NCBI RefSeq assembly: GCF_002844195.1
Contig: NZ_PEND01000005.1
Span: 186,001 to 250,000 of the forward strand
Reading direction: 5' to 3'
Source of the DNA: Halegenticoccus soli
GTDB taxonomy: Archaea; Halobacteriota; Halobacteria; Halobacteriales; Haloferacaceae
Length of the DNA: 64,000 nucleotides
Numbering within the stretch: the first letter of the stretch is position 1; the number at the start of each line of letters is the position of its first letter. Under the pieces are notes generated by a model. It was not told the origin of the DNA. It saw nothing but the letters and a program-made list of their open reading frames with translations, and did no database searches. The translations under genes and the position numbers were made by a program. This document shows positions 1 through 64,000 of this stretch, one piece after another.

Positions 1-1014
1 ATGGCCATGGGGCTCGTCATCGCGACGATCGGACTCGACCCCTTCACAGGTCAACCGCGGTTTACCTTCGGCAATCGCCTTCTATTCAACGGAATCGAAT
101 TAATCCCGGTGATCCTAGGTGTCTTCGCGATTTCTGAGGTATTGAAGCAGATTCAAACCGGCGGCCAGATGGTCACTGATGAGGAGGTCGATTCAATTTC
201 AACAGGATCGCTTCTGCCGCCACTCCATTTCTTCAAACGGTTTCGGAAGATCCTCTCGTTTAACTCCATTACTGGTACATTGATTGGAATCCTCCCTGGC
301 GCCGGTGCGACAACTGGGGCGTTGTTCGGTTACACCTTCGCCCAACGGATCGTCCCACAGGACATTCGCGAGCGATTTGGAACGGGTGTACCCGAAGGCG
401 TTGCCGGCCCTGAAACGGCGAACAATGCGGCCGCAAGCGGTGCATTCGTACCGCTGTTCGCACTCGGTATCCCTGGAAGTGCCACCACGGCCGTCATCTT
501 GGCGGCGTTCATCCTGCACGGAATCACTCCTGGTCCGTCGTTCATCGACGCCAACGAAACGCTGGTTTATACGGTTTTCGCGGCGCTCTTATTAGCTAAC
601 GTGGCCGTGCTCCTCGCAAACAAGCCCATCGTTCGCGTCTTCACCAAAGTTCGGCACATCCCCCAAGAACTCCTACTCGCGCTGATCGTGATGTTTTGCG
701 TTGTCGGCGGGTTCGCTACCCGGAACATAACATTTGACCTGTGGATTATGCTTGCCACCGGTATAATCGGCTACTACCTCGAACAATACGATTACCCGAT
801 CGCCCCACTCGTGATCGGACTCGTCCTCGGGCCGATCGCAGAGCCGAGTCTGCGACGCGGCCTGATCAAGGCTCAAGGGGAGCTTCTGACGTTCGTCCAA
901 CGGCCGATATCGCTCATGTTACTGGTGATCGCAGTGATCCTGTTCACGGTGCCGCTCCTCCAGGAGACCGCGTTCGGACGCAAGTACCTGCGGTTCGGGG
1001 GGGTGGATCAGTAA
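1..1014 (+). CDS. tctA: Tripartite tricarboxylate transporter, large permease TctA (5' truncated by window edge)
   Basis: Large multi-spanning subunit of a TTT (TctABC) secondary transporter that takes up carboxylates with the help of a periplasmic-type binding protein. About 337 residues of a family that is usually near 500 are visible. They contain the glycine/proline-rich TctA signatures GILPGAGATTGALFGY, PEGVAGPETANNAAASG and the following ALGIPGSATTAVI segment, then several membrane helices. The first ATG in the window is almost certainly internal, because homologues have a long conserved N-terminal part. Its TAA stop overlaps the ATG of the small subunit gene (TAATG), so the two are translationally coupled. 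The substrate cannot be told from the sequence. Confidence 0.93.
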   Translation: MAMGLVIATIGLDPFTGQPRFTFGNRLLFNGIELIPVILGVFAISEVLKQIQTGGQMVTDEEVDSISTGSLLPPLHFFKRFRKILSFNSITGTLIGILPGAGATTGALFGYTFAQRIVPQDIRERFGTGVPEGVAGPETANNAAASGAFVPLFALGIPGSATTAVILAAFILHGITPGPSFIDANETLVYTVFAALLLANVAVLLANKPIVRVFTKVRHIPQELLLALIVMFCVVGGFATRNITFDLWIMLATGIIGYYLEQYDYPIAPLVIGLVLGPIAEPSLRRGLIKAQGELLTFVQRPISLMLLVIAVILFTVPLLQETAFGRKYLRFGGVDQ

Positions 1015-1592
1015 TGGGATCTGATCACGGCGACACGCCGGGCGACGCGGTCTCAGAGCGGCGCGATCGCAACGACGCGATCATCACTCTCCTCATCATT
1101 GCTGCTTCAGTCGTGTTCCTGTATTACTCTAGGACACTGGCCGGGATACGAAGTACCAACGCCGACCCAGGAACGACATACTGGCCGAGGGCAGTACTGT
1201 TTGTGCTGCTCATTGCATCCGTGCTGAATCTAATCCATATCTACCGTCGAACGGATGTTCACCTTGAATCGGGCCTGCTTCAGGACACAGCGTCGGACGT
1301 CTCGGCTGCGATTGACCTCTCCGACGAGGATAAGCGATACGTCGGCACTATCGTCCTGATCGCCGTCTACATCGGTCTCCTCAATCAGATCGGGTTCCTC
1401 GTCATTACGCCGATCTTCCTGTTCGCGTTCACCTGGCTTCAGGGGTACCGGTCAGTGATCAAGCTCGTACCGTTCAGTGTGCTGACCTCGTTCGTGATCT
1501 TCGTCCTATTCCGCAACTTCATGAACATCGCACTCCCTTACGGAGTAGGTATCTTCCGCGAGCTGGGTCTTCTTGTGGAAGGGTTGATTTGA
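1014..1592 (+). CDS. tctB: Tripartite tricarboxylate transporter, small permease TctB
   Basis: A 192-residue small membrane subunit of the TTT transporter (TctB/DUF1468 family). It shows a soluble, acidic N-terminus, a first helix near residues 22-37, a second after the TTYWPRAV motif, a hydrophilic loop (about 78-105), and two more hydrophobic segments towards the C-terminus. The start at 1014 is chosen because it overlaps the tctA stop and removes a long, arginine-rich, non-conserved extension that an upstream start would add. It works with the TctA permease; the binding protein TctC must lie outside the window, probably upstream. Confidence 0.88.
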   Translation: MGSDHGDTPGDAVSERRDRNDAIITLLIIAASVVFLYYSRTLAGIRSTNADPGTTYWPRAVLFVLLIASVLNLIHIYRRTDVHLESGLLQDTASDVSAAIDLSDEDKRYVGTIVLIAVYIGLLNQIGFLVITPIFLFAFTWLQGYRSVIKLVPFSVLTSFVIFVLFRNFMNIALPYGVGIFRELGLLVEGLI

Positions 1593-2538
1593 TCGTTCAC
1601 AAGTCCGGTTTTCTCTTTTCCCAGCGCGAGTCAGCTCTTGGGCGTTCCGTAGTTGAACATCGCTCAGAAAGCAGCTATTGTCGGTTTCCGCTGTACGAAG
1701 ACACCGATCGACGCCGTAACGATTACGCGGTCGGTTTGGGTTCAGCATGAACTTGGCTGTCGGCTCGATCGCCGATCACCGAGAACAACAGAGTGTAGAT
1801 CGACAGTCATCAAGTTAGCATGCGTATAGGACGATATGAGTAGAAATAATTGGATCTCCTGAGAAGAGGGAATCAGACACATACACATTTATATCAATGG
1901 AAAAACTCACATAAAGGTTAGCGAATAGGTGAAAATTCTGGTAATAACGATAAAAATCCACATAAGTAGGGGCTCCAGTGAGCCACTTATCCTAAACAAT
2001 CGATTTGTTGTTTTCGAATTGAGAGTGAAACCCGACTTTTTGTACCGTACATGTCGATAGTAGTCGCTAGAACCGTTTCGACGTGTCAAATCGATTCCGG
2101 GATTCGATTGACCACTTGGGACTTTTATCTAAGAAATAATGTCTGAAAAGGGGTGGTTTGAAGGGAATGTCCAAACCACACTCAGCCCTGACCCATTCAG
2201 GAAAAAGATAGCCACCGATCCGGCCGTATGGGAGAACGCCTTAACAACCAGCCAGGAACCCCCGACAGCCCCGTTCAGGTGCCGATTAACTATTACGAAC
2301 ACGACCGTCAGCGGATACCGGAGACAGATGAGCTTCGAAACGAGGGTATCCGATTCGGGCGTCGCGATCGCTTTCGATCCGTCCGGCCGGGATCGTTCCC
2401 GCCGCGCTTTCGGAGCCCAGACCGCGCGCGAGCCGACTCTTCGGACGGAAGCCGAGGTCGGAGAGCCGAATCGACGGGAACCGACCCGGCTCGGAGAGGC
2501 GTAGCTGACTAATCTCGCGGCAGGTCGCTGGAGCAGCC
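1593..2538. other. 946-bp gap, AT-rich in part, upstream of orc1/cdc6; possible origin region
   Basis: No convincing gene. Base composition falls clearly between about 1800 and 2140, in contrast to the GC-rich flanks. Inverted repeats occur at 1962-1990 (ATAAGT, bulge AGG, GGCTC, loop CAGT, GAGCC, ACTTAT), at 2041-2051 (TGTAC-C-GTACA) and at 2153-2179 (8-bp perfect arms). An AT-rich intergenic stretch beside an orc1/cdc6 gene is the usual arrangement of haloarchaeal origins. However, I could not see repeated copies of a G-run-bearing ORB element, so the origin assignment is an inference only. Confidence 0.35.
2153..2179. repeat. Perfect inverted repeat upstream of orc1
   Basis: Arms GTGGTTTG (2153-2160) and CAAACCAC (2172-2179) with an 11-nt spacer, in the AT-rich gap 360 bp before orc1/cdc6. 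It could be a protein-binding site (for example an Orc1 site) or a transcript hairpin. Confidence 0.6.
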
Positions 2539-4080
2539 ATGTCAGAGGAAGATACACCGCGGGGGACGACCCGCGTCGCGGAGTCCGAATCGCGCGATTC
2601 CTCGGAGAGCGAGCGCCGGCGGTCGGAGCGGGAGCGGAGAACCGGCTTCGCGGGCGCGCCGAGGGCTGATCCTGAAGAGACGACGGTCGACCGGCGCGAG
2701 GGGTCCTCGACCGACGGGACGGCGGAGTCCGCCGCCGGAACCGGGTTGTTCGACCCCTTCCTCCGGGAAAAACAGATCTTCTCGCAGAAGGAGGTGCTCC
2801 GACCGTCGTACACGCCGGCGAGGCTCCCGCACCGATCCGCGCAGATCAGTTCGATCGCGACGATCCTCGTTTCGGCGCTCCGCGGGGAGACGCCCTCGAA
2901 CATCCTCATCTACGGAAAGACCGGGACGGGGAAGACCGCGAGCGCCCGGTACGTCAGCCAGGAACTGCAGCGCTCGCCGACGAACGACGGCGTCTCGTGC
3001 GAGGTCCAGTACATCAACTGCGAGGTAACGGACACCAGGTACCGGGTGCTCGCGCGGTTGGCGAACGAGTTCATCGACGACAATCGCCGTCGACTCGGGG
3101 TTCGAATCACGGAACTGGAGGCGCTTTTGGACAGAGCGCGGGCGGATCCGTCGACGCTCGCCGAGACCGAATTCGATTCCGCGGCGGAGATCGACGACCG
3201 GATCGACGAACTGGATCGAGAGCGTCGTGATCTCGAGACGGTACCGATGACGGGGTGGCCGACCGACCGCGTCTACCACGAGTTCTTCGAGGCCGTCGAT
3301 CGCTTCCGCCGCGTCGTCGTCATCGTTCTCGACGAGATCGACAAGCTGGTGGAGAAAAGCGGCGACGACACCCTGTACAACCTCTCCCGGATGAACTCCG
3401 ACCTGGAGAACTCCTGCGTGTCGATCATCGGGATCAGCAACGACCTCACGTTCACCGACTTCCTCGATCCGCGGGTCAGATCGAGCCTCGGCGAGGAGGA
3501 GATCGTCTTCCCGCCCTACGACGCCGACCAGCTGCAGGACATCCTCGAACAGCGCGCCGAGGTGGCGTTCAAACGGGACGCCCTCGACGAGGGCGTCATT
3601 CCGCTCTGTGCGGCGTTCGCCGCGCAGGAACACGGCGACGCCCGTCGGGCGCTCGACCTCCTCCGAACCGCCGGCGAACTCACCGAACGCTCGAAGGACG
3701 CGACGGTGAGTCAGGCGCACGTCCGTCGAGCGCAGAAGAAAATAGAGTTCGACCGCATCGACGAGACGGTGCGGACGCTCCCGACCCAATCGAAGCTGGT
3801 ACTGCTCGCCATCATCAGACTCGTCCGGCGGGAAGAGCGGAAGGTGAGCACAGGCGAGGTGTTCAACGCCTACGAGCGCCTGTGCACCTCCGTCGGACAG
3901 ACCGTTCTCACGCAGCGGCGGGTCACGGATCTCATCGGCGAACTCGACATGCTCGGCGTCGTCAACGCCGCGGTTGTCAGCAAGGGCCGGTACGGCCGCA
4001 CGAAGGAGATTGGGCTGTCCGTCCCGCGGGAGAAGACCGAAGCGATCCTCACGGCGACCGCGGCGCTGGAGGACGCGTGA
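2539..4080 (+). CDS. orc1: Orc1/Cdc6 family replication initiator
   Basis: Origin-recognition AAA+ ATPase of 513 residues that binds origin repeats and loads MCM. The first 70 residues are an acidic/basic low-complexity extension. The AAA+ core has Walker A GKTGTGKT at about 126-133, Walker B IVLDEID at about 262-268, a sensor-1 region around GISND, and a GDARRALDLLR sensor-2 segment. A winged-helix domain follows (from about residue 410, with STGEVFNAYERLC). The protein is longer than minimal archaeal Cdc6 because of the N-terminal extension and an insertion rich in D/E/R at about 185-235. The AT-rich gap with inverted repeats directly upstream fits an autoregulated initiator next to its own origin. 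Confidence 0.95.
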   Translation: MSEEDTPRGTTRVAESESRDSSESERRRSERERRTGFAGAPRADPEETTVDRREGSSTDGTAESAAGTGLFDPFLREKQIFSQKEVLRPSYTPARLPHRSAQISSIATILVSALRGETPSNILIYGKTGTGKTASARYVSQELQRSPTNDGVSCEVQYINCEVTDTRYRVLARLANEFIDDNRRRLGVRITELEALLDRARADPSTLAETEFDSAAEIDDRIDELDRERRDLETVPMTGWPTDRVYHEFFEAVDRFRRVVVIVLDEIDKLVEKSGDDTLYNLSRMNSDLENSCVSIIGISNDLTFTDFLDPRVRSSLGEEEIVFPPYDADQLQDILEQRAEVAFKRDALDEGVIPLCAAFAAQEHGDARRALDLLRTAGELTERSKDATVSQAHVRRAQKKIEFDRIDETVRTLPTQSKLVLLAIIRLVRREERKVSTGEVFNAYERLCTSVGQTVLTQRRVTDLIGELDMLGVVNAAVVSKGRYGRTKEIGLSVPREKTEAILTATAALEDA

Positions 4081-4262
4081 CTCGCTACGAACCGCCTCAG
4101 CTGCGTCGACGCGGTCGAACTCTCGCGCCGACCGAACTCTGTCTCGCGGCCTCCGGCCGCTCGGCCGAAGCGGAGGGGGCAGCTCCGTCGCGCCGTACGT
4201 TTCAGCATTCCAAATAAACTCCCGGCGAAACAATTTTCGTGTCGTGTCCAAGATAGACCCGC

Positions 4263-4415
4263 ATGGGTAACGTACGTCCGCTCCGCGGCGACATCTCCGA
4301 ATCCAGCGCCGAGTACGTCATCGTCCGACGTCGCGACCTCGCCCACTTCGCGCTCGAAGCGGCCGTCGCCGGCGCGTTCGTCGGCTACACCGCCGCGAAA
4401 CTGTTCGAGCCCTGA
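4263..4415 (+). CDS. Small hypothetical protein (50 aa)
   Basis: A 50-residue reading frame that starts MGNVRPLRGD and ends GYTAAKLFEP. The C-terminal half (AHFALEAAVAGAFVGYTAA) is an amphipathic to weakly hydrophobic helix that could associate with the membrane. Codon use is the GC3-rich pattern of the neighbouring genes. It stands alone between orc1 and a lipoprotein gene, with no clear Shine-Dalgarno. No function is recognised. Confidence 0.55.
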   Translation: MGNVRPLRGDISESSAEYVIVRRRDLAHFALEAAVAGAFVGYTAAKLFEP

Positions 4416-4603
4416 GGCGCGGGGACCGGTCCGACGCGATTCCTCGACCGGGTTCCGTAGCTGGTCCTTCGAGGCCGCTCCTTGGGTCACTCTTTGGTAC
4501 TCCGCACGGCCGACCCTCCGCCCGGTCGAAGTTCGAACGACGAATCCGTGCGGTCGACCGCCACCACGGTTTTGTACCCGCGATTTGATGGGGGAATCAA
4601 CGC

Positions 4604-5218
4604 ATGCGAAGACGCGATTTACTCGCCGGATTCGCGGTGAGCCTCGGCCTTCTTTCCGGGTGTAGCGATCAGGAAGGCGCGAGTGCCGAGAACGACCGGA
4701 CCGGGGACCCGACGACCGACGAGGGGGCGTCGAACTCGACCGTCTCGGAGACGGCGTCGACAACTCCTCCCGAAACCGCCGCGACGGACGCGTCCTCCGG
4801 GGGCACCACGACGACGGATTCCGGCGAATCGGCTCGCGCCGAGAACGAGGACGCTCCCCCGACGGGAGACTCGCCGACCGACGCCGCCGAAGGCGTCGAG
4901 TTCGACCTCGAAACCGGTGAGCCGAGATCGTGCGGGTCGACGTGTCGGGTAGTTCCGGTCACCCTGACCAACACCGGGTCCGAGGACGCCCGCGACGTCG
5001 TCGTGACCATGCGAGCGGAGGTGGACGGCGAAGAGCTCGATCGGGAGGCGAAGCGATTCGATCGGCTCGACGCCGGGGCGACGGAGCGGTTTTCGATGCG
5101 GTCGAGTTTTACCGTGAGCGAGGGAGAAAAGATACGATCCGCCGGCGGACTCACGCTCGATACGACCGTCGAGTCCGAGACCGAATCCCAGACGTTCACC
5201 GACGAGATCTCGATCTGA
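4604..5218 (+). CDS. Predicted lipoprotein with CARDB-like domain
   Basis: A 204-residue exported protein. The N-terminus MRRRDLLAGF carries the twin arginines of a Tat signal, followed by a hydrophobic stretch and the lipobox LLSGC, so the mature protein probably begins at Cys22 and is lipid-anchored outside the cell. Residues 24-110 are a Thr/Ser/Glu/Asp-rich linker typical of haloarchaeal surface proteins. The rest (VVPVTLTNTGSEDARDVVV and onward) looks like a CARDB/Ig-like beta-sandwich. It seems to be a monocistronic gene; ligand or partner unknown. Confidence 0.8.
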   Translation: MRRRDLLAGFAVSLGLLSGCSDQEGASAENDRTGDPTTDEGASNSTVSETASTTPPETAATDASSGGTTTTDSGESARAENEDAPPTGDSPTDAAEGVEFDLETGEPRSCGSTCRVVPVTLTNTGSEDARDVVVTMRAEVDGEELDREAKRFDRLDAGATERFSMRSSFTVSEGEKIRSAGGLTLDTTVESETESQTFTDEISI

Positions 5219-5694
5219 GCGATCAGTCCGATCGCTCCTTCGCCGGGGACGAACGGGAAAGTGAGCGCCGCCTCCGCGTACTGGAGCTCACCGCGACGCG
5301 CTGACTCCCTGGTGACGTAATTCGTTGGAACCACCGACCGAAACCCGAGTTCGATCGATCGACCGACGGTCTCCGAATCGACGTCCAGACGGATCGTTCG
5401 GTGCGCCGTCGCGGACTATCCGACGGCCGAACGCCGGCCATTCGACGGACGCCCCGTCCGAAAGAATCGCAGCGGATCCGATCAAGCCGGTATCGGGGCG
5501 GAGGTAGCGGCTCGTCGGCGATCGATGCGGGCAACGGCTCTGGTTCACACGCTCGCTGCCGAACCGAAAGCGTCGCAACCCGAATCCTTCGAACGTCGTG
5601 CAATTACTTCTGCTATCCCCACGCCGTCGAAAAGCGTTCTCAGGCGGTGAAATTCACCCGGACGCTCATTACGCACCCGGTCGAGCTACGCCGT
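5219..5694. other. Intergenic, no gene seen
   Basis: 476 bp of GC-rich DNA. Open frames exist on both strands but their translations are arginine/serine-rich shadows without recognisable motifs. No clear repeat or RNA gene was seen. Confidence 0.5.
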
Positions 5695-5907
5695 ATGTTG
5701 CCACGGACCCCCATTCCGACCGACGCGAGGGAGGCGCTCGAGCTGCTCGAACCGCACGTCGAGGCGGCCGGCGGCGAACTTCGGACCGCGCAGGCGCAGG
5801 CCGTTCTCGAAGACGCGTTCGACGAGCGGACGGCGGCGAGACTCCTGACGGTTCTCTCCAGGCGAGGCTACATCTACACGGTGCACGATCGGGTTCGCGT
5901 CACCTGA
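5695..5907 (+). CDS. Small wHTH-like hypothetical protein (70 aa)
   Basis: A 70-residue acidic protein starting MLPRTPIPTDAREALELL. Predicted helices followed by AARLLTVLSRRGYIYTVHDRVRVT suggest a small winged-helix fold with a C-terminal beta-hairpin wing, though this is a guess from the pattern only. The ATG at 5695 is preferred to upstream starts because the protein before it is arginine-rich and shadow-like. It is followed 85 bp later by the Mrr-like gene, possibly in one transcript. Confidence 0.6.
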   Translation: MLPRTPIPTDAREALELLEPHVEAAGGELRTAQAQAVLEDAFDERTAARLLTVLSRRGYIYTVHDRVRVT

Positions 5908-5992
5908 TCGACCGACGGGTCGAAACCGGGTCGGCGGCGAGTAGACGGAGCTATACCGGTCGACGTCATAGCGTGTTTTCCACGGAGTGACT

Positions 5993-6904
5993 ATGAGTTC
6001 CGAGGTTCGGACAGGATACGCCGCGACCGACGACATCGTCCGTCAGCTCAGGCGGATGGACGGCGACAGCTTCGAGCGCTTCGTCGGCGACCTCTGGCAC
6101 CGGATGGGCTGGCAGACGGAGGTTTCTCAGGCCTCGCGGGACTGGGTGATCGACGTCGTCGCGACGCGCTCGTACCCGCTTCCGGAGACGGCCCTCGTGG
6201 GCACGATCCGACGCGGCGACGACGATCCGGTGGGCGCGCCCGTCGTCCAACGGTACCACGCGATGCGCGACATGGGCGTCGTCGACGGCGCCGACCTCAC
6301 GGTCGTCGTCACGCCGAGCACGTTCACGCGGCGGGCGACGGTGACGGCCGACAGGCTGAACGTCAAGCTCGTCGACGGGGAGCACCTCGCTCGACTCGTC
6401 CACGACTTCGACGCGTATCACCTCCTCAAGCGGTACGCACCCGACCCGCGCGCGGTCGAGATCCCCGACGGCGCGGGGCTGGACGTGTATCCGCACGCGG
6501 CGGAGGCGCGGACGATCCGGGGAGTGATCGGTCGCGCGCTCCGAAGGACGCTCCCCGCCGGAAAGTGGCAGTGGATCGTCTGGCCGAGCCTCCTCTCGCT
6601 CGCGATGCTCGGCGGCGTCCTCGTCGCCCTCCTCGCCGGCTCGGAGCAGGCGCTCTTCACCGCGCTCGCCATCGGCGTGGTCGTCTGGCCCGCGAACGCG
6701 CTCGCCGTGTATCTCGACCGTCGGAGCACGCGCCACGTCTGGGACCCCGACGGGAGACACGAGCGATTGCTCTGGGTTCCGATCGGGGTGGGCGTCCTCG
6801 GTGCCTACTACCTCTATCTCCGCTGGCGATACCTCGGGCTGGAAAACCCGGCGACCGAAACGGAAGCTGAAATCGGGTCCGACCGGGATGCTGAGCACGT
6901 CTAG
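5993..6904 (+). CDS. Mrr/restriction-endonuclease-like membrane protein with degenerate active site
   Basis: 303 residues. The N-terminal ~115 residues resemble the Mrr-type PD-(D/E)xK fold: FERFVGDLWHRMGWQTEV, then SRDWVIDVVAT holding the conserved Asp. At the position of the usual (Q/E)xK strand the sequence reads VGTIRRG, so the catalytic Gln/Glu and Lys appear to be missing. The C-terminal half has three to four hydrophobic helices (from about residue 195). It is therefore more likely a membrane-bound nucleic-acid-sensing or structural relative than an active nuclease. ATG 5993 has GGAG just upstream; an in-frame GTG lies at 5987. Confidence 0.7.
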   Translation: MSSEVRTGYAATDDIVRQLRRMDGDSFERFVGDLWHRMGWQTEVSQASRDWVIDVVATRSYPLPETALVGTIRRGDDDPVGAPVVQRYHAMRDMGVVDGADLTVVVTPSTFTRRATVTADRLNVKLVDGEHLARLVHDFDAYHLLKRYAPDPRAVEIPDGAGLDVYPHAAEARTIRGVIGRALRRTLPAGKWQWIVWPSLLSLAMLGGVLVALLAGSEQALFTALAIGVVVWPANALAVYLDRRSTRHVWDPDGRHERLLWVPIGVGVLGAYYLYLRWRYLGLENPATETEAEIGSDRDAEHV

Positions 6905-7032
6905 CGCGTCGAGTAGGTTTCGGTTCGCTCAGACGGCGTGCCGCGGTCGCAGGTTCGAATGCGCGCCGCCAAAGCCGTCAAGCCGGAGGGCGCCCAACGG
7001 AGGACGGGCGCCCGAAACGGGGGTGACACAAA

Positions 7033-7206
7033 ATGGCAAGCCGAATCAAACGCATCGCGCGGAGCATCGACGACGTGACGAGAGCGGTCTGGGACGAATC
7101 TGGTCCCCTGACCAAGGCCGTCGTCCTCGTGCTCCTCGTGGTCACGGCGACGGCGATACCGCTCGTTCCGATCGCTCTCGCCGCCCGGTACGTCGCGAAT
7201 CGCTGA
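7033..7206 (+). CDS. Small membrane protein (57 aa)
   Basis: MASRIKRIARSIDDVTRAV followed by one strongly hydrophobic helix (KAVVLVLLVVTATAIPLVPIALAA) and a basic tail. A GGGGTGA motif 8-14 nt upstream supports the start. It is a single-pass membrane microprotein with a cationic cytoplasmic N-terminus, and the family is not recognised. Confidence 0.6.
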   Translation: MASRIKRIARSIDDVTRAVWDESGPLTKAVVLVLLVVTATAIPLVPIALAARYVANR

Positions 7207-7742
7207 CCGCCGGAGAAACGAGACGGAGCGCACACAGGTGCGGCGCGCACTCCGCCCCACGGTGGCGCGGCGGCCGAGATCCCCGCGGGGGAGGATCCGG
7301 CCGGATAGTGGATGACAGACGGCGTTCCGTTCGGGTGCCTCTCTTTCGGAACCCGGCGTGGAAAGGGGTTGTGAGTCCTTCCCGTTCGACGGGGGGGTCC
7401 GCGTCGACAAAAAGTCAGGAGACGGTTTCCGACCGTTTTCTTCCCATCTGATGGACTGTTTTCGGGATATCCCGAGCACGCGCCGGGGCGCGGAAAGGTA
7501 CCTCGTTCGTTAGTTCGTGAACGTAAACGGTGTGAACTATCCTCACTCGACTCCTCGCGCCGGTGAATCGACGCTTCGGACGCCGCGGAATCCGACGACC
7601 CCCTCGTCGGGAGGAGAACTCCTCTTCCGCCGATCGACCGGATACCGTCCGCGTCCCGCCTCGTTCGAGCAGGGATCCCTGGCGTTTACGCCGGGAGAGT
7701 TGACCCGAATCGTCATAACCGATCCTTTCGAATCGATCGCGT
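7207..7742. other. Intergenic, no gene seen
   Basis: 536 bp between the small membrane protein and the amine oxidase gene. Only shadow-like frames are present. The sequence CATAACCG at 7716-7723, about 25 bp before the next start, is at best a weak promoter candidate. Confidence 0.45.
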
Positions 7743-8885
7743 ATGAGCTCGACCGACGGGCGGTACGACGTCGTCGTCCTCGGCGTCGGCGGGATGGGTA
7801 GCGCGGCGACCTACCACCTCGCACGCCGCGGACTGGACGTACTCGGGTTGGAACGGTACGACGTCCCCAACGCGATGGGATCCTCGCACGGCGTCACGCG
7901 GATCATCCGGCGGGCCTACTACGAACACCCGTCCTACATCCCGCTCATCGAGCGGGCCTACGACCTCTGGGACGAACTGGAAGCCCGGACAGGGCGGGAT
8001 CTGCTACACAGGACGGGTTCGATCGACGCCGGACCGCCGGACAGCGACGTGTTCTCGGGCTCTCGACGTTCCTGCGAGGAGTACGACATCCCCCACGAGG
8101 TGCTGACGAGCGGGGAGCTGACCGAGCGCTTCCCCGGCTACCGGCTGCCCGACGAGTACGTCGCCCTCTACCAGCCGGACGGCGGCTTCCTCGTCCCGGA
8201 GCAGTGCATCGTCGCCCACGTCGAGGCCGCGCACGCCGAGGGGGCGGAGGTGCGCGCCCGCGAACGGGTCGTCGACTGGGAGGCGACCGCCGACGGGGGC
8301 GTCTGCGTCCGAACCGACAAGGGGGAGTACGGGGCCGACGGCATGGTAATCGCTACGGGCGCGTGGACCGCCGAGTTCGTCGACGAACTGTCGGGGATCG
8401 CGGTCCCGGAGCGGCAGGTGCTCGCCTGGCTCCAGCCGACGGCGCCGGACCGTTTCGCGCCCGAAAGCTTCCCTGTGTGGAACTTTCGCGTCCCCGAGGG
8501 GCGGTTTTACGGCTTCCCCGTGTACGACGTGCCGGGGTTCAAGCTCGGAAAGTACCACCACCGCGAGGAGACGGTCGATCCTGAAAGCTGGAACCGCGAG
8601 CCCGACGCCGAGGACGAGCGCCTGCTGCGACGATTCGCCGAACGGTACTTCCCCGACGGGGCCGGCCCGACGATGCGACTCGCCACCTGCACGTTCACCA
8701 ACACGCCGGACAACGACTTCGTCCTGGACACCCTCCCGGATCACCCGCAGGTCGCCGTCGGCGCCGGCTTCTCCGGCCACGGGTTCAAGTTCGCCAGCGT
8801 CGTCGGCGAAATCCTCGCCGACCTCGCGGTCGTCGGCGAAACCGACCACCCGATAGAGCGATTCCGACTGGAGCGCTTCGGGTGA
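7743..8885 (+). CDS. solA: FAD-dependent amine oxidase, monomeric sarcosine oxidase / N-methyltryptophan oxidase family
   Basis: 380-residue flavoenzyme of the DAO/MSOX family that oxidatively demethylates N-methyl amino acids such as sarcosine, giving formaldehyde and H2O2. The Rossmann motif GVGGMGSAA (about 14-22) and the GSSHGVTRIIRRAYYEHPSY segment of MSOX/SolA are clear. The C-terminal TCTFTNTPDNDFVLD motif places Cys316 where MSOX attaches FAD covalently, and GAGFSGHGFKFAS completes the flavin pocket. Length matches the family. It is not in an obvious operon: threonine ammonia-lyase follows 130 bp later on the same strand. The exact N-methyl substrate is not determined. Confidence 0.88.
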   Translation: MSSTDGRYDVVVLGVGGMGSAATYHLARRGLDVLGLERYDVPNAMGSSHGVTRIIRRAYYEHPSYIPLIERAYDLWDELEARTGRDLLHRTGSIDAGPPDSDVFSGSRRSCEEYDIPHEVLTSGELTERFPGYRLPDEYVALYQPDGGFLVPEQCIVAHVEAAHAEGAEVRARERVVDWEATADGGVCVRTDKGEYGADGMVIATGAWTAEFVDELSGIAVPERQVLAWLQPTAPDRFAPESFPVWNFRVPEGRFYGFPVYDVPGFKLGKYHHREETVDPESWNREPDAEDERLLRRFAERYFPDGAGPTMRLATCTFTNTPDNDFVLDTLPDHPQVAVGAGFSGHGFKFASVVGEILADLAVVGETDHPIERFRLERFG

Positions 8886-9015
8886 CCTCCCTGCGCCGAA
8901 CCGGGAACCGACCGCGTAGCGGTTCGGGCGGGTCGGCAGGAGGTCGAACGGGCTCTCCTCGCTCCAGTTTCGGAGTACCCGACAGACCGAAGGGGATCGG
9001 GCGCGATCCGAGGCC

Positions 9016-10269
9016 ATGACCGGAAGGCGAACCGAGACGGTCACCTTCGACGACATCGAGCGGGCGCGCGATCGGCTCGACGACGACACCGTCGTCAAGC
9101 GCACCCCGGTCGAGCGGAGCACGTCCCTCGAATCGATGACCGGGGCCGCGGGCGTGTACCTCAAGATGGAGCACCTCCAGTGGACGGGCTCGTTCAAGAC
9201 GCGCGGCGCGTACAACCGGATCAAACAGTGCGCCGAGGCGGGCGAGGCGGACCGGGTCGTCGCCGCGAGCGCGGGCAATCACGCCCAGGGCGTCGCGCTC
9301 GCGGCGACGAGGCTGGGGATCGACTCGACGGTCGTCATGCCCAAGACCGCCCCACAGACCAAGATCGACGCGACCCGCGGGTACGGCGCGGACGTCGAAC
9401 TCGTGGGGCGGGACTTCCGCGGCGCGATGGCCCACGCGCGGGAGCTGGCCGACGAGCCGGGCGTCGAGTTCGTCCACGCCTACGACGACCCCGCGATCAT
9501 CGCCGGACAGGGGACCCTCGGCGTCGAGATGTACGAGGACCTGCCGGCGGTCGAAACGGTCGTCATCCCCATCGGCGGCGGCGGCCTGATCGGCGGCATC
9601 GCTACCGCGTTCGCGGAACTGTCGCCGGAAACGCGCATCGTTGGTGTCCAGGCCGAAGGCGCGGCGACGGTGCCGGACAGTCTCGACAAGGGGTTCCCGA
9701 AGACACTGGACGACGTCGACACGATCGCCGACGGGATCGCGACCGGCGGGACATCGGAGCTGACGCTGTCGCTCATCGAGCGACACGTCGACGAGGTCGT
9801 CACGGTCTCCGATCAGGAGATCGCCCGGAGCGTCCTCGTGCTGCTCGAACGCGCCAAACAGGTCGTCGAGGGGGCCGGCGCGGCGTCGGTGGCCGCGATC
9901 CTGGGCGACCTGGACGTGGAGGGCGAGACGGTGATGCCGCTCCTCTGCGGGGGCAACCTCGACATGACGATGCTCCAGACCGTCCTGATTCACGCGCTTA
10001 CCGACCGCAAGCAGATCCTCCGCCTCCGCGTGCGCATCGACGACCGGCCCGGCAAGATGGAGACGCTCTCCGGGATCATCGCGGCGCACGGAGCGAACAT
10101 CCAGACGGTCAGACACGACCGCGCGGTGGAGGAACTCGACGTGGGCGAGGCGTACCTGACGTTCCAGATCGAGACGAGCGGCGCCGAGCAGGCCGAAGCC
10201 ATCATCCGATCGGTCGCCGACGCCGATTTCGACGTCCGACACGTCAACCGCACCGACGGTCGGACCTGA
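9016..10269 (+). CDS. ilvA: Threonine ammonia-lyase
   Basis: 417-residue PLP enzyme deaminating L-threonine to 2-oxobutyrate (isoleucine synthesis or threonine catabolism). The PLP-binding Lys61 lies in GSFKTRGAYNR. The AASAGNHAQGVA and IPIGGGGLIGGIA (phosphate cup, about 185-195) motifs are intact. After residue ~325 there is a C-terminal ACT-like domain (LRLRVRIDDRPGKMETLSGI) of the short, single-ACT type. It looks monocistronic. Confidence 0.93.
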   Translation: MTGRRTETVTFDDIERARDRLDDDTVVKRTPVERSTSLESMTGAAGVYLKMEHLQWTGSFKTRGAYNRIKQCAEAGEADRVVAASAGNHAQGVALAATRLGIDSTVVMPKTAPQTKIDATRGYGADVELVGRDFRGAMAHARELADEPGVEFVHAYDDPAIIAGQGTLGVEMYEDLPAVETVVIPIGGGGLIGGIATAFAELSPETRIVGVQAEGAATVPDSLDKGFPKTLDDVDTIADGIATGGTSELTLSLIERHVDEVVTVSDQEIARSVLVLLERAKQVVEGAGAASVAAILGDLDVEGETVMPLLCGGNLDMTMLQTVLIHALTDRKQILRLRVRIDDRPGKMETLSGIIAAHGANIQTVRHDRAVEELDVGEAYLTFQIETSGAEQAEAIIRSVADADFDVRHVNRTDGRT

Positions 10270-10442
10270 CCGGCAGCGGTTCGACTCGGACGGCTCTCCC
10301 GCCTGCGTCACCGCGATAGTGAATTCGCCCGCCGGTTGATCCACCGTCCGTCGTCCGGTTTCGGCGGGTCGCCCGCGAGACTCGCGCATCGTCGAACGTC
10401 GGGACGCGGACTGACGAGTGGACGACGGCCGAGCGGCCGGTT

Positions 10443-10622
10443 CTAGCCCCGCCGGAGGAGTTGGATGACCTCTCCCACGGAAAGGTCGTACCGGTGCAGC
10501 AGCGTCTGGATATCGCGCACGTCGATTCCTAACTCCCGAAGGTGTTGAATCGCTTCGCCAACCGACAGTCCCTGATCGCGGAGCAGGTCCATGAGGATCT
10601 GAACGACATTCGCTTCAACCAT
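10443..10622 (-). CDS. Small helical hypothetical protein (59 aa)
   Basis: MVEANVVQILMDLLRDQGL and onward: an all-helical 59-residue protein containing an internal near-repeat, LSVGEAIQHLRELGID and LSVGEVIQLLRRG, so it may be two copies of a ~28-residue helix-turn-helix unit. The start lies in a short AT-richer promoter region (10623-10680). It precedes the nitroreductase end on the same strand by 73 bp. Function unknown. Confidence 0.6.
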   Translation of the reverse strand: MVEANVVQILMDLLRDQGLSVGEAIQHLRELGIDVRDIQTLLHRYDLSVGEVIQLLRRG

Positions 10623-10695
10623 TACGTCTGATCAATCCAGTAGAGATGAATTAAACGTTTCCGTAAAATACTTGAATTATCGCCGAGGGCGGTCG

Positions 10696-11364
10696 CTAGT
10701 ACGATTCGCGGTGGAGGACCTCGTCGACGGACCGGCGGGGAAGTCGTTCGGGCTCCGGCCCGCCGCTCGGACCGACGGCGATCAGCATCACCGGGATCTC
10801 GTCGTCGGGTAGTCCGAGGAACTCGGCCATCCCTTCGGCGTCGAAGCCGATCATCGGCGTCGCCTTCAGCCCGCGGGCGTGAGCCGAGAGCAGGAGGCTC
10901 TGCGCGGCGAGGCTGGCGTTTCGGACGGCGTAGTCCCGACCGAACCGCTCGTCTTCGTACATCTCGACCGACTGGGCCTTGGTCTGCTCGGCGGACGCCT
11001 CGTCCATTCGACCCGCCTCGATCCACTCTTCGAACACGCGGTCCGCGGTCTTGGCCTCGGTGTGGCCGACCACCAGAATCGCGGTCCCGGCCTCGCGGAC
11101 GTGCTCTTGGCCGTAGGCCAGTTCGACCACCCGCGCGAGGCGGTCTTCGTCCTGCACGGCCACGAACTCCCAGGGCTGGAGGTTGTACGAAGAGGGGGCG
11201 AGCGCCGCGTCGCGAACGAGCGCTTCGAGCGTCTCGTCGTCGATGCGCTCGTCGGGATCGAAATTGTGCCCCGACCGTCGGGTTCGGATTGCGTCGATCG
11301 CCTCCGGGAACGTCTCGTCGTGCGCTGCGTCGCGCTCGTCGGCGCTGGCGTGGGGTGTAGCCAT
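10696..11364 (-). CDS. Nitroreductase family protein
   Basis: 222-residue FMN-dependent NAD(P)H oxidoreductase of the nitroreductase superfamily. The FMN phosphate-binding RTRRSGHNFDP segment is near residue 28, and APSSYNLQPWEFVAV near 56 is the classical second FMN motif. NASLAAQSLLLSAHARGL and IGFDAEGMAEFLGLP complete the fold. Its physiological substrate (quinone, nitro compound or other) cannot be assigned. Confidence 0.88.
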   Translation of the reverse strand: MATPHASADERDAAHDETFPEAIDAIRTRRSGHNFDPDERIDDETLEALVRDAALAPSSYNLQPWEFVAVQDEDRLARVVELAYGQEHVREAGTAILVVGHTEAKTADRVFEEWIEAGRMDEASAEQTKAQSVEMYEDERFGRDYAVRNASLAAQSLLLSAHARGLKATPMIGFDAEGMAEFLGLPDDEIPVMLIAVGPSGGPEPERLPRRSVDEVLHRESY

Positions 11365-11740
11365 CGACGGGAATTAGTGCATCGTCCGTTAACCGCCTGA
11401 CGGTGAGTGAGGGATTTTCCGGTTGGGGTTCGCTAACGTGACGCTTCGAAAACCGTTCCTATTTTCGGTAGCAATTGGTAGTGACTCGATTAAAACGGGT
11501 CACTCCAAGCATCGCTGGGCTTGATGCACAAGGGTTGCTACTGTTGTTTTTCGTCTCTGTCGGGGTGACAGCGGGCGCTATGAAGCACGACCCGCCACCA
11601 GCAGTCACATCTTGCTCCGACTGTTCGGTAACAACCGACTACCTTGGTGTCGGGCGGACAAACCGCGATTCGCGAATATCCCGGAGTCCTACGCTTTTTG
11701 AGAAGGAAATACTTTTGAATCAAACCGGCACACAGAACGT
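11365..11740. other. Lower-GC intergenic stretch, possible gene remnant
   Basis: 376 bp with lower GC than the surroundings. From about 11475 a frame encodes a single membrane-helix-like stretch (GLLLLFFVSVGVTAGAM) followed by a CSDCS pair, but it runs without a stop into the next gene in a different frame and has no good start. It may be the decayed remains of a small membrane protein. Confidence 0.3.
11708..11718 (+). promoter_or_regulatory. TATA box for the 73-aa gene
   Basis: AAATACTTTTG lies about 27 bp before the ATG at 11741, the spacing expected for a leaderless haloarchaeal transcript. Confidence 0.5.
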
Positions 11741-11962
11741 ATGCGATCATCGGCGCCACAACTCGCGGACACGGTCGACTTCAGCGACATCGAGTTGATC
11801 GCGACCTCCATCGGACCCGCCGAGGACGAGGAGAACGACGACCCCGAGTTCATCGCGGTGATCGGGCCCGCCGGCGGCAGCGCCAACGATCAAAACGGCA
11901 CGTTGGTCGCCGAGGGTGCGAGTATAATCAGCGACACCTATCGACCGCTTCCGTTCCCGTAG
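11741..11962 (+). CDS. Small acidic hypothetical protein (73 aa)
   Basis: 73 residues, MRSSAPQLADTVDFSDIE and onward, rich in D/E in the first half, with a glycine/serine/asparagine-rich second half (GPAGGSANDQNG). A TATA-like box at leaderless distance supports expression. No domain is recognised, and the short length and composition leave open a secreted or structural peptide. Confidence 0.5.
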   Translation: MRSSAPQLADTVDFSDIELIATSIGPAEDEENDDPEFIAVIGPAGGSANDQNGTLVAEGASIISDTYRPLPFP

Positions 11963-12144
11963 CGGACGACGCGACCGCCGGCGCTCTCGACGCACCTACC
12001 GCTCGAACCGACGTACGAACTCCCGCGGGAAGCGAGGACCGCGACCGGCGCGGCGGTTGGGTCCGTGCTCCGTTCGAGTCGAGTGCGCGGCGCGGTGAGC
12101 GAACGGACGCTCGATTCAACTGTCTCCGGAGGCAAGTAGGGACC

Positions 12145-12267
12145 ATGACGAACGACGAACCGACCGGTCCGTGGGTCCTCGCGCTCGGCGCGCTGCTCAT
12201 CGGCCTCGGAGCGGTCACGATCGAAGTTCTGCGGCGGGTACGAGACCGTCCGACAGACGGTCGGTAG
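12145..12267 (+). CDS. Membrane microprotein (40 aa)
   Basis: MTNDEPTGPWVLALGALLIG and onward: an acidic N-terminus, one transmembrane helix (WVLALGALLIGLGAVTIEVL) and an arginine-rich tail, giving an N-out topology by the positive-inside rule. A GGAGG motif about 12 nt upstream supports translation. Convergent with the EEP hydrolase gene. Function unknown. Confidence 0.5.
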   Translation: MTNDEPTGPWVLALGALLIGLGAVTIEVLRRVRDRPTDGR

Positions 12268-12362
12268 ACGCGCGTCACACGGGCGCACGAGAGCACCTCT
12301 CTCATTCACTCTCGCGTCCGAGTCGTCGTCGAAATCGGACTCGAAGAGAAGCGGTAGCGCGC

Positions 12363-13292
12363 CTACTCTCGCTTCCAGGGAAGCCGCGGGCGTCGCGCGA
12401 GTTCGAAGTCCGCGACGACGGGGAGGTGGTCCGATCGATACTCCCCCTCTCGAACGTCGAGGGTACGGTACTCGCCGACGTCGGCGTTCTCCGTGGTGAA
12501 GATGTAGTCGATACGGTCCTCGATTTCGGGCGTAAAGCCGTGGTACGTCCCCCACGGTCCGTACACCGAGCGCGTGTCGGCCTCCCTGCGGGGGTCTACT
12601 ACCGGGCTCTCGGCGTCGCCGGCCATCCCGGTCAGTAATTGATACGGCTTCTCGCTCGGCTTCAAGTTGAAGTCGCCCGTCACGACGACTTCCTCCCCGT
12701 CCGCCGCGCGCTCGCGTGCGCGCTCCCGGACGAGCCGCGCGGACTCGACGCGCGCCCGCTCGCCGACGTGAGAGAAGTGTGTGTTGCAGAACCACAGCCG
12801 CGTCCCCGTCTCGCGGTCGGACAGGCGCGCCCACGTCGTGACCCGCGGGAGTTCGGCGTCCCAGCCGACGCTCGGTTCGCCGGGAGTTTCCGAGAGCCAG
12901 AACGCGCCCGTTTCGAGCGCTTCGAACCGGTCCGTGCGCCACGCGAGGGGGACGAACTCGCCCTCCCGGTCGCCGTCTTCGCGACCGACCCCGTACCACT
13001 CGTAGTCGTCGAGCGCCTCTCGGAGGTAGTCGTACTGGTTCGGCTGCGCTTCCTGAACCCCGAGGAGTCCCGGATCGAGCGTGCTGACCGTTTCGACGAC
13101 GCGACTCCGTCGCTCCTCCCAGCGGTACTCGTCCTCCGGGTTGTCGTAGCGGATGTTGAACGAACACGCCCGGAGGCCGTCCGAACGAGCGCCGAAGCCC
13201 GCGTTACGGTCTCCGAGACCGGTCGTCGCTCCGAGCGCTGTCAGACCCCCGAGGAGGAACCGTCGCCGGGTCGTGTCGAAGATGGACTGCAT
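12363..13292 (-). CDS. Tat-exported endonuclease/exonuclease/phosphatase family protein
   Basis: 309-residue EEP-fold hydrolase. The start MQSIFDTTRRRFLLGG gives a twin-arginine signal; an upstream in-frame start adds 15 non-conserved residues. The mature part has the catalytic set of the EEP family: FNIRYDN (Asn), GVQEAQ (metal-binding Glu), CNTHFSH, GDFNLKP (Asp/Asn), DRIDYIF and the terminal SDHLPVVAD (His). Family members cleave phosphodiesters of nucleic acids, sphingomyelin or inositol phosphates. Export suggests scavenging of external DNA or phospholipids, but the substrate is not visible. Confidence 0.87.
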   Translation of the reverse strand: MQSIFDTTRRRFLLGGLTALGATTGLGDRNAGFGARSDGLRACSFNIRYDNPEDEYRWEERRSRVVETVSTLDPGLLGVQEAQPNQYDYLREALDDYEWYGVGREDGDREGEFVPLAWRTDRFEALETGAFWLSETPGEPSVGWDAELPRVTTWARLSDRETGTRLWFCNTHFSHVGERARVESARLVRERARERAADGEEVVVTGDFNLKPSEKPYQLLTGMAGDAESPVVDPRREADTRSVYGPWGTYHGFTPEIEDRIDYIFTTENADVGEYRTLDVREGEYRSDHLPVVADFELARRPRLPWKRE

Positions 13293-13326
13293 CGTTAGGT
13301 GCGATTCTAAAGAAACAGCGAGAGTT

Positions 13327-13348
13327 CCACAGGTCACCTGACTCGTGG
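13327..13348. repeat. Left-end subterminal hairpin of the IS605-type element
   Basis: CCACAGGTC-ACCT-GACTCGTGG: an imperfect palindrome that matches the right-end hairpin at 15146-15167 in 19 of 22 positions. It lies directly beyond the 3' end of the tnpA reading frame. Confidence 0.75.
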
Positions 13349-13367
13349 GTGAATCGCGTACGCTTGC

Positions 13368-13790
13368 CTAATGTTCGGTCTCCTCGATGTACCGACGAAC
13401 CACATCTTCGGAAACCGCGCCTGTTGTACCAACGTAGCACCCGTCCTTCCACAGACCGCTTCCCTAGAAGTACCGCTGTTTGATTTCTGGGTGACGTTTC
13501 AGAATTGTTCGACCCGAGTAGTCCTTGAATTGTTTCGCTATCTCGGCAGGACTCCATTTCGGGTCGGCCTCCACGAACAAGTGAACGTGGTCGCTGGCAA
13601 TCTCCATCGACACGATTTCGTGACCGAACCGTTCGGCAGTCCCCTGGAACACCTCTGCAAGTTCGTCTCGAACTAACTCCAGCACCCCGTGTCGATACTT
13701 GGGACACCAGACGAAGTGATACTTCCACAAACTAATCGAATATGCACGACCCCGGTGCTCTCCCATCTTAACCCTTACTTTTATTATCAC
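13368..13790 (-). pseudogene. tnpA: IS200-family Y1 transposase TnpA, interrupted by an amber codon
   Basis: HUH/Y1 transposase. The intact part ends at residue 108 (...PEIKQRYF) at a TAG at 13464-13466, where relatives have Trp (TGG). The same frame then continues without further stops through GSGLWKDGCYVGTTGAVSED to VVRRYIEETEH and ends at 13368, giving an ancestral length of 140 residues. The HVH metal motif (about 68-70) is before the stop, but the catalytic Tyr, most likely Tyr134 of RRYIEE, is after it. The short product should therefore be catalytically dead. A single C-to-T change on the + strand explains the stop. The second Met (13766) is an alternative start. Confidence 0.88.
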
Positions 13791-13809
13791 TTGGTACGAT
13801 AGTCAAGGT

Positions 13810-15126
13810 ATGGGTATCAAAGAAGTCACAAAGACCGCACGCACTCGACTTTGTGTTGAGTCTGGTGAGCGGTCGTGGCTCAAAGATGCCCGATTCACCG
13901 CACGAGACATCGCCAACGACACACTCCGCCTCAAACAACAGGGACACTCACGCACTGAGATTCAGAAGGAAGTTGACCGCGATGATTTCCTTCGAAACAA
14001 CAAGTGCGCGGTTGTCGGGAAAGCCCTGCAAGCGTGGGATTCCTACAAAGAACTCCTCAACTGGTGGCACGACCAAGACGACACCAACGTCGGAAAGCCG
14101 TCGCCACCCGCCACGGACAAGAACGGGACTTATCCGCTTGTTATGGCACACGCTGAAGGCTACCGCCTCGCCTACGACAGCGAGGACGACCGGGTAGAGT
14201 TCCGTGTCAGTCCGAAGCCGTACAAGAAGGTGAAAGGACACCTACGAGGACGACAGGAAGACCTCGCGTTGATTGAGAAGGCTCTGACAGAGGACGAGTG
14301 GTCGTTGGGGCAGGCTGAACTTCTGTACCGAGATGGCGTGTACTACCTACACGTCACGGTCAAAACAGAGGTCGAAGTGCCTGAACCAGAAGACGCCGAC
14401 ACGCTCATCGGCGTGGACATCAACGAGCGCAACATCGCACTCACCGCTCTTACTCGTGAGACGATGGACACGCTCGGAACACTCGTGCTGGATTACGGCT
14501 CGGTGAAAGCCGAACGCCAACGCTACCACACCATCACAAAACGCTGTCAAGAACACGGCCAACACTCCATCCACCATCAACTCGGAGAGAAAGAAGAACG
14601 TTACACCGAGTGGATTCTTCACCGACTCTCCCGAGTCGTGGTGGAGTTTGCCCAACAGTTCTCGAACCCAGTTATCGTTTTCGAGGACTTGAGTGGGATT
14701 CGAGACGCCATCGAGTACGGCACGTACATGAATCGCCGTCTACACAAACTACCGTTCCACAAGTTCGAGCAACAGGTTCGCTACAAAGCAACGTGGAATC
14801 AGACTCCGTGTGAGACGGTTGAGTCGCCGTACAACTCGAAGTCGTGTTCGTGCTGTGGACACCGTGGCTACCGTCAGGGACGGCGGTTCTGCTGTACGAA
14901 CGATTCGTGTGAAGTTCAGCAAGACCATGCTGACCGGAACGCGAGTGTGAATGTGGCGTGGCGAGCGTGGGCGAAACACGCTGGTATCGACGTTGAATCG
15001 GTTAATTACCGGACTCGCAAAACCCAACCGTTTGTTCGGAAGGTGAGCCTGTCTGGGTCGGGACGTTCAGTAAACCGTCCAACCTCATCCCGCGAAATCG
15101 CTTCGCGTGGAGTGCTTACGACATAG
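13810..15126 (+). CDS. tnpB: RNA-guided endonuclease TnpB of the IS605-type element
   Basis: 438-residue TnpB, the guide-RNA-directed nuclease encoded by IS605-group transposons. The RuvC catalytic triad appears intact: GVDINERN (Asp, about 206), FEDLSGI (Glu, about 297) and DHADRNASVN (Asp). The zinc ribbon CSCCGHR...CCTNDSCE lies between the last two. The N-terminal half is the REC/WED part and is complete in length. The frame extends into basic sequence near the right end, and the reRNA scaffold is expected to cover the 3' end of the gene and the hairpin at 15146-15167. TnpA of this copy is broken, so mobility would need a TnpA from elsewhere. Confidence 0.93.
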   Translation: MGIKEVTKTARTRLCVESGERSWLKDARFTARDIANDTLRLKQQGHSRTEIQKEVDRDDFLRNNKCAVVGKALQAWDSYKELLNWWHDQDDTNVGKPSPPATDKNGTYPLVMAHAEGYRLAYDSEDDRVEFRVSPKPYKKVKGHLRGRQEDLALIEKALTEDEWSLGQAELLYRDGVYYLHVTVKTEVEVPEPEDADTLIGVDINERNIALTALTRETMDTLGTLVLDYGSVKAERQRYHTITKRCQEHGQHSIHHQLGEKEERYTEWILHRLSRVVVEFAQQFSNPVIVFEDLSGIRDAIEYGTYMNRRLHKLPFHKFEQQVRYKATWNQTPCETVESPYNSKSCSCCGHRGYRQGRRFCCTNDSCEVQQDHADRNASVNVAWRAWAKHAGIDVESVNYRTRKTQPFVRKVSLSGSGRSVNRPTSSREIASRGVLTT

Positions 15127-15145
15127 GCTGAGGGAATTACAAAAG

Positions 15146-15167
15146 CCACGGGTCACCCGACCCGTGG
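15146..15167. repeat. Right-end hairpin of the IS605-type element (reRNA 3' part)
   Basis: CCACGGGTC-ACCC-GACCCGTGG: perfect 9-bp arms with a 4-nt loop just after tnpB. In TnpB systems this region forms the 3' scaffold of the guide RNA, with the guide taken from the flanking DNA beyond it. Confidence 0.8.
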
Positions 15168-15302
15168 TCGTTTACGATAGTACATTTAATTTTCTATGAG
15201 CGCTATATTATGGTACGTACGGGATATCCCCCCTCGGGATCGCACGATTTGCTATCGCGCCGAAGCGGCGAGCGGGGCTCGGCTTCGGGTGCCGCGCCGG
15301 GC

Positions 15303-16076
15303 TCACGCGCCTTTCGGCGCGTCTCGCGGGGAGACGGGCTCTTCGCCGGCGGTCGGCGTCTCGTCAGTTTCCGGAAGAGCGGTGAGCTGGTTGTACGCCG
15401 TGGCGAGCGCGGCCGTCGAGAACACCGTCGTGATAGCGCCACCGAGCTGGGCGAAGACGAGTCCGACGACGTCACCTCCGAGATAGCCGACGTTGAACAC
15501 CGCGCTGATAATGGCCACGAGGAGGAGCACCGCGACACCGAGGCCCAGGAGAGGAAGGCGGCGTCCGCGAGTGAGCGCCCAGCTGTTTCGGAATCCCTCG
15601 ACGAAGTTCTGGTCCTCGACGGCCACGTAAACCGTCCAGAACGCCAAGCTCACGAGGAGGAAGATGCCGGGAATGATGAGTGCAACGAACCCGAGTGCGA
15701 CGATAATCCCGAAAATGATGCCGCCGACAACGACGTTCAGCGCAGCCCAGAGCACGTTTCGAGTAAAGTACTCCCGTGGGAGTCGATCCGTTTCCGGACT
15801 TACGAACACCCGGATCGCCGCGATGCTCACCACGAGACTCGCAATCCCGAGGACAAGCGAGATGACCCCCGCCACAACCGGCGGGACGACGAGGAACGGG
15901 TTCGCTTGGACGGCGGCCGGTGCGAATTCTCGACTTGCCGCCCATCGCGCGACGCCGAGGCCGAGGAGTCCGTTTGCGAGCGAGAGAGCGAAGAAGATAC
16001 CCATGAGTAACAGTCCGTTCCGTTCGATACTTCTACCCGCGCTTTCTTTCAGGATGTAAGTTATGTTTATTGACAT
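15303..16076 (-). CDS. Multi-pass membrane protein of unknown function
   Basis: 257 residues with about six hydrophobic segments. The arrangement includes LVVPPVVAGVISLVLGIASL, a loop with LPREYFTRNVLWA, the GFVALIIPGIFLLVSLAFWTVYVAVEDQNFVEGFRNSWALTRG region (split by its helices) and a final helix before an acidic/proline tail. The I-P-G-I-F...V...EGFR-SW-LT-G pattern is typical of haloarchaeal DUF7544/DUF7847-like and related membrane families linked to glycerophosphodiester-phosphodiesterase membrane domains. Role unknown. It is enclosed by two transposons. Confidence 0.8.
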   Translation of the reverse strand: MSINITYILKESAGRSIERNGLLLMGIFFALSLANGLLGLGVARWAASREFAPAAVQANPFLVVPPVVAGVISLVLGIASLVVSIAAIRVFVSPETDRLPREYFTRNVLWAALNVVVGGIIFGIIVALGFVALIIPGIFLLVSLAFWTVYVAVEDQNFVEGFRNSWALTRGRRLPLLGLGVAVLLLVAIISAVFNVGYLGGDVVGLVFAQLGGAITTVFSTAALATAYNQLTALPETDETPTAGEEPVSPRDAPKGA

Positions 16077-16167
16077 TAGGTATGGACCTACGCCACAGAC
16101 AAAGATAAACTACGTGTATGAACTGCCCTGCCCTCGCTGCCCGACTTATAGAGATTCAAGGAGAAAG

Positions 16168-16187
16168 CCCACGACTTGAGTCATGGG
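16168..16187. repeat. Left-end hairpin of the IS1341-type element
   Basis: CCCACGACT-TG-AGTCATGGG, one mismatch in 9-bp arms. Confidence 0.7.
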
Positions 16188-16305
16188 ATGAATCCGACCG
16201 GTAGGTCGCAACCGCCGACGATGGCAGGGCCGGATATTCCACGTCTCTGTTCACTTTCACTCCGCATAGGTCGGTGTTAAGTACAGTCAGTGACATAGGT
16301 TACGC

Positions 16306-17639
16306 ATGGCGAATCAGGTCGTCACGCGCACCTACCGCGCCCGCATCTGCAACTATTCGCAGGTGCGTGACGGCCTCGATTCGCTTGGATTCGCCGTCCT
16401 CAGAAATCTTCGATTTCTGATGGGCTGCACGAGAGCGAAGCTCTCGTGAACGCCAGCAAGCTCTGGAACGTTGGCCGATGGACAGCCCAACGTGTCTGGG
16501 ACGCTTGCGGTCAGATTCCCGACGCGAACGCGCTCATGGCGTACCTTAAGAACCACGAACGCTACGCCGACCTCCATTCACAGTCGAGTCAGCGAGTTCT
16601 CCAAGAACTCGGTGAGGCGTTCACCAGTTGGTACGAAAAGCGCGGAAACGGGGACAAGAATGCGAATCCGCCCGGCTATCGCAAACACAACGACGATCAC
16701 CCGCGTTCGACGGTCACGTTCAAACAAGCGGGCTTTAAGCATGACACAGCGAACAACCGCGTTCGCCTTTCGAAAGGGCGAAACCTCAAAGACGGCTGGA
16801 GCGATTTCGTCCTCTGCGAGTACGACGTTATCGGCCCGGTCGGTCGAACCATCGAAAACGTCCAACAAGTTCGTGCGGTGTACGAACACGGCGTTTGGCG
16901 GTTGCACTTCGTCTGCCGCGTCGAAGTCGCCGTTGCCGACCCACCGGGCGACAGTGTGGCTGGCATCGACCTCGGCATTTGCAACTTCGCCACCGTCTCC
17001 TACGGTGACGAAGCCATGTTATACCCCGGCGGGGCGCTCAAAGAGGATGAATATTACTTCGCCAAGAAACGCGCGGAGACGGATGATTCGGCCTCACGCG
17101 AAGCCCGCCGTCTCGACCACAAGCGGACCGACCGTCGGACGCACTTCTTGCACACGCTGTCGAAGGATATCGTTGCCGAGTGTGTGGAGCGTGGTGTCGG
17201 GACGATTGTCGTGGGCGACCTCACTGGTATCCGCGAGGATGAGAACGGCGACGCGCACAACTGGGGCGACCACGGCAATCTCGACCTCCACGGGTGGGCG
17301 TTTGACCGCTTCACACAGATGCTCTCATATAAAGCCGAAGCCGAGGGTATCGAAGTCGTCACGACATACGAGCGGGATACGTCGAAAACGTGTTCTGCGT
17401 GCGGTCGGTCGGCCAAGCATCAGCGCGTCGAACGCGGGTTGTATGTCTGCGAGTGCGGGTTCGTCGGGAACGCTGACTGCAACGGTGCGGAAAACATCAG
17501 ACGAAAGGTACTCCCAAATCTCGCCTGCGATGGGGGAGATAGGGATAACGGCTGGTTGGCACAGCCAGCGGTTCGCCTGTTCGACCGTAGTGAGGGTGTT
17601 TTCGCCCCGCGAGACCAGGTCACGGACCGCGAACCATAA
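16306..17639 (+). pseudogene. tnpB: TnpB of IS1341-type element, disrupted near the N-terminus
   Basis: The normal start MANQVVTRTYRARICNYSQ at 16306 reads to LDSLGFA, then a 56-nt insertion (16396-16451) shifts the frame and brings a TGA. The TnpB frame resumes at ASKLWNVGRW and runs to 17639. Everything after the insertion looks intact: RuvC Asp in AGIDLGICNF, Glu in VVGDLTGI, zinc ribbon CSACGRS...CECGF, and final Asp in NADCNGAENIRR. Re-initiation at the GTG at 16446, which is made by the insertion itself, could give a 397-residue protein lacking the first ~30 residues of the WED domain. It is more likely inactive. Confidence 0.87.
16396..16451. repeat. 56-nt double-hairpin insertion inside tnpB
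   Basis: Two perfect palindromes back to back: CAGAAATC-TTC-GATTTCTG (16401-16419) and CACGAGAGC-GAA-GCTCTCGTG (16428-16448), 8 nt apart, with complementary 3-nt loops TTC and GAA. Removing 56 nt restores the TnpB frame exactly (GFA-ASKLW). GCC flanks both sides. It looks like a miniature palindromic mobile or REP-like unit. Confidence 0.85.
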
Positions 17640-17658
17640 TATCCCAACTCGAGGGAAT

Positions 17659-17678
17659 CCCACGACTAAAGTCGTGGG
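17659..17678. repeat. Right-end hairpin of the IS1341-type element
   Basis: CCCACGACT-AA-AGTCGTGGG, perfect 9-bp arms, located between the tnpB stop and the crtB stop. Expected to be the 3' scaffold of the TnpB guide RNA. Confidence 0.75.
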
Positions 17679-17684
17679 AGGATG

Positions 17685-18665
17685 TCAAGTTCTGACCTCA
17701 GAGTGGTCGTTCGACCCGTTGTAAGCGTGTGCCTCGCGATGGTCGCGCTCCGAGGGGTGCGTGAGCGTCGGTGCCGAGTTGACCCGGTAGAACACCGTAC
17801 TCGGGTCCTTCGTCCTGAACCAGCGCCAGCGCGTCTCCGCGAACAAGCGGATTTTTCGGGCGGTCCCCAGCGTCGGCTCGTTCGTCAGCACGTCGAAATC
17901 GTGCCCGCGGATGAGTCGGTGGTGGTCGACGTAGAGCACGGCGGCGAGCAGCACGGCGAACTGGCAATCCTCGGGGAGATATTCGATGCCGGCGATCCCC
18001 TCGCGGTAGCGGTGCTCCGTCCGCTCGAGCTCCTCATCGATCAGCCGAGCGAAGCCGTCGCTCATCGAGAGTTCCTCGATCTGCTCGTAGGACACGCCGT
18101 GCTTTCTGAGCGCGCGTTCGGGGAGGTAGATCCGGTCGCGCTCGACCACGTCCTCGCGGACGTCGCGCAGGAAGTTCGTCAGCTGGAACGCCTCGCCCAG
18201 CGCCGCGGCGTGGGGCAGCGCCCGCTCCGGGTCGTCCGGCCGCATGATCGCGGTCATCATGCGCCCGACGGCGACCGACGAGCCCCGCATGTACTCCTTC
18301 AACTCCGCGTGCGTGGCGTACCGATCCTTCGTGATGTCGGTCGCCATGGCGTCGACGAACGCGTCGACGTCGGCGTCGGCGACGCCGTACTCCTCGCGGA
18401 CCTCTCGAAACGCCGACAGCACCGGGTGGTCGGTTTCGACCTCGCCGAGCGCCGCCGCCCGTAGCCGTTCGAGCTGTTCGCGCTGGCGTCCCGGCGGCGC
18501 TCGATCCGCTCCGTCGACGATCTCGTCCGCCAGCCGGAAGAACGCGTAGAGCACGTACGTCGGCCACCGCACCCGCTTCGGGAGCACGCGGGTCGCCAGG
18601 TGAAACGTCCGTCCGGTGCGTCGCTGTATCGCCTTGCTCGCGGCGATCTGATTTTCGTCTACCAT
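17685..18665 (-). CDS. crtB: Phytoene synthase
   Basis: 326-residue head-to-head prenyl synthase joining two geranylgeranyl diphosphates to phytoene, the first step to the bacterioruberin carotenoids of haloarchaea. Both Mg-diphosphate motifs are present: DEIVDGAD (about 48-55) and NFLRDVREDVVERDR (about 170-184, second Asp-rich). YAFFRLADE and GEAFQLTN are also family hallmarks. The TGA stop (17685-17687) is provided by the end of the IS1341-type element, so the last residues may differ from the ancestral C-terminus. The gene is alone on its strand, with a 260-bp upstream region before the DICT gene's 3' end. Confidence 0.93.
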   Translation of the reverse strand: MVDENQIAASKAIQRRTGRTFHLATRVLPKRVRWPTYVLYAFFRLADEIVDGADRAPPGRQREQLERLRAAALGEVETDHPVLSAFREVREEYGVADADVDAFVDAMATDITKDRYATHAELKEYMRGSSVAVGRMMTAIMRPDDPERALPHAAALGEAFQLTNFLRDVREDVVERDRIYLPERALRKHGVSYEQIEELSMSDGFARLIDEELERTEHRYREGIAGIEYLPEDCQFAVLLAAVLYVDHHRLIRGHDFDVLTNEPTLGTARKIRLFAETRWRWFRTKDPSTVFYRVNSAPTLTHPSERDHREAHAYNGSNDHSEVRT

Positions 18666-18924
18666 TCTGGTTCTCCTGGTCCGAGATCCGAGAGAGGGTG
18701 CGGTCGCCGCCCGCCCCTCCGAGGCGTTTCGGACGTGACGATCCTCGAATCGTCGCCGCCGGTCGAAGGTGCGGCGTCCCCGTTTCGTCGGCGCTCGCCC
18801 CGCGGGCTACGACTGATCACTCGCGTTGAACGGAGACGTTCCGCGACGTTCAACCCTGGCGCGAACTATGACCGTCTTTAAGTACTGGGCGGAGACAGCC
18901 CCGGACCGACGAGCGACCGCCGGC

Positions 18925-19653
18925 TCAGCCGTAGGTCGCCGTCGTGTATTCGATCACGCCGTCGACCGCCGCCGGATCGAACGTCCAGAAACCCCGCCAG
19001 TCGTTCGACGCCTCCTCTCGGGCGAGCAACGCGGCTTTCTCGTCGTCGTCCCCGTCGCCGTCGAACGCGACCATCCAGGTCGACGCGATCTCGCCGCTAT
19101 CTACGCCCACGACGGTGAGTTCGTCGGCGTTCTCGAGCCTCTCGTCCGGGACGCCGTACACGTACACGTCGACGCCGGCTCTCGCGAGGAGATTGTAGTA
19201 AGCGAGCGTCGGAAGGTCGTTCGCGAGGCGGGAGAGGCGCTGGAAGGAGGCGTGCAGCGCGCCGGCTCCGACCCGGTGTACCCGGCGCTCGATGTGTCGG
19301 GAGGCGACGAGCAGCCGACGCCTGTCGTGGGACGCGAACGTCCCGCCGCTGAGGGACGCCAGCAGGTCGGACGGCAGCGGTTCGGCGGGATCGACGTTGC
19401 GGAGGACCTCGGCGGTGGTTCGGACCGCCCTCCGAAGCGCGGTGACGCGCGCCTCGAGTAGCGGGTCGCCGTCGACCGCGACGACCGCGGTCCCGTCCGG
19501 TTTGTCGGCCGTTCGCTTCCGGGAAACGTCGTTCGAATCGACGTCGAAATACGAGGCGATGTCGGCGACCGCCGCTTCGGGGCCGCCGTAATTGTACACG
19601 CACAGCTTCGCGTCCGCGGTCGGCATCGCGTCGATCATCGCTTCGAACGACAT
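18925..19653 (-). CDS. DICT sensory domain protein
   Basis: 242 residues starting MSFEAMIDAMPTADAKLCVY, the usual beginning of haloarchaeal DICT-domain proteins. The DICT region spans about 85-240, including NDLPTLAYYNLLARAGVDVYVYG and the final WRGFWTFDPAAVDGVIEY. Such proteins are thought to sense light or small ligands and often partner with bat-type regulators. Here it is divergent from a bat-like HTH_10 gene, with about 73 bp between the chosen starts. An upstream in-frame start (19689) would add 12 residues overlapping the promoter. Confidence 0.82.
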   Translation of the reverse strand: MSFEAMIDAMPTADAKLCVYNYGGPEAAVADIASYFDVDSNDVSRKRTADKPDGTAVVAVDGDPLLEARVTALRRAVRTTAEVLRNVDPAEPLPSDLLASLSGGTFASHDRRRLLVASRHIERRVHRVGAGALHASFQRLSRLANDLPTLAYYNLLARAGVDVYVYGVPDERLENADELTVVGVDSGEIASTWMVAFDGDGDDDEKAALLAREEASNDWRGFWTFDPAAVDGVIEYTTATYG

Positions 19654-19690
19654 CGGTGGTGTGAGGTGCGCGACGGTAGGGCGTCGCACG

Positions 19691-19700
19691 TTTTTAACCC
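19691..19700 (+). promoter_or_regulatory. TATA-like element between DICT and bat-type genes
   Basis: TTTTTAACCC, 31 bp before the in-frame TTG at 19727, fits a leaderless promoter for the rightward regulator and helps choose that start. Confidence 0.45.
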
Positions 19701-19726
19701 TCGCGGGAGATACCGTACACGGGACT

Positions 19727-20479
19727 TTGAAACCGACGACGAATAGTTCGGGGCTTTATGCGCGCATCGCCGTTTGCCCGGGGCGGGAGTGCCCCGTTCG
19801 GCGACTCTCCGAGGACGGGCGCGTCCGCGACTTTCGGCCCGGTCGGAGCGACGGACACCCGCCGCAGATTGCGGTCGAACCGCCGAACGGAGGCGGGGGG
19901 GACCCGCTCGCCGACTACCCCGTCGAGGAGATCGCGTGGGTCGGAGGCCACGCGGTCTGTCGCCTCCCGACGGTGGGGCCCGTTTCGGCGTTCGAGACCG
20001 CGGACGCAATCGTCGCGGACCAGGGGGTCGACGGTCGGCTCCCACCGCCCTGCGAGAACTACGGCGGGGGCGGGTGTCTGGCCTACGGCTTCTCGTTTCT
20101 CCCCGTCGAACCATACCGGTTCCACTGGCGCGGCGGGTGGCTCCAGCTCCACTTCGCGGTGAGCGAGTACTCGGCGCTCCAGCGGACGATCGAGCGACTG
20201 AACGACGCGGGGTTCGACCTCGACCTCCGTCAGATCATTCGCAGCGAGCGCGCCCGCGAGCTGCAGGCGGACGCCGAGTCGACGACCGCCGTGGTCGACC
20301 TCTTGACCCTGACCGAGCGGCAGCGGGAGGTCGCCGAGACGGCGATCGAGATGGGGTACTTCGAGCCCGACGGCGCGGACGCCGAGACGATCGCCGCGAA
20401 GCTCGACGTCTCGCGGTCGACGCTCTCGCGGCACCTCCGCATCGTCATCCGAAAGATCCTCTCTCAGCTCTTCCCTTGA
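19727..20479 (+). CDS. Bat-type HTH_10 transcriptional regulator
   Basis: About 250 residues. The C-terminal ~60 residues are the HTH_10 domain: LTLTERQREVAETAIEMGYF, then ETIAAKLDVSRSTLSRHLR. The N-terminal part is a bat-like beta-rich domain with CPGRECPVRRL and YGGGGCLAYGFSFLPVEPYR. No ATG lies near the conserved region, and TTG 19727 is selected from the TATA position; an ATG far upstream (19592) would overlap the divergent gene. It probably works with the divergent DICT protein, and its targets may include crtB nearby, but that is inference. Confidence 0.75.
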   Translation: MKPTTNSSGLYARIAVCPGRECPVRRLSEDGRVRDFRPGRSDGHPPQIAVEPPNGGGGDPLADYPVEEIAWVGGHAVCRLPTVGPVSAFETADAIVADQGVDGRLPPPCENYGGGGCLAYGFSFLPVEPYRFHWRGGWLQLHFAVSEYSALQRTIERLNDAGFDLDLRQIIRSERARELQADAESTTAVVDLLTLTERQREVAETAIEMGYFEPDGADAETIAAKLDVSRSTLSRHLRIVIRKILSQLFP

Positions 20480-20617
20480 TAAAAAGACTCACTATTTGGC
20501 GATAGGGTTAGACGGTGCACCAGCGTTCTTCCGCTGTGACTGTACGCACTGTGTCGAACGGTACGAGCAGTCGGGGACCGTCGCTCGAACGCGTTCGACG
20601 AGGGGGTGGAGGCGGGC

Positions 20618-21016
20618 ATGTCCGCTGAGGACGACTTGACGGAGGCCGAAAGGGAGGCGCTCCACGACCTCCAGCTGGCGCTCGAACACGTCCACCGCGG
20701 ATACGGCGCGCTCCTCGAGTATCACCATCAGATAGGACGCGGGATGGACAAACTGGACGCCGCCGAATCGAAGCTTCGCGAGGCTGGTCACGGGGGGCTG
20801 GCCGACCGACTCCGGGACAAGCACCTCCCCTCGGGCGCGATTGACGACCGGTGGACGTACGAGCTCGTCGAGGAGTTCCGGCGGGGGTTCCTCGCGGACG
20901 TGACCGATTTCGAGAGCGAGGTCCGCGACCTGCTCGCCGACGGCGAGCGACACATCACCGAGCGGCGCCAACAGCGGCGGTGGCGGGAGCGGGCCGACGG
21001 GTGGGACGACGAGTGA
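20618..21016 (+). CDS. Haloarchaeal hypothetical protein (132 aa)
   Basis: 132 highly charged, helical residues (MSAEDDLTEAEREALHDLQL and onward). It includes a His/Tyr/Gly-rich helix HVHRGYGALLEYHHQIGRGM and a C-terminal basic helix ERRQQRRWRERADGW. ATG 20618 has GGAGGCGGG just upstream. It could be a four-helix-bundle or DNA-associated protein; no named family is recognised. It precedes the metal regulator gene by 79 bp on the same strand. Confidence 0.75.
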   Translation: MSAEDDLTEAEREALHDLQLALEHVHRGYGALLEYHHQIGRGMDKLDAAESKLREAGHGGLADRLRDKHLPSGAIDDRWTYELVEEFRRGFLADVTDFESEVRDLLADGERHITERRQQRRWRERADGWDDE

Positions 21017-21095
21017 CTCGCGTCGTACCCGGCTGAGCGCGTCCGTTGACGGCGCGGGGCGACCAGTTTTATCGGTACGGACGCTACCGGGGCGT

Positions 21096-21845
21096 ATGCG
21101 CGAACTCGTCTTCGCTCTCGATTACGAGCCCGGGTGCAACGCGGTGGCCGACACGCTCGCGGAGCACCCCGCCGCGCGAATCCGGTCACTCTCGCTCCAC
21201 GCGACCGACGAGAGCCTGTGGCGCGTCGACCACGCCGCGGGTTCGCCGGACGCGCTGGCGGAGATCGAGGAAGCCTTCCTCACCGCCGACTACTACGCGG
21301 ACTGCCTCACGACTGAGGACTGCGGGGCCGCCCAGACGACGCAGGTCCTCGAACACACGGACGAGACGCTCGTCCTCTACTCGTACTGGGAGCGCGCGCC
21401 GACCTGTTCGTCCGTTCCGCACGCCGCTCTCGACCATCTCGGCGACGGACTCCTCTTCGAGACGCGCCACGAGGAATGGCGCTACACGTGGCGGATCATC
21501 CATTCGGGCGACGGTGAGGTTCGAGCGTTCTTCGACACTCTGGCGGCCGCCGTCGGGGGCTGCGCCGGACTGGAGATCAGACGGTTGACGGACGCCTCGT
21601 CGCCGACGACCGACGCCGGCGGCGACGGCGATAGCCTGCCCCCGGATCAGGCGGAGGCGCTTCGGGCGGCCATCGAACACGGCTACTACGAGACGCCGCG
21701 GAACGTCGACGCCGGAGAACTCGCCGACCTGCTCGGCGTCCCGCGCTCCACCCTCACCTATCGACTGCGGAGGGCGGAAGCGTACGTCGCCGAGCGGTGG
21801 GTCGACCGGACGCGTTCGTCGGGGGGACCGCTGTCGCCGCTGTGA
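21096..21845 (+). CDS. Cys-rich HTH_10 regulator, probable metal sensor for the adjacent ATPase
   Basis: 249-residue regulator with a C-terminal HTH_10 domain (PPDQAEALRAAIEHGYYETP, ELADLLGVPRSTLTYRLRRAE). The N-terminal sensor part holds cysteines at 14, 70, 76, 104 and 156, in motifs such as ADCLTTEDCG and APTCSSV, as expected for binding soft or borderline metal ions. It lies 81 bp upstream of, and in line with, a Zn/Cd/Pb P-type ATPase, so it probably controls that gene in response to metal. The intervening DNA has two copies of a half-site (TCCAAAC and TTGGAATATTCC near 21864-21889). Confidence 0.8.
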   Translation: MRELVFALDYEPGCNAVADTLAEHPAARIRSLSLHATDESLWRVDHAAGSPDALAEIEEAFLTADYYADCLTTEDCGAAQTTQVLEHTDETLVLYSYWERAPTCSSVPHAALDHLGDGLLFETRHEEWRYTWRIIHSGDGEVRAFFDTLAAAVGGCAGLEIRRLTDASSPTTDAGGDGDSLPPDQAEALRAAIEHGYYETPRNVDAGELADLLGVPRSTLTYRLRRAEAYVAERWVDRTRSSGGPLSPL

Positions 21846-21863
21846 CGGACGCGGCCGGAGTAT

Positions 21864-21889
21864 TCCAAACGTCGGTTGGAATATTCCGA
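21864..21889. promoter_or_regulatory. Palindromic candidate operator before the metal ATPase gene
   Basis: Within 21864-21889, TATTCCAA is followed by ACGTCGG and then TTGGAATA, perfect 8-bp arms with a 7-nt spacer. It sits about 40-60 bp before the ATPase ATG at 21927, an excellent position for a metal-responsive operator or overlapping BRE/TATA. Confidence 0.6.
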
Positions 21890-21926
21890 TAAAGACGTAT
21901 TCGATCCGTCGGCGTAGGGAGGTGCG

Positions 21927-24239
21927 ATGACCGAGAACGCAGACGGAGCGGGGGCGAACGGGGACGGAAAGCGGGCGACCGCGTCCGCCCGACTCTCAGT
22001 TCCGGGGATGGATTGCCCCTCCTGCGCCGGGAAGGTCGACAAGAGCCTCCAGCGCGTCGACGGCGTCGTCGGGGCCGACCTTCGACCCACAACCGGCACG
22101 GCCACGGTGACATACGATCCCGACCGGGTGTCCAGAGCCGACGTGATCGCGGCGATCGAGGGTCCGGGCTACGAGGTCGTCGGCGACGCGACTGGCTCGG
22201 GGGAAGCGGACGCCGGCGCCGTCGGAGTCGCGCCGGCGTCGGAGGTGTGGACGAGTCCCCGCGGCGTCAAGACGTGGATCGGCGCGGTGTTCGTCGCGGT
22301 CGGGTTCCTCTTCGAGTTCCTCCTGCCGGCCCAGAACCTCACCGTCGCGACCGCTCTGGGGCGTCCGCTCTCGCTCGCCGACGTATCGTTCCTTGGCGCT
22401 GTCGCCGCCAGCGGGGTTCCGGTGGTGCGCAGCGGCTACTACTCGGCGCGGAACCGGAGCCTCGACATCGACCTGCTGATGGGTACGGCGATCGTCGCCG
22501 CCACCGGTATCGGGTATTTCGTCGAGGCCGCGACGCTAGCCGTGCTCTTCAGCCTCGCCGAACTCCTCGAGGGCTACGCGATGGACCGGGCGCGCGACTC
22601 GCTGCGCGAACTGATGGAGCTCTCGCCGGACGAGGCGACCGTCAGGCGAGACGGTGAAGAAGTGACCGTGCCGGTCGAGGATGTGAACGTGGGCGAGGTC
22701 GTGGTCGTTCGCCCCGGCGAGAAGATTCCGCTCGACGGGAGAGTCGTCGAAGGTGAGAGCGCCGTCGACGAGTCACCGATCACCGGCGAGAGCGTCCCAG
22801 TCGACAAGACCCCAGGTGACGAGGCGTACGCCGGCGCGATCAACGAGGAGGGCTACCTCGAGGTCGAGGTCACGTCGCTGGCGTCGGACTCGACGCTCGC
22901 GCGGATCATCGAGATGGTGCGAGGTGCCCAATCGAAGCGGACCGAGACCGAGCGGTTCGTCGACCGATTCGCGGGCTATTACACGCCGACCGTCGTCGTA
23001 CTGGCGATTCTCACCGCTGTCGTACCGCCGTTCGCACTGGGCTGGCCGTGGCGGACGTGGTTCGTTCGCGGTCTCACCCTGCTGGTGATCGCTTGCCCGT
23101 GCGCGTTCGTCATCTCGACGCCCGTTTCCGTGGTGTCAGGCATCACCAGTGCCGCGAAGAACGGCGTCCTCATCAAGGGCGGCAACTACCTCGAAGCGAT
23201 GGGCGAGGTCGACGCGGTGGCGATCGACAAGACCGGGACGCTCACGAAGGGCGAACTCGCCGTGACCGACGTCGTCCCGCTCGGCGATACGAACGAGACG
23301 GCCCTCCTGAGGTACACCGCCGGGTTGGAGCGGCGGAGCGAACATCCCATTGCCGACGCGATCATCGCCCGCGCCGATAGGGCGGGCGTCGTCGATATTC
23401 CGGAACCGGATACCTTCGAGAGCCTGACCGGCAAGGGGATTCGCGGCGAGATTGACGACGAGACGTATTACGCGGGGAAGCCCGCGCTGTTCGAGGAACT
23501 CGGGCTCGACCTGTCGCGTGCCTCCCGCGCACCCGACGGTGGCACCGTCCGGAACGGCGCAGTCGTGGAGACCGACGACAGCTGCGGCGACGAGACGCCA
23601 ACCGCGCTGGAACGGGAGGGCAAGACGGTCGTTTTCGTCGGGACGCGGACAGAGCTACTGGGCGTAATCGCGATCGCCGACGAGGTACGCCCCGCTTCAA
23701 AGCGAGCCGTCGACCGCCTGCGCGAACTGGGAGTCAGCCGTATCGTGATGCTCACCGGTGACAACGAGGGGACGGCCCGCGCGATCGCCGATCGGGTCGG
23801 CGTCGATGCGTTCCGCGCCGGACTCCTCCCCGACGAGAAAGTCGAGGCCATCGAGTCGTTACGGTCGGAATACGGCGACGTGGCGATGGTCGGCGACGGG
23901 GTCAACGACGCGCCCGCGCTCGCGAGCGCAAGCGTCGGGATTGCGATGGGAGCGGCCGGAACGGACACCGCCCTCGAAACGGCGGACGTTGCCCTGATGG
24001 GAGACGATGTCGAAAAGCTCCCGTATCTGTACGCGCTCTCGAACAGGGCCAATAGCGTGATTCGGCAGAATATCTGGTCGAGCCTCGGCGTGAAGTTCTT
24101 GCTCGCGCTCGGCGTCCCGCTGGGACACGTGAGTGTTGCGCTCGCCGTCGTGGTCGGTGATATGGGGATGAGTCTCGGCGTGACGGGGAACGCGATGCGA
24201 CTCTCGCGGCTGAAGCCGGACCGATTCTTTGGTCCGTGA
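21927..24239 (+). CDS. cadA: Heavy-metal P1B-type ATPase, Zn/Cd/Pb class
   Basis: 770-residue metal-exporting P-type ATPase. The N-terminal HMA domain has GMDCPSCAGK (Cys30, Cys33). The membrane metal site is CPC (390-392) in IACPCAFVISTP, and phosphorylation is on Asp434 of DKTGT. TGES, the HP motif (RRSEHPIADA) and GDGVNDAPAL are present. The last helices carry VKFLLALG and VVGDMGMSLGV, placing a Lys and an Asp where ZntA-type (P1B-2) pumps use them, rather than the NALRL pattern of copper pumps. Zn, Cd or Pb export is therefore favoured over Cu. A Cys-rich regulator lies upstream. Confidence 0.92.
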   Translation: MTENADGAGANGDGKRATASARLSVPGMDCPSCAGKVDKSLQRVDGVVGADLRPTTGTATVTYDPDRVSRADVIAAIEGPGYEVVGDATGSGEADAGAVGVAPASEVWTSPRGVKTWIGAVFVAVGFLFEFLLPAQNLTVATALGRPLSLADVSFLGAVAASGVPVVRSGYYSARNRSLDIDLLMGTAIVAATGIGYFVEAATLAVLFSLAELLEGYAMDRARDSLRELMELSPDEATVRRDGEEVTVPVEDVNVGEVVVVRPGEKIPLDGRVVEGESAVDESPITGESVPVDKTPGDEAYAGAINEEGYLEVEVTSLASDSTLARIIEMVRGAQSKRTETERFVDRFAGYYTPTVVVLAILTAVVPPFALGWPWRTWFVRGLTLLVIACPCAFVISTPVSVVSGITSAAKNGVLIKGGNYLEAMGEVDAVAIDKTGTLTKGELAVTDVVPLGDTNETALLRYTAGLERRSEHPIADAIIARADRAGVVDIPEPDTFESLTGKGIRGEIDDETYYAGKPALFEELGLDLSRASRAPDGGTVRNGAVVETDDSCGDETPTALEREGKTVVFVGTRTELLGVIAIADEVRPASKRAVDRLRELGVSRIVMLTGDNEGTARAIADRVGVDAFRAGLLPDEKVEAIESLRSEYGDVAMVGDGVNDAPALASASVGIAMGAAGTDTALETADVALMGDDVEKLPYLYALSNRANSVIRQNIWSSLGVKFLLALGVPLGHVSVALAVVVGDMGMSLGVTGNAMRLSRLKPDRFFGP

Positions 24240-24386
24240 GGTCCCGGGCGGCGTTTCTGACGCGACCTGACGCGTCCGGAATCACTTCGATGTTGATGGG
24301 GCCCCGATTTATTCCAGAACCTATCCCGTGATCTTATCGCACCATCGGCCCTCTCGAAGGGTGATACGGGATTTTAAGGCCAAACG

Positions 24387-24393
24387 TTTATCC
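24387..24393 (+). promoter_or_regulatory. TATA box of the histone-fold gene
   Basis: TTTATCC about 31 bp before ATG 24421, consistent with a leaderless or near-leaderless transcript. Confidence 0.5.
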
Positions 24394-24420
24394 GCGAGGT
24401 GGACGAACCAACGCCCTGCA

Positions 24421-24588
24421 ATGGCTGACCTGATCGTCAAATCGGCCGTCAAAGAGGAGCTGAGCGGAAAGAACGTCTCGGGCGACTTCTACGACGCGCT
24501 CGATCAGGAGGTACAGACCCTCCTCGACCGGGCGAGCAAGCGCGCCGACGAAAACGGCAGAAAAACCGTCCAGCCCCGGGATCTGTAG
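24421..24588 (+). CDS. Small DUF1931-like histone-fold protein
   Basis: 55 residues, MADLIVKSAVKEELSGKNVS and onward, ending KTVQPRDL. The pattern (two helices around VSGDFYDALDQEVQTLLDRASKRA and the terminal R-K-T-V-Q-P-R-D-L) matches the minimal histone-fold/DUF1931 proteins common in haloarchaea. Such proteins are presumed to dimerise and may bind DNA, but chromatin function is not established for this short type. The start at 24421 is supported by the TATA box; the upstream extension is not conserved in style. Confidence 0.85.
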   Translation: MADLIVKSAVKEELSGKNVSGDFYDALDQEVQTLLDRASKRADENGRKTVQPRDL

Positions 24589-24955
24589 CGCGTTCCGGCC
24601 GGTCGTCCACCGGTTCTTTTCGCGGAGCTCCGATTCGGTCGCCCAGCGATGGCACGAACACCCCGTCGACGCAGCCGCGCTCGCCGACGGACCGGGTTTC
24701 GCGGCGGTTTCGTCCGGCTACCGGCGGCTCAAACCGCTTGCTGCGCGTCGCTTCCGTCGCCAACGTAGCCGTACGAAGTCCGCAATACTCATATGGGTAC
24801 TCAATATATCGCCAGTAACGGCAACCGCTGTCGGACGAGGCGTTCGCGAACGGCGCGTCCCCGAGCGTCTCTCCCGTCCGCGCCCTCCATCAGCCTCCGG
24901 GCGCGCATTCCGCTCACGCAGCGAACGCGACGGGCGCGCACCCCCACCGAGATAG
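24589..24955. other. Intergenic, no gene seen
   Basis: 367 bp. A short AT-rich patch at 24785-24815 (around TCATATGGGTACTCAATATATCG, broken into CATATG and AATATAT elements) probably contains a promoter. No supported coding frame. Confidence 0.45.
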
Positions 24956-26542
24956 ATGAGCAGACGTAACCGCAACCACAGCACCCTCTCGTCGCACGTC
25001 GAACGGATCGTCGATCGGATCCTCGACGACGACCGCGTCTGGCTGGCTCCCGGGCTCGCGGTCGCCCTGGCGACCACCGCACTGTACTACCAGACCCACC
25101 CCTACCCCGCCTACGGCGCGGGGCTGTTTCTCTCGATCGCCGAGCAGATCCACGAAGGCGGGTACCTGCTGCCGACCCGCATCCCCGATTACACCCGCGG
25201 CGGTGTTCCATTCGCCTACCCGCCGCTGGCCTTCTATCTGATCGCCGCGCTCTTCGACCTCGGCGCGGATCCGATTGAGGTCGCCCGCGTCCTCCCCGGC
25301 GTCGTCACCGTGCTCACCGTCGCGCCGTTCTACGCGCTGTCGAGGGAACTCACGGGATCGGTCCGGAAGGCGAGCCTCTCGTCCGTCGCCTTCGCGACCG
25401 CGCCCGTCGTCCTCGAGTGGCACATCTCCGCGGGCGGGATCGTCCGTGCGCCGGCGTTCCTGCTGCTCGTCACAGGGCTGTACTGCGGGACGAAGCTGTT
25501 CCGGACGCGCCGGCGGCGGTGGCTCCTCCCCTCGGCGGGCCTCTTCGGGTTGACAGTCCTTTCGCACCCGACGTACGCGACGTTCTTCGGGCTGAGCTAC
25601 CTGCTCCTGTTCGCGTTCGTCGACCGGTCCATCCGCGGGCTGACGAACGGGGCAATCGTCGCCCTCGGCGGCGTCGCGTTCGCGACCCCGTGGATCCTCC
25701 ACGTGAGCCTCGCCCACGGGCCGGAGACGTTCCTCATGGCGGCGGGAACGCACGGCGGACTCAGCACCGACGTCGGGACCGCGGTGACCCGACTCGCGCG
25801 CCCGCGTATGTTCGATCATTTCACGGGACTCTGGACCGGCCTCGCGATCCTGGGGGGTCTGACCCTCGCGGCTCGGCGGCGACTCCTCGTCCCCGTCTGG
25901 TTCCTCTTCGCGCTGGCGGTCGCGAACGAACTCCGCTTCGCGTTCGTCCCCGGAGCGATGCTCGTCGGGGCGTTCGTCGGCGAACTGCTCGACGCGCGCG
26001 AACTTCCGCTCCCCCCGATCCGGTGGGCGTCGACGATCGCGGCGGTGGCGCTGGTCAGCGCGATGGTCGTCGCCGGCGGCGGTTTCGCGGCAGGACAGCC
26101 GGTCGACGGGGGAGCGTCGCTGCCGGCGTACGTCGGCGACGACGACGAGGACGCGATGACGTGGATCCGATCGGAGACGCCCGAGAACGCGACGTTCGTC
26201 GCGCTCGGAGACGGCGCCGAGTGGTTCCCGTACCTCACCAACCGGACGATGCTCGTCGGCCCGTGGGGCGTCGAGTGGACCACGCCCGAACAGTACCGCG
26301 AGCAACTGCGCCAGTACCGCCGCCTCTCGCACTGTCACTCCGCGCAGTGTCTCACGACCCGCCTCCAGCGGCAGGGAATCCGCCCCGACTACCTGTACGT
26401 TCCGACCGACTCCTACACCGTCCGCGGCCACCCGAAGGAGCAACCGGCGTCGATGCGGAACTCGCTTCTGCACTCCGATCGCTACCGGGTCGTCTACGAG
26501 GACGACGACGTGATGATCGTCCGCGTCGTCGGGGCGTCGTAG
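24956..26542 (+). CDS. GT-C-fold-like integral membrane protein (putative glycosyltransferase)
   Basis: 528 residues with about eleven hydrophobic helices and a soluble C-terminal domain. The layout is that of PMT/ArnT/AglB-type GT-C proteins: a first helix, an external loop with HPYPAYGAGLFLSI and RIPDYTRGGVPFAYPPL, further helices, then a C-terminal extracytoplasmic domain (WIRSETPENATFVALGDGAEWFPYLTNR) resembling the periplasmic part of these enzymes. It may transfer sugars from dolichol phosphate, yet the acidic DxD-like residue expected in the first loop is not clear. It is monocistronic. Confidence 0.75.
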   Translation: MSRRNRNHSTLSSHVERIVDRILDDDRVWLAPGLAVALATTALYYQTHPYPAYGAGLFLSIAEQIHEGGYLLPTRIPDYTRGGVPFAYPPLAFYLIAALFDLGADPIEVARVLPGVVTVLTVAPFYALSRELTGSVRKASLSSVAFATAPVVLEWHISAGGIVRAPAFLLLVTGLYCGTKLFRTRRRRWLLPSAGLFGLTVLSHPTYATFFGLSYLLLFAFVDRSIRGLTNGAIVALGGVAFATPWILHVSLAHGPETFLMAAGTHGGLSTDVGTAVTRLARPRMFDHFTGLWTGLAILGGLTLAARRRLLVPVWFLFALAVANELRFAFVPGAMLVGAFVGELLDARELPLPPIRWASTIAAVALVSAMVVAGGGFAAGQPVDGGASLPAYVGDDDEDAMTWIRSETPENATFVALGDGAEWFPYLTNRTMLVGPWGVEWTTPEQYREQLRQYRRLSHCHSAQCLTTRLQRQGIRPDYLYVPTDSYTVRGHPKEQPASMRNSLLHSDRYRVVYEDDDVMIVRVVGAS

Positions 26543-26970
26543 GCGATCGTTCGGCGGGCGCGGCGGGCGCAGTTTCGAGTCCCGCTCCGACCGGACGCCG
26601 GCCTCGACGGACGGTATCCGCGAAAGAGCGAGCTGACCTTGCGGAGGGAGCGAGCCGAGCGCACCGCGATCGTGCCGCACGCGCGGACCGGATCCCGCAC
26701 CGCCGTCGTCGGCGTAAACTCGCATGAACGATCGTCCTGTTTCTGTCGCGCATTTTCAGCGATTCGTTCGCTTGCTAATATACAAGTAGATAGTCGGAAA
26801 CATAACTCGTTTGATGGTAAGATCAGATATATCAAATCTTTTCATTTCATTTGTGTGTATAGTATATTTGCGAGCAGTCGGGGACACGGCGTCGAAGGCG
26901 CGGGAAATCGACGCCGACTCGATCGTCGCCGACTGGTCGAATTTTCGACGTTCGAGGAGGGTTCATCGGC
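26543..26970. other. Intergenic with a strongly AT-rich block
   Basis: 428 bp. From about 26755 to 26875 the sequence is unusually AT-rich (TAATATACAAG, GATCAGATATATC, TAGTATATTTGCG), unlike the GC-rich surroundings. This suggests promoters or a short stretch of foreign DNA. No gene is supported. Confidence 0.5.
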
Positions 26971-28176
26971 ATGAGTAGCGCGGACGGGTGGCCGTGGCCG
27001 TACCGGACCGAGGTCCTCGCGCTCTGCATGTCGGTCTACTTCGGCGTCCGTCTGAGCACCGCCGCCGTGAGCGCGCTCGGGCCGCAGATCGTCTCGACGC
27101 TCGGCGTCTCGTTCGGGCTGTTCGGGTTCGCCATTACGGGCGTGCGGAGCACGGCCGCGCTCGCACAGTTGCCGAGCGGAGCGCTCAGCGACTCGTACGG
27201 CGAACGGAAGGTGATACTCAGCGCGGTCGTCATCGCGAGCGGCGGGACCATCCTGCTGGCGCTCTCTCCGTCGTACGCCCTGTTCCTGTCCCTCGCGGTG
27301 CTGATCGGGGTCGGCGGCGGGCTCTACTACAGCCCGTCTACGACCCTGCTCGATCGGCTCTACGAGCGGACCGGGCGCGTGCTCGGCGTATTCCGGGTCG
27401 GCGGTCAGGGGGCGGGCGTCGCGGCGCCGCTTCTGGTCGCCGGCGTCGGCATCCGGCACGGCTGGCGGAGCGCGCTGCTCGTGGCCGGACTCCTCCTCGT
27501 CCCAATCGCCCTCGGGTTGTCGGTGTTCATGCGTCCGACGACGCCCGCCCCGGATCGAGCGGCGCTGCGCGAGCGACTCCGCCTGCGCCGACTCGGCGCG
27601 CTGCTCTCGCGGCCGCCGATCGCGGCGACGACGCTCCTCGCGAGCCTCGCCCAGTTCGTCGACGTCGCCGCCTTCGCGTTCCTGCCAACGGGGCTCCAGC
27701 GGTACCACGGCCTCTCGCCGACGCACGCGGCGGCCCTCTACGGGACGTATTTCGTCGTCGGGGCGCTGTTTCAGCCGGTGAGCGGGTGGCTGTCCGATCG
27801 GTTCGACCACCGCCTGACGATCGGCGGAACGCTCTTGGCCGGCATCGGGGGGCTGTGTCTGCTGACGGTCCACGTCTCGTCCGCCGCTCTCGTCGTCGCG
27901 GTGGGACTTGTCGGAGCGTCCCGGACGTGGGCCCCGCCGGTGCAGGCGCGGTTTCTCCATCACCTGCGGGCGGGTGAACGCGGCACCGGTTTCGGGCTGG
28001 TTCGAACGGTTTATCTCCTCGTCGGGGCTCTCGGCGCCACGAGCATTGGCACCGTCGCGTCGGCCTTCGGGTGGCAGCGCGCGTTCGCGGCGCTCGCCGG
28101 CGTTCTCTGCGTCTGCGTGCTGATTCTTCTGGCGATAACGGCGTATCCGTCGCCGGAACGCGGACGAACCGCCTGA
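26971..28176 (+). CDS. MFS transporter
   Basis: 401 residues with twelve predicted helices. The MFS loop 2-3 motif appears as GALSDSYGERKVILS, and a second copy in the other half as GWLSDRFDHRLTIGG. It belongs to the 12-TM drug/metabolite-like group. A GAGGAGGG motif 11-17 nt before the ATG supports the start. It has no neighbour that reveals its substrate, and the fragment of a SOUL gene follows directly. Confidence 0.88.
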   Translation: MSSADGWPWPYRTEVLALCMSVYFGVRLSTAAVSALGPQIVSTLGVSFGLFGFAITGVRSTAALAQLPSGALSDSYGERKVILSAVVIASGGTILLALSPSYALFLSLAVLIGVGGGLYYSPSTTLLDRLYERTGRVLGVFRVGGQGAGVAAPLLVAGVGIRHGWRSALLVAGLLLVPIALGLSVFMRPTTPAPDRAALRERLRLRRLGALLSRPPIAATTLLASLAQFVDVAAFAFLPTGLQRYHGLSPTHAAALYGTYFVVGALFQPVSGWLSDRFDHRLTIGGTLLAGIGGLCLLTVHVSSAALVVAVGLVGASRTWAPPVQARFLHHLRAGERGTGFGLVRTVYLLVGALGATSIGTVASAFGWQRAFAALAGVLCVCVLILLAITAYPSPERGRTA

Positions 28177-28197
28177 GGGCGATCGTTCGCGCGGAAG

Positions 28198-28344
28198 GAG
28201 CGGACGTTGGCGGAAAAGTTGCGCGAGCGTGGAATCGAAGCCGACGGACGGCCGTTCCTGATGTGGTACGACGATCCGTGGACGCCGCCGTTCCTCCGGC
28301 GAAACGAGGTCGCCGTCGAAATCGAACCGACGACGACGGGATAG
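28198..28344 (+). pseudogene. C-terminal remnant of a SOUL/heme-binding family gene
   Basis: In the same frame as, and directly after, the MFS stop, codons read LAEKLRERGIEADGRPFLMW, then YDDPWTPPFLRRNEVAVEIE and a TAG. PF-x-x-x-Y-x-x-P-x-TPPF-x-RRNEV is the diagnostic C-terminus of SOUL heme-binding proteins, which are normally about 200 residues. The N-terminal three quarters are missing, replaced by the MFS gene, so this is a deletion or recombination scar. Confidence 0.75.
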
Positions 28345-28363
28345 CGTCGGTATGGCGGGTCCG

Positions 28364-28765
28364 TCAGATCGATCTAAGTAGGTCGTACTCGATCCGCACC
28401 TCGTCGTACGGGACGTACGGCATCTCCGACTCCTCGTCGTCGCGGTATCGGACGATCCCGTACTCCGCGAGCACGTCGAGATCTCCGGCCACCTCGAAGC
28501 GGGTTCGGCCGACGCGCTCGGCGAGATCCTGGATGTGCGCCGGCGGTTCGCGCTTCACCTCCCGGATCAGTTCCTCGTTTCGTCCGGTGAAGAGCCGCCG
28601 CAATTGCGACGGCGTCTCGAACGAGATCACTCGCGGGATCCGCTCGCCGCGCTCCAGCTTCCTCACGAGTTCGCGCTCTCGCTCGGCCGCCGTCTCCTCG
28701 TCCGGTTCGACCGTTATCAGGAGGGACGAGGGGCGCTCGCGTTCGTCCGTTTCGGATGCCGTCAT
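28364..28765 (-). CDS. HVO_A0114-type winged-helix DNA-binding protein
   Basis: 133 residues. After a charged N-terminus (MTASETDERERPSSLLITVE) comes a MarR-like winged helix: RRLFTGRNEELIREVKREPP, HIQDLAERVGRTRFEVAGDLDVLAEYGIVRY (in two helices), and then a wing with PYDEVRIEYDL. This is the pattern of the HVO_A0114 family of haloarchaeal regulators. It is convergent with the SOUL remnant, and its upstream region (28766-28800) is AT-rich, consistent with a promoter. Targets unknown. Confidence 0.82.
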   Translation of the reverse strand: MTASETDERERPSSLLITVEPDEETAAERERELVRKLERGERIPRVISFETPSQLRRLFTGRNEELIREVKREPPAHIQDLAERVGRTRFEVAGDLDVLAEYGIVRYRDDEESEMPYVPYDEVRIEYDLLRSI

Positions 28766-28901
28766 TGTACTTTACGTGGTTATCGATCCGGATATTAATC
28801 CTAGCGAACTCTGCTCAGCGCCGGAGAGACTCACAGCTATTCGACTTCGGTGAGCGTCCGGGACGTTCTCTCCGGCGCGGATTAAAAAACGCGAATGGCG
28901 C

Positions 28902-29267
28902 TCAGTTGCCGATCGAGACGTCCTGTAGGACGATCCCGACGTCGTCGATCGTCAGCGTGATGCGGCAGATCTCGTAGGTCTGCCCTTGGTAGGTAACCGT
29001 CAGCCCGCGCAGGGTGAACGTCGCGTCGTCGATTGTGTACCGCCGCTCGTCGATCGATTCGCTCGGGAGTCCGTCTCCCGTCACGTGCACGTCCGTGATC
29101 GACAGCGTGGTGTCGGTGATCGCGATGTCCTGGCTGCCGATCTCCGTCACGTCTGCGTCCGACTCACCGCCCCCGCCCGCCGCGAGGGTAGCCGTCGAAC
29201 CGGCTCCGACGAGGAGCAACCCGACGATCACGGTGATCATCAGTGTTCGCTTTGACGCTAGTACCAT
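28902..29267 (-). CDS. Exported protein of unknown function (121 aa)
   Basis: Signal peptide MVLASKRTLMITVIVGLLLV with an A-x-A type cleavage site near residue 28 (ATLAA), followed by an acidic, Thr/Ile/Val-rich beta-type region (DIAITDTTLSITDVHVTG, IDDATFTLRGLTVTYQGQ) containing a single Cys. It may be a beta-sandwich or beta-helix surface protein. Family not recognised. The gene is alone. Confidence 0.72.
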   Translation of the reverse strand: MVLASKRTLMITVIVGLLLVGAGSTATLAAGGGGESDADVTEIGSQDIAITDTTLSITDVHVTGDGLPSESIDERRYTIDDATFTLRGLTVTYQGQTYEICRITLTIDDVGIVLQDVSIGN

Positions 29268-29394
29268 TACTCGGGAGACTGTTGCGCGAGATAATAAGCA
29301 GTGAGTATTTCATCGTTGTACTAACTGAATAAACTATGAACAGTGATTTGAAGAAAACGAAAGAGGAGCGGCCAACTCACAGGGGAAGATCAGT

Positions 29395-30009
29395 TCACGT
29401 CCACGAGGGGAAGTCGTCCGGCGGCGTCCGGTCAGCGCCGGATGACCGCCACTTCGCGCAGAGTTCGTCGCGCTTCACGTCCTCGAATTTGCCGTCCTGA
29501 AACGCGGTGACGCGTCCGTCCTCCTCGCTGAGGGTGATCGCGGTGACGACGTCACTTCGAACGGAGGTGTCAAGCGCGCTCATGTGTCTGGATCCCATCC
29601 AGTCGGCGTATTGAGTAGTTATCTCACCTCCGAGCGCCTCGATCTCCCGCTCGGAGAGCGTTCTGAGCCGGACCATCGGCCGCTGAATTTCGCCGTCGAC
29701 GCCGACGACGACGCCGCCGTCGCGAGTCAGAGCGACCTCCCTCGCGACCTCACAGAAGGCCGTGAGATCCGCGTGGACGTTTCGACACCGGTCCACGGGC
29801 CACCGGTTGTCGCCCATCGGGTCCGCGTACTCGCTCAGCGAACAACCCGCCGCGATCACCACGAGCAGTCCCGGTCCCCGGACGTGCTCGGCGTCGCCGT
29901 ACTCGAATCCGAGGCTGATCTCCTCGAAGGCGTAGACGACGACGTCGATCAACTCCTTCACCCCTCCGTGTTCTCGGTAGCGGATGTCCACCGAGTCCGT
30001 CCCGTCCAT
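29395..30009 (-). CDS. dacZ: DisA_N-domain diadenylate cyclase, DacZ-like
   Basis: 204-residue protein with the DisA_N (DAC) fold that makes cyclic di-AMP from two ATP, a signal linked to osmoregulation in haloarchaea. Key segments: GPGLLVVIAAG, ADPMGDNRWPVDRC, DGGVVVGVDGEIQRPMVR (the DGA-type loop is here DGG), and GSRHMSALDTS, the RHR-type motif in its archaeal RHMS form. The remaining ~60 residues end with a haloarchaeal tail (DELCAKWRSSG). Because DacZ is normally a single chromosomal gene, this is probably the main cyclase of the organism. Confidence 0.8.
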   Translation of the reverse strand: MDGTDSVDIRYREHGGVKELIDVVVYAFEEISLGFEYGDAEHVRGPGLLVVIAAGCSLSEYADPMGDNRWPVDRCRNVHADLTAFCEVAREVALTRDGGVVVGVDGEIQRPMVRLRTLSEREIEALGGEITTQYADWMGSRHMSALDTSVRSDVVTAITLSEEDGRVTAFQDGKFEDVKRDELCAKWRSSGADRTPPDDFPSWT

Positions 30010-30268
30010 GGTGGGAAAATGGTTGAACCGGGATAAGGAGGTTCGCTCGCGCCGGCGCGCGACTCAGTGCGGGTCGCGAATCTGTACGCGCAGATTGACG
30101 TTCCGCGGATTCGGTGGAACTCGACGTTCGGCGGACACGCGGTCGAACCTCGCTTCGGTCGTCCGAACCGCGCTGTAAACTCTCACCGAACAGTACGGGG
30201 GGGAGACGGCGGAGATGAGGGAACCGAGCCAGAACGCCCATATGATCACGGAGGGAGTTGTACACGAG

Positions 30269-30297
30269 GACCGTACTCTCGATCCGAGAGTACGGTC
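30269..30297. repeat. 29-bp perfect inverted repeat before the metal-dependent hydrolase
   Basis: Arms GACCGTACTCTCG and CGAGAGTACGGTC, 13 bp each, separated by ATC. It lies 41 bp upstream of the start at 30338, in the gap divergent from the DacZ-like gene. Length and perfection suggest a dimeric operator or a 5'-leader hairpin. Confidence 0.8.
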
Positions 30298-30337
30298 GAC
30301 GTCGCCCGCACTCGGTCTCGACGGAGGAACCCGCTCA

Positions 30338-30901
30338 ATGTGGCCCTGGGAACACGCGATTTTCGGTTACGTCGCCTACTCGGCGTGGTGTCACGCGGTC
30401 TACCGGGACTCCCCCGACGGACGTGGCGCGCTCTGCGTCATATTCGCGTCGCTCCTCCCCGACCTCATCGACAAAACGCTCGCGTGGGAGTTCGGCGTGT
30501 TCGCGTCGGGGTACGCGCTCGGACACTCCGTGTTTTTCGCCGTGCCCCTGTCCGCGGGCGCGGTCGTGCTCGCCCGCAGAATCGGGTACCCCCGGACGGG
30601 GATCGCGTTCGCCGTCGGATACCTCCTCCACCTGCTGGGTGACGCCGTGCCGGAGTACCTCCAGAACGGCGAGCTGCCGCTACACCGGTTCCTCTGGCCG
30701 ATCAGCCGGTCGTCCGGCGACCCCGAACGCGGTGAGTTCGTCGGACGATTCCTGGAGTACTTCGTCCCGTATCTTGGACGGATTCTCAGCCTGGATCTGA
30801 CCCAGGGGCTCCTCGCCCAGCTTGTCATTGCCACATTCGCCCTCTCGCTTTGGATCTACGACGGATTCCCCGGGCTTCGGGAAGTGATCCGACTTCGGTG
30901 A
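30338..30901 (+). CDS. Membrane-bound metal-dependent hydrolase (YdjM/DUF457-like)
   Basis: 187 residues starting MWPWEHAIFGYVAYSAW with GGAGG 7-15 nt upstream. His residues in helices (WEHAIFGY, GHSVFF, LLHLLGDAVPEYLQNGELPLHRF) and the LLPDLIDKTLAW motif match the YdjM/DUF457 family of small membrane metal-dependent hydrolases. Exact reaction unknown. The 29-bp palindrome precedes it. Confidence 0.82.
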   Translation: MWPWEHAIFGYVAYSAWCHAVYRDSPDGRGALCVIFASLLPDLIDKTLAWEFGVFASGYALGHSVFFAVPLSAGAVVLARRIGYPRTGIAFAVGYLLHLLGDAVPEYLQNGELPLHRFLWPISRSSGDPERGEFVGRFLEYFVPYLGRILSLDLTQGLLAQLVIATFALSLWIYDGFPGLREVIRLR

Positions 30902-30921
30902 GCGCGGACCCGCAGCGCCGC

Positions 30922-32385
30922 TCAGTCGTCGGCGGGTCCAGGGCGATACGACCGGCTGACCGCCTTCCAGCGCCCGGTGTCGAACCGGTAGTACGTCACG
31001 AGCGCGGGGACGAGCGTCTCGACGACGAGCGCCAGGGAGAGCGCGACGACGCCGAGCGGCGTCACTGTACCGAGGTAGGCGATCGGGAGCGCGAAGACGT
31101 ACAGTCCGAGCGCCTGCCCGTACAGCGGCCACCGCGTGTCCCCGCTCGCCCGAAGCGGCCCCGTCGCGCCGCCGATGACGCCGTAGAAGACGACGCTCAC
31201 GCAGGCGGCGTAGATGAGGTCGTCCACGAGCGGAAGGACGGCCGGGTCGTCGACGAAGACCCGGCCGATGGGCTGGGAGAAGATCCCCACGAGGAGGGCC
31301 GCGAGCAGGTAGACGGCGAGCGCGAAGCGGAGCACGTCCCGCGCGTACCCCTCGGCTCTGCGCTCGGCGCCGACGCCGAGGGCTTGCCCGACGAGGCTGC
31401 TCGAAGCCAGGCTGAACCCCCAGCCGGGCGTGTCCATCAGCGCCCGGACACGCTGGGCGATGACGAACGCGGCGACCACGTTCGGCCCGAACAGTCCGAC
31501 GATCGCGAGAAGCGGGAACTGCCCGCCGGTCCGAGCGACGTTCGTCAGGACGAGCGGCGTCCCGATGTCGACGAGCTGGCGCGCTATCGGGAAATCTAGA
31601 TAGGGGCCCGAGAGGCTCACCGTCACCGGGAACGCTCCGACGAACGGGAGGCGACCCGCGACGAGACCCCACGCGAACGCGGCCGCGACGACGACGTTCG
31701 CGACGACGGTCCCGATCGCCGCCCCAAGAACGCCGAAGCCGAAGCCGAAGATGAGTACGGCGTTGAGACCGACGTTGATGACTGCCCCGCCGGCGCGGAG
31801 CACCATCGGGATCCGCGCGTCGTCGGCGCCTACGAGCGTCCGGCTCCCGACGAGGTTCAGGGCCGCGAACGGGACTCCGAGCCCCACGACCCGGAGGTAC
31901 GTTGCTCCGTACGCGATCGAGTCGCCGCCGGAGCCGACGAGCGAGATGAGGGGCTCCGGCGCGATCCAAAAGAGGGCGGCGAGCGGGAGCGTTATCGCCG
32001 CCGCGAGCAGCGCGCTCGCCTTCACGGCGAGATCGAGTTCGTAGTGCCGGTCGCTGCCGTAACGCTGAGAGACGAGGCTGATCGTCCCGCCCGCGACGCC
32101 GCCGCCGAGCGCGAACGCGAGCCCCCAGAACGGGGACGCGAAGCCGACGCCCGCGATCGCGGCCGGTCCGACGGCGACGCCGACCATCCCGACGTCGACG
32201 GCCGACTTCGACATCCGGGCGAGGCCGGTAACGATGCGCGGCCACGCTAGCCGCGTCGTCCGATGGACGCGCCGCCTGTCAATAACGTCTAGGCGGGCCA
32301 GCAGGTGGCCGATGGCTAACAACACTCGCTGAATCGGGTTGAGGGAGATGCCGAACACAGAACGTGCTATTAGGTCCGACCTCAA
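30922..32385 (-). CDS. MATE family efflux transporter
   Basis: 487 residues, twelve predicted helices in two homologous halves. Typical MATE segments include AWPRIVTGLARMSKSAVDVGMVG, FASPFWGLAFALGGGVAGGTISLVSQRYG (across two helices) and the second-half repeat TPGWGFSLASSSLVGQALGVG. It probably exports organic cations or toxic metabolites with Na+ or H+. Convergent with the hydrolase gene, and preceded by an AT-rich promoter region at 32390-32520. Confidence 0.9.
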   Translation of the reverse strand: MRSDLIARSVFGISLNPIQRVLLAIGHLLARLDVIDRRRVHRTTRLAWPRIVTGLARMSKSAVDVGMVGVAVGPAAIAGVGFASPFWGLAFALGGGVAGGTISLVSQRYGSDRHYELDLAVKASALLAAAITLPLAALFWIAPEPLISLVGSGGDSIAYGATYLRVVGLGVPFAALNLVGSRTLVGADDARIPMVLRAGGAVINVGLNAVLIFGFGFGVLGAAIGTVVANVVVAAAFAWGLVAGRLPFVGAFPVTVSLSGPYLDFPIARQLVDIGTPLVLTNVARTGGQFPLLAIVGLFGPNVVAAFVIAQRVRALMDTPGWGFSLASSSLVGQALGVGAERRAEGYARDVLRFALAVYLLAALLVGIFSQPIGRVFVDDPAVLPLVDDLIYAACVSVVFYGVIGGATGPLRASGDTRWPLYGQALGLYVFALPIAYLGTVTPLGVVALSLALVVETLVPALVTYYRFDTGRWKAVSRSYRPGPADD

Positions 32386-33184
32386 CGGTTAAATTCGTTC
32401 CGTTATGATCCGAATAAAAGTAACGAACGTTAGTGATGGTGAAGTGATATCAAATCGGCAATTCTCTCCGCTACACGGTAGAGAAGGCGTCAAAAATTCG
32501 GATTTTAAGTTTTTCTAGCAAACACGTTGGTGGCGAGACGCCCCCACTTCGCCGGTTCGCTGGGAGAGGCGTTTTCCGATCCCGCCGTCGGTTCGTCCGT
32601 CGTCGACCGACGTCGATCGATTCCGGTTCCCGCCGTCCGCAGAAGCCCGTTCGGCGGAGTGGGGAGACAAGTCTTCGTACACTAACCGAGAACATCTCGA
32701 TGTGAGCGATTGAACAGCTGGCTGAGTGAGAGGCGACGGCGACGAACGCGGGAGGGCGGACCGTCCGGGGCGACGGGACCCGCCGACGGCCGGCGGCCAA
32801 TCGCCGCACCGTCAGGTTCCCGACCCCCGATCGCGGCGCAGCAGCGCGAACTCGCGCCCGTTTCCCGCGGAAGCGCCGCTCCGAGGATCGACCTCGCGCC
32901 GCGGGACCGTTCGACCGCCGTGCTCGCTCGGCTGACCGGTTTTCAGCCGGTTTCCTCGGATTCGTCGAGGGGCGGTCGACCGTCTCGCGTTCCGGAGAAC
33001 GCGTCGGCGGTCGGCTCCCGCGACAGTTCGTCGAGCGGACGGACGCCGAGCGGTCGAACCGGCCTGTGGGCGTCAAATCGGATTTTTGATTCGATCGATC
33101 GTCCAATTATTTTCGTTCCTATGCGGTCGGGGTGCCGCCGCGGGAGCGTCCGACCGGCGCACGGAGGAACGTCCGCCGATCGGA
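32386..33184. other. 799-bp intergenic region, no gene seen
   Basis: The first 150 bp are AT-rich and probably hold the MATE promoter. The rest is GC-rich, with frames on both strands that give arginine/serine-rich translations without motifs. It separates the MATE gene from the sugar/sulfonate locus. Confidence 0.5.
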
Positions 33185-34048
33185 CTACTTCCCGATACCG
33201 GCGGTCAGCCCCCGCACGATCTTCCGCTGGAAGAAGAGGATGAAGAGGACGAGCGGGACGATCGACACGAACGTGGCCGCCGAGATCGTCCCCCACGGGA
33301 ACGTGTACTGCCCCTGGTAGAGCGCGATGCCGACGGTGATCGTCCGCATCTCGTCCTGCGTCATGAACGTCAGCGCGAACAGGAACTCGTTCCACGCGTA
33401 GACGAAGACGATGATGGCGGTCGTGGCCATCGCGGGCGCGGAGACGGGGAGGATGATGCGGAACAGGATGCCCAGGTGCGAGAGGCCGTCCATGAGGGCC
33501 GCCTCCTCCAGGGAGTCCGGGAGCTCCTTGAAGTACGCCTGGAAGATCCACACGGCGAAGGGGAGCTGGAACGCGGCGTACGGCAGGATGAGGCCCAGGT
33601 AACTGTTGAGCAGCCCCGAGGACCGAAAGAGCTGGAAGAGCGGGATGAGCCGCCCGATGTAGGGGAGCATCGCCGAGACGAGGATGAAAAGCAGGATCGG
33701 GAGCTTGCCGCGGAATTCAAGCCGCGAGAGCGCGTAGCCGGCCATCGCGCCGAGCACGACGTCGATGATCGCGGTCGACCCCGCGACCACGAAGCTGTTG
33801 AAGAGGTACCTGGCGAACGGGGCCTGCTCGAACGCGGTGCGGTAGTTCTCCAGCGTGACGGGATCGGGGACGTACTCGACCGGGAACTGGGCGATCGTGG
33901 CGGGCTGCTTGAGCGAGGTGAGCAGGATCCAGACGACGGGGAAGAAGGACACGGCCACGAGGACGGCGATGGCGCCGTAGAAGCCGACGGCCTCGCCGAT
34001 CCGCTGGAGGGACGAGTACCGCTCGTCCGCTCCGTCGACGGTGGCCAT
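33185..34048 (-). CDS. Carbohydrate ABC transporter permease, MalG type
   Basis: 287-residue inner-membrane permease with six helices. The EAA loop that contacts the ATPase reads EEAALMDGLSHLGILFRIILP (split into EEAALMDG and the G-x-x-x-x-x-x-x-P part), near residue 185. It begins one base after the end of the MalF-type gene, so the two are coupled. With the binding protein at 37706-39037 and the ATPase at 49297-50451 it completes a sugar importer. The likely substrate is a sugar or glycoside handled by the locus, possibly a sulfosugar. Confidence 0.93.
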   Translation of the reverse strand: MATVDGADERYSSLQRIGEAVGFYGAIAVLVAVSFFPVVWILLTSLKQPATIAQFPVEYVPDPVTLENYRTAFEQAPFARYLFNSFVVAGSTAIIDVVLGAMAGYALSRLEFRGKLPILLFILVSAMLPYIGRLIPLFQLFRSSGLLNSYLGLILPYAAFQLPFAVWIFQAYFKELPDSLEEAALMDGLSHLGILFRIILPVSAPAMATTAIIVFVYAWNEFLFALTFMTQDEMRTITVGIALYQGQYTFPWGTISAATFVSIVPLVLFILFFQRKIVRGLTAGIGK

Positions 34049-34049
34049 C

Positions 34050-35036
34050 TCAGCGCACCTCCGGCTCGTAGAGCGTCGAGACGTACACCATCGAGATGGC
34101 GAGCGCGATGAGCGTGATGACGGTGGCGGCGGCGGAGCCCTCGCCGAAGGCCAGCTGCGAGAACGTGATCCGGTGGTCGAACAGCACGAGGGTCGTCGTC
34201 GACTCCCCCGGTCCGCCGCCGGTCAACCCGTAGGGGAGTCCGAACGCCTGGAAGGCGGGGAGCGTGCGGAAGATGAGCGCCACCAGGATGGTCGGCTTGA
34301 GCAGCGGGAGCGTGATGTCGGTGAACCGCTGCCAGCGCGAGGTCCCGTCCATCTCGGCCGCCTCGTACAGGTGCTCGGGGATGCTCTGCAGGCCCGCGAG
34401 CAGGATGAGCGCCATGAACGAGCTGGTCTTCCAGATGGTGACGACGAGCATGGCGGCCATCGCCGAGGTCGGGTGCGCGAGGAACGCGTAGGGGCTTTCG
34501 ATCAGCCCGACGCGGAGCAGCATGTCGTTGAACACCCCGTACTCGCCGTGGTAGAGCCACTGCCAGATGCGGGCGTTGATGATCGTCGGGAGCGCCCACG
34601 GAAAGAGGATGGCGGCCTGCGCGACGAACTTCCCCTTGAACCGCCGGTTCACCAGCAGCGCGATACCCATCCCGAGCGCCAGTTCGATCGGGACGCTCAC
34701 GCCGGTGTAGATGAGGCTCACCTTCAGACTGTTCCAGAAGCTCCCGTTGCTCAGGAGCGACCGGTAGTTCTCGAGCCCGACGAACTCGGGCGGACCGCGC
34801 AGACCGAGGGCGTTGTCGTGGAGGCTCGTCCAGATCGTCGCCGCGATCGGGTAGTACGACACGGCGACGAGGTAGGCGACGACGGGCGCGAGGAGCATCG
34901 CGGCGATCTCCGGGTCGGTGAACTGGAGGTTCCTGTAGCGCTCGAACCTCGTCCGAACGCCGCTTGCGAACCCGTCCGATCGCGCTCCGGACGGTCCGTC
35001 CGGATCGTCTGCAGATCGGTCTAGTGCCGAGGGCAT
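34050..35036 (-). CDS. Carbohydrate ABC transporter permease, MalF type
   Basis: 328-residue permease. The EAA loop is YEAAEMDGTSRWQRFTDITL-P near residue 230. An N-terminal soluble extension (MPSALDRSADDPDGPSGARS) precedes the first helix. ATG 35036 is chosen over the TTG two codons earlier. A TATA-like TTTATTA (35061-35068, minus strand) lies at leaderless distance, so malF-malG have their own promoter apart from the GH31 and binding-protein genes upstream. Confidence 0.92.
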   Translation of the reverse strand: MPSALDRSADDPDGPSGARSDGFASGVRTRFERYRNLQFTDPEIAAMLLAPVVAYLVAVSYYPIAATIWTSLHDNALGLRGPPEFVGLENYRSLLSNGSFWNSLKVSLIYTGVSVPIELALGMGIALLVNRRFKGKFVAQAAILFPWALPTIINARIWQWLYHGEYGVFNDMLLRVGLIESPYAFLAHPTSAMAAMLVVTIWKTSSFMALILLAGLQSIPEHLYEAAEMDGTSRWQRFTDITLPLLKPTILVALIFRTLPAFQAFGLPYGLTGGGPGESTTTLVLFDHRITFSQLAFGEGSAAATVITLIALAISMVYVSTLYEPEVR

Positions 35037-35060
35037 CGTCAACTACATCATGAGCATCGT

Positions 35061-35068
35061 TAATAAAT
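35061..35068 (-). promoter_or_regulatory. TATA box for the permease genes
   Basis: TTTATTA on the minus strand, about 29 bp from the start at 35036. Confidence 0.5.
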
Positions 35069-35123
35069 CCTCGGGGATTGTTCGCACGTGACTCGGGCCG
35101 GTCGCCGGTCGCGCCGGTGCGAC

Positions 35124-37523
35124 CTACGGTTCGATCACGATCGCAGAGCCGTCGGCCTCGTACGTCCACTCGCCGGGGCCGGGGTCGCCGTCGACTTCCC
35201 CGAGCGGTCGACCGTTCACCGCTACCGTTTCCGGACGCCGGCTCGCGTCGACGACGCGCGCGGCGAACGGCTCCGTGCGGCCCCCGTCGATCGATAGTTC
35301 GACCGACGAACCGTCGGCGGCGACGCGGCAGTCGATCGCCGCGACCCGGTCGCGGTCCTCGTCGTAGAAGTCGAACGACGCGCGCGTCTCGCCGTCGGAG
35401 CGCGGCGTGACGCGGAGCGTCACGCGGTCCGGCGTCCCCTCACGGACGGTCTGCGACGGCTCGTGCAGCGGGAGGACGCTCCCGGCTCTGACGAAAAGCG
35501 GCACCTCGTCCAGTGGGACCGTCCGGTGCAGCGTCCGGCCGCCGGTGTAGCGTTCGCCGCTCCACCAGTCCACCCACTCGCCCTCCGGGAGGTACACGTC
35601 GACCTCGCCGTTGGGGTCGAACACCGGCGCGACGAGCAGTTCCTCGCCGAGCAGGTACTGCGTGTCGAGGTGGTGCGTCGCGGGATCGTCCTGATAGTGG
35701 AGCACGAGCGGTCGGACGATCGGGAGGCCGGTTCGGCGCGCCCCCTCCGCGTACGAGTAGAGGTACGAGACGAGCCGGTACCGGAGGCGGGCGAACTTCC
35801 GGAAGATCCGCGTCGCCTCCTCGCCGAACGCCCACGGCTCGCGCGGGGTGGTGCCGTGGCAGCGCGCGTGGCTCGACAGCAGGCCGAACTGCGCCCACCG
35901 GACGTACGTCTCCGTCGTCGGGGTGCCCCTGAACCCGCCGATGTCGTGGCTCCAGAAGGGAAAGCCCGACAGCGAGGCGCTGAGCCCGCCGCGGAGCGCC
36001 GAGTGCATGCCGTTGAACGTCGTCTGGGCGTCCCCGCCCCAGTACATCGGAAAGCGCTGGCTGCCGGTCCAGGCCGACCGCCCCCAGACGAGCGCGTCCT
36101 CGGCGCCGTTGACCTCCCGGACGGCCTCGTAGACGGCCCGGTTGTAGAGGAACGGATAGAGGTTGTGCATCGACTTCCCGGTCCGCCCGTTCGCGAACAC
36201 GGCGTCCTCCGGCACCCCCTCGCCGTAGTCCGTCTTGAACACGTCGACGCCCATCTCGACGAGCGCGCGGTGTTTGTCCTTCCACCACTCGACGGCCTCC
36301 GGGTTCGTGAAGTCGACGATCGCGCCCCGGTAGTCGCCCTGGCACAGGCTGTCCATCACGTACGGTTTCCCGGCCCCGTCTTGCAGGAAGTAGCCGTTGT
36401 CGCGCGCCGTCTCGAACGCCTCGGTGCCGACCGGGACGTACGGGTGTTCCCACAGCGAGAGTCGAAAGCCCCTGTCGTGGAGCCCCTCGATCATTGCCTC
36501 GGGATCCGGGAACTGGTCCGTGTCCCACTCCAGGTCGCAGGAGTGGAACTCGCGCATCCAGAACGGGTCGAGGTGGACAACGTCGCAGGGGATCTCCTCG
36601 TCGCGGAGGCGTTGGGTGATCGCTTCGAGGTGCTCGCGGGATTCGTACCCGAGCCGCGACATCCACACGCCGAAGCTCCACTTCGGGGGCCGTTCCGAGC
36701 GGCCCGAGAGCGCGGTGTACGTCGAGAGCACGTCCGCGAACGACGGGCCGCAGAAGAACACGAACGCGAACGAGTCGTCGCTGACGGACACCGTCGCGCT
36801 CGCCGTCGACTCGCGGCCGAGGTCGTACTCGACGCGGTGTGTCGTGTCGACCAGCAGGCCGTACCCTCGCGTCGAGAGGTGAAACGGGACGTTCTTGTAC
36901 GAGTCCTCGGTCTCGGTGCCGTACGGCTCGACGGTCCACGACGACACCGTCTGCCCCCGCTTGTCGAACTCGGTGAACTTCTCGCCGAAGCCGTAGAGGC
37001 GCTCGTCGGGCGCGAGCGCGAACGCCGTCCCGGCGGCGACGACGCGGTCCGGGCCGCTGTCCTCGGTCCGCTCTTCGAACCCGAGGGGGTCGACCCGGTG
37101 GTCGCCGTGGACGTCCACGTCGCCGCGCTGCTCCTCGAAGAGGATTCGCCCGTCCGCGCCCTCGACCCGGAACGACCAGGGATCGAGGCCGACGCGCACC
37201 GCGAGCGACCTGGTCCGGAGGCGGAGTTCCCCGTCGCGCTCCGTCACGTCGAGGTCGACGTCGGCGGCGATCGCCTCCTCGTCTAGGTCGGTGAGCGACT
37301 CCGTCACCCCGGCTTCGGGGTTCGCCGCCAGTTCGAACCGAAACGCGTCCGGTCGGTAGAACCGGACGGTGACGGGCACCGTCCGGGAGACGGCGTCGGC
37401 GTCCGACTCGTCGCGGTACTTGAACGCCGAGGGTACGAACTCGGCGTCCGTCCGGCACTCCAGCGTGACCGAGTCGTCCGACGCCCGGTAGTCCTCGACG
37501 CCGGTGACTACGCTCCGTGGCAT
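35124..37523 (-). CDS. Glycoside hydrolase family 31 (YicI-like alpha-glycosidase)
   Basis: 799-residue retaining alpha-glycosidase. The nucleophile is Asp432 in VFKTDYGEGVP and the acid/base Asp498 in MYWGGDAQT; their spacing of 66 equals that of E. coli YicI. HLDPFWMREFHSCDLEWDTD and SGFPFWSHDIGGF also follow YicI, an alpha-xylosidase, more than the sulfoquinovosidase YihQ, whose sulfonate-binding W-x-W/R region I do not see here. It lacks a signal peptide and is probably cytoplasmic, acting on an imported glycoside. The start MPRSVVTGV is preferred, as the frame further upstream overlaps the binding-protein gene. In context it releases the sugar that the rest of the locus degrades. Confidence 0.88.
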   Translation of the reverse strand: MPRSVVTGVEDYRASDDSVTLECRTDAEFVPSAFKYRDESDADAVSRTVPVTVRFYRPDAFRFELAANPEAGVTESLTDLDEEAIAADVDLDVTERDGELRLRTRSLAVRVGLDPWSFRVEGADGRILFEEQRGDVDVHGDHRVDPLGFEERTEDSGPDRVVAAGTAFALAPDERLYGFGEKFTEFDKRGQTVSSWTVEPYGTETEDSYKNVPFHLSTRGYGLLVDTTHRVEYDLGRESTASATVSVSDDSFAFVFFCGPSFADVLSTYTALSGRSERPPKWSFGVWMSRLGYESREHLEAITQRLRDEEIPCDVVHLDPFWMREFHSCDLEWDTDQFPDPEAMIEGLHDRGFRLSLWEHPYVPVGTEAFETARDNGYFLQDGAGKPYVMDSLCQGDYRGAIVDFTNPEAVEWWKDKHRALVEMGVDVFKTDYGEGVPEDAVFANGRTGKSMHNLYPFLYNRAVYEAVREVNGAEDALVWGRSAWTGSQRFPMYWGGDAQTTFNGMHSALRGGLSASLSGFPFWSHDIGGFRGTPTTETYVRWAQFGLLSSHARCHGTTPREPWAFGEEATRIFRKFARLRYRLVSYLYSYAEGARRTGLPIVRPLVLHYQDDPATHHLDTQYLLGEELLVAPVFDPNGEVDVYLPEGEWVDWWSGERYTGGRTLHRTVPLDEVPLFVRAGSVLPLHEPSQTVREGTPDRVTLRVTPRSDGETRASFDFYDEDRDRVAAIDCRVAADGSSVELSIDGGRTEPFAARVVDASRRPETVAVNGRPLGEVDGDPGPGEWTYEADGSAIVIEP

Positions 37524-37705
37524 ACCAAGACACGCTCGCCCGACCGTCATATAGGTTACGTCGCGCTCCGATCGGGCCGAGAGAGGTCGCGAGCCCGTTT
37601 CGAGGTGACCGCCAATCGGCCCGAGAAGTCGTGAGTCGGGCCGAAGAGGAAACGCGACCGGAGGATCGAGGAAGAGCCGGATGCCGTGGCCGTCGCCCCG
37701 TCGCC

Positions 37706-39037
37706 TCAGGCGGAGTTGACTTCGCTGTCGATCTTCTTCTGGGCGTCGTCGAGCGCCCTCTTCGGGGGCTTGCTCTGCACGAGGGCTGCGTTGAGGTTCG
37801 TGTAGAGGACCTGCGAGAACGTGGTGTACTTCGGGGACGCGGGGCGCGCCTTGGTTCGCGGCAGGATGTCCTTGTACAGCGCGAGCTGCGGGAACTTCTC
37901 CTGGGCCTCCTCGTCCTCGTAGACCTCCTTGCGCACCGGCAGACGGCTGAACTCGACCGCCATCCGCTTTTGCACGTCGAGGCTCGCCATGAACGAGGCG
38001 AACTTGCGCGCGGGTCCCTTGTTGTCGGAGAACTCGTTGACGAACACGTTCCAGCCGCCGAGACACGAGTTGCTGGCGTCGGGGTGGTCCTCGTGCGTGG
38101 GCAGCGGCGCGACGTCGAACTTGTCCTTGACCGGTGAGCCGTCCTCGTTCATGACGGAGATCGCGTACGGCCAGTTGCGCATGAACAGCGTGTTGCCGTT
38201 CTGGAACGTCTGGCGGTTCCCGTCGGTGTCGCTCGACGGAACCGACTTCGGGGTCACGTTGTGCTCGTGGATGAGGTCGACCGCGTGCTGGAGCGCCCGA
38301 ACCCCTTTTTCCGTGTTGACCTTGAGCACGCCGTCGTGCCGGACGGTGCCGCCCATCCCCCACAGCCAGTTGAGCCACATGATGGTCAGCCCCTCGTTCG
38401 TACCGCCCTGCCAGATGTAGCCGTTCCAGTCTTTGTCCTCCTGCTCCATGATCGTCTGCGCCTGCTCTACGAGCTCGGTGTACGTCTTCGGCGGCTCCAT
38501 GTCGTACTTGTCGAGCACGTCCTTGCGGTAGTACAGGGCGTTCGCGTCGGTGTACAGCGGCATCCCGACGAGGGTGTCGTCGATCGTGGCCGCCTCCACG
38601 GGCGTCTCCAGCATCTTGTCCGTGTGCCCGTCGGGGTCTTTCACCGCGGCGATCCAGCCGTTCTGCCAGAACTCGGCGGGCCAGATCACGTCCATCTGCC
38701 CGACGTCGAAGTCCGACGACTGCGAGATGAACTGGTTCACGTAGTAGTCGTGGCTCGACGCCGACTGCGCGGGGGTCTGCTGGTGTTTCACCGTGACGTT
38801 CCCGGCCCGCTTTTCGAATTCGGGGATGAACGCCTCGGCCTCGCCCCCGAAGGTGCCGAGGTGGGTGAACTTGATCGTCCCGCCCTGCTGGTCCCCGCCG
38901 CTCCCGCCGCTTCCGTCACCTCCGCCGCCGAGACAGCCGGCCAGGCCGGCTGCGCCGGCGGCCGTGATCGCCTTCAGGTGCCCTCTGCGCGAGAGCAGGC
39001 GCTCATCGTCGTCGCCGCTTGTGCGAGTCGCTCTCAT
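37706..39037 (-). CDS. Sugar ABC transporter substrate-binding lipoprotein
   Basis: 443-residue family 1 (MalE/UgpB-like) binding protein. The N-terminus has a twin-arginine signal, LSRRGHLKAIT, and a lipobox LAGC at about Cys35, followed by a Gly/Ser/Asp linker. The body shows TIKFTHLGTFGGEAEAFIP, DALYYRKDVL-type hinge (NALYYRKDVLDKYDM) and ENGNTLFMRNWPYA-type regions (FQNGNTLFMRNWPY). Membrane-anchored outside the cell, it delivers the sugar to the MalFG-type permeases. It is followed by the GH31 gene and is divergent from the Gfo6-like dehydrogenase. Confidence 0.92.
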   Translation of the reverse strand: MRATRTSGDDDERLLSRRGHLKAITAAGAAGLAGCLGGGGDGSGGSGGDQQGGTIKFTHLGTFGGEAEAFIPEFEKRAGNVTVKHQQTPAQSASSHDYYVNQFISQSSDFDVGQMDVIWPAEFWQNGWIAAVKDPDGHTDKMLETPVEAATIDDTLVGMPLYTDANALYYRKDVLDKYDMEPPKTYTELVEQAQTIMEQEDKDWNGYIWQGGTNEGLTIMWLNWLWGMGGTVRHDGVLKVNTEKGVRALQHAVDLIHEHNVTPKSVPSSDTDGNRQTFQNGNTLFMRNWPYAISVMNEDGSPVKDKFDVAPLPTHEDHPDASNSCLGGWNVFVNEFSDNKGPARKFASFMASLDVQKRMAVEFSRLPVRKEVYEDEEAQEKFPQLALYKDILPRTKARPASPKYTTFSQVLYTNLNAALVQSKPPKRALDDAQKKIDSEVNSA

Positions 39038-39063
39038 ACGTCAACCCACGTTACGACCAAGAC

Positions 39064-39073
39064 TGTAAAAATC
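39064..39073 (-). promoter_or_regulatory. TATA box for the binding-protein gene
   Basis: Minus-strand AGATTTTTAC, about 31 bp before the start at 39037. Confidence 0.5.
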
Positions 39074-39110
39074 TTTGGGGAAGAATTCGCGGCGGGCCGA
39101 CTCGACGCAC

Positions 39111-39118
39111 AAATATAA
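39111..39118 (+). promoter_or_regulatory. TATA box for the Gfo6-like gene
   Basis: AAATATAA, about 31 bp before ATG 39146. With the opposing TATA at 39064-39073 it forms a compact divergent promoter pair. Confidence 0.55.
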
Positions 39119-39145
39119 GTGCCGGAGGCCGCGATTCGGGAGCGC

Positions 39146-40243
39146 ATGGAACTCGACGCGATACTCGAAGGGGGAAGCGACCGCGACTGGCGGACGATCG
39201 ATCCGGAGGAGACCGAGCCGGTGCGGTTCGCGCTGATCGGCCTCGGGTGGTTCACCCGCGGGCGGGTCCTGCCGGCGCTCGAAGAGAGCCGGCTGTGCGA
39301 CGCGACGGTGCTCGTGAGCGGCACGGCGGAGAAGGCCGAGCGGATCGCGGCCGACGTGCCGGGCGCCCGGGGGATCACGTACGACGACTTCCGCGACGGC
39401 GTCGCCCGCGACGCCTACGACGCGGTATACGTCGCCACGCCCAACGCGCTCCACCTCGACTACGTCGAGACGGCCGCCGAGTTCGGAGCCGACGTGCTGG
39501 TCGAAAAGCCGATGGAGCGGTCGAGCGACCGCGCCCGCGAGCTGATCGACGCGTGCGATAGAGCGGGCGTGGAGCTCATGGTCGCCTACCGGATGCACAC
39601 AGAGCCCTCGGTGCGGCGGGCGCGCGAGCTCGTCGACGCCGGGCTGATCGGCGAGCCGACGTACCTCCACGGTCGGATGAGCCAGCGCCTGCTCGACCGC
39701 GTCAACCCCGACCCCGACCAGTGGCGGCTCGACGCCGACCTCGCCGGCGGCGGCGCGCTGTTCGACCTCGGGGTGTACCCACTCAACACCGCGCGGTTCC
39801 TCCTGCGCGCCGACCCGATCGCGGTCGGCGGTCGGACCCGGAGCACGCGCGACGCATTCTCCGAGGTCGACGAGACGGCCGCGTTCGAGGTCGAGTTCCC
39901 CGGCGGCGTCGTCGCCTCGTGCTTCGCGAGCCACAACGCCAGCCAGGAGAGCGCGATGACCGTCGTGGGAACCGAGGGCGCGGTGACGATCCAGCCGGCG
40001 TTCTTCCAGGACGAGGCACGCGGGCTGACCGTCTCCCGCGGCGACGGGCGGGCGACGATCCAGCTCGACCCGGCGGACCAGATGCTCGAAGAGTTCGACT
40101 ACTTCGCGGACCGCGTCCGCGGCGGTCGCGCCGTGTATCCGGACGGCGAACACGGCCTCGTCGACATGATCGCCATGGAGGCGGTGTACGAGTCCGCGGC
40201 GGGCGGAGACGAGGGACGTCGCGTCGAACTGGAGCCGTCGTAG
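39146..40243 (+). CDS. Gfo/Idh/MocA oxidoreductase, Gfo6-like aldose 1-dehydrogenase
   Basis: 365 residues. The NAD(P)-binding motif is ALIGLGWFTRG (about 29-39) and the family signature Lys is in VEKPMERS (E120-K121-P122). The layout (short N-terminal extension with DRDWR, then VRFALIG; MVAYRMHTEP; DQWRLDADLAGGGALFDLGVYPLNTARF in sections) is that of haloarchaeal D-xylose 1-dehydrogenases (Gfo6/XacA). It would oxidise an aldose to its lactone with NADP. In this locus the substrate could be D-xylose or a C6 sulfosugar; the nearby NAD-dependent glycosidases with the same fold are a further possibility. The ATG at 39146 is set by the TATA box. Confidence 0.85.
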   Translation: MELDAILEGGSDRDWRTIDPEETEPVRFALIGLGWFTRGRVLPALEESRLCDATVLVSGTAEKAERIAADVPGARGITYDDFRDGVARDAYDAVYVATPNALHLDYVETAAEFGADVLVEKPMERSSDRARELIDACDRAGVELMVAYRMHTEPSVRRARELVDAGLIGEPTYLHGRMSQRLLDRVNPDPDQWRLDADLAGGGALFDLGVYPLNTARFLLRADPIAVGGRTRSTRDAFSEVDETAAFEVEFPGGVVASCFASHNASQESAMTVVGTEGAVTIQPAFFQDEARGLTVSRGDGRATIQLDPADQMLEEFDYFADRVRGGRAVYPDGEHGLVDMIAMEAVYESAAGGDEGRRVELEPS

Positions 40244-40314
40244 CTCCCGGATCGACCCGGACCGACCCGAGCGCGGGACGGTCGACTCAGGCGTTCTTTC
40301 CGGCCTGGACCGGC

Positions 40315-41778
40315 TCAGGCGTTCTTCCCGGCGTGGAACCCGACCAGCTTTTCGCGGGTGAAGCGTTCGACCGCGTACTTGACCCCCTCCTTGCCCTTGC
40401 CGCTGTCCTTGAAGCCGCCGTAGGGCATGTGGTCCGCGCGGAAACCGCTCACCGTGTTGACGTTCACGCCCCCGGCGTCGATCTCGTCGGCGGCCCGCTT
40501 CGCGCGGTCGATGTCCTGCGTGAACACGCCGGCTTCCAGCCCGTACTCGGTGTTGTTGGCCTCGGCGATCGCCTCGTCGAAGTCCGCGACCGCGATGACG
40601 GGAACGAGCGGACCGAACACCTCCTCCCTCGCGGCGGGCATGTCGGGAGTCACGCCCGAGAGGACGGTCGGCTCGAACACGCGGCCCTCGTAGCGTCCGC
40701 CGCACTCGACGGTCGCCCCCTTCTCGACCGTCTCCTCGAAGATGCGGACGACCGTCTCGGCCTGGTCGTCGTCGACGAGCGCGGCGACGTCGGTGTTCTC
40801 GTCGAACGGGTCGCCGACCGCGAGCGCCTCGGCGCGTTCGACGAGCGCGTCGACCAGCTCGTCCTCGACGCGCTCGTCGACGAGCACCCGCTCGACGCTG
40901 TTGCACACCTGCCCGGCGTTCGAGCACGCGCCGGAGACGATCTGCCGCGCCGCCTCGTCGAGGTCGGCGTCTCGCCAGACGATCGTCGGGTCGTTGCCGC
41001 CGAGTTCGAGCGTGAGCTCCTTCATCCCGCTTTCGGCGGCGAGGTGCCTGCCGACCGCGGTGCTGCCGGTGAACGAGATGGCCTCGACCGCGTCGTGTTC
41101 GAGGAGCGCGTCGCCGACGACGCTCCCGCTCCCCGTGACGAGGTTGACGAGGCCCGCCGGCGCGCCGAGTTCCTCGCACGCCCGGTCGAGGTACTCGAAG
41201 AGCTTGACGGCGGACAGCGGCGTGTTCGACGCCGGCTTCCCGACGGCGGCGTTTCCGGCGGCGAGCGCCGGTCCGACTTTGTGGACCATGAGGTTGAGCG
41301 GAAAGTTGAACGGCGTCACCGCGGTGACGACGCCGAGCGGCTCGCGCTGGGTGAACGCGTGCGTCCGGTCGAACCCCTTCTGTGGATCCATCGGGACGTA
41401 CTCGCCGAACAGCCGCTTGGCCTCCTCGCCCGAGAGGCGGAGCGTCTGCACGGCGCGGTCGACTTCGACGCGCGACTCGGCGATCGGCTTCCCCTGTTCG
41501 AGCGTGACGACGCGGGCCATCGCCTCCGCGTCGTCTTCGAGCAGTTCGGCGGCTCGGTACAGCAGTTCGTACCGCTCGTGGGCGGAGAGGTCGGACTCGC
41601 GGTGCGCGCGGTCGGCGGCCTCGATCGCGGCGTCGACCTGTCCGCGGGAGGCGGCCGGGACGGAACCGACCCGGCGGCCGTCGTAGGGGTGGACGACCTC
41701 GATCCGGTCGTCTGCGTCCACCCACTCCCCGTCGACGAGCATCTCCTTGTCGAGCGAGACGGAGTTCTCTACGCTCAT
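40315..41778 (-). CDS. Aldehyde dehydrogenase (candidate sulfolactaldehyde or ketoglutarate-semialdehyde dehydrogenase)
   Basis: 487-residue NAD(P)-dependent ALDH. Catalytic Cys292 is in NAGQVCNSVERV and Glu258 in LTLELGGND; TPFNFPLNL and ISFTGSTAVG are intact. It belongs to the lactaldehyde/succinate-semialdehyde-like subgroup used for alpha-ketoglutarate semialdehyde (XacF), lactaldehyde or, in bacterial sulfo-ED loci, sulfolactaldehyde. Convergent with the Gfo6-like gene, divergent from the DHDPS-type aldolase. The start MSVENSV follows a minus-strand TATA (41811-41820); an upstream frame extension is not conserved in style. Confidence 0.85.
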   Translation of the reverse strand: MSVENSVSLDKEMLVDGEWVDADDRIEVVHPYDGRRVGSVPAASRGQVDAAIEAADRAHRESDLSAHERYELLYRAAELLEDDAEAMARVVTLEQGKPIAESRVEVDRAVQTLRLSGEEAKRLFGEYVPMDPQKGFDRTHAFTQREPLGVVTAVTPFNFPLNLMVHKVGPALAAGNAAVGKPASNTPLSAVKLFEYLDRACEELGAPAGLVNLVTGSGSVVGDALLEHDAVEAISFTGSTAVGRHLAAESGMKELTLELGGNDPTIVWRDADLDEAARQIVSGACSNAGQVCNSVERVLVDERVEDELVDALVERAEALAVGDPFDENTDVAALVDDDQAETVVRIFEETVEKGATVECGGRYEGRVFEPTVLSGVTPDMPAAREEVFGPLVPVIAVADFDEAIAEANNTEYGLEAGVFTQDIDRAKRAADEIDAGGVNVNTVSGFRADHMPYGGFKDSGKGKEGVKYAVERFTREKLVGFHAGKNA

Positions 41779-41976
41779 GGGCTGAACACGCTTAGAAGAG
41801 GAACGATCGCCGTCATAAACGTTGCGCCGGCGCGCGAGTCGGAGGGCGGAGTCGATCCGGACCGACGCGGGACGAAAGTGGGATTTCGCGGCGAAAGAGC
41901 GCGTAAACCGGCGAAAACCGGTCCCGAAAGTGGGGCCATCCAAAGCTATTTATCCGGCGTGTGCGAGTGCTTCTCC
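41779..41976. promoter_or_regulatory. Divergent promoter region with a 10-bp direct repeat
   Basis: Between the ALDH and aldolase genes. CGAAAGTGGG occurs twice, at 41873-41882 and 41925-41934, 52 bp apart (five helical turns), with GGCGAAA variants between. TATA boxes lie at 41811-41820 (minus) and 41944-41955 (plus, GCTATTTATCCG, 27 bp before ATG 41977). Candidate binding sites for the locus IclR regulator. Confidence 0.5.
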
Positions 41977-42879
41977 ATGCGATCACCGGGAGCAGTCGTA
42001 CCCATGGCCACGCCTATCGACGGGCGGACGGGGAACGTGGACGTGACCGCACTGGAAAACTACACCGACTTCCTCCTCGACGGCGGGGTGCACGGGCTGT
42101 TCCCGTGCGGCTCCATCGGCGAGTTTTCGAGCCTGACCGCCGCGCAGCGCGAGCGGGTGATAGAGACCGTGGCCTCGCGCGCCGACGGGGCGTCGGTGTT
42201 CGCCGGCTGCGGCGACACGAGCGTCGAAACCGTGCGCGAGCACGTCGACGCCGCCGCGGACGCGGGAGCGGACGCGGCGGTCGTCGTCACCCCGTACTAC
42301 CTCCGCACGACCCAGGACGGCCTGCTCGACTTCTACGCGGCCGTCGCCGACGATTCTCCCCTCCCCATCCTCCTGTACGACATCCCCGGGCTGACCGGGC
42401 ACCACCTTTCGGTGGAGACGGTTTCGGAGCTCGCCGAACACGAGGCCGTCGTCGGACTCAAGGACACGTCCGGGGATCTGACCTACCACCGCGACCTCAT
42501 CGAGGCGACGCCGCCGTCGTTCACCGTGCTCCAGGGCGCGACCGAACTCGCCGTCGCCGCGCTCGACGCGGGCGCCGACGGGATCATCGCGGGGCCGGCG
42601 AACGTCTTCCCCGCCGCACTGGCCGAGTTAGTCTCGTCCCACGACCGCGGCGACCGCGACCGCGCCGTCGAGCTGTCGAACGCGGTCGTCGGTCCCGTCG
42701 TGAGCGCGACGAGCGAGATTCCGACAGCCGCGGCGCTCAAGTACCTCGTCTCTTTGGCCTGCCGCGACATCGGGCCGCCGCTGCCGCCGCTTCCCACGCT
42801 TTCGAGCCGCCAGCGGCGGCGGCTCGATCGGTGTTACGAGCGAGTCGCCCGCGCCGTCGGGGCGGGCGACGTCGCCTGA
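41977..42879 (+). CDS. DHDPS/KDG-aldolase family lyase (candidate KDSG aldolase)
   Basis: 300-residue class I aldolase/dehydratase of the DapA/NAL superfamily. Schiff-base Lys162 is in VVGLKDTSGDL, catalytic Tyr134 in LLYDIPG, and the carboxylate-binding turn is PCGSIGEFS (43-51) in place of the usual GTTGE. Members cleave or dehydrate 2-keto-3-deoxy acids. Here the expected job is to split a 2-keto-3-deoxy sugar acid into pyruvate and an aldehyde, which the divergent ALDH would oxidise. ATG 41977 is supported by the TATA 27 bp upstream. Confidence 0.85.
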   Translation: MRSPGAVVPMATPIDGRTGNVDVTALENYTDFLLDGGVHGLFPCGSIGEFSSLTAAQRERVIETVASRADGASVFAGCGDTSVETVREHVDAAADAGADAAVVVTPYYLRTTQDGLLDFYAAVADDSPLPILLYDIPGLTGHHLSVETVSELAEHEAVVGLKDTSGDLTYHRDLIEATPPSFTVLQGATELAVAALDAGADGIIAGPANVFPAALAELVSSHDRGDRDRAVELSNAVVGPVVSATSEIPTAAALKYLVSLACRDIGPPLPPLPTLSSRQRRRLDRCYERVARAVGAGDVA

Positions 42880-42913
42880 GCCTTTTCTCTCCGCGGCGGT
42901 GCCGTCGACGCGA

Positions 42914-43921
42914 TCAGCCGCCGTCGACAGCGGCGAGGTCCGCGACCGCCTCCCACGTTTCCTCGTCGACCGAGATCGCGTCCCGGTCGTCCCGCGCGGC
43001 GCTCCGTTCTCCGGGAAGACGGATCCCTTCGCCGTCCGCCGCCGGTTCCGTCGCTTTCAGATCGGCGACAAACGCGCTCGCGCGCTCCGCGAAGCCCTCG
43101 CCGCCGAGCGCCTCCGGGTCGACGACGGCGAACAGGTCGCCCTTCGTGCAGGGATCCGTCGTGTGGTAGGTGCCGGTCACCTCGCGCCCCATCGCCGCGT
43201 CGACGAGGCCGCCGGCGAGGATCTCGACCGCGATCGCGAGGCCCGACCCCTTCGCGTCGCCGAACGGCCGGATGACGCCATCGAGCGCCGCCTCGGGGTC
43301 GGTCGTCGGTCGCCCCTCCGCGTCGAGCGCGACGCCCGTGGGGAGCTCATCGCCGTTCGCCTTCGCGCGGAGGACCGCCCCGCGCGAGACGCTCGACGTG
43401 GACATGTCGAGGTTGAACGGCGGGTCGGTCGGGATGCCGATCGCGATCGGGTTCGTGCCGAGTATCGCCTCCGCGCCGCCGTGGGGCGGCATCGCGGGCT
43501 CGGTGTTCGTCATCGCGACGGCGACGTACCCCTCGCGGCGCGCGAGGTCCGTGTAGTAGCCGAGCATCCCGAGGTGGTTCGAGTTCCGCGCGCCGACGAC
43601 GCCCGCGCCGTAGTCGTCGGCGCGCGCCGCGGCCTCGCCGACCGCCTCGGCGGCGACGACCGGCCCAAGGCGCGATCCCCCGTCGAGCAGCGCGGTCGCG
43701 CCGCCGTCGCGGACGACGCGGATCTCGCCGTCGGGGTCGACGTTGCCGGCCTCGACGCCGCGGACGACGCGCGGCAGGCGCAGCAGGCCGTGGGAGTGTT
43801 TTCCGCGCGCGTCGGCGCTCACCAGCACCTCCGCCGTGAGCGCGGCGTCGTCCGCGTCGATCCCCCGGCCGCGGAGCGCGGCGGCGGCGGCCTCCGCCGC
43901 GCGCTCTCTGTCCACGTCCAT
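42914..43921 (-). CDS. comC: Ldh family oxidoreductase, ComC-like (candidate (R)-sulfolactate dehydrogenase)
   Basis: 335-residue NAD(P)-dependent dehydrogenase of the malate/L-lactate/ComC family. ADARGKHSHGLLRLPR and NSNHLGMLGYY (catalytic His) are the family hallmarks, followed by TNTEPAMPPHGG, LGTNPIAIG and GDAKGSGLAI. ComC enzymes interconvert sulfopyruvate and (R)-sulfolactate; relatives use malate or diketogulonate. It is the last gene of the dehydratase-SlcC-SuyZ-SuyA-SuyB-ComC operon, 2 bp after the SuyB-like gene, which is why the sulfolactate role is favoured. Confidence 0.75.
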   Translation of the reverse strand: MDVDRERAAEAAAAALRGRGIDADDAALTAEVLVSADARGKHSHGLLRLPRVVRGVEAGNVDPDGEIRVVRDGGATALLDGGSRLGPVVAAEAVGEAAARADDYGAGVVGARNSNHLGMLGYYTDLARREGYVAVAMTNTEPAMPPHGGAEAILGTNPIAIGIPTDPPFNLDMSTSSVSRGAVLRAKANGDELPTGVALDAEGRPTTDPEAALDGVIRPFGDAKGSGLAIAVEILAGGLVDAAMGREVTGTYHTTDPCTKGDLFAVVDPEALGGEGFAERASAFVADLKATEPAADGEGIRLPGERSAARDDRDAISVDEETWEAVADLAAVDGG

Positions 43922-43923
43922 GC

Positions 43924-45087
43924 TCAGGTCGAGGGGCCGATGCGGTGGATGGCGAACTGGCTCTCGCCGAGCGCCTCGCTCAGCGTCAGCCTGCCGTTCG
44001 CCACCGCCACGACCTCGTCCCAGAGCTGATCCGTCGCCCAGTCGAGCGACTCGTCGCCGACCAGCGCCTCGCTCACGTCGACGTCGGTCTCCTCGGGGAC
44101 GCGCGCGGCGCTCCCGGGGTTGCCGGTGATCTTGATCGTCGGCATCACCGCGTTGGACAGCGTGTGGCCCTGGCCGGTCGAGATGACCATGAAGTGCGCG
44201 CCGCCCGCGCCGATGCCGGTGACGCTCTCCGCGCCGTGACCCGGCGTGTCCATGATGTACATCCCGCTCTCGTCGGGGATCTTCTCGGCGTAGTCGACGA
44301 GATCGCGGATCGGCCCGTCGCCCGACTTCACGAGCGCGCCGAGCGACTTCTCCTCGATGGTGGTGAGGCCGCCGTCCATGTTGTCCGGCGTCGGTTGCGC
44401 GCCGCGGACGTCGTACCCCGTCGCCTGGAGCCGCTGGTCCCAGTACTCGACGCGGTCGAGGATCTTTTCGGCGACCTCTTCGGTCGCGGCGCGCTCCGCG
44501 AGCCCCTCCTCGCCGCCGAAGAACTCCGGCGTCTCGGCGAAGACGGCGCGGCCGCCCTCGTCGATGAGCCGCCAGGCCGCGCCCGCCGTCGCGTGGTGCT
44601 GGCAGAGCCCGCTGGTCGTGTCCGAGGTCGCGCAGTTGATCCCGAACGTGAGGTTCGAGGCGTCGTACGGTCGGCGCCGGAGCGCGCTCGCGTCCTGAAC
44701 CATCCGCTGGGCCTCGTTCACGGTCGCCTTGAGCGCGTTCATCACCCCGCCCTCGGCGTGTATGTTGACGCTCGCGCTCGGCCTGCCGGTTTCGGCCACG
44801 TCCGCGGCGAGTTCGTCGCCGTCGACGATCTCGCCGGCGTGCGCGACGACCACCGCGCCGTAGACGTTCGGGTGCGTGGCGTAGCCGAGCAGCGTGCGGT
44901 ACGTCTGGAACACGTCGGGCTTGGTCTGACACCGCCCGAGCGGGTGCGTGATCGGGATCGCGTTCTCGACGATGTCCGCCGCGCGCTCCACCGTGTCGTT
45001 GGCGTACGGCGCGGTCGAGACGACGACCACGTGGTTTCTGATGCCGATGCTGCCGTCCGGTCGTTCGTATCCGTGGAATTCAGTCAT
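43924..45087 (-). CDS. suyB: UxaA/SuyB-like lyase, large subunit (candidate (2R)-sulfolactate sulfo-lyase beta)
   Basis: 387 residues, equal to SuyB (about 42 kDa) and shorter than fused altronate dehydratases (~495). The starting region GYERPDGSIGIRNHVVVVST is general to the UxaA superfamily. GGLTTIEEKSLG (about 238-249), the MDTPGHGAESVTG segment, STGQGHTLSNAVMPTIKITG and DVDVS follow, as far as I recall, the SuyB pattern; altronate and galactarate dehydratases have TGRGTPxG and DxDAG-like sequences at these points. SuyAB eliminates sulfite from (R)-sulfolactate to give pyruvate. Altronate-type dehydration is the main alternative. The small subunit gene lies 31 bp upstream. Confidence 0.75.
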   Translation of the reverse strand: MTEFHGYERPDGSIGIRNHVVVVSTAPYANDTVERAADIVENAIPITHPLGRCQTKPDVFQTYRTLLGYATHPNVYGAVVVAHAGEIVDGDELAADVAETGRPSASVNIHAEGGVMNALKATVNEAQRMVQDASALRRRPYDASNLTFGINCATSDTTSGLCQHHATAGAAWRLIDEGGRAVFAETPEFFGGEEGLAERAATEEVAEKILDRVEYWDQRLQATGYDVRGAQPTPDNMDGGLTTIEEKSLGALVKSGDGPIRDLVDYAEKIPDESGMYIMDTPGHGAESVTGIGAGGAHFMVISTGQGHTLSNAVMPTIKITGNPGSAARVPEETDVDVSEALVGDESLDWATDQLWDEVVAVANGRLTLSEALGESQFAIHRIGPST

Positions 45088-45118
45088 GTCGATCGTGTCG
45101 CTCCGGTCCGTCGGTCCG

Positions 45119-45454
45119 TCACTCGTGGATCGCCTCTGCCGGGTCGCGGTCGGCCGCGCTGCCCGCGAGATCGCCGCGACCGTAGTTGCTGTCGACGTTG
45201 TGGACGTGCACCCACTCGCCGGCCTCGATCGGTCGGCTGGCGTAGCCGATGCTCAGGCCGTACTTGTACACGGTGTCGCCCTCGTCGATGTCCTCGATCG
45301 CCACTTTGTGTCCGAACTCGACGTCGTCGACGATCTCGACGGTTCGGGATTCGTCCCCGACGCCGACGTCGACCGTCTCGCCCGCCGCTACGTCGCGAAG
45401 CGCGGTCGCGACGTTGTCCTCCGGTGTCACGACTTTCAGGTATCTGTCGACCAT
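45119..45454 (-). CDS. suyA: UxaA/SuyA-like lyase, small SAF-domain subunit
   Basis: 111 residues with the SAF/UxaA-N fold: HVHNVDSNYGRG close to the end is the classic motif (compare HVHN in UxaA and SuyA), preceded by FGHKVAIEDIDEGDTVYKYG. In sulfolactate sulfo-lyase the small subunit pairs with SuyB. It is longer than the ~8-kDa bacterial SuyA, with an N-terminal extension of ~25 residues. ATG 45454 (MVDRYLKVV) is preferred to an upstream start 10 codons earlier. Confidence 0.75.
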   Translation of the reverse strand: MVDRYLKVVTPEDNVATALRDVAAGETVDVGVGDESRTVEIVDDVEFGHKVAIEDIDEGDTVYKYGLSIGYASRPIEAGEWVHVHNVDSNYGRGDLAGSAADRDPAEAIHE

Positions 45455-45511
45455 GCACGTGAACCGGACTGGGCCGTCTCTCATTAATGTTTCCCCGTTT
45501 CGCCCCGACGA

Positions 45512-46528
45512 TCAGGGAGCCAGCAGGAGCGACGCCGCCGCGAGCGTCAGCGCGCCCATCACCAGGAGGTGGACGAGCGCGACGAGCACCGGCGAGAGGC
45601 CGGCCCGCCGCATCGCCGCCGCCCGGACGTCGAAGCCGAGGCCGGCGAACGCGAGGACGAACAGCGCGTCCGACGCGCGGTTCAGAAGCGGGATCCCCGC
45701 CGCCGGGATCGCTCCCGCGTTCGCCGCGAGCGCGACGAGCAGGAACCCGACGAGGAACTTCGGGAACCCGTCCCAGAGTTCGGAGAGCCGGGATCGGCAC
45801 GTCCGTCCGGACTCCGAGTCGCGGAGGTAGTAGACGGAGTAGGCGACGGCGACGACGCCGATGAACGAGTTCCGGACCAGCTTCGTGAGCGTCGCCCACT
45901 GGCCGGCGACCTCCGAGTACGCGAACCCCGCCGCCGCGACGGGGCCGGTGCTGAACATGCTGAGCCCGGCCCACACGCCGAACACCTTCGGCGGTACGCC
46001 GCCGAGACCGCCCGCGATCGGAAAGGCGACGAGCGTGACCGCGTCGAAGAGGAGCACCGTCGCGACCGCGTAGGCGACGTGCTCCTCCTCCGCGTCGATG
46101 CTTCCGGCCACCGCGACCACCGCCGACACGCCGCAGACGCTCGCGCCGGCGGCGATGAGCGACCCGATCCGATCCGTCAGCCCGAAGACGGCCCGCGAGA
46201 GGAGCTCCGCGAGGGCCAACCCGACCGCGACGGTCCCGGCGACGAGCGCGACAAGCCGCGGCCCGGTGGCCGTCACCTCCGACAGCGAGATCCGCGCGCC
46301 CATCAGGACGATACCGGTTTCGAGCAGCAGTTTGTGGAGCCGAACTCCCGGTTCGGCCCGCGCGGGGACGCCCACTGCGTTGGCGACGAGCGCGCCGATG
46401 AGGACGGCGGGGAGCACCGCGCCCGCGACTGGGAGCGCGCCGGCGACGAGCGATGCGACCAGCGCGGTCCCGGACAGGAGGGCGATCCCGGGAAGCAGTT
46501 CGCGGGCGCGGTCGGTCAGCGAACCCAT
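45512..46528 (-). CDS. suyZ: YeiH/UPF0324 (TIGR00698) family exporter, candidate sulfite/sulfate exporter SuyZ
   Basis: 338 residues, about ten helices. The LLETGIVLMGARISL, GASVCGVSAVVAVAG, GVWAGLSMFSTGPVAAAGFAYS and FAGLGFDVRAA segments identify the YeiH/putative sulfate exporter family, members of which (TauZ, SuyZ) sit in bacterial sulfonate-degradation clusters and are thought to expel sulfite or sulfate. Lying directly upstream of the SuyAB-like genes, it would remove the sulfite they form. This pairing is the strongest sign of sulfonate rather than plain sugar acid chemistry here. Confidence 0.82.
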   Translation of the reverse strand: MGSLTDRARELLPGIALLSGTALVASLVAGALPVAGAVLPAVLIGALVANAVGVPARAEPGVRLHKLLLETGIVLMGARISLSEVTATGPRLVALVAGTVAVGLALAELLSRAVFGLTDRIGSLIAAGASVCGVSAVVAVAGSIDAEEEHVAYAVATVLLFDAVTLVAFPIAGGLGGVPPKVFGVWAGLSMFSTGPVAAAGFAYSEVAGQWATLTKLVRNSFIGVVAVAYSVYYLRDSESGRTCRSRLSELWDGFPKFLVGFLLVALAANAGAIPAAGIPLLNRASDALFVLAFAGLGFDVRAAAMRRAGLSPVLVALVHLLVMGALTLAAASLLLAP

Positions 46529-46531
46529 CGC

Positions 46532-46645
46532 TCACCAGTGCCAGGGGGGAACCGGAACCGAGACCGCCGCGGCGGCGAGCAGTCCCAGGAGGGCCGCCTT
46601 CCAGCCGCGGTCGAGCCGCTCCCACCGGTGGAGAATCCGCTCCAT
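46532..46645 (-). CDS. Membrane microprotein in the sulfonate operon (37 aa)
   Basis: MERILHRWERLDRGWKAALL and onward, ending VPVPPWHW: a basic/amphipathic N-terminus, one short membrane helix (AALLGLLAAAAVSVPVP) and a Trp/His tail. It is packed between the SlcC-like gene (7 bp gap) and the SuyZ-like gene (3 bp gap), so it is surely co-transcribed. It might be a subunit or regulator of the exporter. No family recognised. Confidence 0.6.
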   Translation of the reverse strand: MERILHRWERLDRGWKAALLGLLAAAAVSVPVPPWHW

Positions 46646-46652
46646 GCGGCGG

Positions 46653-47783
46653 TCAGGTACCCCCGTCGACGCCGTTAGCCGTCCCTTCGACATCGTCGAT
46701 CGCCCCGCCGACGCCGTTGTCCCCCTCGACGTCGTTCACCGCGTCCGCCGGGCGGTCGCCGAGGAGCGCCGCCCGGACGTTCTCCGCCGCCCGCCGCCGC
46801 CGCTCCTCGTTCGCCTCCTCCGAGTACCACGCCACGTGCGGCGTCGCGATCACCCGCGGGTGGTCGCGGAGCGGGTGGTCGGGTCGGGGCGGCTCCGACG
46901 GGAAGACGTCGAGCCCCGCGCCCGCGATCTCGCCCGCGTCGAGCGCCGCGAGCAGCGCGTCGGCGTCGACGATCGGGCCGCGGGCGACGTTGACGAGGAA
47001 CGCCGACTCCTTCATCCGGGCGAAGGCGTCGGCGTCGAACATGCCCCGCGTCTCCTCGGTCAGCGGCGAGTGGACGGACGCGAGGTCGGCGCGCTCTACG
47101 AGGTCGCCGAAGTCGACCAGCTCGGCGGGACCGTCGGCGAGGTCGGCGGGCGAGAGGAACGGGTCGCTGGCGACGACGTCCGCTCCGAGCGCCGCGACCC
47201 GGTCCGCGAACGCGCGGCCGATCGCGCCGAAGCCGACGACGCCGACCGTGCGCGTCGAGAACCGGCGGATCGGTGCCGCGACGTCGCGGTCCCACTCGCC
47301 GCGGGCGACGGACGAGTCGTAGCGGCCCACCCCGCGGACGAGCGCGAGCGCCAGGGCCAGGGCGTGCGTCGCGACCTCCTCGACGCAGTACCCCGGGACG
47401 TTCGTGACGTGGATGCCGCGTTCGGTCGCCGCTTCGAGGTCGACGTTGTCGACCCCGATGCCGTAGCGTGCGACGATCCGACACCGGTCGAGGCGGTCGA
47501 TCACCTCCCGCCCGAGTTCGCGCCGGAGGTTCAGGAGGGCATCCGCCTCCGTGAGGGAGCCTTCGGGGTCCGTGTCGCCTCCGTCACCTTCGAAGCCGGT
47601 ACCGCCTCCGTCGTCTCTGTCGTCTCCGTCGCCTCCGTCGTCGTCGCTGTCGCCGGCGTTCGACCCGCCCCCGCCGGGAGCGTCGGACAGGTCGATCACC
47701 TCCGCAACGTCGCTCAGGACGGCGCGTTCGATACCGAGGTCCGCGAAGTCGTGATCAGTCACGACTACTCGACGGTCGCTCAT
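46653..47783 (-). CDS. slcC: D-isomer 2-hydroxyacid dehydrogenase, SlcC-like (candidate (S)-sulfolactate dehydrogenase)
   Basis: 376-residue NAD-dependent dehydrogenase of the SerA/CtBP type. The Rossmann motif is VGVVGFGAIGRAFA; catalytic Arg, Glu and His are seen in NVARGPIVD, VFPSEPP and TPHVAWYSEEA, with substrate-binding RYGIGVDNVDL. SlcC oxidises (S)-sulfolactate to sulfopyruvate in bacterial sulfolactate loci. Residues about 36-75 are an unusual Gly/Asp-only linker (GGGGSNAGDSDDDGGDG and onward) inside the substrate domain. ATG 47783 (MSDRRVVV) gives the family's normal start. General D-2-hydroxyacid activity is the alternative. Confidence 0.78.
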   Translation of the reverse strand: MSDRRVVVTDHDFADLGIERAVLSDVAEVIDLSDAPGGGGSNAGDSDDDGGDGDDRDDGGGTGFEGDGGDTDPEGSLTEADALLNLRRELGREVIDRLDRCRIVARYGIGVDNVDLEAATERGIHVTNVPGYCVEEVATHALALALALVRGVGRYDSSVARGEWDRDVAAPIRRFSTRTVGVVGFGAIGRAFADRVAALGADVVASDPFLSPADLADGPAELVDFGDLVERADLASVHSPLTEETRGMFDADAFARMKESAFLVNVARGPIVDADALLAALDAGEIAGAGLDVFPSEPPRPDHPLRDHPRVIATPHVAWYSEEANEERRRRAAENVRAALLGDRPADAVNDVEGDNGVGGAIDDVEGTANGVDGGT

Positions 47784-47834
47784 GCCAGTCACTCCCACGA
47801 TGATCGACAAAAAACCATCGGCTCCGCCGGCGCG

Positions 47835-49097
47835 TCAGATCACGAGCTCCGTCCCGTCGGCGAGGTACCGCTCGGCGACGTCGGGGTCGATTTCGATGCC
47901 CAGCCCCGGACCCTCGGGCAGGTCGACGTACCCGTCTTCGAGGATCGGGCCGCGCTCGCCCGTTCGCGTCACCAGGTCGTTCCACCACGGTACGTCGCGC
48001 GCGTGGAACTCCATGCAGAGGAAGTTCGGGATGGCCGCCGAGACGTGCGCGCCTGCGACGGTCCCCACGGGGCTGGAGATGTTGTGCGAGGCGATGGGGA
48101 TGCCGTGGAGGTCGCAGATCGTGGCGATCTTGCGGAACTCCCAGAGGCCGCCGCACTTGTTCACGTCGGGCGCGGCGATGTCGAACGCGCCCTCGCGCGC
48201 GACGTCGTTGAAGCGGGCGGGGGTGACGTAGTTCTCGCCGGTCAGCACCGGCGTCGTGAGCTTCTCGGTCACGCGCCGGAGCGCGTCCACCTTCTCCGGC
48301 GGAACGGGGTCTTCGAGCCACGCGAGGTCGTACGGTTCGAGCTTCCGGCCGAGCCTGACCGCCGTCTCGACGGTGAAGTTCCAGTGGAGGTCCATCCCGA
48401 GGTCGACGTCGTAGCCGATCTCGTCGCGGACGGCCTCGACCAGCGACACCTTGTGCTCGACGGCCTCGTTGTCGAGGCGGCGCGCGGCCGTGTCGGCGTC
48501 GCGATGGGTGGGGATGTCGAGGTCGAACTTCAGCGCCTCGAACCCCTCGTCGACGACCTCGCGGGCGGCCCGGGCGTAGGATTCGGGCGTGTAGATCTCC
48601 GTCGGATCGGCGGTCTCGGCGGCGGCGAGCGATTCGCCGCCGTGCGTGTCGCAGTAGATCTTGATCTCGTCGCGGTACTTCCCCCCGAGGAGTTCGTAGA
48701 CGGGGACGCCGAGCACCTTGCCCTTGATATCCCAGAGGGCGGTCTCGATGCCGGTGAAGGCCGCCTGGCCGATGCGCCCGCATCCGGTGTAGCGCTGGTT
48801 GAGCAGTTCCGTGATGCGGTCGACGTCGAGCGGGTTCTCGCCGCGGAGGTCGACCGCCATGCGCTCGGCCATGTCGAGCGCCGCCTCCGCGCGGAACGTC
48901 TCGCCGAGGCCGTAGTGGTCGGTGTCGGTTTCGACCTTGACGATCCCCCACGTGAAGTTCCCCGCGAGAGCCATCGTCTTCACGTCGGTGATCTCGATGT
49001 CGCGCTCGGCCGGTCGGTGCGATTCGTCGACGCTCAGGTCCCGCCACGGGACGCCCCCGCCTTGCGGAATCCGGTAGTCGGGTTGATCGGACGCCAT
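47835..49097 (-). CDS. Mandelate racemase/enolase-superfamily sugar-acid dehydratase
   Basis: 420 residues. The enolase-superfamily barrel residues are visible: FEALKFDLD (Lys), GMDLHWNF (Asp and His ligand/base region), LAWLEDPVPP (Glu ligand), TGENY (Glu) and ASHNISSPVG (His). Haloarchaeal xylonate and gluconate dehydratases belong here. As the first gene of the operon that continues with SlcC, SuyZ, SuyA, SuyB and ComC homologues, it may dehydrate sulfogluconate to 2-keto-3-deoxy-6-sulfogluconate, in place of the IlvD/Edd-type enzyme of bacteria. Xylonate or another aldonate is the alternative. A minus-strand TATA (CTTAAC, near 49125) is 28 bp from the start. Confidence 0.85.
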   Translation of the reverse strand: MASDQPDYRIPQGGGVPWRDLSVDESHRPAERDIEITDVKTMALAGNFTWGIVKVETDTDHYGLGETFRAEAALDMAERMAVDLRGENPLDVDRITELLNQRYTGCGRIGQAAFTGIETALWDIKGKVLGVPVYELLGGKYRDEIKIYCDTHGGESLAAAETADPTEIYTPESYARAAREVVDEGFEALKFDLDIPTHRDADTAARRLDNEAVEHKVSLVEAVRDEIGYDVDLGMDLHWNFTVETAVRLGRKLEPYDLAWLEDPVPPEKVDALRRVTEKLTTPVLTGENYVTPARFNDVAREGAFDIAAPDVNKCGGLWEFRKIATICDLHGIPIASHNISSPVGTVAGAHVSAAIPNFLCMEFHARDVPWWNDLVTRTGERGPILEDGYVDLPEGPGLGIEIDPDVAERYLADGTELVI

Positions 49098-49171
49098 GGC
49101 TCACCTGAGTCACATCGGGAAGTTAAGCGTTACGTCGGCAGAACGTCAGTTCGCCCAGACGCGGCACTCTT

Positions 49172-49187
49172 CGAGCTTCGAAGCTCG
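49172..49187. promoter_or_regulatory. 16-bp perfect palindrome between divergent operons, candidate operator
   Basis: CGAGCTTCGAAGCTCG lies 75 bp upstream of the dehydratase start and 110 bp upstream of the ATPase start, between their TATA boxes (near 49125 minus, 49241-49248 plus). Position and symmetry suit a dimeric regulator such as the locus IclR protein. Confidence 0.55.
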
Positions 49188-49240
49188 CCGTCCGCGCAGG
49201 CGGCGGTCGCGGGTTTCGGCCCGCCCCGTCGGACGGGAGA

Positions 49241-49248
49241 TTTATTAT
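49241..49248 (+). promoter_or_regulatory. TATA box of the ABC ATPase gene
   Basis: TTTATTAT, about 52 bp before ATG 49297, implying a leader of about 25 nt. GGGTGA 8-13 nt before the ATG is a plausible ribosome-binding site. Confidence 0.5.
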
Positions 49249-49296
49249 CCGCGCTCGTAAATCGGTAGCATAGTGCGCGATACTGGGTGAAAATCG

Positions 49297-50451
49297 ATGG
49301 GCGAACTCCAACTCAACGGCTTACGCAAGGTGTTCGGAGACGGCGGGAACGCGATCGTCGCCGTGAACGACCTCGATCTGACTATCGACGACGGGGAGTT
49401 CCTCGTGCTGGTCGGCCCGTCGGGGTGCGGCAAGTCGACCACCCTGCGGTGCATCGCCGGGCTCGAGAGCGTCTCGGACGGCGAGATACTGCTCGACGGG
49501 GACCCGATCGCGCGGAAGCGACCGCGCGACCGCGACATGGCGATGGTGTTTCAGAACTACGCGCTGTACCCCCACATGACCGTCCGCAAGAACCTGGGGT
49601 ACGGGCTCAAGATCATGACCGACCTCTCGAAGTCGGCGATCGACGAGCGCGTCGAGGAGACCGCCGAGATGCTCGAGATATCCGAGCTGCTCGACAAGAA
49701 ACCCAAGGCGCTGTCGGGCGGGCAGCAACAGCGGGTGGCGCTCGGCCGGGCGATCATCCGCGAGCCGGAGGTGTTCCTGATGGACGAGCCGCTGTCGAAT
49801 CTCGACGCGAAGCTGCGGACGACGATGCGGACCGAGATCCAGCGCCTGCAGAGCGACCTCGGCGTGACGACGGTGTACGTGACGCACGACCAGACGGAGG
49901 CGATGACGATGGGGGATCGAATCGCGGTGCTGGACGGCGGCGAACTCCAGCAGGTCGGCACCCCCCTGGAATGCTATCACGCCCCCGCGAACCGGTTCGT
50001 CGCGGGGTTCATCGGCTCGCCGAGCATGAACTTCCTGAACGTCGAACGCCGGGACCGGACGCTACTGCACGAGGCGTTCTCCTACGAGCTCCCCGGTGAC
50101 TTCCTCCCCGAGAGCGAGGCGGCGGGCGACGAGATGGTTCTCGGCGTCCGCCCGGAGCACATCGAGCTGACGGACGGCGACGAGCGAAACGCCGTCCGGG
50201 TGCGGGTGGACGTGGTCGAGCCGATGGGCGAGCACTCGTACGTCTACTTCCGGCTCGGCGGCGAAACCTACACCGCGAGCGTCAGCGGCGACGTGATCCT
50301 CCGCCAGGGCGACGAGGTGTCCGTCAACTTCCCCGTCGACCGGATCCACCTGTTCGACGCGAGGACGGGAGCCGCGGTCAAGAACAGCGCGGTCGCCGAG
50401 CGGACCGTCGGCGCCGACGCGGATCGAAGCAGAACCCTCAGTTCGTCCTGA
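49297..50451 (+). CDS. Sugar ABC transporter ATP-binding protein (UgpC/MsmK type)
   Basis: 384-residue ATPase. Walker A GPSGCGKST (about 39-47), Q-loop FQNYALYPHMTV, signature LSGGQQQRVALGRAI, Walker B VFLMDEPLSNLD and the H-loop TVYVTHDQTEAM are intact. C-terminal TOBE/OB domains (from about residue 240) mark the sugar-type family, where one ATPase may serve several importers. It supplies the only ATPase for the MalFG-type permeases and binding protein 10 kb away. It is divergent from the dehydratase operon and upstream of the IclR gene. Confidence 0.93.
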   Translation: MGELQLNGLRKVFGDGGNAIVAVNDLDLTIDDGEFLVLVGPSGCGKSTTLRCIAGLESVSDGEILLDGDPIARKRPRDRDMAMVFQNYALYPHMTVRKNLGYGLKIMTDLSKSAIDERVEETAEMLEISELLDKKPKALSGGQQQRVALGRAIIREPEVFLMDEPLSNLDAKLRTTMRTEIQRLQSDLGVTTVYVTHDQTEAMTMGDRIAVLDGGELQQVGTPLECYHAPANRFVAGFIGSPSMNFLNVERRDRTLLHEAFSYELPGDFLPESEAAGDEMVLGVRPEHIELTDGDERNAVRVRVDVVEPMGEHSYVYFRLGGETYTASVSGDVILRQGDEVSVNFPVDRIHLFDARTGAAVKNSAVAERTVGADADRSRTLSSS

Positions 50452-50680
50452 GCACCGCCGCGATCGTCCCCTCCCCGACCCCTCTGGCCCGGTCCGCCGG
50501 GCGAACGTCCGATCGGTTCGCCGAGCGGCCGCGTTCCGGGTCGTTCGCAACTCGCGAACGGAAGAGTACGGCGAGCTGAACGCCGTTTCCGAGCGTCCTT
50601 CGCCGTCGCCGGAACCGAAAAAGCGAACGCAGAAGCGCCGCGCGATGAGCGACGCGGGAGCCTCGTTCGCGGGTGGCAAA

Positions 50681-50689
50681 CAATTAAGT
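50681..50689 (+). promoter_or_regulatory. TATA-like element of the IclR gene
   Basis: CAATTAAGT, about 28 bp before ATG 50713, leaderless spacing. Confidence 0.45.
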
Positions 50690-50712
50690 GAGATTCCCGA
50701 AGAGAGGTACGT

Positions 50713-51492
50713 ATGACGCCCAACGGAACGGAGGCCGGGTCCGGACGCACGATCCGAGCGGTCCAGATATCGTGCGACGTCCTGAGAGCGCTCCGTGAGA
50801 TGGACGGCGCTGGGGTGACGGAGCTCGCAGATCGCCTCGGACTGTCGAAGGGGACCGTGCACGGCCACCTCAACACGCTCCACCGGAACGAGTTCGTCGT
50901 CAAGGACGGCGACGACTACCGGGTCAGCCTCCAGTTCGTCGACTTCGGAGAGCACGCGAAGGAGAACGTGAAGGTGTACGACGTGGCGCGAAAGGAGACG
51001 GAGGAGCTGGCCGAAAAGAGCGGGGAATTCGCGCAGTTCATGGTCGAAGAGCACGGCTGGGGCGTGTACCTCCACAAGGTGAACGGGGCGAACGCGGTCA
51101 AGACGGCGTCCTACGTCGGGAACCGCAAGCACCTCCACTGTACCGCGCTCGGAAAGGCGATCCTGTCGGAACTCCCGCGGGAGCGCGTCGACGAGATCGT
51201 CGAGGCGCGCGGGCTGCCGAGGCAGACGGAGAACACGATCACCGACCGGGAGGGGCTGTACGACGAACTCGAGCGGATCCGGGAGCGGGGGATCGCCTAC
51301 GACGACGAGGAGGTGTTGCAGGGGCTCCGGTGCGTCGCGGCCCCGCTCACGGGCTACGACGGGACGCTGTACGGCGCGATCAGCGTCTCGGGACCGATAA
51401 GCAGGATGAAGGGGGAACGGTACCGCGAGGAGGTCCCGGAGATGGTCCAGAGCGCCGCCAACGTCATCGAGATCAACGCCGCGCACCTCTAA
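50713..51492 (+). CDS. IclR-family transcriptional regulator of the sugar/sulfonate locus
   Basis: 259 residues. An N-terminal winged helix (about 15-70: GVTELADRLGLSKGTVHGHLNTL) precedes the IclR effector domain (about 80-255), with VGNRKHLHCTALGKAILSEL, GIAYDDEEVLQGLRCVAAPL and YGAISVSGP motifs. Haloarchaeal relatives such as XacR control pentose-degradation genes. Located at the end of the locus, it is the obvious candidate to read the palindrome at 49172-49187 and the direct repeats at 41873-41934, with a sugar acid or sulfosugar acid as effector. Confidence 0.9.
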   Translation: MTPNGTEAGSGRTIRAVQISCDVLRALREMDGAGVTELADRLGLSKGTVHGHLNTLHRNEFVVKDGDDYRVSLQFVDFGEHAKENVKVYDVARKETEELAEKSGEFAQFMVEEHGWGVYLHKVNGANAVKTASYVGNRKHLHCTALGKAILSELPRERVDEIVEARGLPRQTENTITDREGLYDELERIRERGIAYDDEEVLQGLRCVAAPLTGYDGTLYGAISVSGPISRMKGERYREEVPEMVQSAANVIEINAAHL

Positions 51493-52392
51493 CGTCCGCG
51501 CGCCGTTTACACCTCGCGAACGGTACGGACGACCGATCGCCCGACTGAACGACGGAGCGGTGTTTCGATGGCGGCGGGACGGTCGGGAGCGCGGAAGTCG
51601 GCGGCGGCCGACGCGTTGCGGCCGGGACACTTCGTTCGCGAGGAGTAAACGGTCGGGCGTGCTCTCCGCGGAGGACCGGCAAGACGCCGATAGTCGCTCC
51701 CCGATTGTCCGCATCTGTGGTGCGAGTTCGGCGCGCCGTCTGCTGCCGTGAGCGGTCGCCGGCGCTACCGTCGACCGCTCGCTCCGTGACATGAATAAGA
51801 GTGTCACGGATGCGGCGGTCAATCTCACGATACTAGTTCTGTAACGGAATTCGATCGAACGGCCGGGGAGCTTTACCCCCGACCGTTCCCCGAGATCCGC
51901 CTCGGACGGGGTAAATTCGCGTTCTGCGTCGGACGATTTGGATCTAATTACATATATCTTCACTTCAGTTGTCCGGACGGGACGTCGGTGATCACTGATC
52001 TAGTCCTTCCTTTTGATCACCCTTCTCGGCCTGAAATTCGATTATTTCCAGTATTAGGCCCGAATATTGTTCGGTACATCTCCAATCGTTTTGAGCAGGA
52101 CGGAAGACAAATCACGCAGAAATTTAGTTAACGGAATAGATTAGATTTTTCTCGGCGCACGTGACGTCGATCTCCGTCGGAAAGAACCGCTCGACCCGAG
52201 CCCGCGAGGAACGAAGCGGCAGGCTCGTCATCGGATCGGAACGACGGGTCCTTCTCGTCCTCGTGCGTCCCGCTACCCGCCGCTCTGTCACGGGTGGCGC
52301 GGACCGGATGCCTCCGGATCGAGGTACTCGATCGTCTCGTCCGAGCGCAAAGGAAGGGAGAGAGGGGGGATGGTATCGAGGTGAGCGGCCGG
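51493..52392. other. 900-bp intergenic region, AT-rich in the second half
   Basis: No supported gene. 51493-51780 is GC-rich with shadow frames only. From about 51780 to 52160 the sequence is AT-rich and contains the perfect inverted repeat described at 51783-51810. This gap separates the sugar/sulfonate locus from the KipI/KipA cluster. Confidence 0.5.
51783..51810. repeat. Inverted repeat with 9-bp perfect arms
   Basis: TCCGTGACA (51783-51791) and TGTCACGGA (51802-51810) with a 10-nt spacer, 290 bp after the IclR gene. A transcript hairpin or a dimeric binding site; no gene start follows closely. Confidence 0.65.
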
Positions 52393-52641
52393 TCACTCCG
52401 AAGTCAACCGCACGAGCTCCTGCCCGGCCTCGATGGGTGCCTCGTCCTCGACGAGGATCTCACCGACCACGCCCGCGGCGTCGGCGGTGATCTCGTGGAA
52501 GTTCTTCATGACCCCGACGAGGCAGACGACGTCGCCCGCTTCGACGCGGTCGCCCTTCTCGACGAACGGCGCTTCGTCCGGATCGGAGCGTCGGTAGAAG
52601 ACGCCCGGCATCGGTGCCGTGATTGTCGTTTCTTCCGTCAT
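52393..52641 (-). CDS. Stand-alone biotin carboxyl carrier protein
   Basis: 82-residue biotinyl domain. The biotin-accepting Lys is in LVGVMKNFHEI (MKN form rather than the common MKM), between the two halves of the hammerhead (ITAPMPGVFY and GVVGEILVEDEAPIEAGQ). The start MTEETTITAP is preferred; a GTG 15 codons upstream also exists. Such short MKN-type carriers occur with KipI/KipA/YcsF genes. It would carry carboxy-biotin between the biotin carboxylase (54908-56284) and the KipI-KipA carboxyltransferase-like proteins. Confidence 0.85.
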   Translation of the reverse strand: MTEETTITAPMPGVFYRRSDPDEAPFVEKGDRVEAGDVVCLVGVMKNFHEITADAAGVVGEILVEDEAPIEAGQELVRLTSE

Positions 52642-52701
52642 GTTTCGCCCCGTCGCGGTTCGGTTGAGCGTCGGCCGCTCGTACACCCATACACGGTTCC
52701 A

Positions 52702-52712
52702 CTATTTATATT
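52702..52712 (-). promoter_or_regulatory. TATA box of the biotin carrier gene
   Basis: Minus-strand AATATAAATAG within an AT-rich patch, about 65 bp before the ATG at 52641, so the gene has its own promoter and a short leader. Confidence 0.5.
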
Positions 52713-52768
52713 TTTGTTGTCTATCGTTCTACTCATAGGCGAATATTGGGACTGGATTCTCATCTCTG

Positions 52769-53737
52769 TCACTCCAGCGACGACCGGATCGCCTCCAGCG
52801 CCGCCTCGTTCCGTGTGCGCGCGTCGAGAGCGTCCTCCAGTGAGACGTCTTCGAACGTCACCGTCTGGTGGGTGCGGCGCTGCGCCAGCAGACCGCGATC
52901 GGCGCTGACGACGGTGCCGACGGTCGCGTACCCGCCGCCGGTGACCGCGTCGCGCATGAGCACGATGGGCTGCTGGGGCACCTGAATCGACCCCACGGGG
53001 TACCCGAGATCGACGACGTTCGACGGATCGGTCCCCGCCCCGAAGGGCTGCTCCCGCGGGACGAAGTCGAGGTCCGGTCCGTCTAGCCGGTAGCCGACGC
53101 GGTCCGCCTCCGGCGTGACCGTCCACTCCGCCTTGCACAGTTCGGCTTTGCTCTCCTCCGTGAGGCGGTAATCGCAGAGGCCCAGGACGATCCTGATGGC
53201 GGACTTGTCGGCGTACTCGGGGACGTGCTCATCGTCGACGCGCGAGCCCACCAGGTCGGCGCTGCGCCCGGGCGGATCGCCGATCGACAGCTCGTCGCCC
53301 GCTTGCAGCGGCCGCCCCTCGTGCCCGCCGAGCCCGATGAGGGTGTAGGTCGAGCGGCTCCCCATGAGCGGTTCGACGTCGACGCCGCCGGCGACGGCCA
53401 GGTAGGTCCGCGCGCCGTCGGTCGCGTACTGGAGCGACAGCTCGTCTCCCGCCTCGACCGCGACCGCCTCCCACGTCGGTATCGGCTCGTCGTTCAGCGT
53501 CGGCGTCATGTCCGCGCCGGCGAGCGCGACGACGGCATCCTCGCCGAACCGGAGATCGCACCCCTGGTAGGTCATCTCGAGAGTCGCCGCGTCGGCGTCG
53601 TTGCCGACGAGGTAGTTTGCGGCGGCGTGGGCGTACTGGTCCATCGCCCCGGACGGCGGCATGCCGATGTGGTAGTGCCCGTCGCGGCCGACGTCCTGCA
53701 CCGTCGTCAGGACGCCGGGCTTCTCGACGCTGATCAC
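52769..53737 (-). CDS. pxpC: KipA/PxpC family protein (5-oxoprolinase subunit C; carboxyltransferase-like)
   Basis: 322 residues of the KipA/PxpC family (also named biotin-dependent carboxyltransferase or allophanate-hydrolase subunit 2). VEKPGVLTTVQDVGRDGHYH, PPSGAMDQYAHAAANYLVGN, YLAVAGGVDV and GYPVGSIQVPQQPIVLMRDAVTGGGYATVG (in parts) are signatures. With PxpB it forms the carboxyltransferase-like complex; the same two folds make the carboxyltransferase domain of urea carboxylase. Its start overlaps the pxpB stop by 4 bp, showing translational coupling. Confidence 0.9.
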   Translation of the reverse strand: MISVEKPGVLTTVQDVGRDGHYHIGMPPSGAMDQYAHAAANYLVGNDADAATLEMTYQGCDLRFGEDAVVALAGADMTPTLNDEPIPTWEAVAVEAGDELSLQYATDGARTYLAVAGGVDVEPLMGSRSTYTLIGLGGHEGRPLQAGDELSIGDPPGRSADLVGSRVDDEHVPEYADKSAIRIVLGLCDYRLTEESKAELCKAEWTVTPEADRVGYRLDGPDLDFVPREQPFGAGTDPSNVVDLGYPVGSIQVPQQPIVLMRDAVTGGGYATVGTVVSADRGLLAQRRTHQTVTFEDVSLEDALDARTRNEAALEAIRSSLE

Positions 53738-54639
53738 GCGTACAACACCTCCGTGAGCCGCTCGTTGTACCCGGTCGGATCCTCGAAGAACCGCTCGGGC
53801 GAGAACTCGACCTCCTCGATGCGGTACTCGTACGTCCCCGCCTCGACCTCCTCGCGGATGGCGTCATACTCGTCGCGGTCGATCCGTCGGAACTGCAGAA
53901 CGTCGCCCGGGTTCGGGAACACCATCGAGTCGCGGAAGTCCGGAAGCCGCTGTTCGACGTCGAGCACCTCCAGGGGCGTCCGCCCGTAGAGCTGATAGCC
54001 GCCCGCCCCCTGCACCGGATAGATCGCCGTGAACGCGCCCCCGAAGCCGACCGCGCGGGCGGGGGTGTCTGTCCGCGGCTGGACGTACTTCGGCACCTCT
54101 ATCTGCCGGTCGCGGGGGACCATCTGAAAGCACCACGGGAGCCCCGGCACGAATCCGACCATCGTCACCATGTGGGGCGCGCCCGCGTGAGCCTCGATGA
54201 ACGACTCGACGCCGTCGAATCCGTTGATGCGGGCCGAGTACTCGAGGTCGGTCGAGTCGGGGTCCTGGTGGTTGTCGCGGAACCGCATCAGCGTCTCGCG
54301 GGTCCACTCGTCGTCGTACAGCACCGGAAAGTCGACGACGCGCGTCTCCCACTGGTACTCCGAGAGGTCGGTCGCCGCGGCGATCTCCTTGAGCTCCTCG
54401 ACGAGGGCTCTCGGGCCGATCTCGTCCGGGTCGAAGTGGATCATGTACGAGGCGTTCGCGGGGCAGATCTCGATCAGCCCCGGCGGATCGCGCTCTCGTA
54501 TCTGTTGGGTGACCGCCATCGCCTGGAAGTTGGCGTCGAAGCTCATCGCCTGGTCGAGTTCGACGAACACGTAGTCGTCCGCGCCGAACTCGTACCGCGG
54601 TTTGGGCAGCGACACCCGTTCGATGCGCTGGTCCGTCAT
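53734..54639 (-). CDS. pxpB: KipI/PxpB family protein (5-oxoprolinase subunit B)
   Basis: 301 residues of the KipI/AHS1 family. GLIEICPANASYMIHFDPDE, VDFPVLYDDEW, VGFVPGLPWCFQM and VGFGGAFTAIYPVQGAGGYQ are typical. It is longer than most PxpB (about 220-240 residues) because of N- and C-terminal extensions, the latter ending GYNERLTEVLYA. It works with PxpC, probably on a lactam or amide. Divergent from the biotin carboxylase gene, with which it shares a 270-bp control region. Confidence 0.9.
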   Translation of the reverse strand: MTDQRIERVSLPKPRYEFGADDYVFVELDQAMSFDANFQAMAVTQQIRERDPPGLIEICPANASYMIHFDPDEIGPRALVEELKEIAAATDLSEYQWETRVVDFPVLYDDEWTRETLMRFRDNHQDPDSTDLEYSARINGFDGVESFIEAHAGAPHMVTMVGFVPGLPWCFQMVPRDRQIEVPKYVQPRTDTPARAVGFGGAFTAIYPVQGAGGYQLYGRTPLEVLDVEQRLPDFRDSMVFPNPGDVLQFRRIDRDEYDAIREEVEAGTYEYRIEEVEFSPERFFEDPTGYNERLTEVLYA

Positions 54640-54872
54640 GTGATACGCGAACGATTCTCACCCGGCTTACGTATAGCTGCCGGTGGTGGTCCGACAACAC
54701 ACTCTCGAAGCGGATCACGTAGCGCTCGCCCCGATAATTTGGGACGCCGTCCGAACCGTCCGCGAGGACGGAATCGAGCGGAGCCGAGACGGGGGCGAGG
54801 CGCGTTCGGTAGACGCTGATCGAGAAACGGCCGGAGAGTCGAACCGAGTTCGACATCTCGGACGGCTCCTAA

Positions 54873-54882
54873 CCTATATGCC
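54873..54882 (+). promoter_or_regulatory. TATA box before the biotin carboxylase gene
   Basis: CCTATATGCC, about 30 bp before GTG 54908. It contains an in-frame ATG (54878) that could be mistaken for the start. Confidence 0.45.
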
Positions 54883-54907
54883 ACTCTTTCGCGAACCGGA
54901 GAGCACA

Positions 54908-56284
54908 GTGTTCGACAAAGTACTGGTGGCGAACAGGGGCGAGATCGCCGTTCGCGTCGTGCAGGCCTGCCACGAACTCGGCGTCGAGGCGGTCGCGGTG
55001 CACAGCGACGCGGACGGGGACGCAAAGCACGTCAGACAGGCCGACGAGGCGTACAACGTTGGGTCGCCGGTCGCGGCGCGGAGCTACCTCAACCAGGACC
55101 GGCTCCTCGAAGTCGCGTCCGAAGCGTCCGCGGACGCGATCCACCCCGGATACGGCTTCCTGGCGGAGAACGCCGGCTTCGCTCGTCGGGTCGAAGAGAG
55201 CGACGCGACCTGGATCGGTCCGTCGAGCGACGTGATGGAGGCGCTGGGGGAGAAGACGCGGGCCCGATCCCTCATGCGCGACGCCGGCGTCCCGATCGTC
55301 CCGGGCACGACCGACGCGGTGACCGACCCGGACGCCGTCCGGGCGTTCGCCGACGAACACGGCTACCCGGTCGCGATCAAGGCCGCCGGGGGCGGCGGCG
55401 GCAAGGGGCTCGCCGTCGTCGAATCGCCCGACGCTGTCGACGCGCGGTTCGAGAGCGCGCGGCGCGAGGGGGAGGCGTACTTCGACAACCCCGACGTGTA
55501 CGTCGAAAAGTACCTCGAATCCCCGCGCCACATCGAGGTGCAGGTGCTCGGCGACGCCCGCGGGGAGGTGCGGCACTTCTGGGAGCGCGACTGCAGCGTC
55601 CAGCGCAGACAGCAGAAGCTCGTGGAGGAGTCGCCGAGCCCCGCGCTCTCGCCGGCGGAGCGCGAGCGGCTCTGCGAGGCGGCCCGCCGGGGCGTCGAGG
55701 AGGCCGGGTACGCGAACGCCGGCACCGTGGAGTTCCTCTACCAGGACGGCGACTTTTACTTCCTCGAAGTGAACGCCCGCATCCAGGTCGAGCACCCGGT
55801 GACGGAGGTTCGGACGGGGTTCGACCTCGTGAAGTGGCAGCTCCGTGTCGCGGCCGGCGAGTCGTTCGACTTCGAGCAGGAGGCGGTCGAGCCGCGGGGG
55901 GCGGCCATCGAGTTCCGGATCAACGCCGAAAACCCGTTCGAGGACTTCGCCCCGATGCCGGGCGAGCTAGACGTGTATCGGCCGCCGCGGGGGATCGGGA
56001 TCCGCGTCGACGACGGGGTCGACGAGGGCGACGCCGTCGGACCGTTCTACGATTCGCTCGTCGGGAAGTTCGTCGTGGCCGGACAGGACAGGCGGGAGGC
56101 CATCGAACGGTCGAAGCGGGCGCTCTCGGAGTGCGAGATCGCGGGCATCCCGACGACGATCCCCTTCCACCGACAGCTGCTCGAAGACCGTCGCTTCGTC
56201 GCGGGCGAGCACACGACCCGGTTCGTCGACGACGACTTCACCCTGGACGACGCGGGGGCCGAAGAGACCGGCGCGCGACGGTGA
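54908..56284 (+). CDS. accC: Biotin carboxylase (AccC-like)
   Basis: 458-residue ATP-grasp enzyme that carboxylates biotin with bicarbonate and [19 protein letters not shown] starts the protein, [14 protein letters not shown] is the glycine-rich ATP loop (about 158-171), and [14 protein letters not shown] holds the catalytic Arg/Glu. It ends shortly after the biotin carboxylase C-domain, so it carries no biotinyl domain; the separate carrier at 52393-52641 fits. GTG 54908 is chosen because homologues begin [11 protein letters not shown] and a TATA box lies just upstream; ATG 54878 is the alternative. Confidence 0.92.
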
Positions 56285-56355
56285 CCCGGGGCGGATCGGG
56301 CCGGACTGGGCTGGACCGGACCGAATCGCAAAAGGATCCGCGCCGATTCCTCCGC

Positions 56356-56844
56356 TCAATCGGACGAAAAGCGTTCGAGCAGCGTTTCGAGCCGGTAGGT
56401 CCGCAGCGGGTTCGTCTCGTCCTTGATCGTCGTGATGACGAACTTCGAGCTCGTCCGCTCGACCTCGTCGATGGACTCGTACGCTTCGACGAGCGACTCG
56501 ACGCCCTCCCGGTCGAACAGGTGGGCGACGACGATGAAGTCGGTGTCGCCCATCGTGAAGAACACCTCGCAGACCCCCTCGATCTCGCTGAGCTTCGAGC
56601 CGACGATCTCGTGGTAGCCCTGCTCGTACTCCGCCATCACCTCCGAGATGACCGTGATGCCGAGACCGAACTTCTCGCGGTCGAGTTCGTGTAAGTCGTT
56701 CGTGAGCACGCCGTCCTCCCGCAGCTTGCTGAGGCGGTAGTGCACCGTCGACTTCGGCATGCCCGTCTCCTCCTCGATGCGCTTCGGGCTCGGGTCGCCC
56801 ACCTCGTACATCGCCTTCAGGATCTCGATGTCGCGCTCGTCCAT
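56356..56844 (-). CDS. Lrp/AsnC family regulator
   Basis: 162 residues. The N-terminal helix-turn-helix (MDERDIEILKAMYEVGDPSP, EEETGMPKSTVHYRLSKLRE) is followed by a RAM/ligand-binding alpha-beta domain. It lies between accC and pxpA, with the same orientation as pxpA, and most likely regulates the KipI/KipA/carboxylase genes in response to an amino acid such as glutamate or 5-oxoproline, though this is inference. ATG 56844 is favoured over one 9 codons upstream. Confidence 0.88.
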   Translation of the reverse strand: MDERDIEILKAMYEVGDPSPKRIEEETGMPKSTVHYRLSKLREDGVLTNDLHELDREKFGLGITVISEVMAEYEQGYHEIVGSKLSEIEGVCEVFFTMGDTDFIVVAHLFDREGVESLVEAYESIDEVERTSSKFVITTIKDETNPLRTYRLETLLERFSSD

Positions 56845-56938
56845 GGACCCCTCTTTCGAAGGGGCGACCAAAACAGTTCGTGGTTCCCGGAGCGCGTTCG
56901 AACGACAACCGCGGGAGGACGGCGTACGTCCGATCGAC

Positions 56939-57721
56939 TCACCGTCGGTCGGCGTCGCCGCGGGCGATCTCCGAGAGCGGCGCGAGCCGGATGTCGTGCT
57001 CGTCGACCGCCTCGTGAATCGCCTCCAGCAGTTCGACCGCGTTCGGGCCGTCGCCGTGGACGCAGACGCTCTCGGCCGGAACCTCGATCGTCTCGCCGTC
57101 GACCGTCTCCACCGTCCCCTCCGTCGCGATGCTGACGAACCGCGCTGCGACCTCCTCGGGGTCCTTCGGCCGCATCTGCTTTTCGACGATCAGGCTCCCG
57201 TCCCGTCGGTACCTGATGTCGACGTACCCCTCGAAGACGGCCCTGAGACCGTCGAACTCGCGCGCCACCTCGTAGATGCGCGCGTCGGTGGCGAGGTAGA
57301 CGAGATCCGGATCGACCTCCTGGATCCCCTCCATCACGGCGCGGGCGTGCTCCGGGCTCTCGGACAGCATCGAGTACATCGCGCCGTGCGGTTTGACGTG
57401 CTGGACCGACGCGCCGCTGGCCGCGGCGAAGGCCGACAGCGCGCCGAGCTGGTAGACCACGTAATCTTTCACCTCCTCGGGCGTCGCGTCCATCTTCCGC
57501 CGACCGAAGCCCATCCGGTCCGGCAGCCCCGGGTGGACGCCGACGCCGACGCCGTGTTCGGCCGCCAGGGCGACGGTCTCGCGCATCACGTGCGGGTCGC
57601 CCGCGTGGAAGCCGCCGGCGACGTTCGCGGACGTGATGTAGGGCATCACCTCGGCGTCGCGTCCCATCGTCCAGTTGCCGAAGCTCTCGCCCATGTCGCA
57701 GTTTATGTCCATTGTTACCAT
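56939..57721 (-). CDS. pxpA: LamB/YcsF family protein (5-oxoprolinase subunit A)
   Basis: 260 residues. MVTMDINCDMGESFGNW, SANVAGGFHAGDPHVMRETV, GVHPGLPDRMGFGRRKM and VKPHGAMYSML are all YcsF/PxpA signatures of this metal-dependent TIM-like barrel. With PxpB and PxpC it opens 5-oxoproline (pyroglutamate) to glutamate, or handles a related lactam. The start is set by a leaderless TATA (57745-57754). Divergent from the aminotransferase. Confidence 0.92.
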   Translation of the reverse strand: MVTMDINCDMGESFGNWTMGRDAEVMPYITSANVAGGFHAGDPHVMRETVALAAEHGVGVGVHPGLPDRMGFGRRKMDATPEEVKDYVVYQLGALSAFAAASGASVQHVKPHGAMYSMLSESPEHARAVMEGIQEVDPDLVYLATDARIYEVAREFDGLRAVFEGYVDIRYRRDGSLIVEKQMRPKDPEEVAARFVSIATEGTVETVDGETIEVPAESVCVHGDGPNAVELLEAIHEAVDEHDIRLAPLSEIARGDADRR

Positions 57722-57744
57722 GCGTGTCCGATGGCGCGAACCGG

Positions 57745-57754
57745 GCAAATAGCT
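57745..57754 (-). promoter_or_regulatory. TATA-like element of pxpA
   Basis: Minus-strand AAGCTATTTG, about 28 bp before ATG 57721. Confidence 0.4.
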
Positions 57755-57860
57755 TGTGCTGCCACCGCGACGCCAGTCGAAATACTGGTACGATGTTGAG
57801 ATTATCGGATGGATATCCGGACTCGGTTCCGGTTATCGAGTCTATTCGGGACGCACGACA

Positions 57861-57869
57861 ATCTATATG
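57861..57869 (+). promoter_or_regulatory. TATA box of the aminotransferase gene
   Basis: ATCTATATG, about 28 bp before ATG 57893, leaderless spacing. Confidence 0.5.
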
Positions 57870-57892
57870 TGTCCGACCGTACAGGGAACCGT

Positions 57893-59281
<1,389 letters not shown>

Positions 59282-59638
59282 AGTCCCCCCGGGGAAGGGT
59301 TCCGGTCGCTGACGCCGCCGGCCGACGAGTGCCCGCGATTCGCCCGCGAGTCGGGCGCTCGGCGAACAGTGTGATTCCGTCAACGGAACCGGCAGTACCG
59401 ACGGGAGTGGACGCCGCTAACGCGGGTTCCGGTCCGCGAGTCGCGCACGACGGTTCACACAGAGCGGCAATCGAGACCGCCGAACGGCCCGCACAGGAGG
59501 ACAGTCCAGCGACTCGATTGATCGGAGGACTCAGAGCACGAAACGACAGCCCGGCCTCACGAACGTGTCGGCGCTCACGGGCTACTCCGTCGTTTTCATG
59601 TTCCGCCGATAGCGGCGTTTCCGGGCCGAGGCTTCGCT
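59282..59638. other. Intergenic, contains one copy of a 26-nt repeat
   Basis: 357 bp between convergent genes. No gene seen. It contains the repeat at 59376-59401. Confidence 0.5.
59376..59401 (+). repeat. 26-nt direct repeat, copy 1
   Basis: TCCGTCAACGGAACCG followed by GC and AGTACCGA. It matches 60864-60889 in 24 of 26 positions and contains the inverted repeat TCCGT-CA-ACGGA. Confidence 0.7.
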
Positions 59639-60655
59639 TTATCCCCGCGGGGCGGATTCACAGATGTGCTCATCGTCGTGATCGGGCGGGACGGGCACCC
59701 CCCGCAGTCTCCGGAACTCGTACCGAAGGTTGCGTCGTTCGACCAGTGCGAAGCCGACGACGATGACCGCGAAGCCGAGGGCGGTCCGGACGGGGACCGT
59801 CTCGCCGAGGACGACGGCGCCGACGCCCGTCGCCACGAGCGGTACCGAGTAGCTGATGAGGTTCGCCCGAACCGGCCCCGCACGGTCAATCAGGCCGTAG
59901 TACGCGGGGAAGGCGAGCGCTGTCGCGGGCAGGCCGACCCAGAGGACGGCGACGAGCGCCCGGAGCGTCGGCGTGACGTCGCCAGGCGACTCGCCCACCA
60001 GCAGGCTCAGAATGTGGACTACTCCGGCGGCCAGCACGAGCGCCCACGCCGTCATGCCGAGACCCGGGATCGAACGGTCAGTCCGGCGCAGGAGAACGCT
60101 CCCGAGCGCCGCTGCGACCGCGGCACCCCCGACCAGAGCGACGCCGAGAGCGGTCCTCCCACCGGTCGCGGAGAGCGAGTCCACCCCGACAATGACTGCC
60201 ACTCCGACTAATCCGAGCAGAATACCGACCATTCCGACGAAGTCGACGCGCTCCTCGGGCAACAACGCCAGCGCGAACAGCGGTGCCAAAACGGGGACGA
60301 GGCTGAATATGACGGCGGCGGTCCCCGTGGTGAGGTATCGCTGGCCCGAAAAGAGGAGGGCGGCGTTCAGCCCCGAGAGAAAGAAGCCGGCGATCACGAC
60401 CGCCAGCAAGTCGTTGCGGGTGTGCGGCCGCCAGTAACCGCCGCGCGAGTAGACGTACGCGAGGAGGACGGCCGCTCCGATGTCGTACCGCAGCGCCGCG
60501 AACAGCAGCGGCGGGAGATCGCCCAGACCGGCCTTGATGCCGACGAAGGCGGTGCCGAAGGTCACCGACGCGACGACGAACAACAGGAGCGTCCGGCGGC
60601 CGGATTCCGGTCCCGATTCGCGCTCATTCACGGTCCGGCCACTCGCCGCGCTCAT
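59639..60655 (-). CDS. EamA/DMT superfamily transporter
   Basis: 338 residues with ten hydrophobic helices in two EamA repeats: the first near LVVASVTFGTAFVGIKAGLG, the second near FPAYYGLIDRAGPVRANLIS, with the conserved LVPVLAPLFALALLPEER and VPLVATGVGAVVLGETV ends. Likely an exporter of amino acids or metabolites. The last ~25 residues form a charged cytoplasmic tail. The gene is bracketed by the 26-nt repeats. Confidence 0.9.
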   Translation of the reverse strand: MSAASGRTVNERESGPESGRRTLLLFVVASVTFGTAFVGIKAGLGDLPPLLFAALRYDIGAAVLLAYVYSRGGYWRPHTRNDLLAVVIAGFFLSGLNAALLFSGQRYLTTGTAAVIFSLVPVLAPLFALALLPEERVDFVGMVGILLGLVGVAVIVGVDSLSATGGRTALGVALVGGAAVAAALGSVLLRRTDRSIPGLGMTAWALVLAAGVVHILSLLVGESPGDVTPTLRALVAVLWVGLPATALAFPAYYGLIDRAGPVRANLISYSVPLVATGVGAVVLGETVPVRTALGFAVIVVGFALVERRNLRYEFRRLRGVPVPPDHDDEHICESAPRG

Positions 60656-60863
60656 GCTATCCGTACGCCGACCGAGCGCATAAGGGTGCTGAGAGAAAGA
60701 GCAGCCCGCGAGGAACTCTCACGTTCGCGCGTCCCGGATTGCGCTCGACGGCGACAGCGGAGACGGTTCGAAGCGCGCGCGGTTCCCGCTCAGGTTCGAA
60801 GCGAGCGGGCTCACGTTACCGCCGATTGCTACCACCAGCTGCGATTCGAGACGGTCCCCTTCC

Positions 60864-60889
60864 TCCGTCAACGGAACCGTTAGTACCGA
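60864..60889 (+). repeat. 26-nt direct repeat, copy 2
   Basis: TCCGTCAACGGAACCG followed by TT and AGTACCGA, 20 bp before the start of the large sensory regulator. It could be its operator or a recombination partner of copy 1. Confidence 0.7.
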
Positions 60890-60908
60890 TGCGAGCCACG
60901 GCACTACC

Positions 60909-63884
60909 ATGGGTTCCGGAGGCTCGGCACAGGATACGCGTACCGAAACGCTCGCCGTGTTTACACGGGCCGAATCCCCCTACGCTCCGCTCACGACGAG
61001 CGAAGTCGCTGATTCGCTCGGCTGCGGGCGGCGGGCCGCGTACGATCGCCTCGCAGAGCTCGTCGAACAGGGCGACATTCGAACGAAGAAGGTCGGGGCT
61101 CGCGGTCGCGTCTGGTGGCGCGTCCCCGCCGATCGCGCTGCGAAAGCAGATCCCGAAGCCGCCACCGAGAAGCTTCAGCGCGAGCGTACCCTCACGGCGC
61201 GGATCCTGGATGCGGTACCGGTGAGAGTCAGCGTGATTACGCCCGACGGTGAGATCGACAGATCGAATCGGCTCTTCGACGAATACTTAGCGGAGAGTGC
61301 ACGCGGAGACGAGTACGAAGTGGGACTCTGGGACCTCTACGATGAAACCGGGAGGTACGTTCCTCCGGAGGACCGTCCGTACATGAGGATCTTCGCCACC
61401 GGCGAGCCAGTTCACGGCTGGCGCGGGCAAATCGAGCTTCCCACCGGCGAGCGACGGTGGTTTTCCGTTTCCGCCATCCCGATGAAACGAGATGGAAACG
61501 ACGTTCACCGCGTCGTCGTCAGCGTCGACGATATCACAGAATTCAAGAACCAGTCCCGCCGGTTGGAACGGCAGCGCGACGACCTCAAACGCGAGCTGGA
61601 CGAGGTGTTCGAGCGGATCGACGACGCGTTCTTCGCGCTCGACGAACAGTGGCGGTTCACCTACGTCAACGACCGCGCCGAACAATTCCTCGAGAAGACC
61701 GAAGCGGAGTTGCTCGGCAATAGCGTCTGGGAGGAGTTCTCCGAGGCCGTCGGCTCGACCTTCCAGGAGAGATACGAGCAGGCGCTAATCACGCAACAGT
61801 CGGTCAGCTTCGAAGCGTACTACCCCCCGCTCGACGCCTGGTTCGAAGTCCGCGCGTACCCGTCAGAGACGGGGCTCTCCGTGTACTTCCGCGACGTGAC
61901 AGAGCGCAAGGAGCGCGAACGAGCGCTCGAACGATCGGAGCAGCGCTACCGAACACTCGCCGAGCACTTTCCCAACGGGGCCGTGGCGCTGTTCGACGAG
62001 GAGCTACGGTACACCCTGCTCGAAGGAGCCATCTTCGACGACTACGAGGTTCCGACGCGCGAACTCGTCGGGCGTCGAATCGGGACCCTCGCTCCCGATC
62101 CGGAGACGCGTGAACTGGTCGAACGGTGCTACGCCGCCGCGCTCGACGGCGAGACGAACTCGTACGAGTTCGAGTGGAACGACCGGGAGTTCCAGGCGTG
62201 GACGCTTCCGGTGACGGACGAGAACGGAGAGGTGTTCGCCGGCATGGTCATGACCCAGGACGTCACGGATCGGAAACGGCGCGAGCGTGAGCTCGAACAG
62301 TACGAGCGGATCGTCGAGACGATCTGGGACGGCGTCTACGCGGTCGACGAGGACGACCGGTTCGCGCTGGTCAACGACGCCTACGCATCCATGCTCGGGT
62401 ACGATCCCGAGGAGCTGCTCGGCGAGCACGCGTCGCGCGTCCACAGCGAAACGACGAACGAGGAGCTCGGTCGACTGAACGAGGAAATGGTAGCCGGCGA
62501 GCGCGAGCAGGCGTCCGTCGAACTGGACCTCCGGACGGCCGACGGCGAGACGGTTCCGACCGAAACGAAATTCGGCCCGTACCGGGTCGACGGCGAGCGG
62601 TACGGGCGCGTCGGCGTAACCCGCGACGTCACGGATCGGAAGCGCCGGGAGCGGCAGCTCGACCGCCAGCGCGAGCGGCTCGCGGCGCTGAACAACCTGA
62701 ACGGCGTCGTCCGCGACATCAACGAGGCGCTCGTCAGACAGTCGACCCGCGGGGAGATCGAGCGGACGGTCTGTGAGCGACTCGCCGCGTCGGACTCGTA
62801 CCGGTTCGCTTGGATCGCCGAAGTTGATCCGAAGGAGCGATCGATCCGGCCGCGGGTGGAAGCCGGCGTCGACGGCTACCTCGACGAGATCCCGCTCTCG
62901 GTCGAGTCGGACGAGCCGACCGGCCGCGGGCCGGTCGGCAGGACCGTTCGGACGAGGAAAACGCAGGTCAGCCAGGATGTGTTCGCCGATCCCGACTTCG
63001 AACCGTGGCGCGAGTACGCCGAAAAGTACGGGTACCGATCAGTCGCCGTGGTCCCGATCGTCCACGAGGACGCCCTCTACGGGATTTTGGGCGTGTATGC
63101 CCGCCGGACGGACGCCTTCACAGGCGAAGAGCGGGAAGTAATCGACCAGTTAGGGGAAATCGTCGGCCACACGATCGCGGCGGTCGAGCGCAAGCGGGCG
63201 CTGATGAGCGACGACGTCGTCGAGGTCGAGTTCCGTCTCCGCGACGTCTTCGACGCGATCGACGTCCGGGCGACAGCGGACGGAACGATCACCCTCGACC
63301 GAACAGTGCCCGTCGGCGGCGGGACGTACCTCGAGTACGGAACCGCGACCGAGGACGCGGTAGACGCCCTAGAGACGCTCGTCGAGCGCCTCCCCCACTG
63401 GGAGGACGTGACGATCCTCAGCCGACGGTTCGGCGACACCACGTTCGAGCTGCGCCTCTCGAAGCCGCCCGTGGTTTCGGCCGTCGCGTCGCACGGCGGC
63501 TACGTCAAGGAAGCGACGATCGAGGACGGTGATTACCACATGACCATTCACCTCCCTCCGTCCGTCGACGTCAGAGACGTCACCCGCACGGTCCAGAGCG
63601 CGTATCCCGAGATCGAGATGGTGACGCGTCGACAGATCGCCCGCACCGATGAGGCTCCGAAACGGATCGAACGGACGTTCACGGAGGACCTGACCGACCA
63701 CCAGCGGACCGCCTTAGAGGTCGCCTTTCACTCGGGCTTCTTCGAGTGGCCTCGGGATAGCTCCGGCGAGGAGGTGGCCGCCTCGCTCGGGGTGAGTCCC
63801 TCCACGTTCCACCAGCACGTCCGACTCGCGGAAAAGAAGCTCTTCGGGGCGTTGTTTACCGAGCCACGACCGCTGAGGGAGTAG
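60909..63884 (+). CDS. Multi-PAS/GAF bat-type HTH_10 sensory regulator
   Basis: 991 residues. An N-terminal winged-helix-like domain (about 10-75: TSEVADSLGCGRRAAYDRLAEL) is followed by PAS domains at about 95-215, 222-337, 345-460 and 462-580 (with DVTDRKRRERELE-type linkers), a GAF domain (about 595-760: RFAWIAEVDPKERSIRPRVE, VAVVPIVHEDALYGILGVYA), a bat domain, and a C-terminal HTH_10 (LTDHQRTALEVAFHSGFFEW, EEVAASLGVSPSTFHQHVRL). No kinase domain is present, so it is a one-component regulator sensing redox, oxygen or light. The combination of an N-terminal and a C-terminal DNA-binding domain is less usual. It has no obvious partner gene. Confidence 0.9.
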   Translation: MGSGGSAQDTRTETLAVFTRAESPYAPLTTSEVADSLGCGRRAAYDRLAELVEQGDIRTKKVGARGRVWWRVPADRAAKADPEAATEKLQRERTLTARILDAVPVRVSVITPDGEIDRSNRLFDEYLAESARGDEYEVGLWDLYDETGRYVPPEDRPYMRIFATGEPVHGWRGQIELPTGERRWFSVSAIPMKRDGNDVHRVVVSVDDITEFKNQSRRLERQRDDLKRELDEVFERIDDAFFALDEQWRFTYVNDRAEQFLEKTEAELLGNSVWEEFSEAVGSTFQERYEQALITQQSVSFEAYYPPLDAWFEVRAYPSETGLSVYFRDVTERKERERALERSEQRYRTLAEHFPNGAVALFDEELRYTLLEGAIFDDYEVPTRELVGRRIGTLAPDPETRELVERCYAAALDGETNSYEFEWNDREFQAWTLPVTDENGEVFAGMVMTQDVTDRKRRERELEQYERIVETIWDGVYAVDEDDRFALVNDAYASMLGYDPEELLGEHASRVHSETTNEELGRLNEEMVAGEREQASVELDLRTADGETVPTETKFGPYRVDGERYGRVGVTRDVTDRKRRERQLDRQRERLAALNNLNGVVRDINEALVRQSTRGEIERTVCERLAASDSYRFAWIAEVDPKERSIRPRVEAGVDGYLDEIPLSVESDEPTGRGPVGRTVRTRKTQVSQDVFADPDFEPWREYAEKYGYRSVAVVPIVHEDALYGILGVYARRTDAFTGEEREVIDQLGEIVGHTIAAVERKRALMSDDVVEVEFRLRDVFDAIDVRATADGTITLDRTVPVGGGTYLEYGTATEDAVDALETLVERLPHWEDVTILSRRFGDTTFELRLSKPPVVSAVASHGGYVKEATIEDGDYHMTIHLPPSVDVRDVTRTVQSAYPEIEMVTRRQIARTDEAPKRIERTFTEDLTDHQRTALEVAFHSGFFEWPRDSSGEEVAASLGVSPSTFHQHVRLAEKKLFGALFTEPRPLRE

Positions 63885-64000
63885 TCAACTTGGGGGATCG
63901 GGGAGAGCACCCCGAACGCCGTCGCTTACCGCACGCCGTTTCCCAAACGATCGGCCGTATCAAACTATTGAACGCAATCGTTGAGGCGGTAGGTGGATAG

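Follow-up and report, generated by a model that had tools for sequence, protein, structure and literature searches.

In the genome of Halegenticoccus soli, a haloarchaeal gene cluster at positions 52393-57748 of the window (the whole analysed stretch of 64,000 nucleotides, taken from genome contig C5:186001-250000) encodes a short biotin carboxyl carrier, KipA, KipI, a biotin carboxylase (BC) and YcsF/PxpA; an Lrp regulator gene and a divergent gene for a class III aminotransferase accompany them (Table 1). A sequence-only reading of this DNA had listed separate genes for the BC, an MKN-type carrier, KipI and KipA, accompanied by YcsF, Lrp and the divergent aminotransferase, and profile matches recovered all of them in place. 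The KipA and KipI genes overlap by 4 bases, and KipI and YcsF are each present in one copy in the genome. Since the BC gene is divergent from KipI-KipA-carrier, the gene set forms a cluster and not a single operon here; judging from this layout, the intergenic region is likely a shared control region of BC and KipI-KipA-carrier.

Table 1. Features of the cluster, with positions in the window and supporting matches (UC, urea carboxylase).
Feature	Position	Strand	Basis
Short biotin carboxyl carrier	52393..52686	-	PF00364 70.8 bits; NF005457 106.3 bits, cut-off 87
KipA, UC-type carboxyltransferase subdomains A + B	52769..53737	-	PF02626 304.7 bits
UC-type loop of KipA, residues 231-249 (PFGAGTDPSNVVDLGYPVG)	52991..53047	-	Alignment with UC and PxpC-type
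KipI, UC-type carboxyltransferase subdomains C + D	53734..54639	-	PF02682 141.8 bits
K184 of KipI (VPKYVQPRT)	54088..54090	-	Aligns with K1605 of K. lactis urea amidolyase
Divergent intergenic region, KipI-KipA-carrier / BC	54640..54910	.	Gene layout
Biotin carboxylase (BC), stand-alone, 457 aa	about 54911..56284	+	PF00289, PF02786, PF02785; NF006367 above cut-off
Lrp/AsnC-type regulator	56356..56871	-	PF01037
YcsF/PxpA (LamB/YcsF family)	56939..57748	-	PF03746 307.7 bits; NF003814 315 bits, cut-off 226
Class III aminotransferase	57809..59281	+	PF00202

Read from its GTG start the carrier has 97 aa, and an ATG near 52641, giving 82 aa, is the more likely start. Biotinylation is predicted from the motif GVMKNF, which contains the biotinyl lysine K61 (codon 52504-52506); this lysine motif is present in 141 of the 142 carriers scanned. 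The active site of the BC, with its ATP, bicarbonate and biotin residues, is intact: all 11 positions checked by alignment are identical to those of E. coli AccC, and the same positions are identical in nearly all of 123 clade members. The locus therefore combines intact BC residues, a carrier lysine and a carboxyltransferase partner, KipI and KipA corresponding to the two halves of the UC transferase, as is characteristic of biotin-dependent carboxylases. The second of the two biotin carboxylases in the genome is a PccA-type BC-carrier fusion encoded elsewhere with PccB, and a biotin protein ligase gene adjoins this PccA-PccB pair. CoA-type transferases (PF01039) are located only on contigs C1 and C7, and none was found linked to the cluster within the window; BC and carrier stand without such a partner because the complete PccA-PccB acyl-CoA carboxylase sits elsewhere. 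The existence of this pair also led to the rejection of BC and carrier as the sole acyl-CoA carboxylase of the genome.

Classification of KipI, KipA and YcsF

The NCBI models separate the transferase of the cluster from PxpB and PxpC. KipI reaches 109.5 bits with the UC model and 85.1 bits with the PxpB model, whose cut-off of 145.55 is missed, and KipA reaches 230 bits with the UC model and 215 bits with the PxpC model, whose cut-off is 500. E. coli PxpB and PxpC display the reverse score order, and both pass their own cut-offs. In the KipA tree, PxpC-type rows are split from the clade and UC with a support of 99/95, and the KipA clade of the cluster is single (100/99), with the exception of one Actinomadura pair and Thermomicrobium, both of which group with UC. 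The residue K1605 of K. lactis urea amidolyase is most likely the general base (PMC5770610). At the corresponding position of KipI, all 148 clade members and all 4 UC have lysine, and the PxpB-type controls, only 11 in number, all have arginine. In addition, a KipA loop (GAGTDPSNVVDLGYPVG) is common to UC and absent from PxpC: residues A234, G235, N240, D243 and Y246 of KipA are shared with UC, and the same columns contain gaps or other residues in 11/11 PxpC-type proteins. The AlphaFold model of KipI (pLDDT 94.6) finds its best fold match in K. lactis UC over the whole length (TMq 0.79-0.80) and matches PxpB-type structures partially (TMq 0.37-0.58), and the KipA model fits both K. lactis UC (TMq 0.91) and E. 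coli YbgK (TMq 0.89) well. A single BC-CT-BCCP polypeptide above the TIGR02712 cut-off of 1303.85 bits is not encoded here; the modules are separate genes, each scoring below that value.

By these sequence comparisons, KipI and KipA of the cluster are assigned to the UC type and not to PxpB/PxpC. On this point the sequence-only reading needs correction, given the missed cut-offs, the UC lysine and the loop. The use of lysine or arginine at the base position as a marker of biotin dependence was considered and rejected, as Arg PxpB-type pairs adjoin biotin genes too (loci L098, L110, L111 and L198); lysine thus marks the UC-type clade only. Some transferase positions that are invariant in the clade differ from UC, for example F163 of KipI (D in UC) and A264/G267 of KipA (G/L in UC), which suggests an acceptor other than that of UC. 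YcsF scores above the PxpA subfamily cut-off and has 30 residues conserved with PxpA. A search for clade-specific YcsF positions that could hint at the substrate identified only F109 in the comparison with canonical PxpA, and YcsF is uninformative on the substrate because this residue alone separates the clade from canonical PxpA.

Co-inheritance and distribution of the gene set

Among 392 genomes that evenly sample the haloarchaeal class, KipI was detected in 47, YcsF in 51 and the short carrier in 48; Haloferax volcanii, used as a control genome, has neither KipI nor YcsF. YcsF and the short carrier are both present in 47/47 KipI genomes (Fisher p about 1e-56 and 1e-60, with relatedness ignored), and this co-occurrence rejects a chance neighbourhood. 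All five genes lie within the approximately 17 kb fetched in 39 of the 47 KipI genomes, in many orders and orientations. The other eight comprise two contig ends, two genomes with YcsF about 9 kb away, one with the carrier 62 kb away, one without a BC nearby and two (Natribaculum) without BC and YcsF nearby. In Natribaculum, KipI, KipA and the carrier are together, YcsF is distant and no BC occurs in the fetched stretch, an arrangement that counts against a five-subunit reading. The shuffled order at constant content, on the other hand, argues for selection on the five-gene set, which on this comparative evidence is a conserved unit.

A scan of species genomes with the clade KipA alignment returned at least 573 relatives, distributed over Actinomycetota, Bacillota, alpha-, beta- and gammaproteobacteria and haloarchaea. 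Of the best 80, which are the best matches to the clade query and not a random sample, 65 loci have the complete five-gene set, and in a further 8 the BC match is the only one missing from the stretch. Plasmid records add Thermomicrobium roseum (Thermomicrobiota) and Rubrobacter, and plasmid operons with the order YcsF-carrier-BC-KipI-KipA occur in Thioclava, Azospirillum and Rhizobium. The biotin system, which had been proposed as a trait of this organism, is consequently not peculiar to H. soli, as the module is present in at least five phyla. NCBI annotations name its parts acetyl-CoA carboxylase, allophanate hydrolase subunit 1, biotin-dependent carboxyltransferase family protein and PxpA. 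In the open-access literature, neither a description of the five-gene module nor an assay of any member of the KipI/KipA clade was found. Separately, BC/carrier-bearing pxp operons on Lactiplantibacillus and Klebsiella plasmids, together with a mycobacterial structure described below (PDB 9yx5), hint at a general use of biotin by PxpABC.

The BC tree resolves three groups of partner BCs. Haloarchaeal partners group with the PccA of the H. soli genome (100/100), and outside the clade the nearest relative of the H. soli BC is its own PccA-type acyl-CoA carboxylase alpha subunit; Bacillota partners group with UC (100/96), and actinobacterial and proteobacterial partners constitute the third group (81/94). 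A single origin of partner BCs was rejected (AU p 1.4e-8). To judge from these trees, a BC joined the module on more than one occasion, whereas the KipA clade is single; that the same transferase repeatedly acquired a BC strongly indicates that it depends on one. Moreover, genes for the biotin transporter BioY are found next to 13 bacterial modules, which belong to Actinomycetota, Thermomicrobiota and Alphaproteobacteria.

Neighbour counts were drawn from related genomes and do not represent phylogenetically independent events; on this basis, molybdenum hydroxylases of the xanthine dehydrogenase family are found near 33 loci. In Bacillota, the Mo hydroxylase immediately precedes the module in the same orientation and is accompanied by XdhC and MobA. 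Class III aminotransferases, which likely take on the amino acid released, are recurrent and not universal, occurring near 28 loci (20 haloarchaeal and 8 bacterial). Lrp regulators occur at 15 haloarchaeal loci, and RbsB/TorT-type ABC transporters are recurrent neighbours. A HyuA/HyuB pair stands beside the module in about 19 alphaproteobacteria; the caprolactamase CapA cut-off was passed by 8 of 9 HyuA proteins tested, the ninth being truncated at the end of the stretch, and the CapB cut-off by both HyuB proteins tested. At 8 Saccharopolyspora-like loci a PLP decarboxylase is located next to YcsF, and all three tested pass the glutamate decarboxylase cut-off. Amidases are present near 11 loci, and the one tested scored far below the AtzF cut-off. 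Taken together, the neighbours suggest the conversion of a cyclic amide to an amino acid, with lactams in general as substrates. Since neighbour genes vary between lineages, several substrates are possible, and candidates include 5-oxoproline, 2-pyrrolidone, valerolactam-like compounds or lactams formed by the Mo hydroxylase. Mo hydroxylases can convert an N-heterocycle or a cyclic imine into a lactam, which makes a pathway from heterocycle through lactam and amino acid to oxo acid plausible.

A proposed carboxylation-driven route of lactam opening

The gene set, its co-inheritance, the intact catalytic residues, the UC-type KipI-KipA and the repeated recruitment of biotin genes are established at the level of sequence comparison. 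The cluster probably encodes a five-subunit biotin-dependent amide (lactam) carboxylase-hydrolase. BC, using ATP and bicarbonate, would carboxylate biotin on the short carrier, from which KipI-KipA, as a split UC-type carboxyltransferase, would transfer the CO2 onto a cyclic amide at its ring nitrogen; K184 of KipI is the putative general base. The activated N-carboxylactam would then be hydrolysed by YcsF, and the carbamate would lose CO2 to free the amino acid, which may often be passed to the aminotransferase. The net reaction would be lactam + ATP + 2 H2O -> amino acid + ADP + Pi, with bicarbonate acting catalytically. Here, we infer the order of steps, the lactam nitrogen as acceptor and the action of YcsF on the carboxylated intermediate, as well as the chemistry and the substrate. 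That a KipI/KipA-type transferase can carboxylate an amide nitrogen is established from UC. Caprolactam hydrolysis, an unfavourable reaction, depends on ATP, and caprolactamase requires bicarbonate, which may act through a carboxylated lactim (PMC8453981). PDB 9yx5, by its title the long-chain acyl-CoA carboxylase complex of M. smegmatis with bound MSMEG_0435-0436, demonstrates that contact with a biotin carboxylase complex is possible even for pairs of the PxpB/C type. Based on these three precedents, BC, carrier, KipI/KipA and YcsF are proposed to act as one carboxylation-driven lactamase. An extension in which biotin-driven N-carboxylation is the general prokaryotic means of lactam opening by KipI/KipA/YcsF, canonical PxpABC borrowing the BC and carrier of acetyl- or acyl-CoA carboxylase, is regarded as unlikely.

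The sequence-only reading had proposed a biotin-dependent lactamase/oxoprolinase. Its biotin part is well supported by co-inheritance, BC recruitment and the UC-type transferase, and a mechanism of biotin-mediated carboxylation followed by hydrolysis agrees with all of the comparative results; the oxoprolinase label is not supported, and the neighbours point to lactams generally. A biotin-dependent 5-oxoprolinase in the specific sense is a sub-case of the lactam carboxylase-hydrolase, with overlapping confidence, and is possible yet doubtful: the YcsF partner and the class III aminotransferases are in line with it, and the glutamate decarboxylase beside YcsF in Saccharopolyspora and relatives would consume its glutamate product, whereas the neighbouring genes for caprolactamase, Mo hydroxylases and RbsB-type transporters hint at different lactams. 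The module is also confined to 47 of 392 haloarchaeal genomes, yet 5-oxoproline is expected in all cells (PMC13274462). An ordinary PxpABC 5-oxoprolinase with direct ATP activation of 5-oxoproline, next to which acyl-CoA carboxylase genes lie by accident, would account for a YcsF above the PxpA cut-off that differs from PxpA in hardly any residue, and for the name PxpA given by NCBI in related loci. This explanation is highly improbable in view of a KipI and KipA that fall below the PxpB and PxpC cut-offs and group with UC in the tree, a carrier that co-occurs in 47/47 genomes, the repeated recruitment of BC and the linkage of BioY.

A split urea or related carboxylase acting on urea, guanidine or another acyclic amide, in which YcsF replaces allophanate hydrolase, is considered very unlikely. 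The UC-type transferase with its catalytic lysine and the amidases near 11 loci agree with such an enzyme; against it stand the invariant pocket-family positions unlike UC (for example F163 of KipI and A264/G267 of KipA) and the ties of YcsF to lactams in other contexts. In addition, no AtzF was identified at module loci, where one neighbouring amidase was scored, whereas two of the UC loci inspected have an AtzF gene next to them. Scarcely credible is a role of BC and carrier in an acyl-CoA carboxylase completed in trans by a PccB-type transferase, for example the one at G000:C7:30556. The relationship of the haloarchaeal BC to PccA, a second PccB-like protein in the genome and the NCBI name of the carrier, acetyl-CoA carboxylase, would fit this role, but the carrier accompanies KipI and YcsF in all 47 genomes, the genome has its complete PccA-PccB pair elsewhere, and in bacterial operons BC and carrier are directly flanked by YcsF on one side and KipI-KipA on the other.

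If the lactam carboxylase-hydrolase is correct, it represents a widespread class of biotin enzymes with a lactam nitrogen as acceptor, and would explain the extra BC and short carrier named acetyl-CoA carboxylase in hundreds of genomes. Annotations would be corrected in at least five phyla, the ATP-driven lactam openers might be used on nylon-monomer or pyrrolidone waste, and the way in which KipI/KipA-type proteins activate a lactam would become a testable question.

Several known systems can be compared with the cluster. UC (K. lactis KlUC/KlUA, bacterial uca) shares the three modules, the transferase fold and family, the catalytic lysine and the KipA loop, and carboxylates an amide nitrogen, the chemistry also proposed for the cluster; it is, however, a single polypeptide, typically with AtzF, in contrast to five separate proteins with YcsF. 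PxpABC (E. coli ybgJKL, B. subtilis kipI-kipA-ycsF) has the conserved residues of YcsF/PxpA and homologs of KipI/KipA in PxpB/PxpC, but contains Arg at the base position, lacks the UC loop and was described without biotin. The caprolactamase CapAB of P. jessenii and HyuAB-type lactamases open lactams at the expense of ATP and need bicarbonate (PMC8453981), as is proposed for the cluster, although their proteins are unrelated and do not use biotin; CapAB-type genes adjoin the module in alphaproteobacteria. The mycobacterial AccA3 complex with MSMEG_0435-0436 (PDB 9yx5) likewise has a KipI/KipA-type pair touching a biotin-dependent acyl-CoA carboxylase, yet this pair is PxpB-type (Arg) and the carboxylase is shared. 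Finally, Lombard and Moreira (2011) had already recognised a pair of adjacent genes that correspond to the halves of the UC transferase; their section on these split genes gives no function and no link to YcsF or a biotin gene (PMC3199775).

Surroundings of the module in Halegenticoccus soli

The genes upstream of the module, which resemble a sugar-acid locus separate from it, are listed below together with the features compared. The source genome, whose biotin carboxylases number only two, also encodes a second PccB-like carboxyltransferase (L092).

Coordinates of features within and beyond the window
Locus	Position	Feature
Window, upstream of module	47835-51492	Gene resembling sugar-acid dehydratases of the enolase superfamily, ABC ATPase of sugar type, IclR regulator
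L092	G000:C7:30556-32040	Second PccB-like carboxyltransferase
L068 (G351)	7971-9900	Second KipI-KipA pair, orphan
L095 (Thermomicrobium)	304-11746	Carboxylase module, BioY, RbsB-type ABC transporter, Mo hydroxylase
L179 (Mesorhizobium)	8001-16960	As L095
L196 (rhizobial type-B cluster)	4818-5294	Additional carrier-like protein
L098	4833-5297	For comparison with L196
L198 (Klebsiella pneumoniae plasmid)	1484-7654	pxp operon
L110 (Lactiplantibacillus plantarum plasmid)	4262-10536	pxp operon

Variation among related clusters

In eight Bacillota loci (L117-L120, L122, L123, L125, L127), one cluster holds two urea carboxylase-type KipI/KipA pairs, and in nearly all of these loci one YcsF and one sigma-54 activator lie between the pairs. 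The orphan pair of L068 adjoins ABC transporter genes, with no biotin carboxylase, carrier or YcsF nearby. The gene combination common to Thermomicrobium and Mesorhizobium suggests a transferred catabolic island. Rhizobial clusters of type B encode an additional carrier-like protein, and the one in L196 lacks the biotinyl lysine motif.

Biotin genes at canonical-type pxp operons

Biotin genes also lie alongside PxpBC of the canonical type. Both plasmid operons are Bacillus subtilis-like, comprising KipI/KipA with Arg at the general-base position, a hydro-lyase, PxpA and an NRAMP transporter; the Klebsiella operon includes a 581-aa biotin carboxylase protein, and that of Lactiplantibacillus carries carrier and biotin carboxylase as separate genes.
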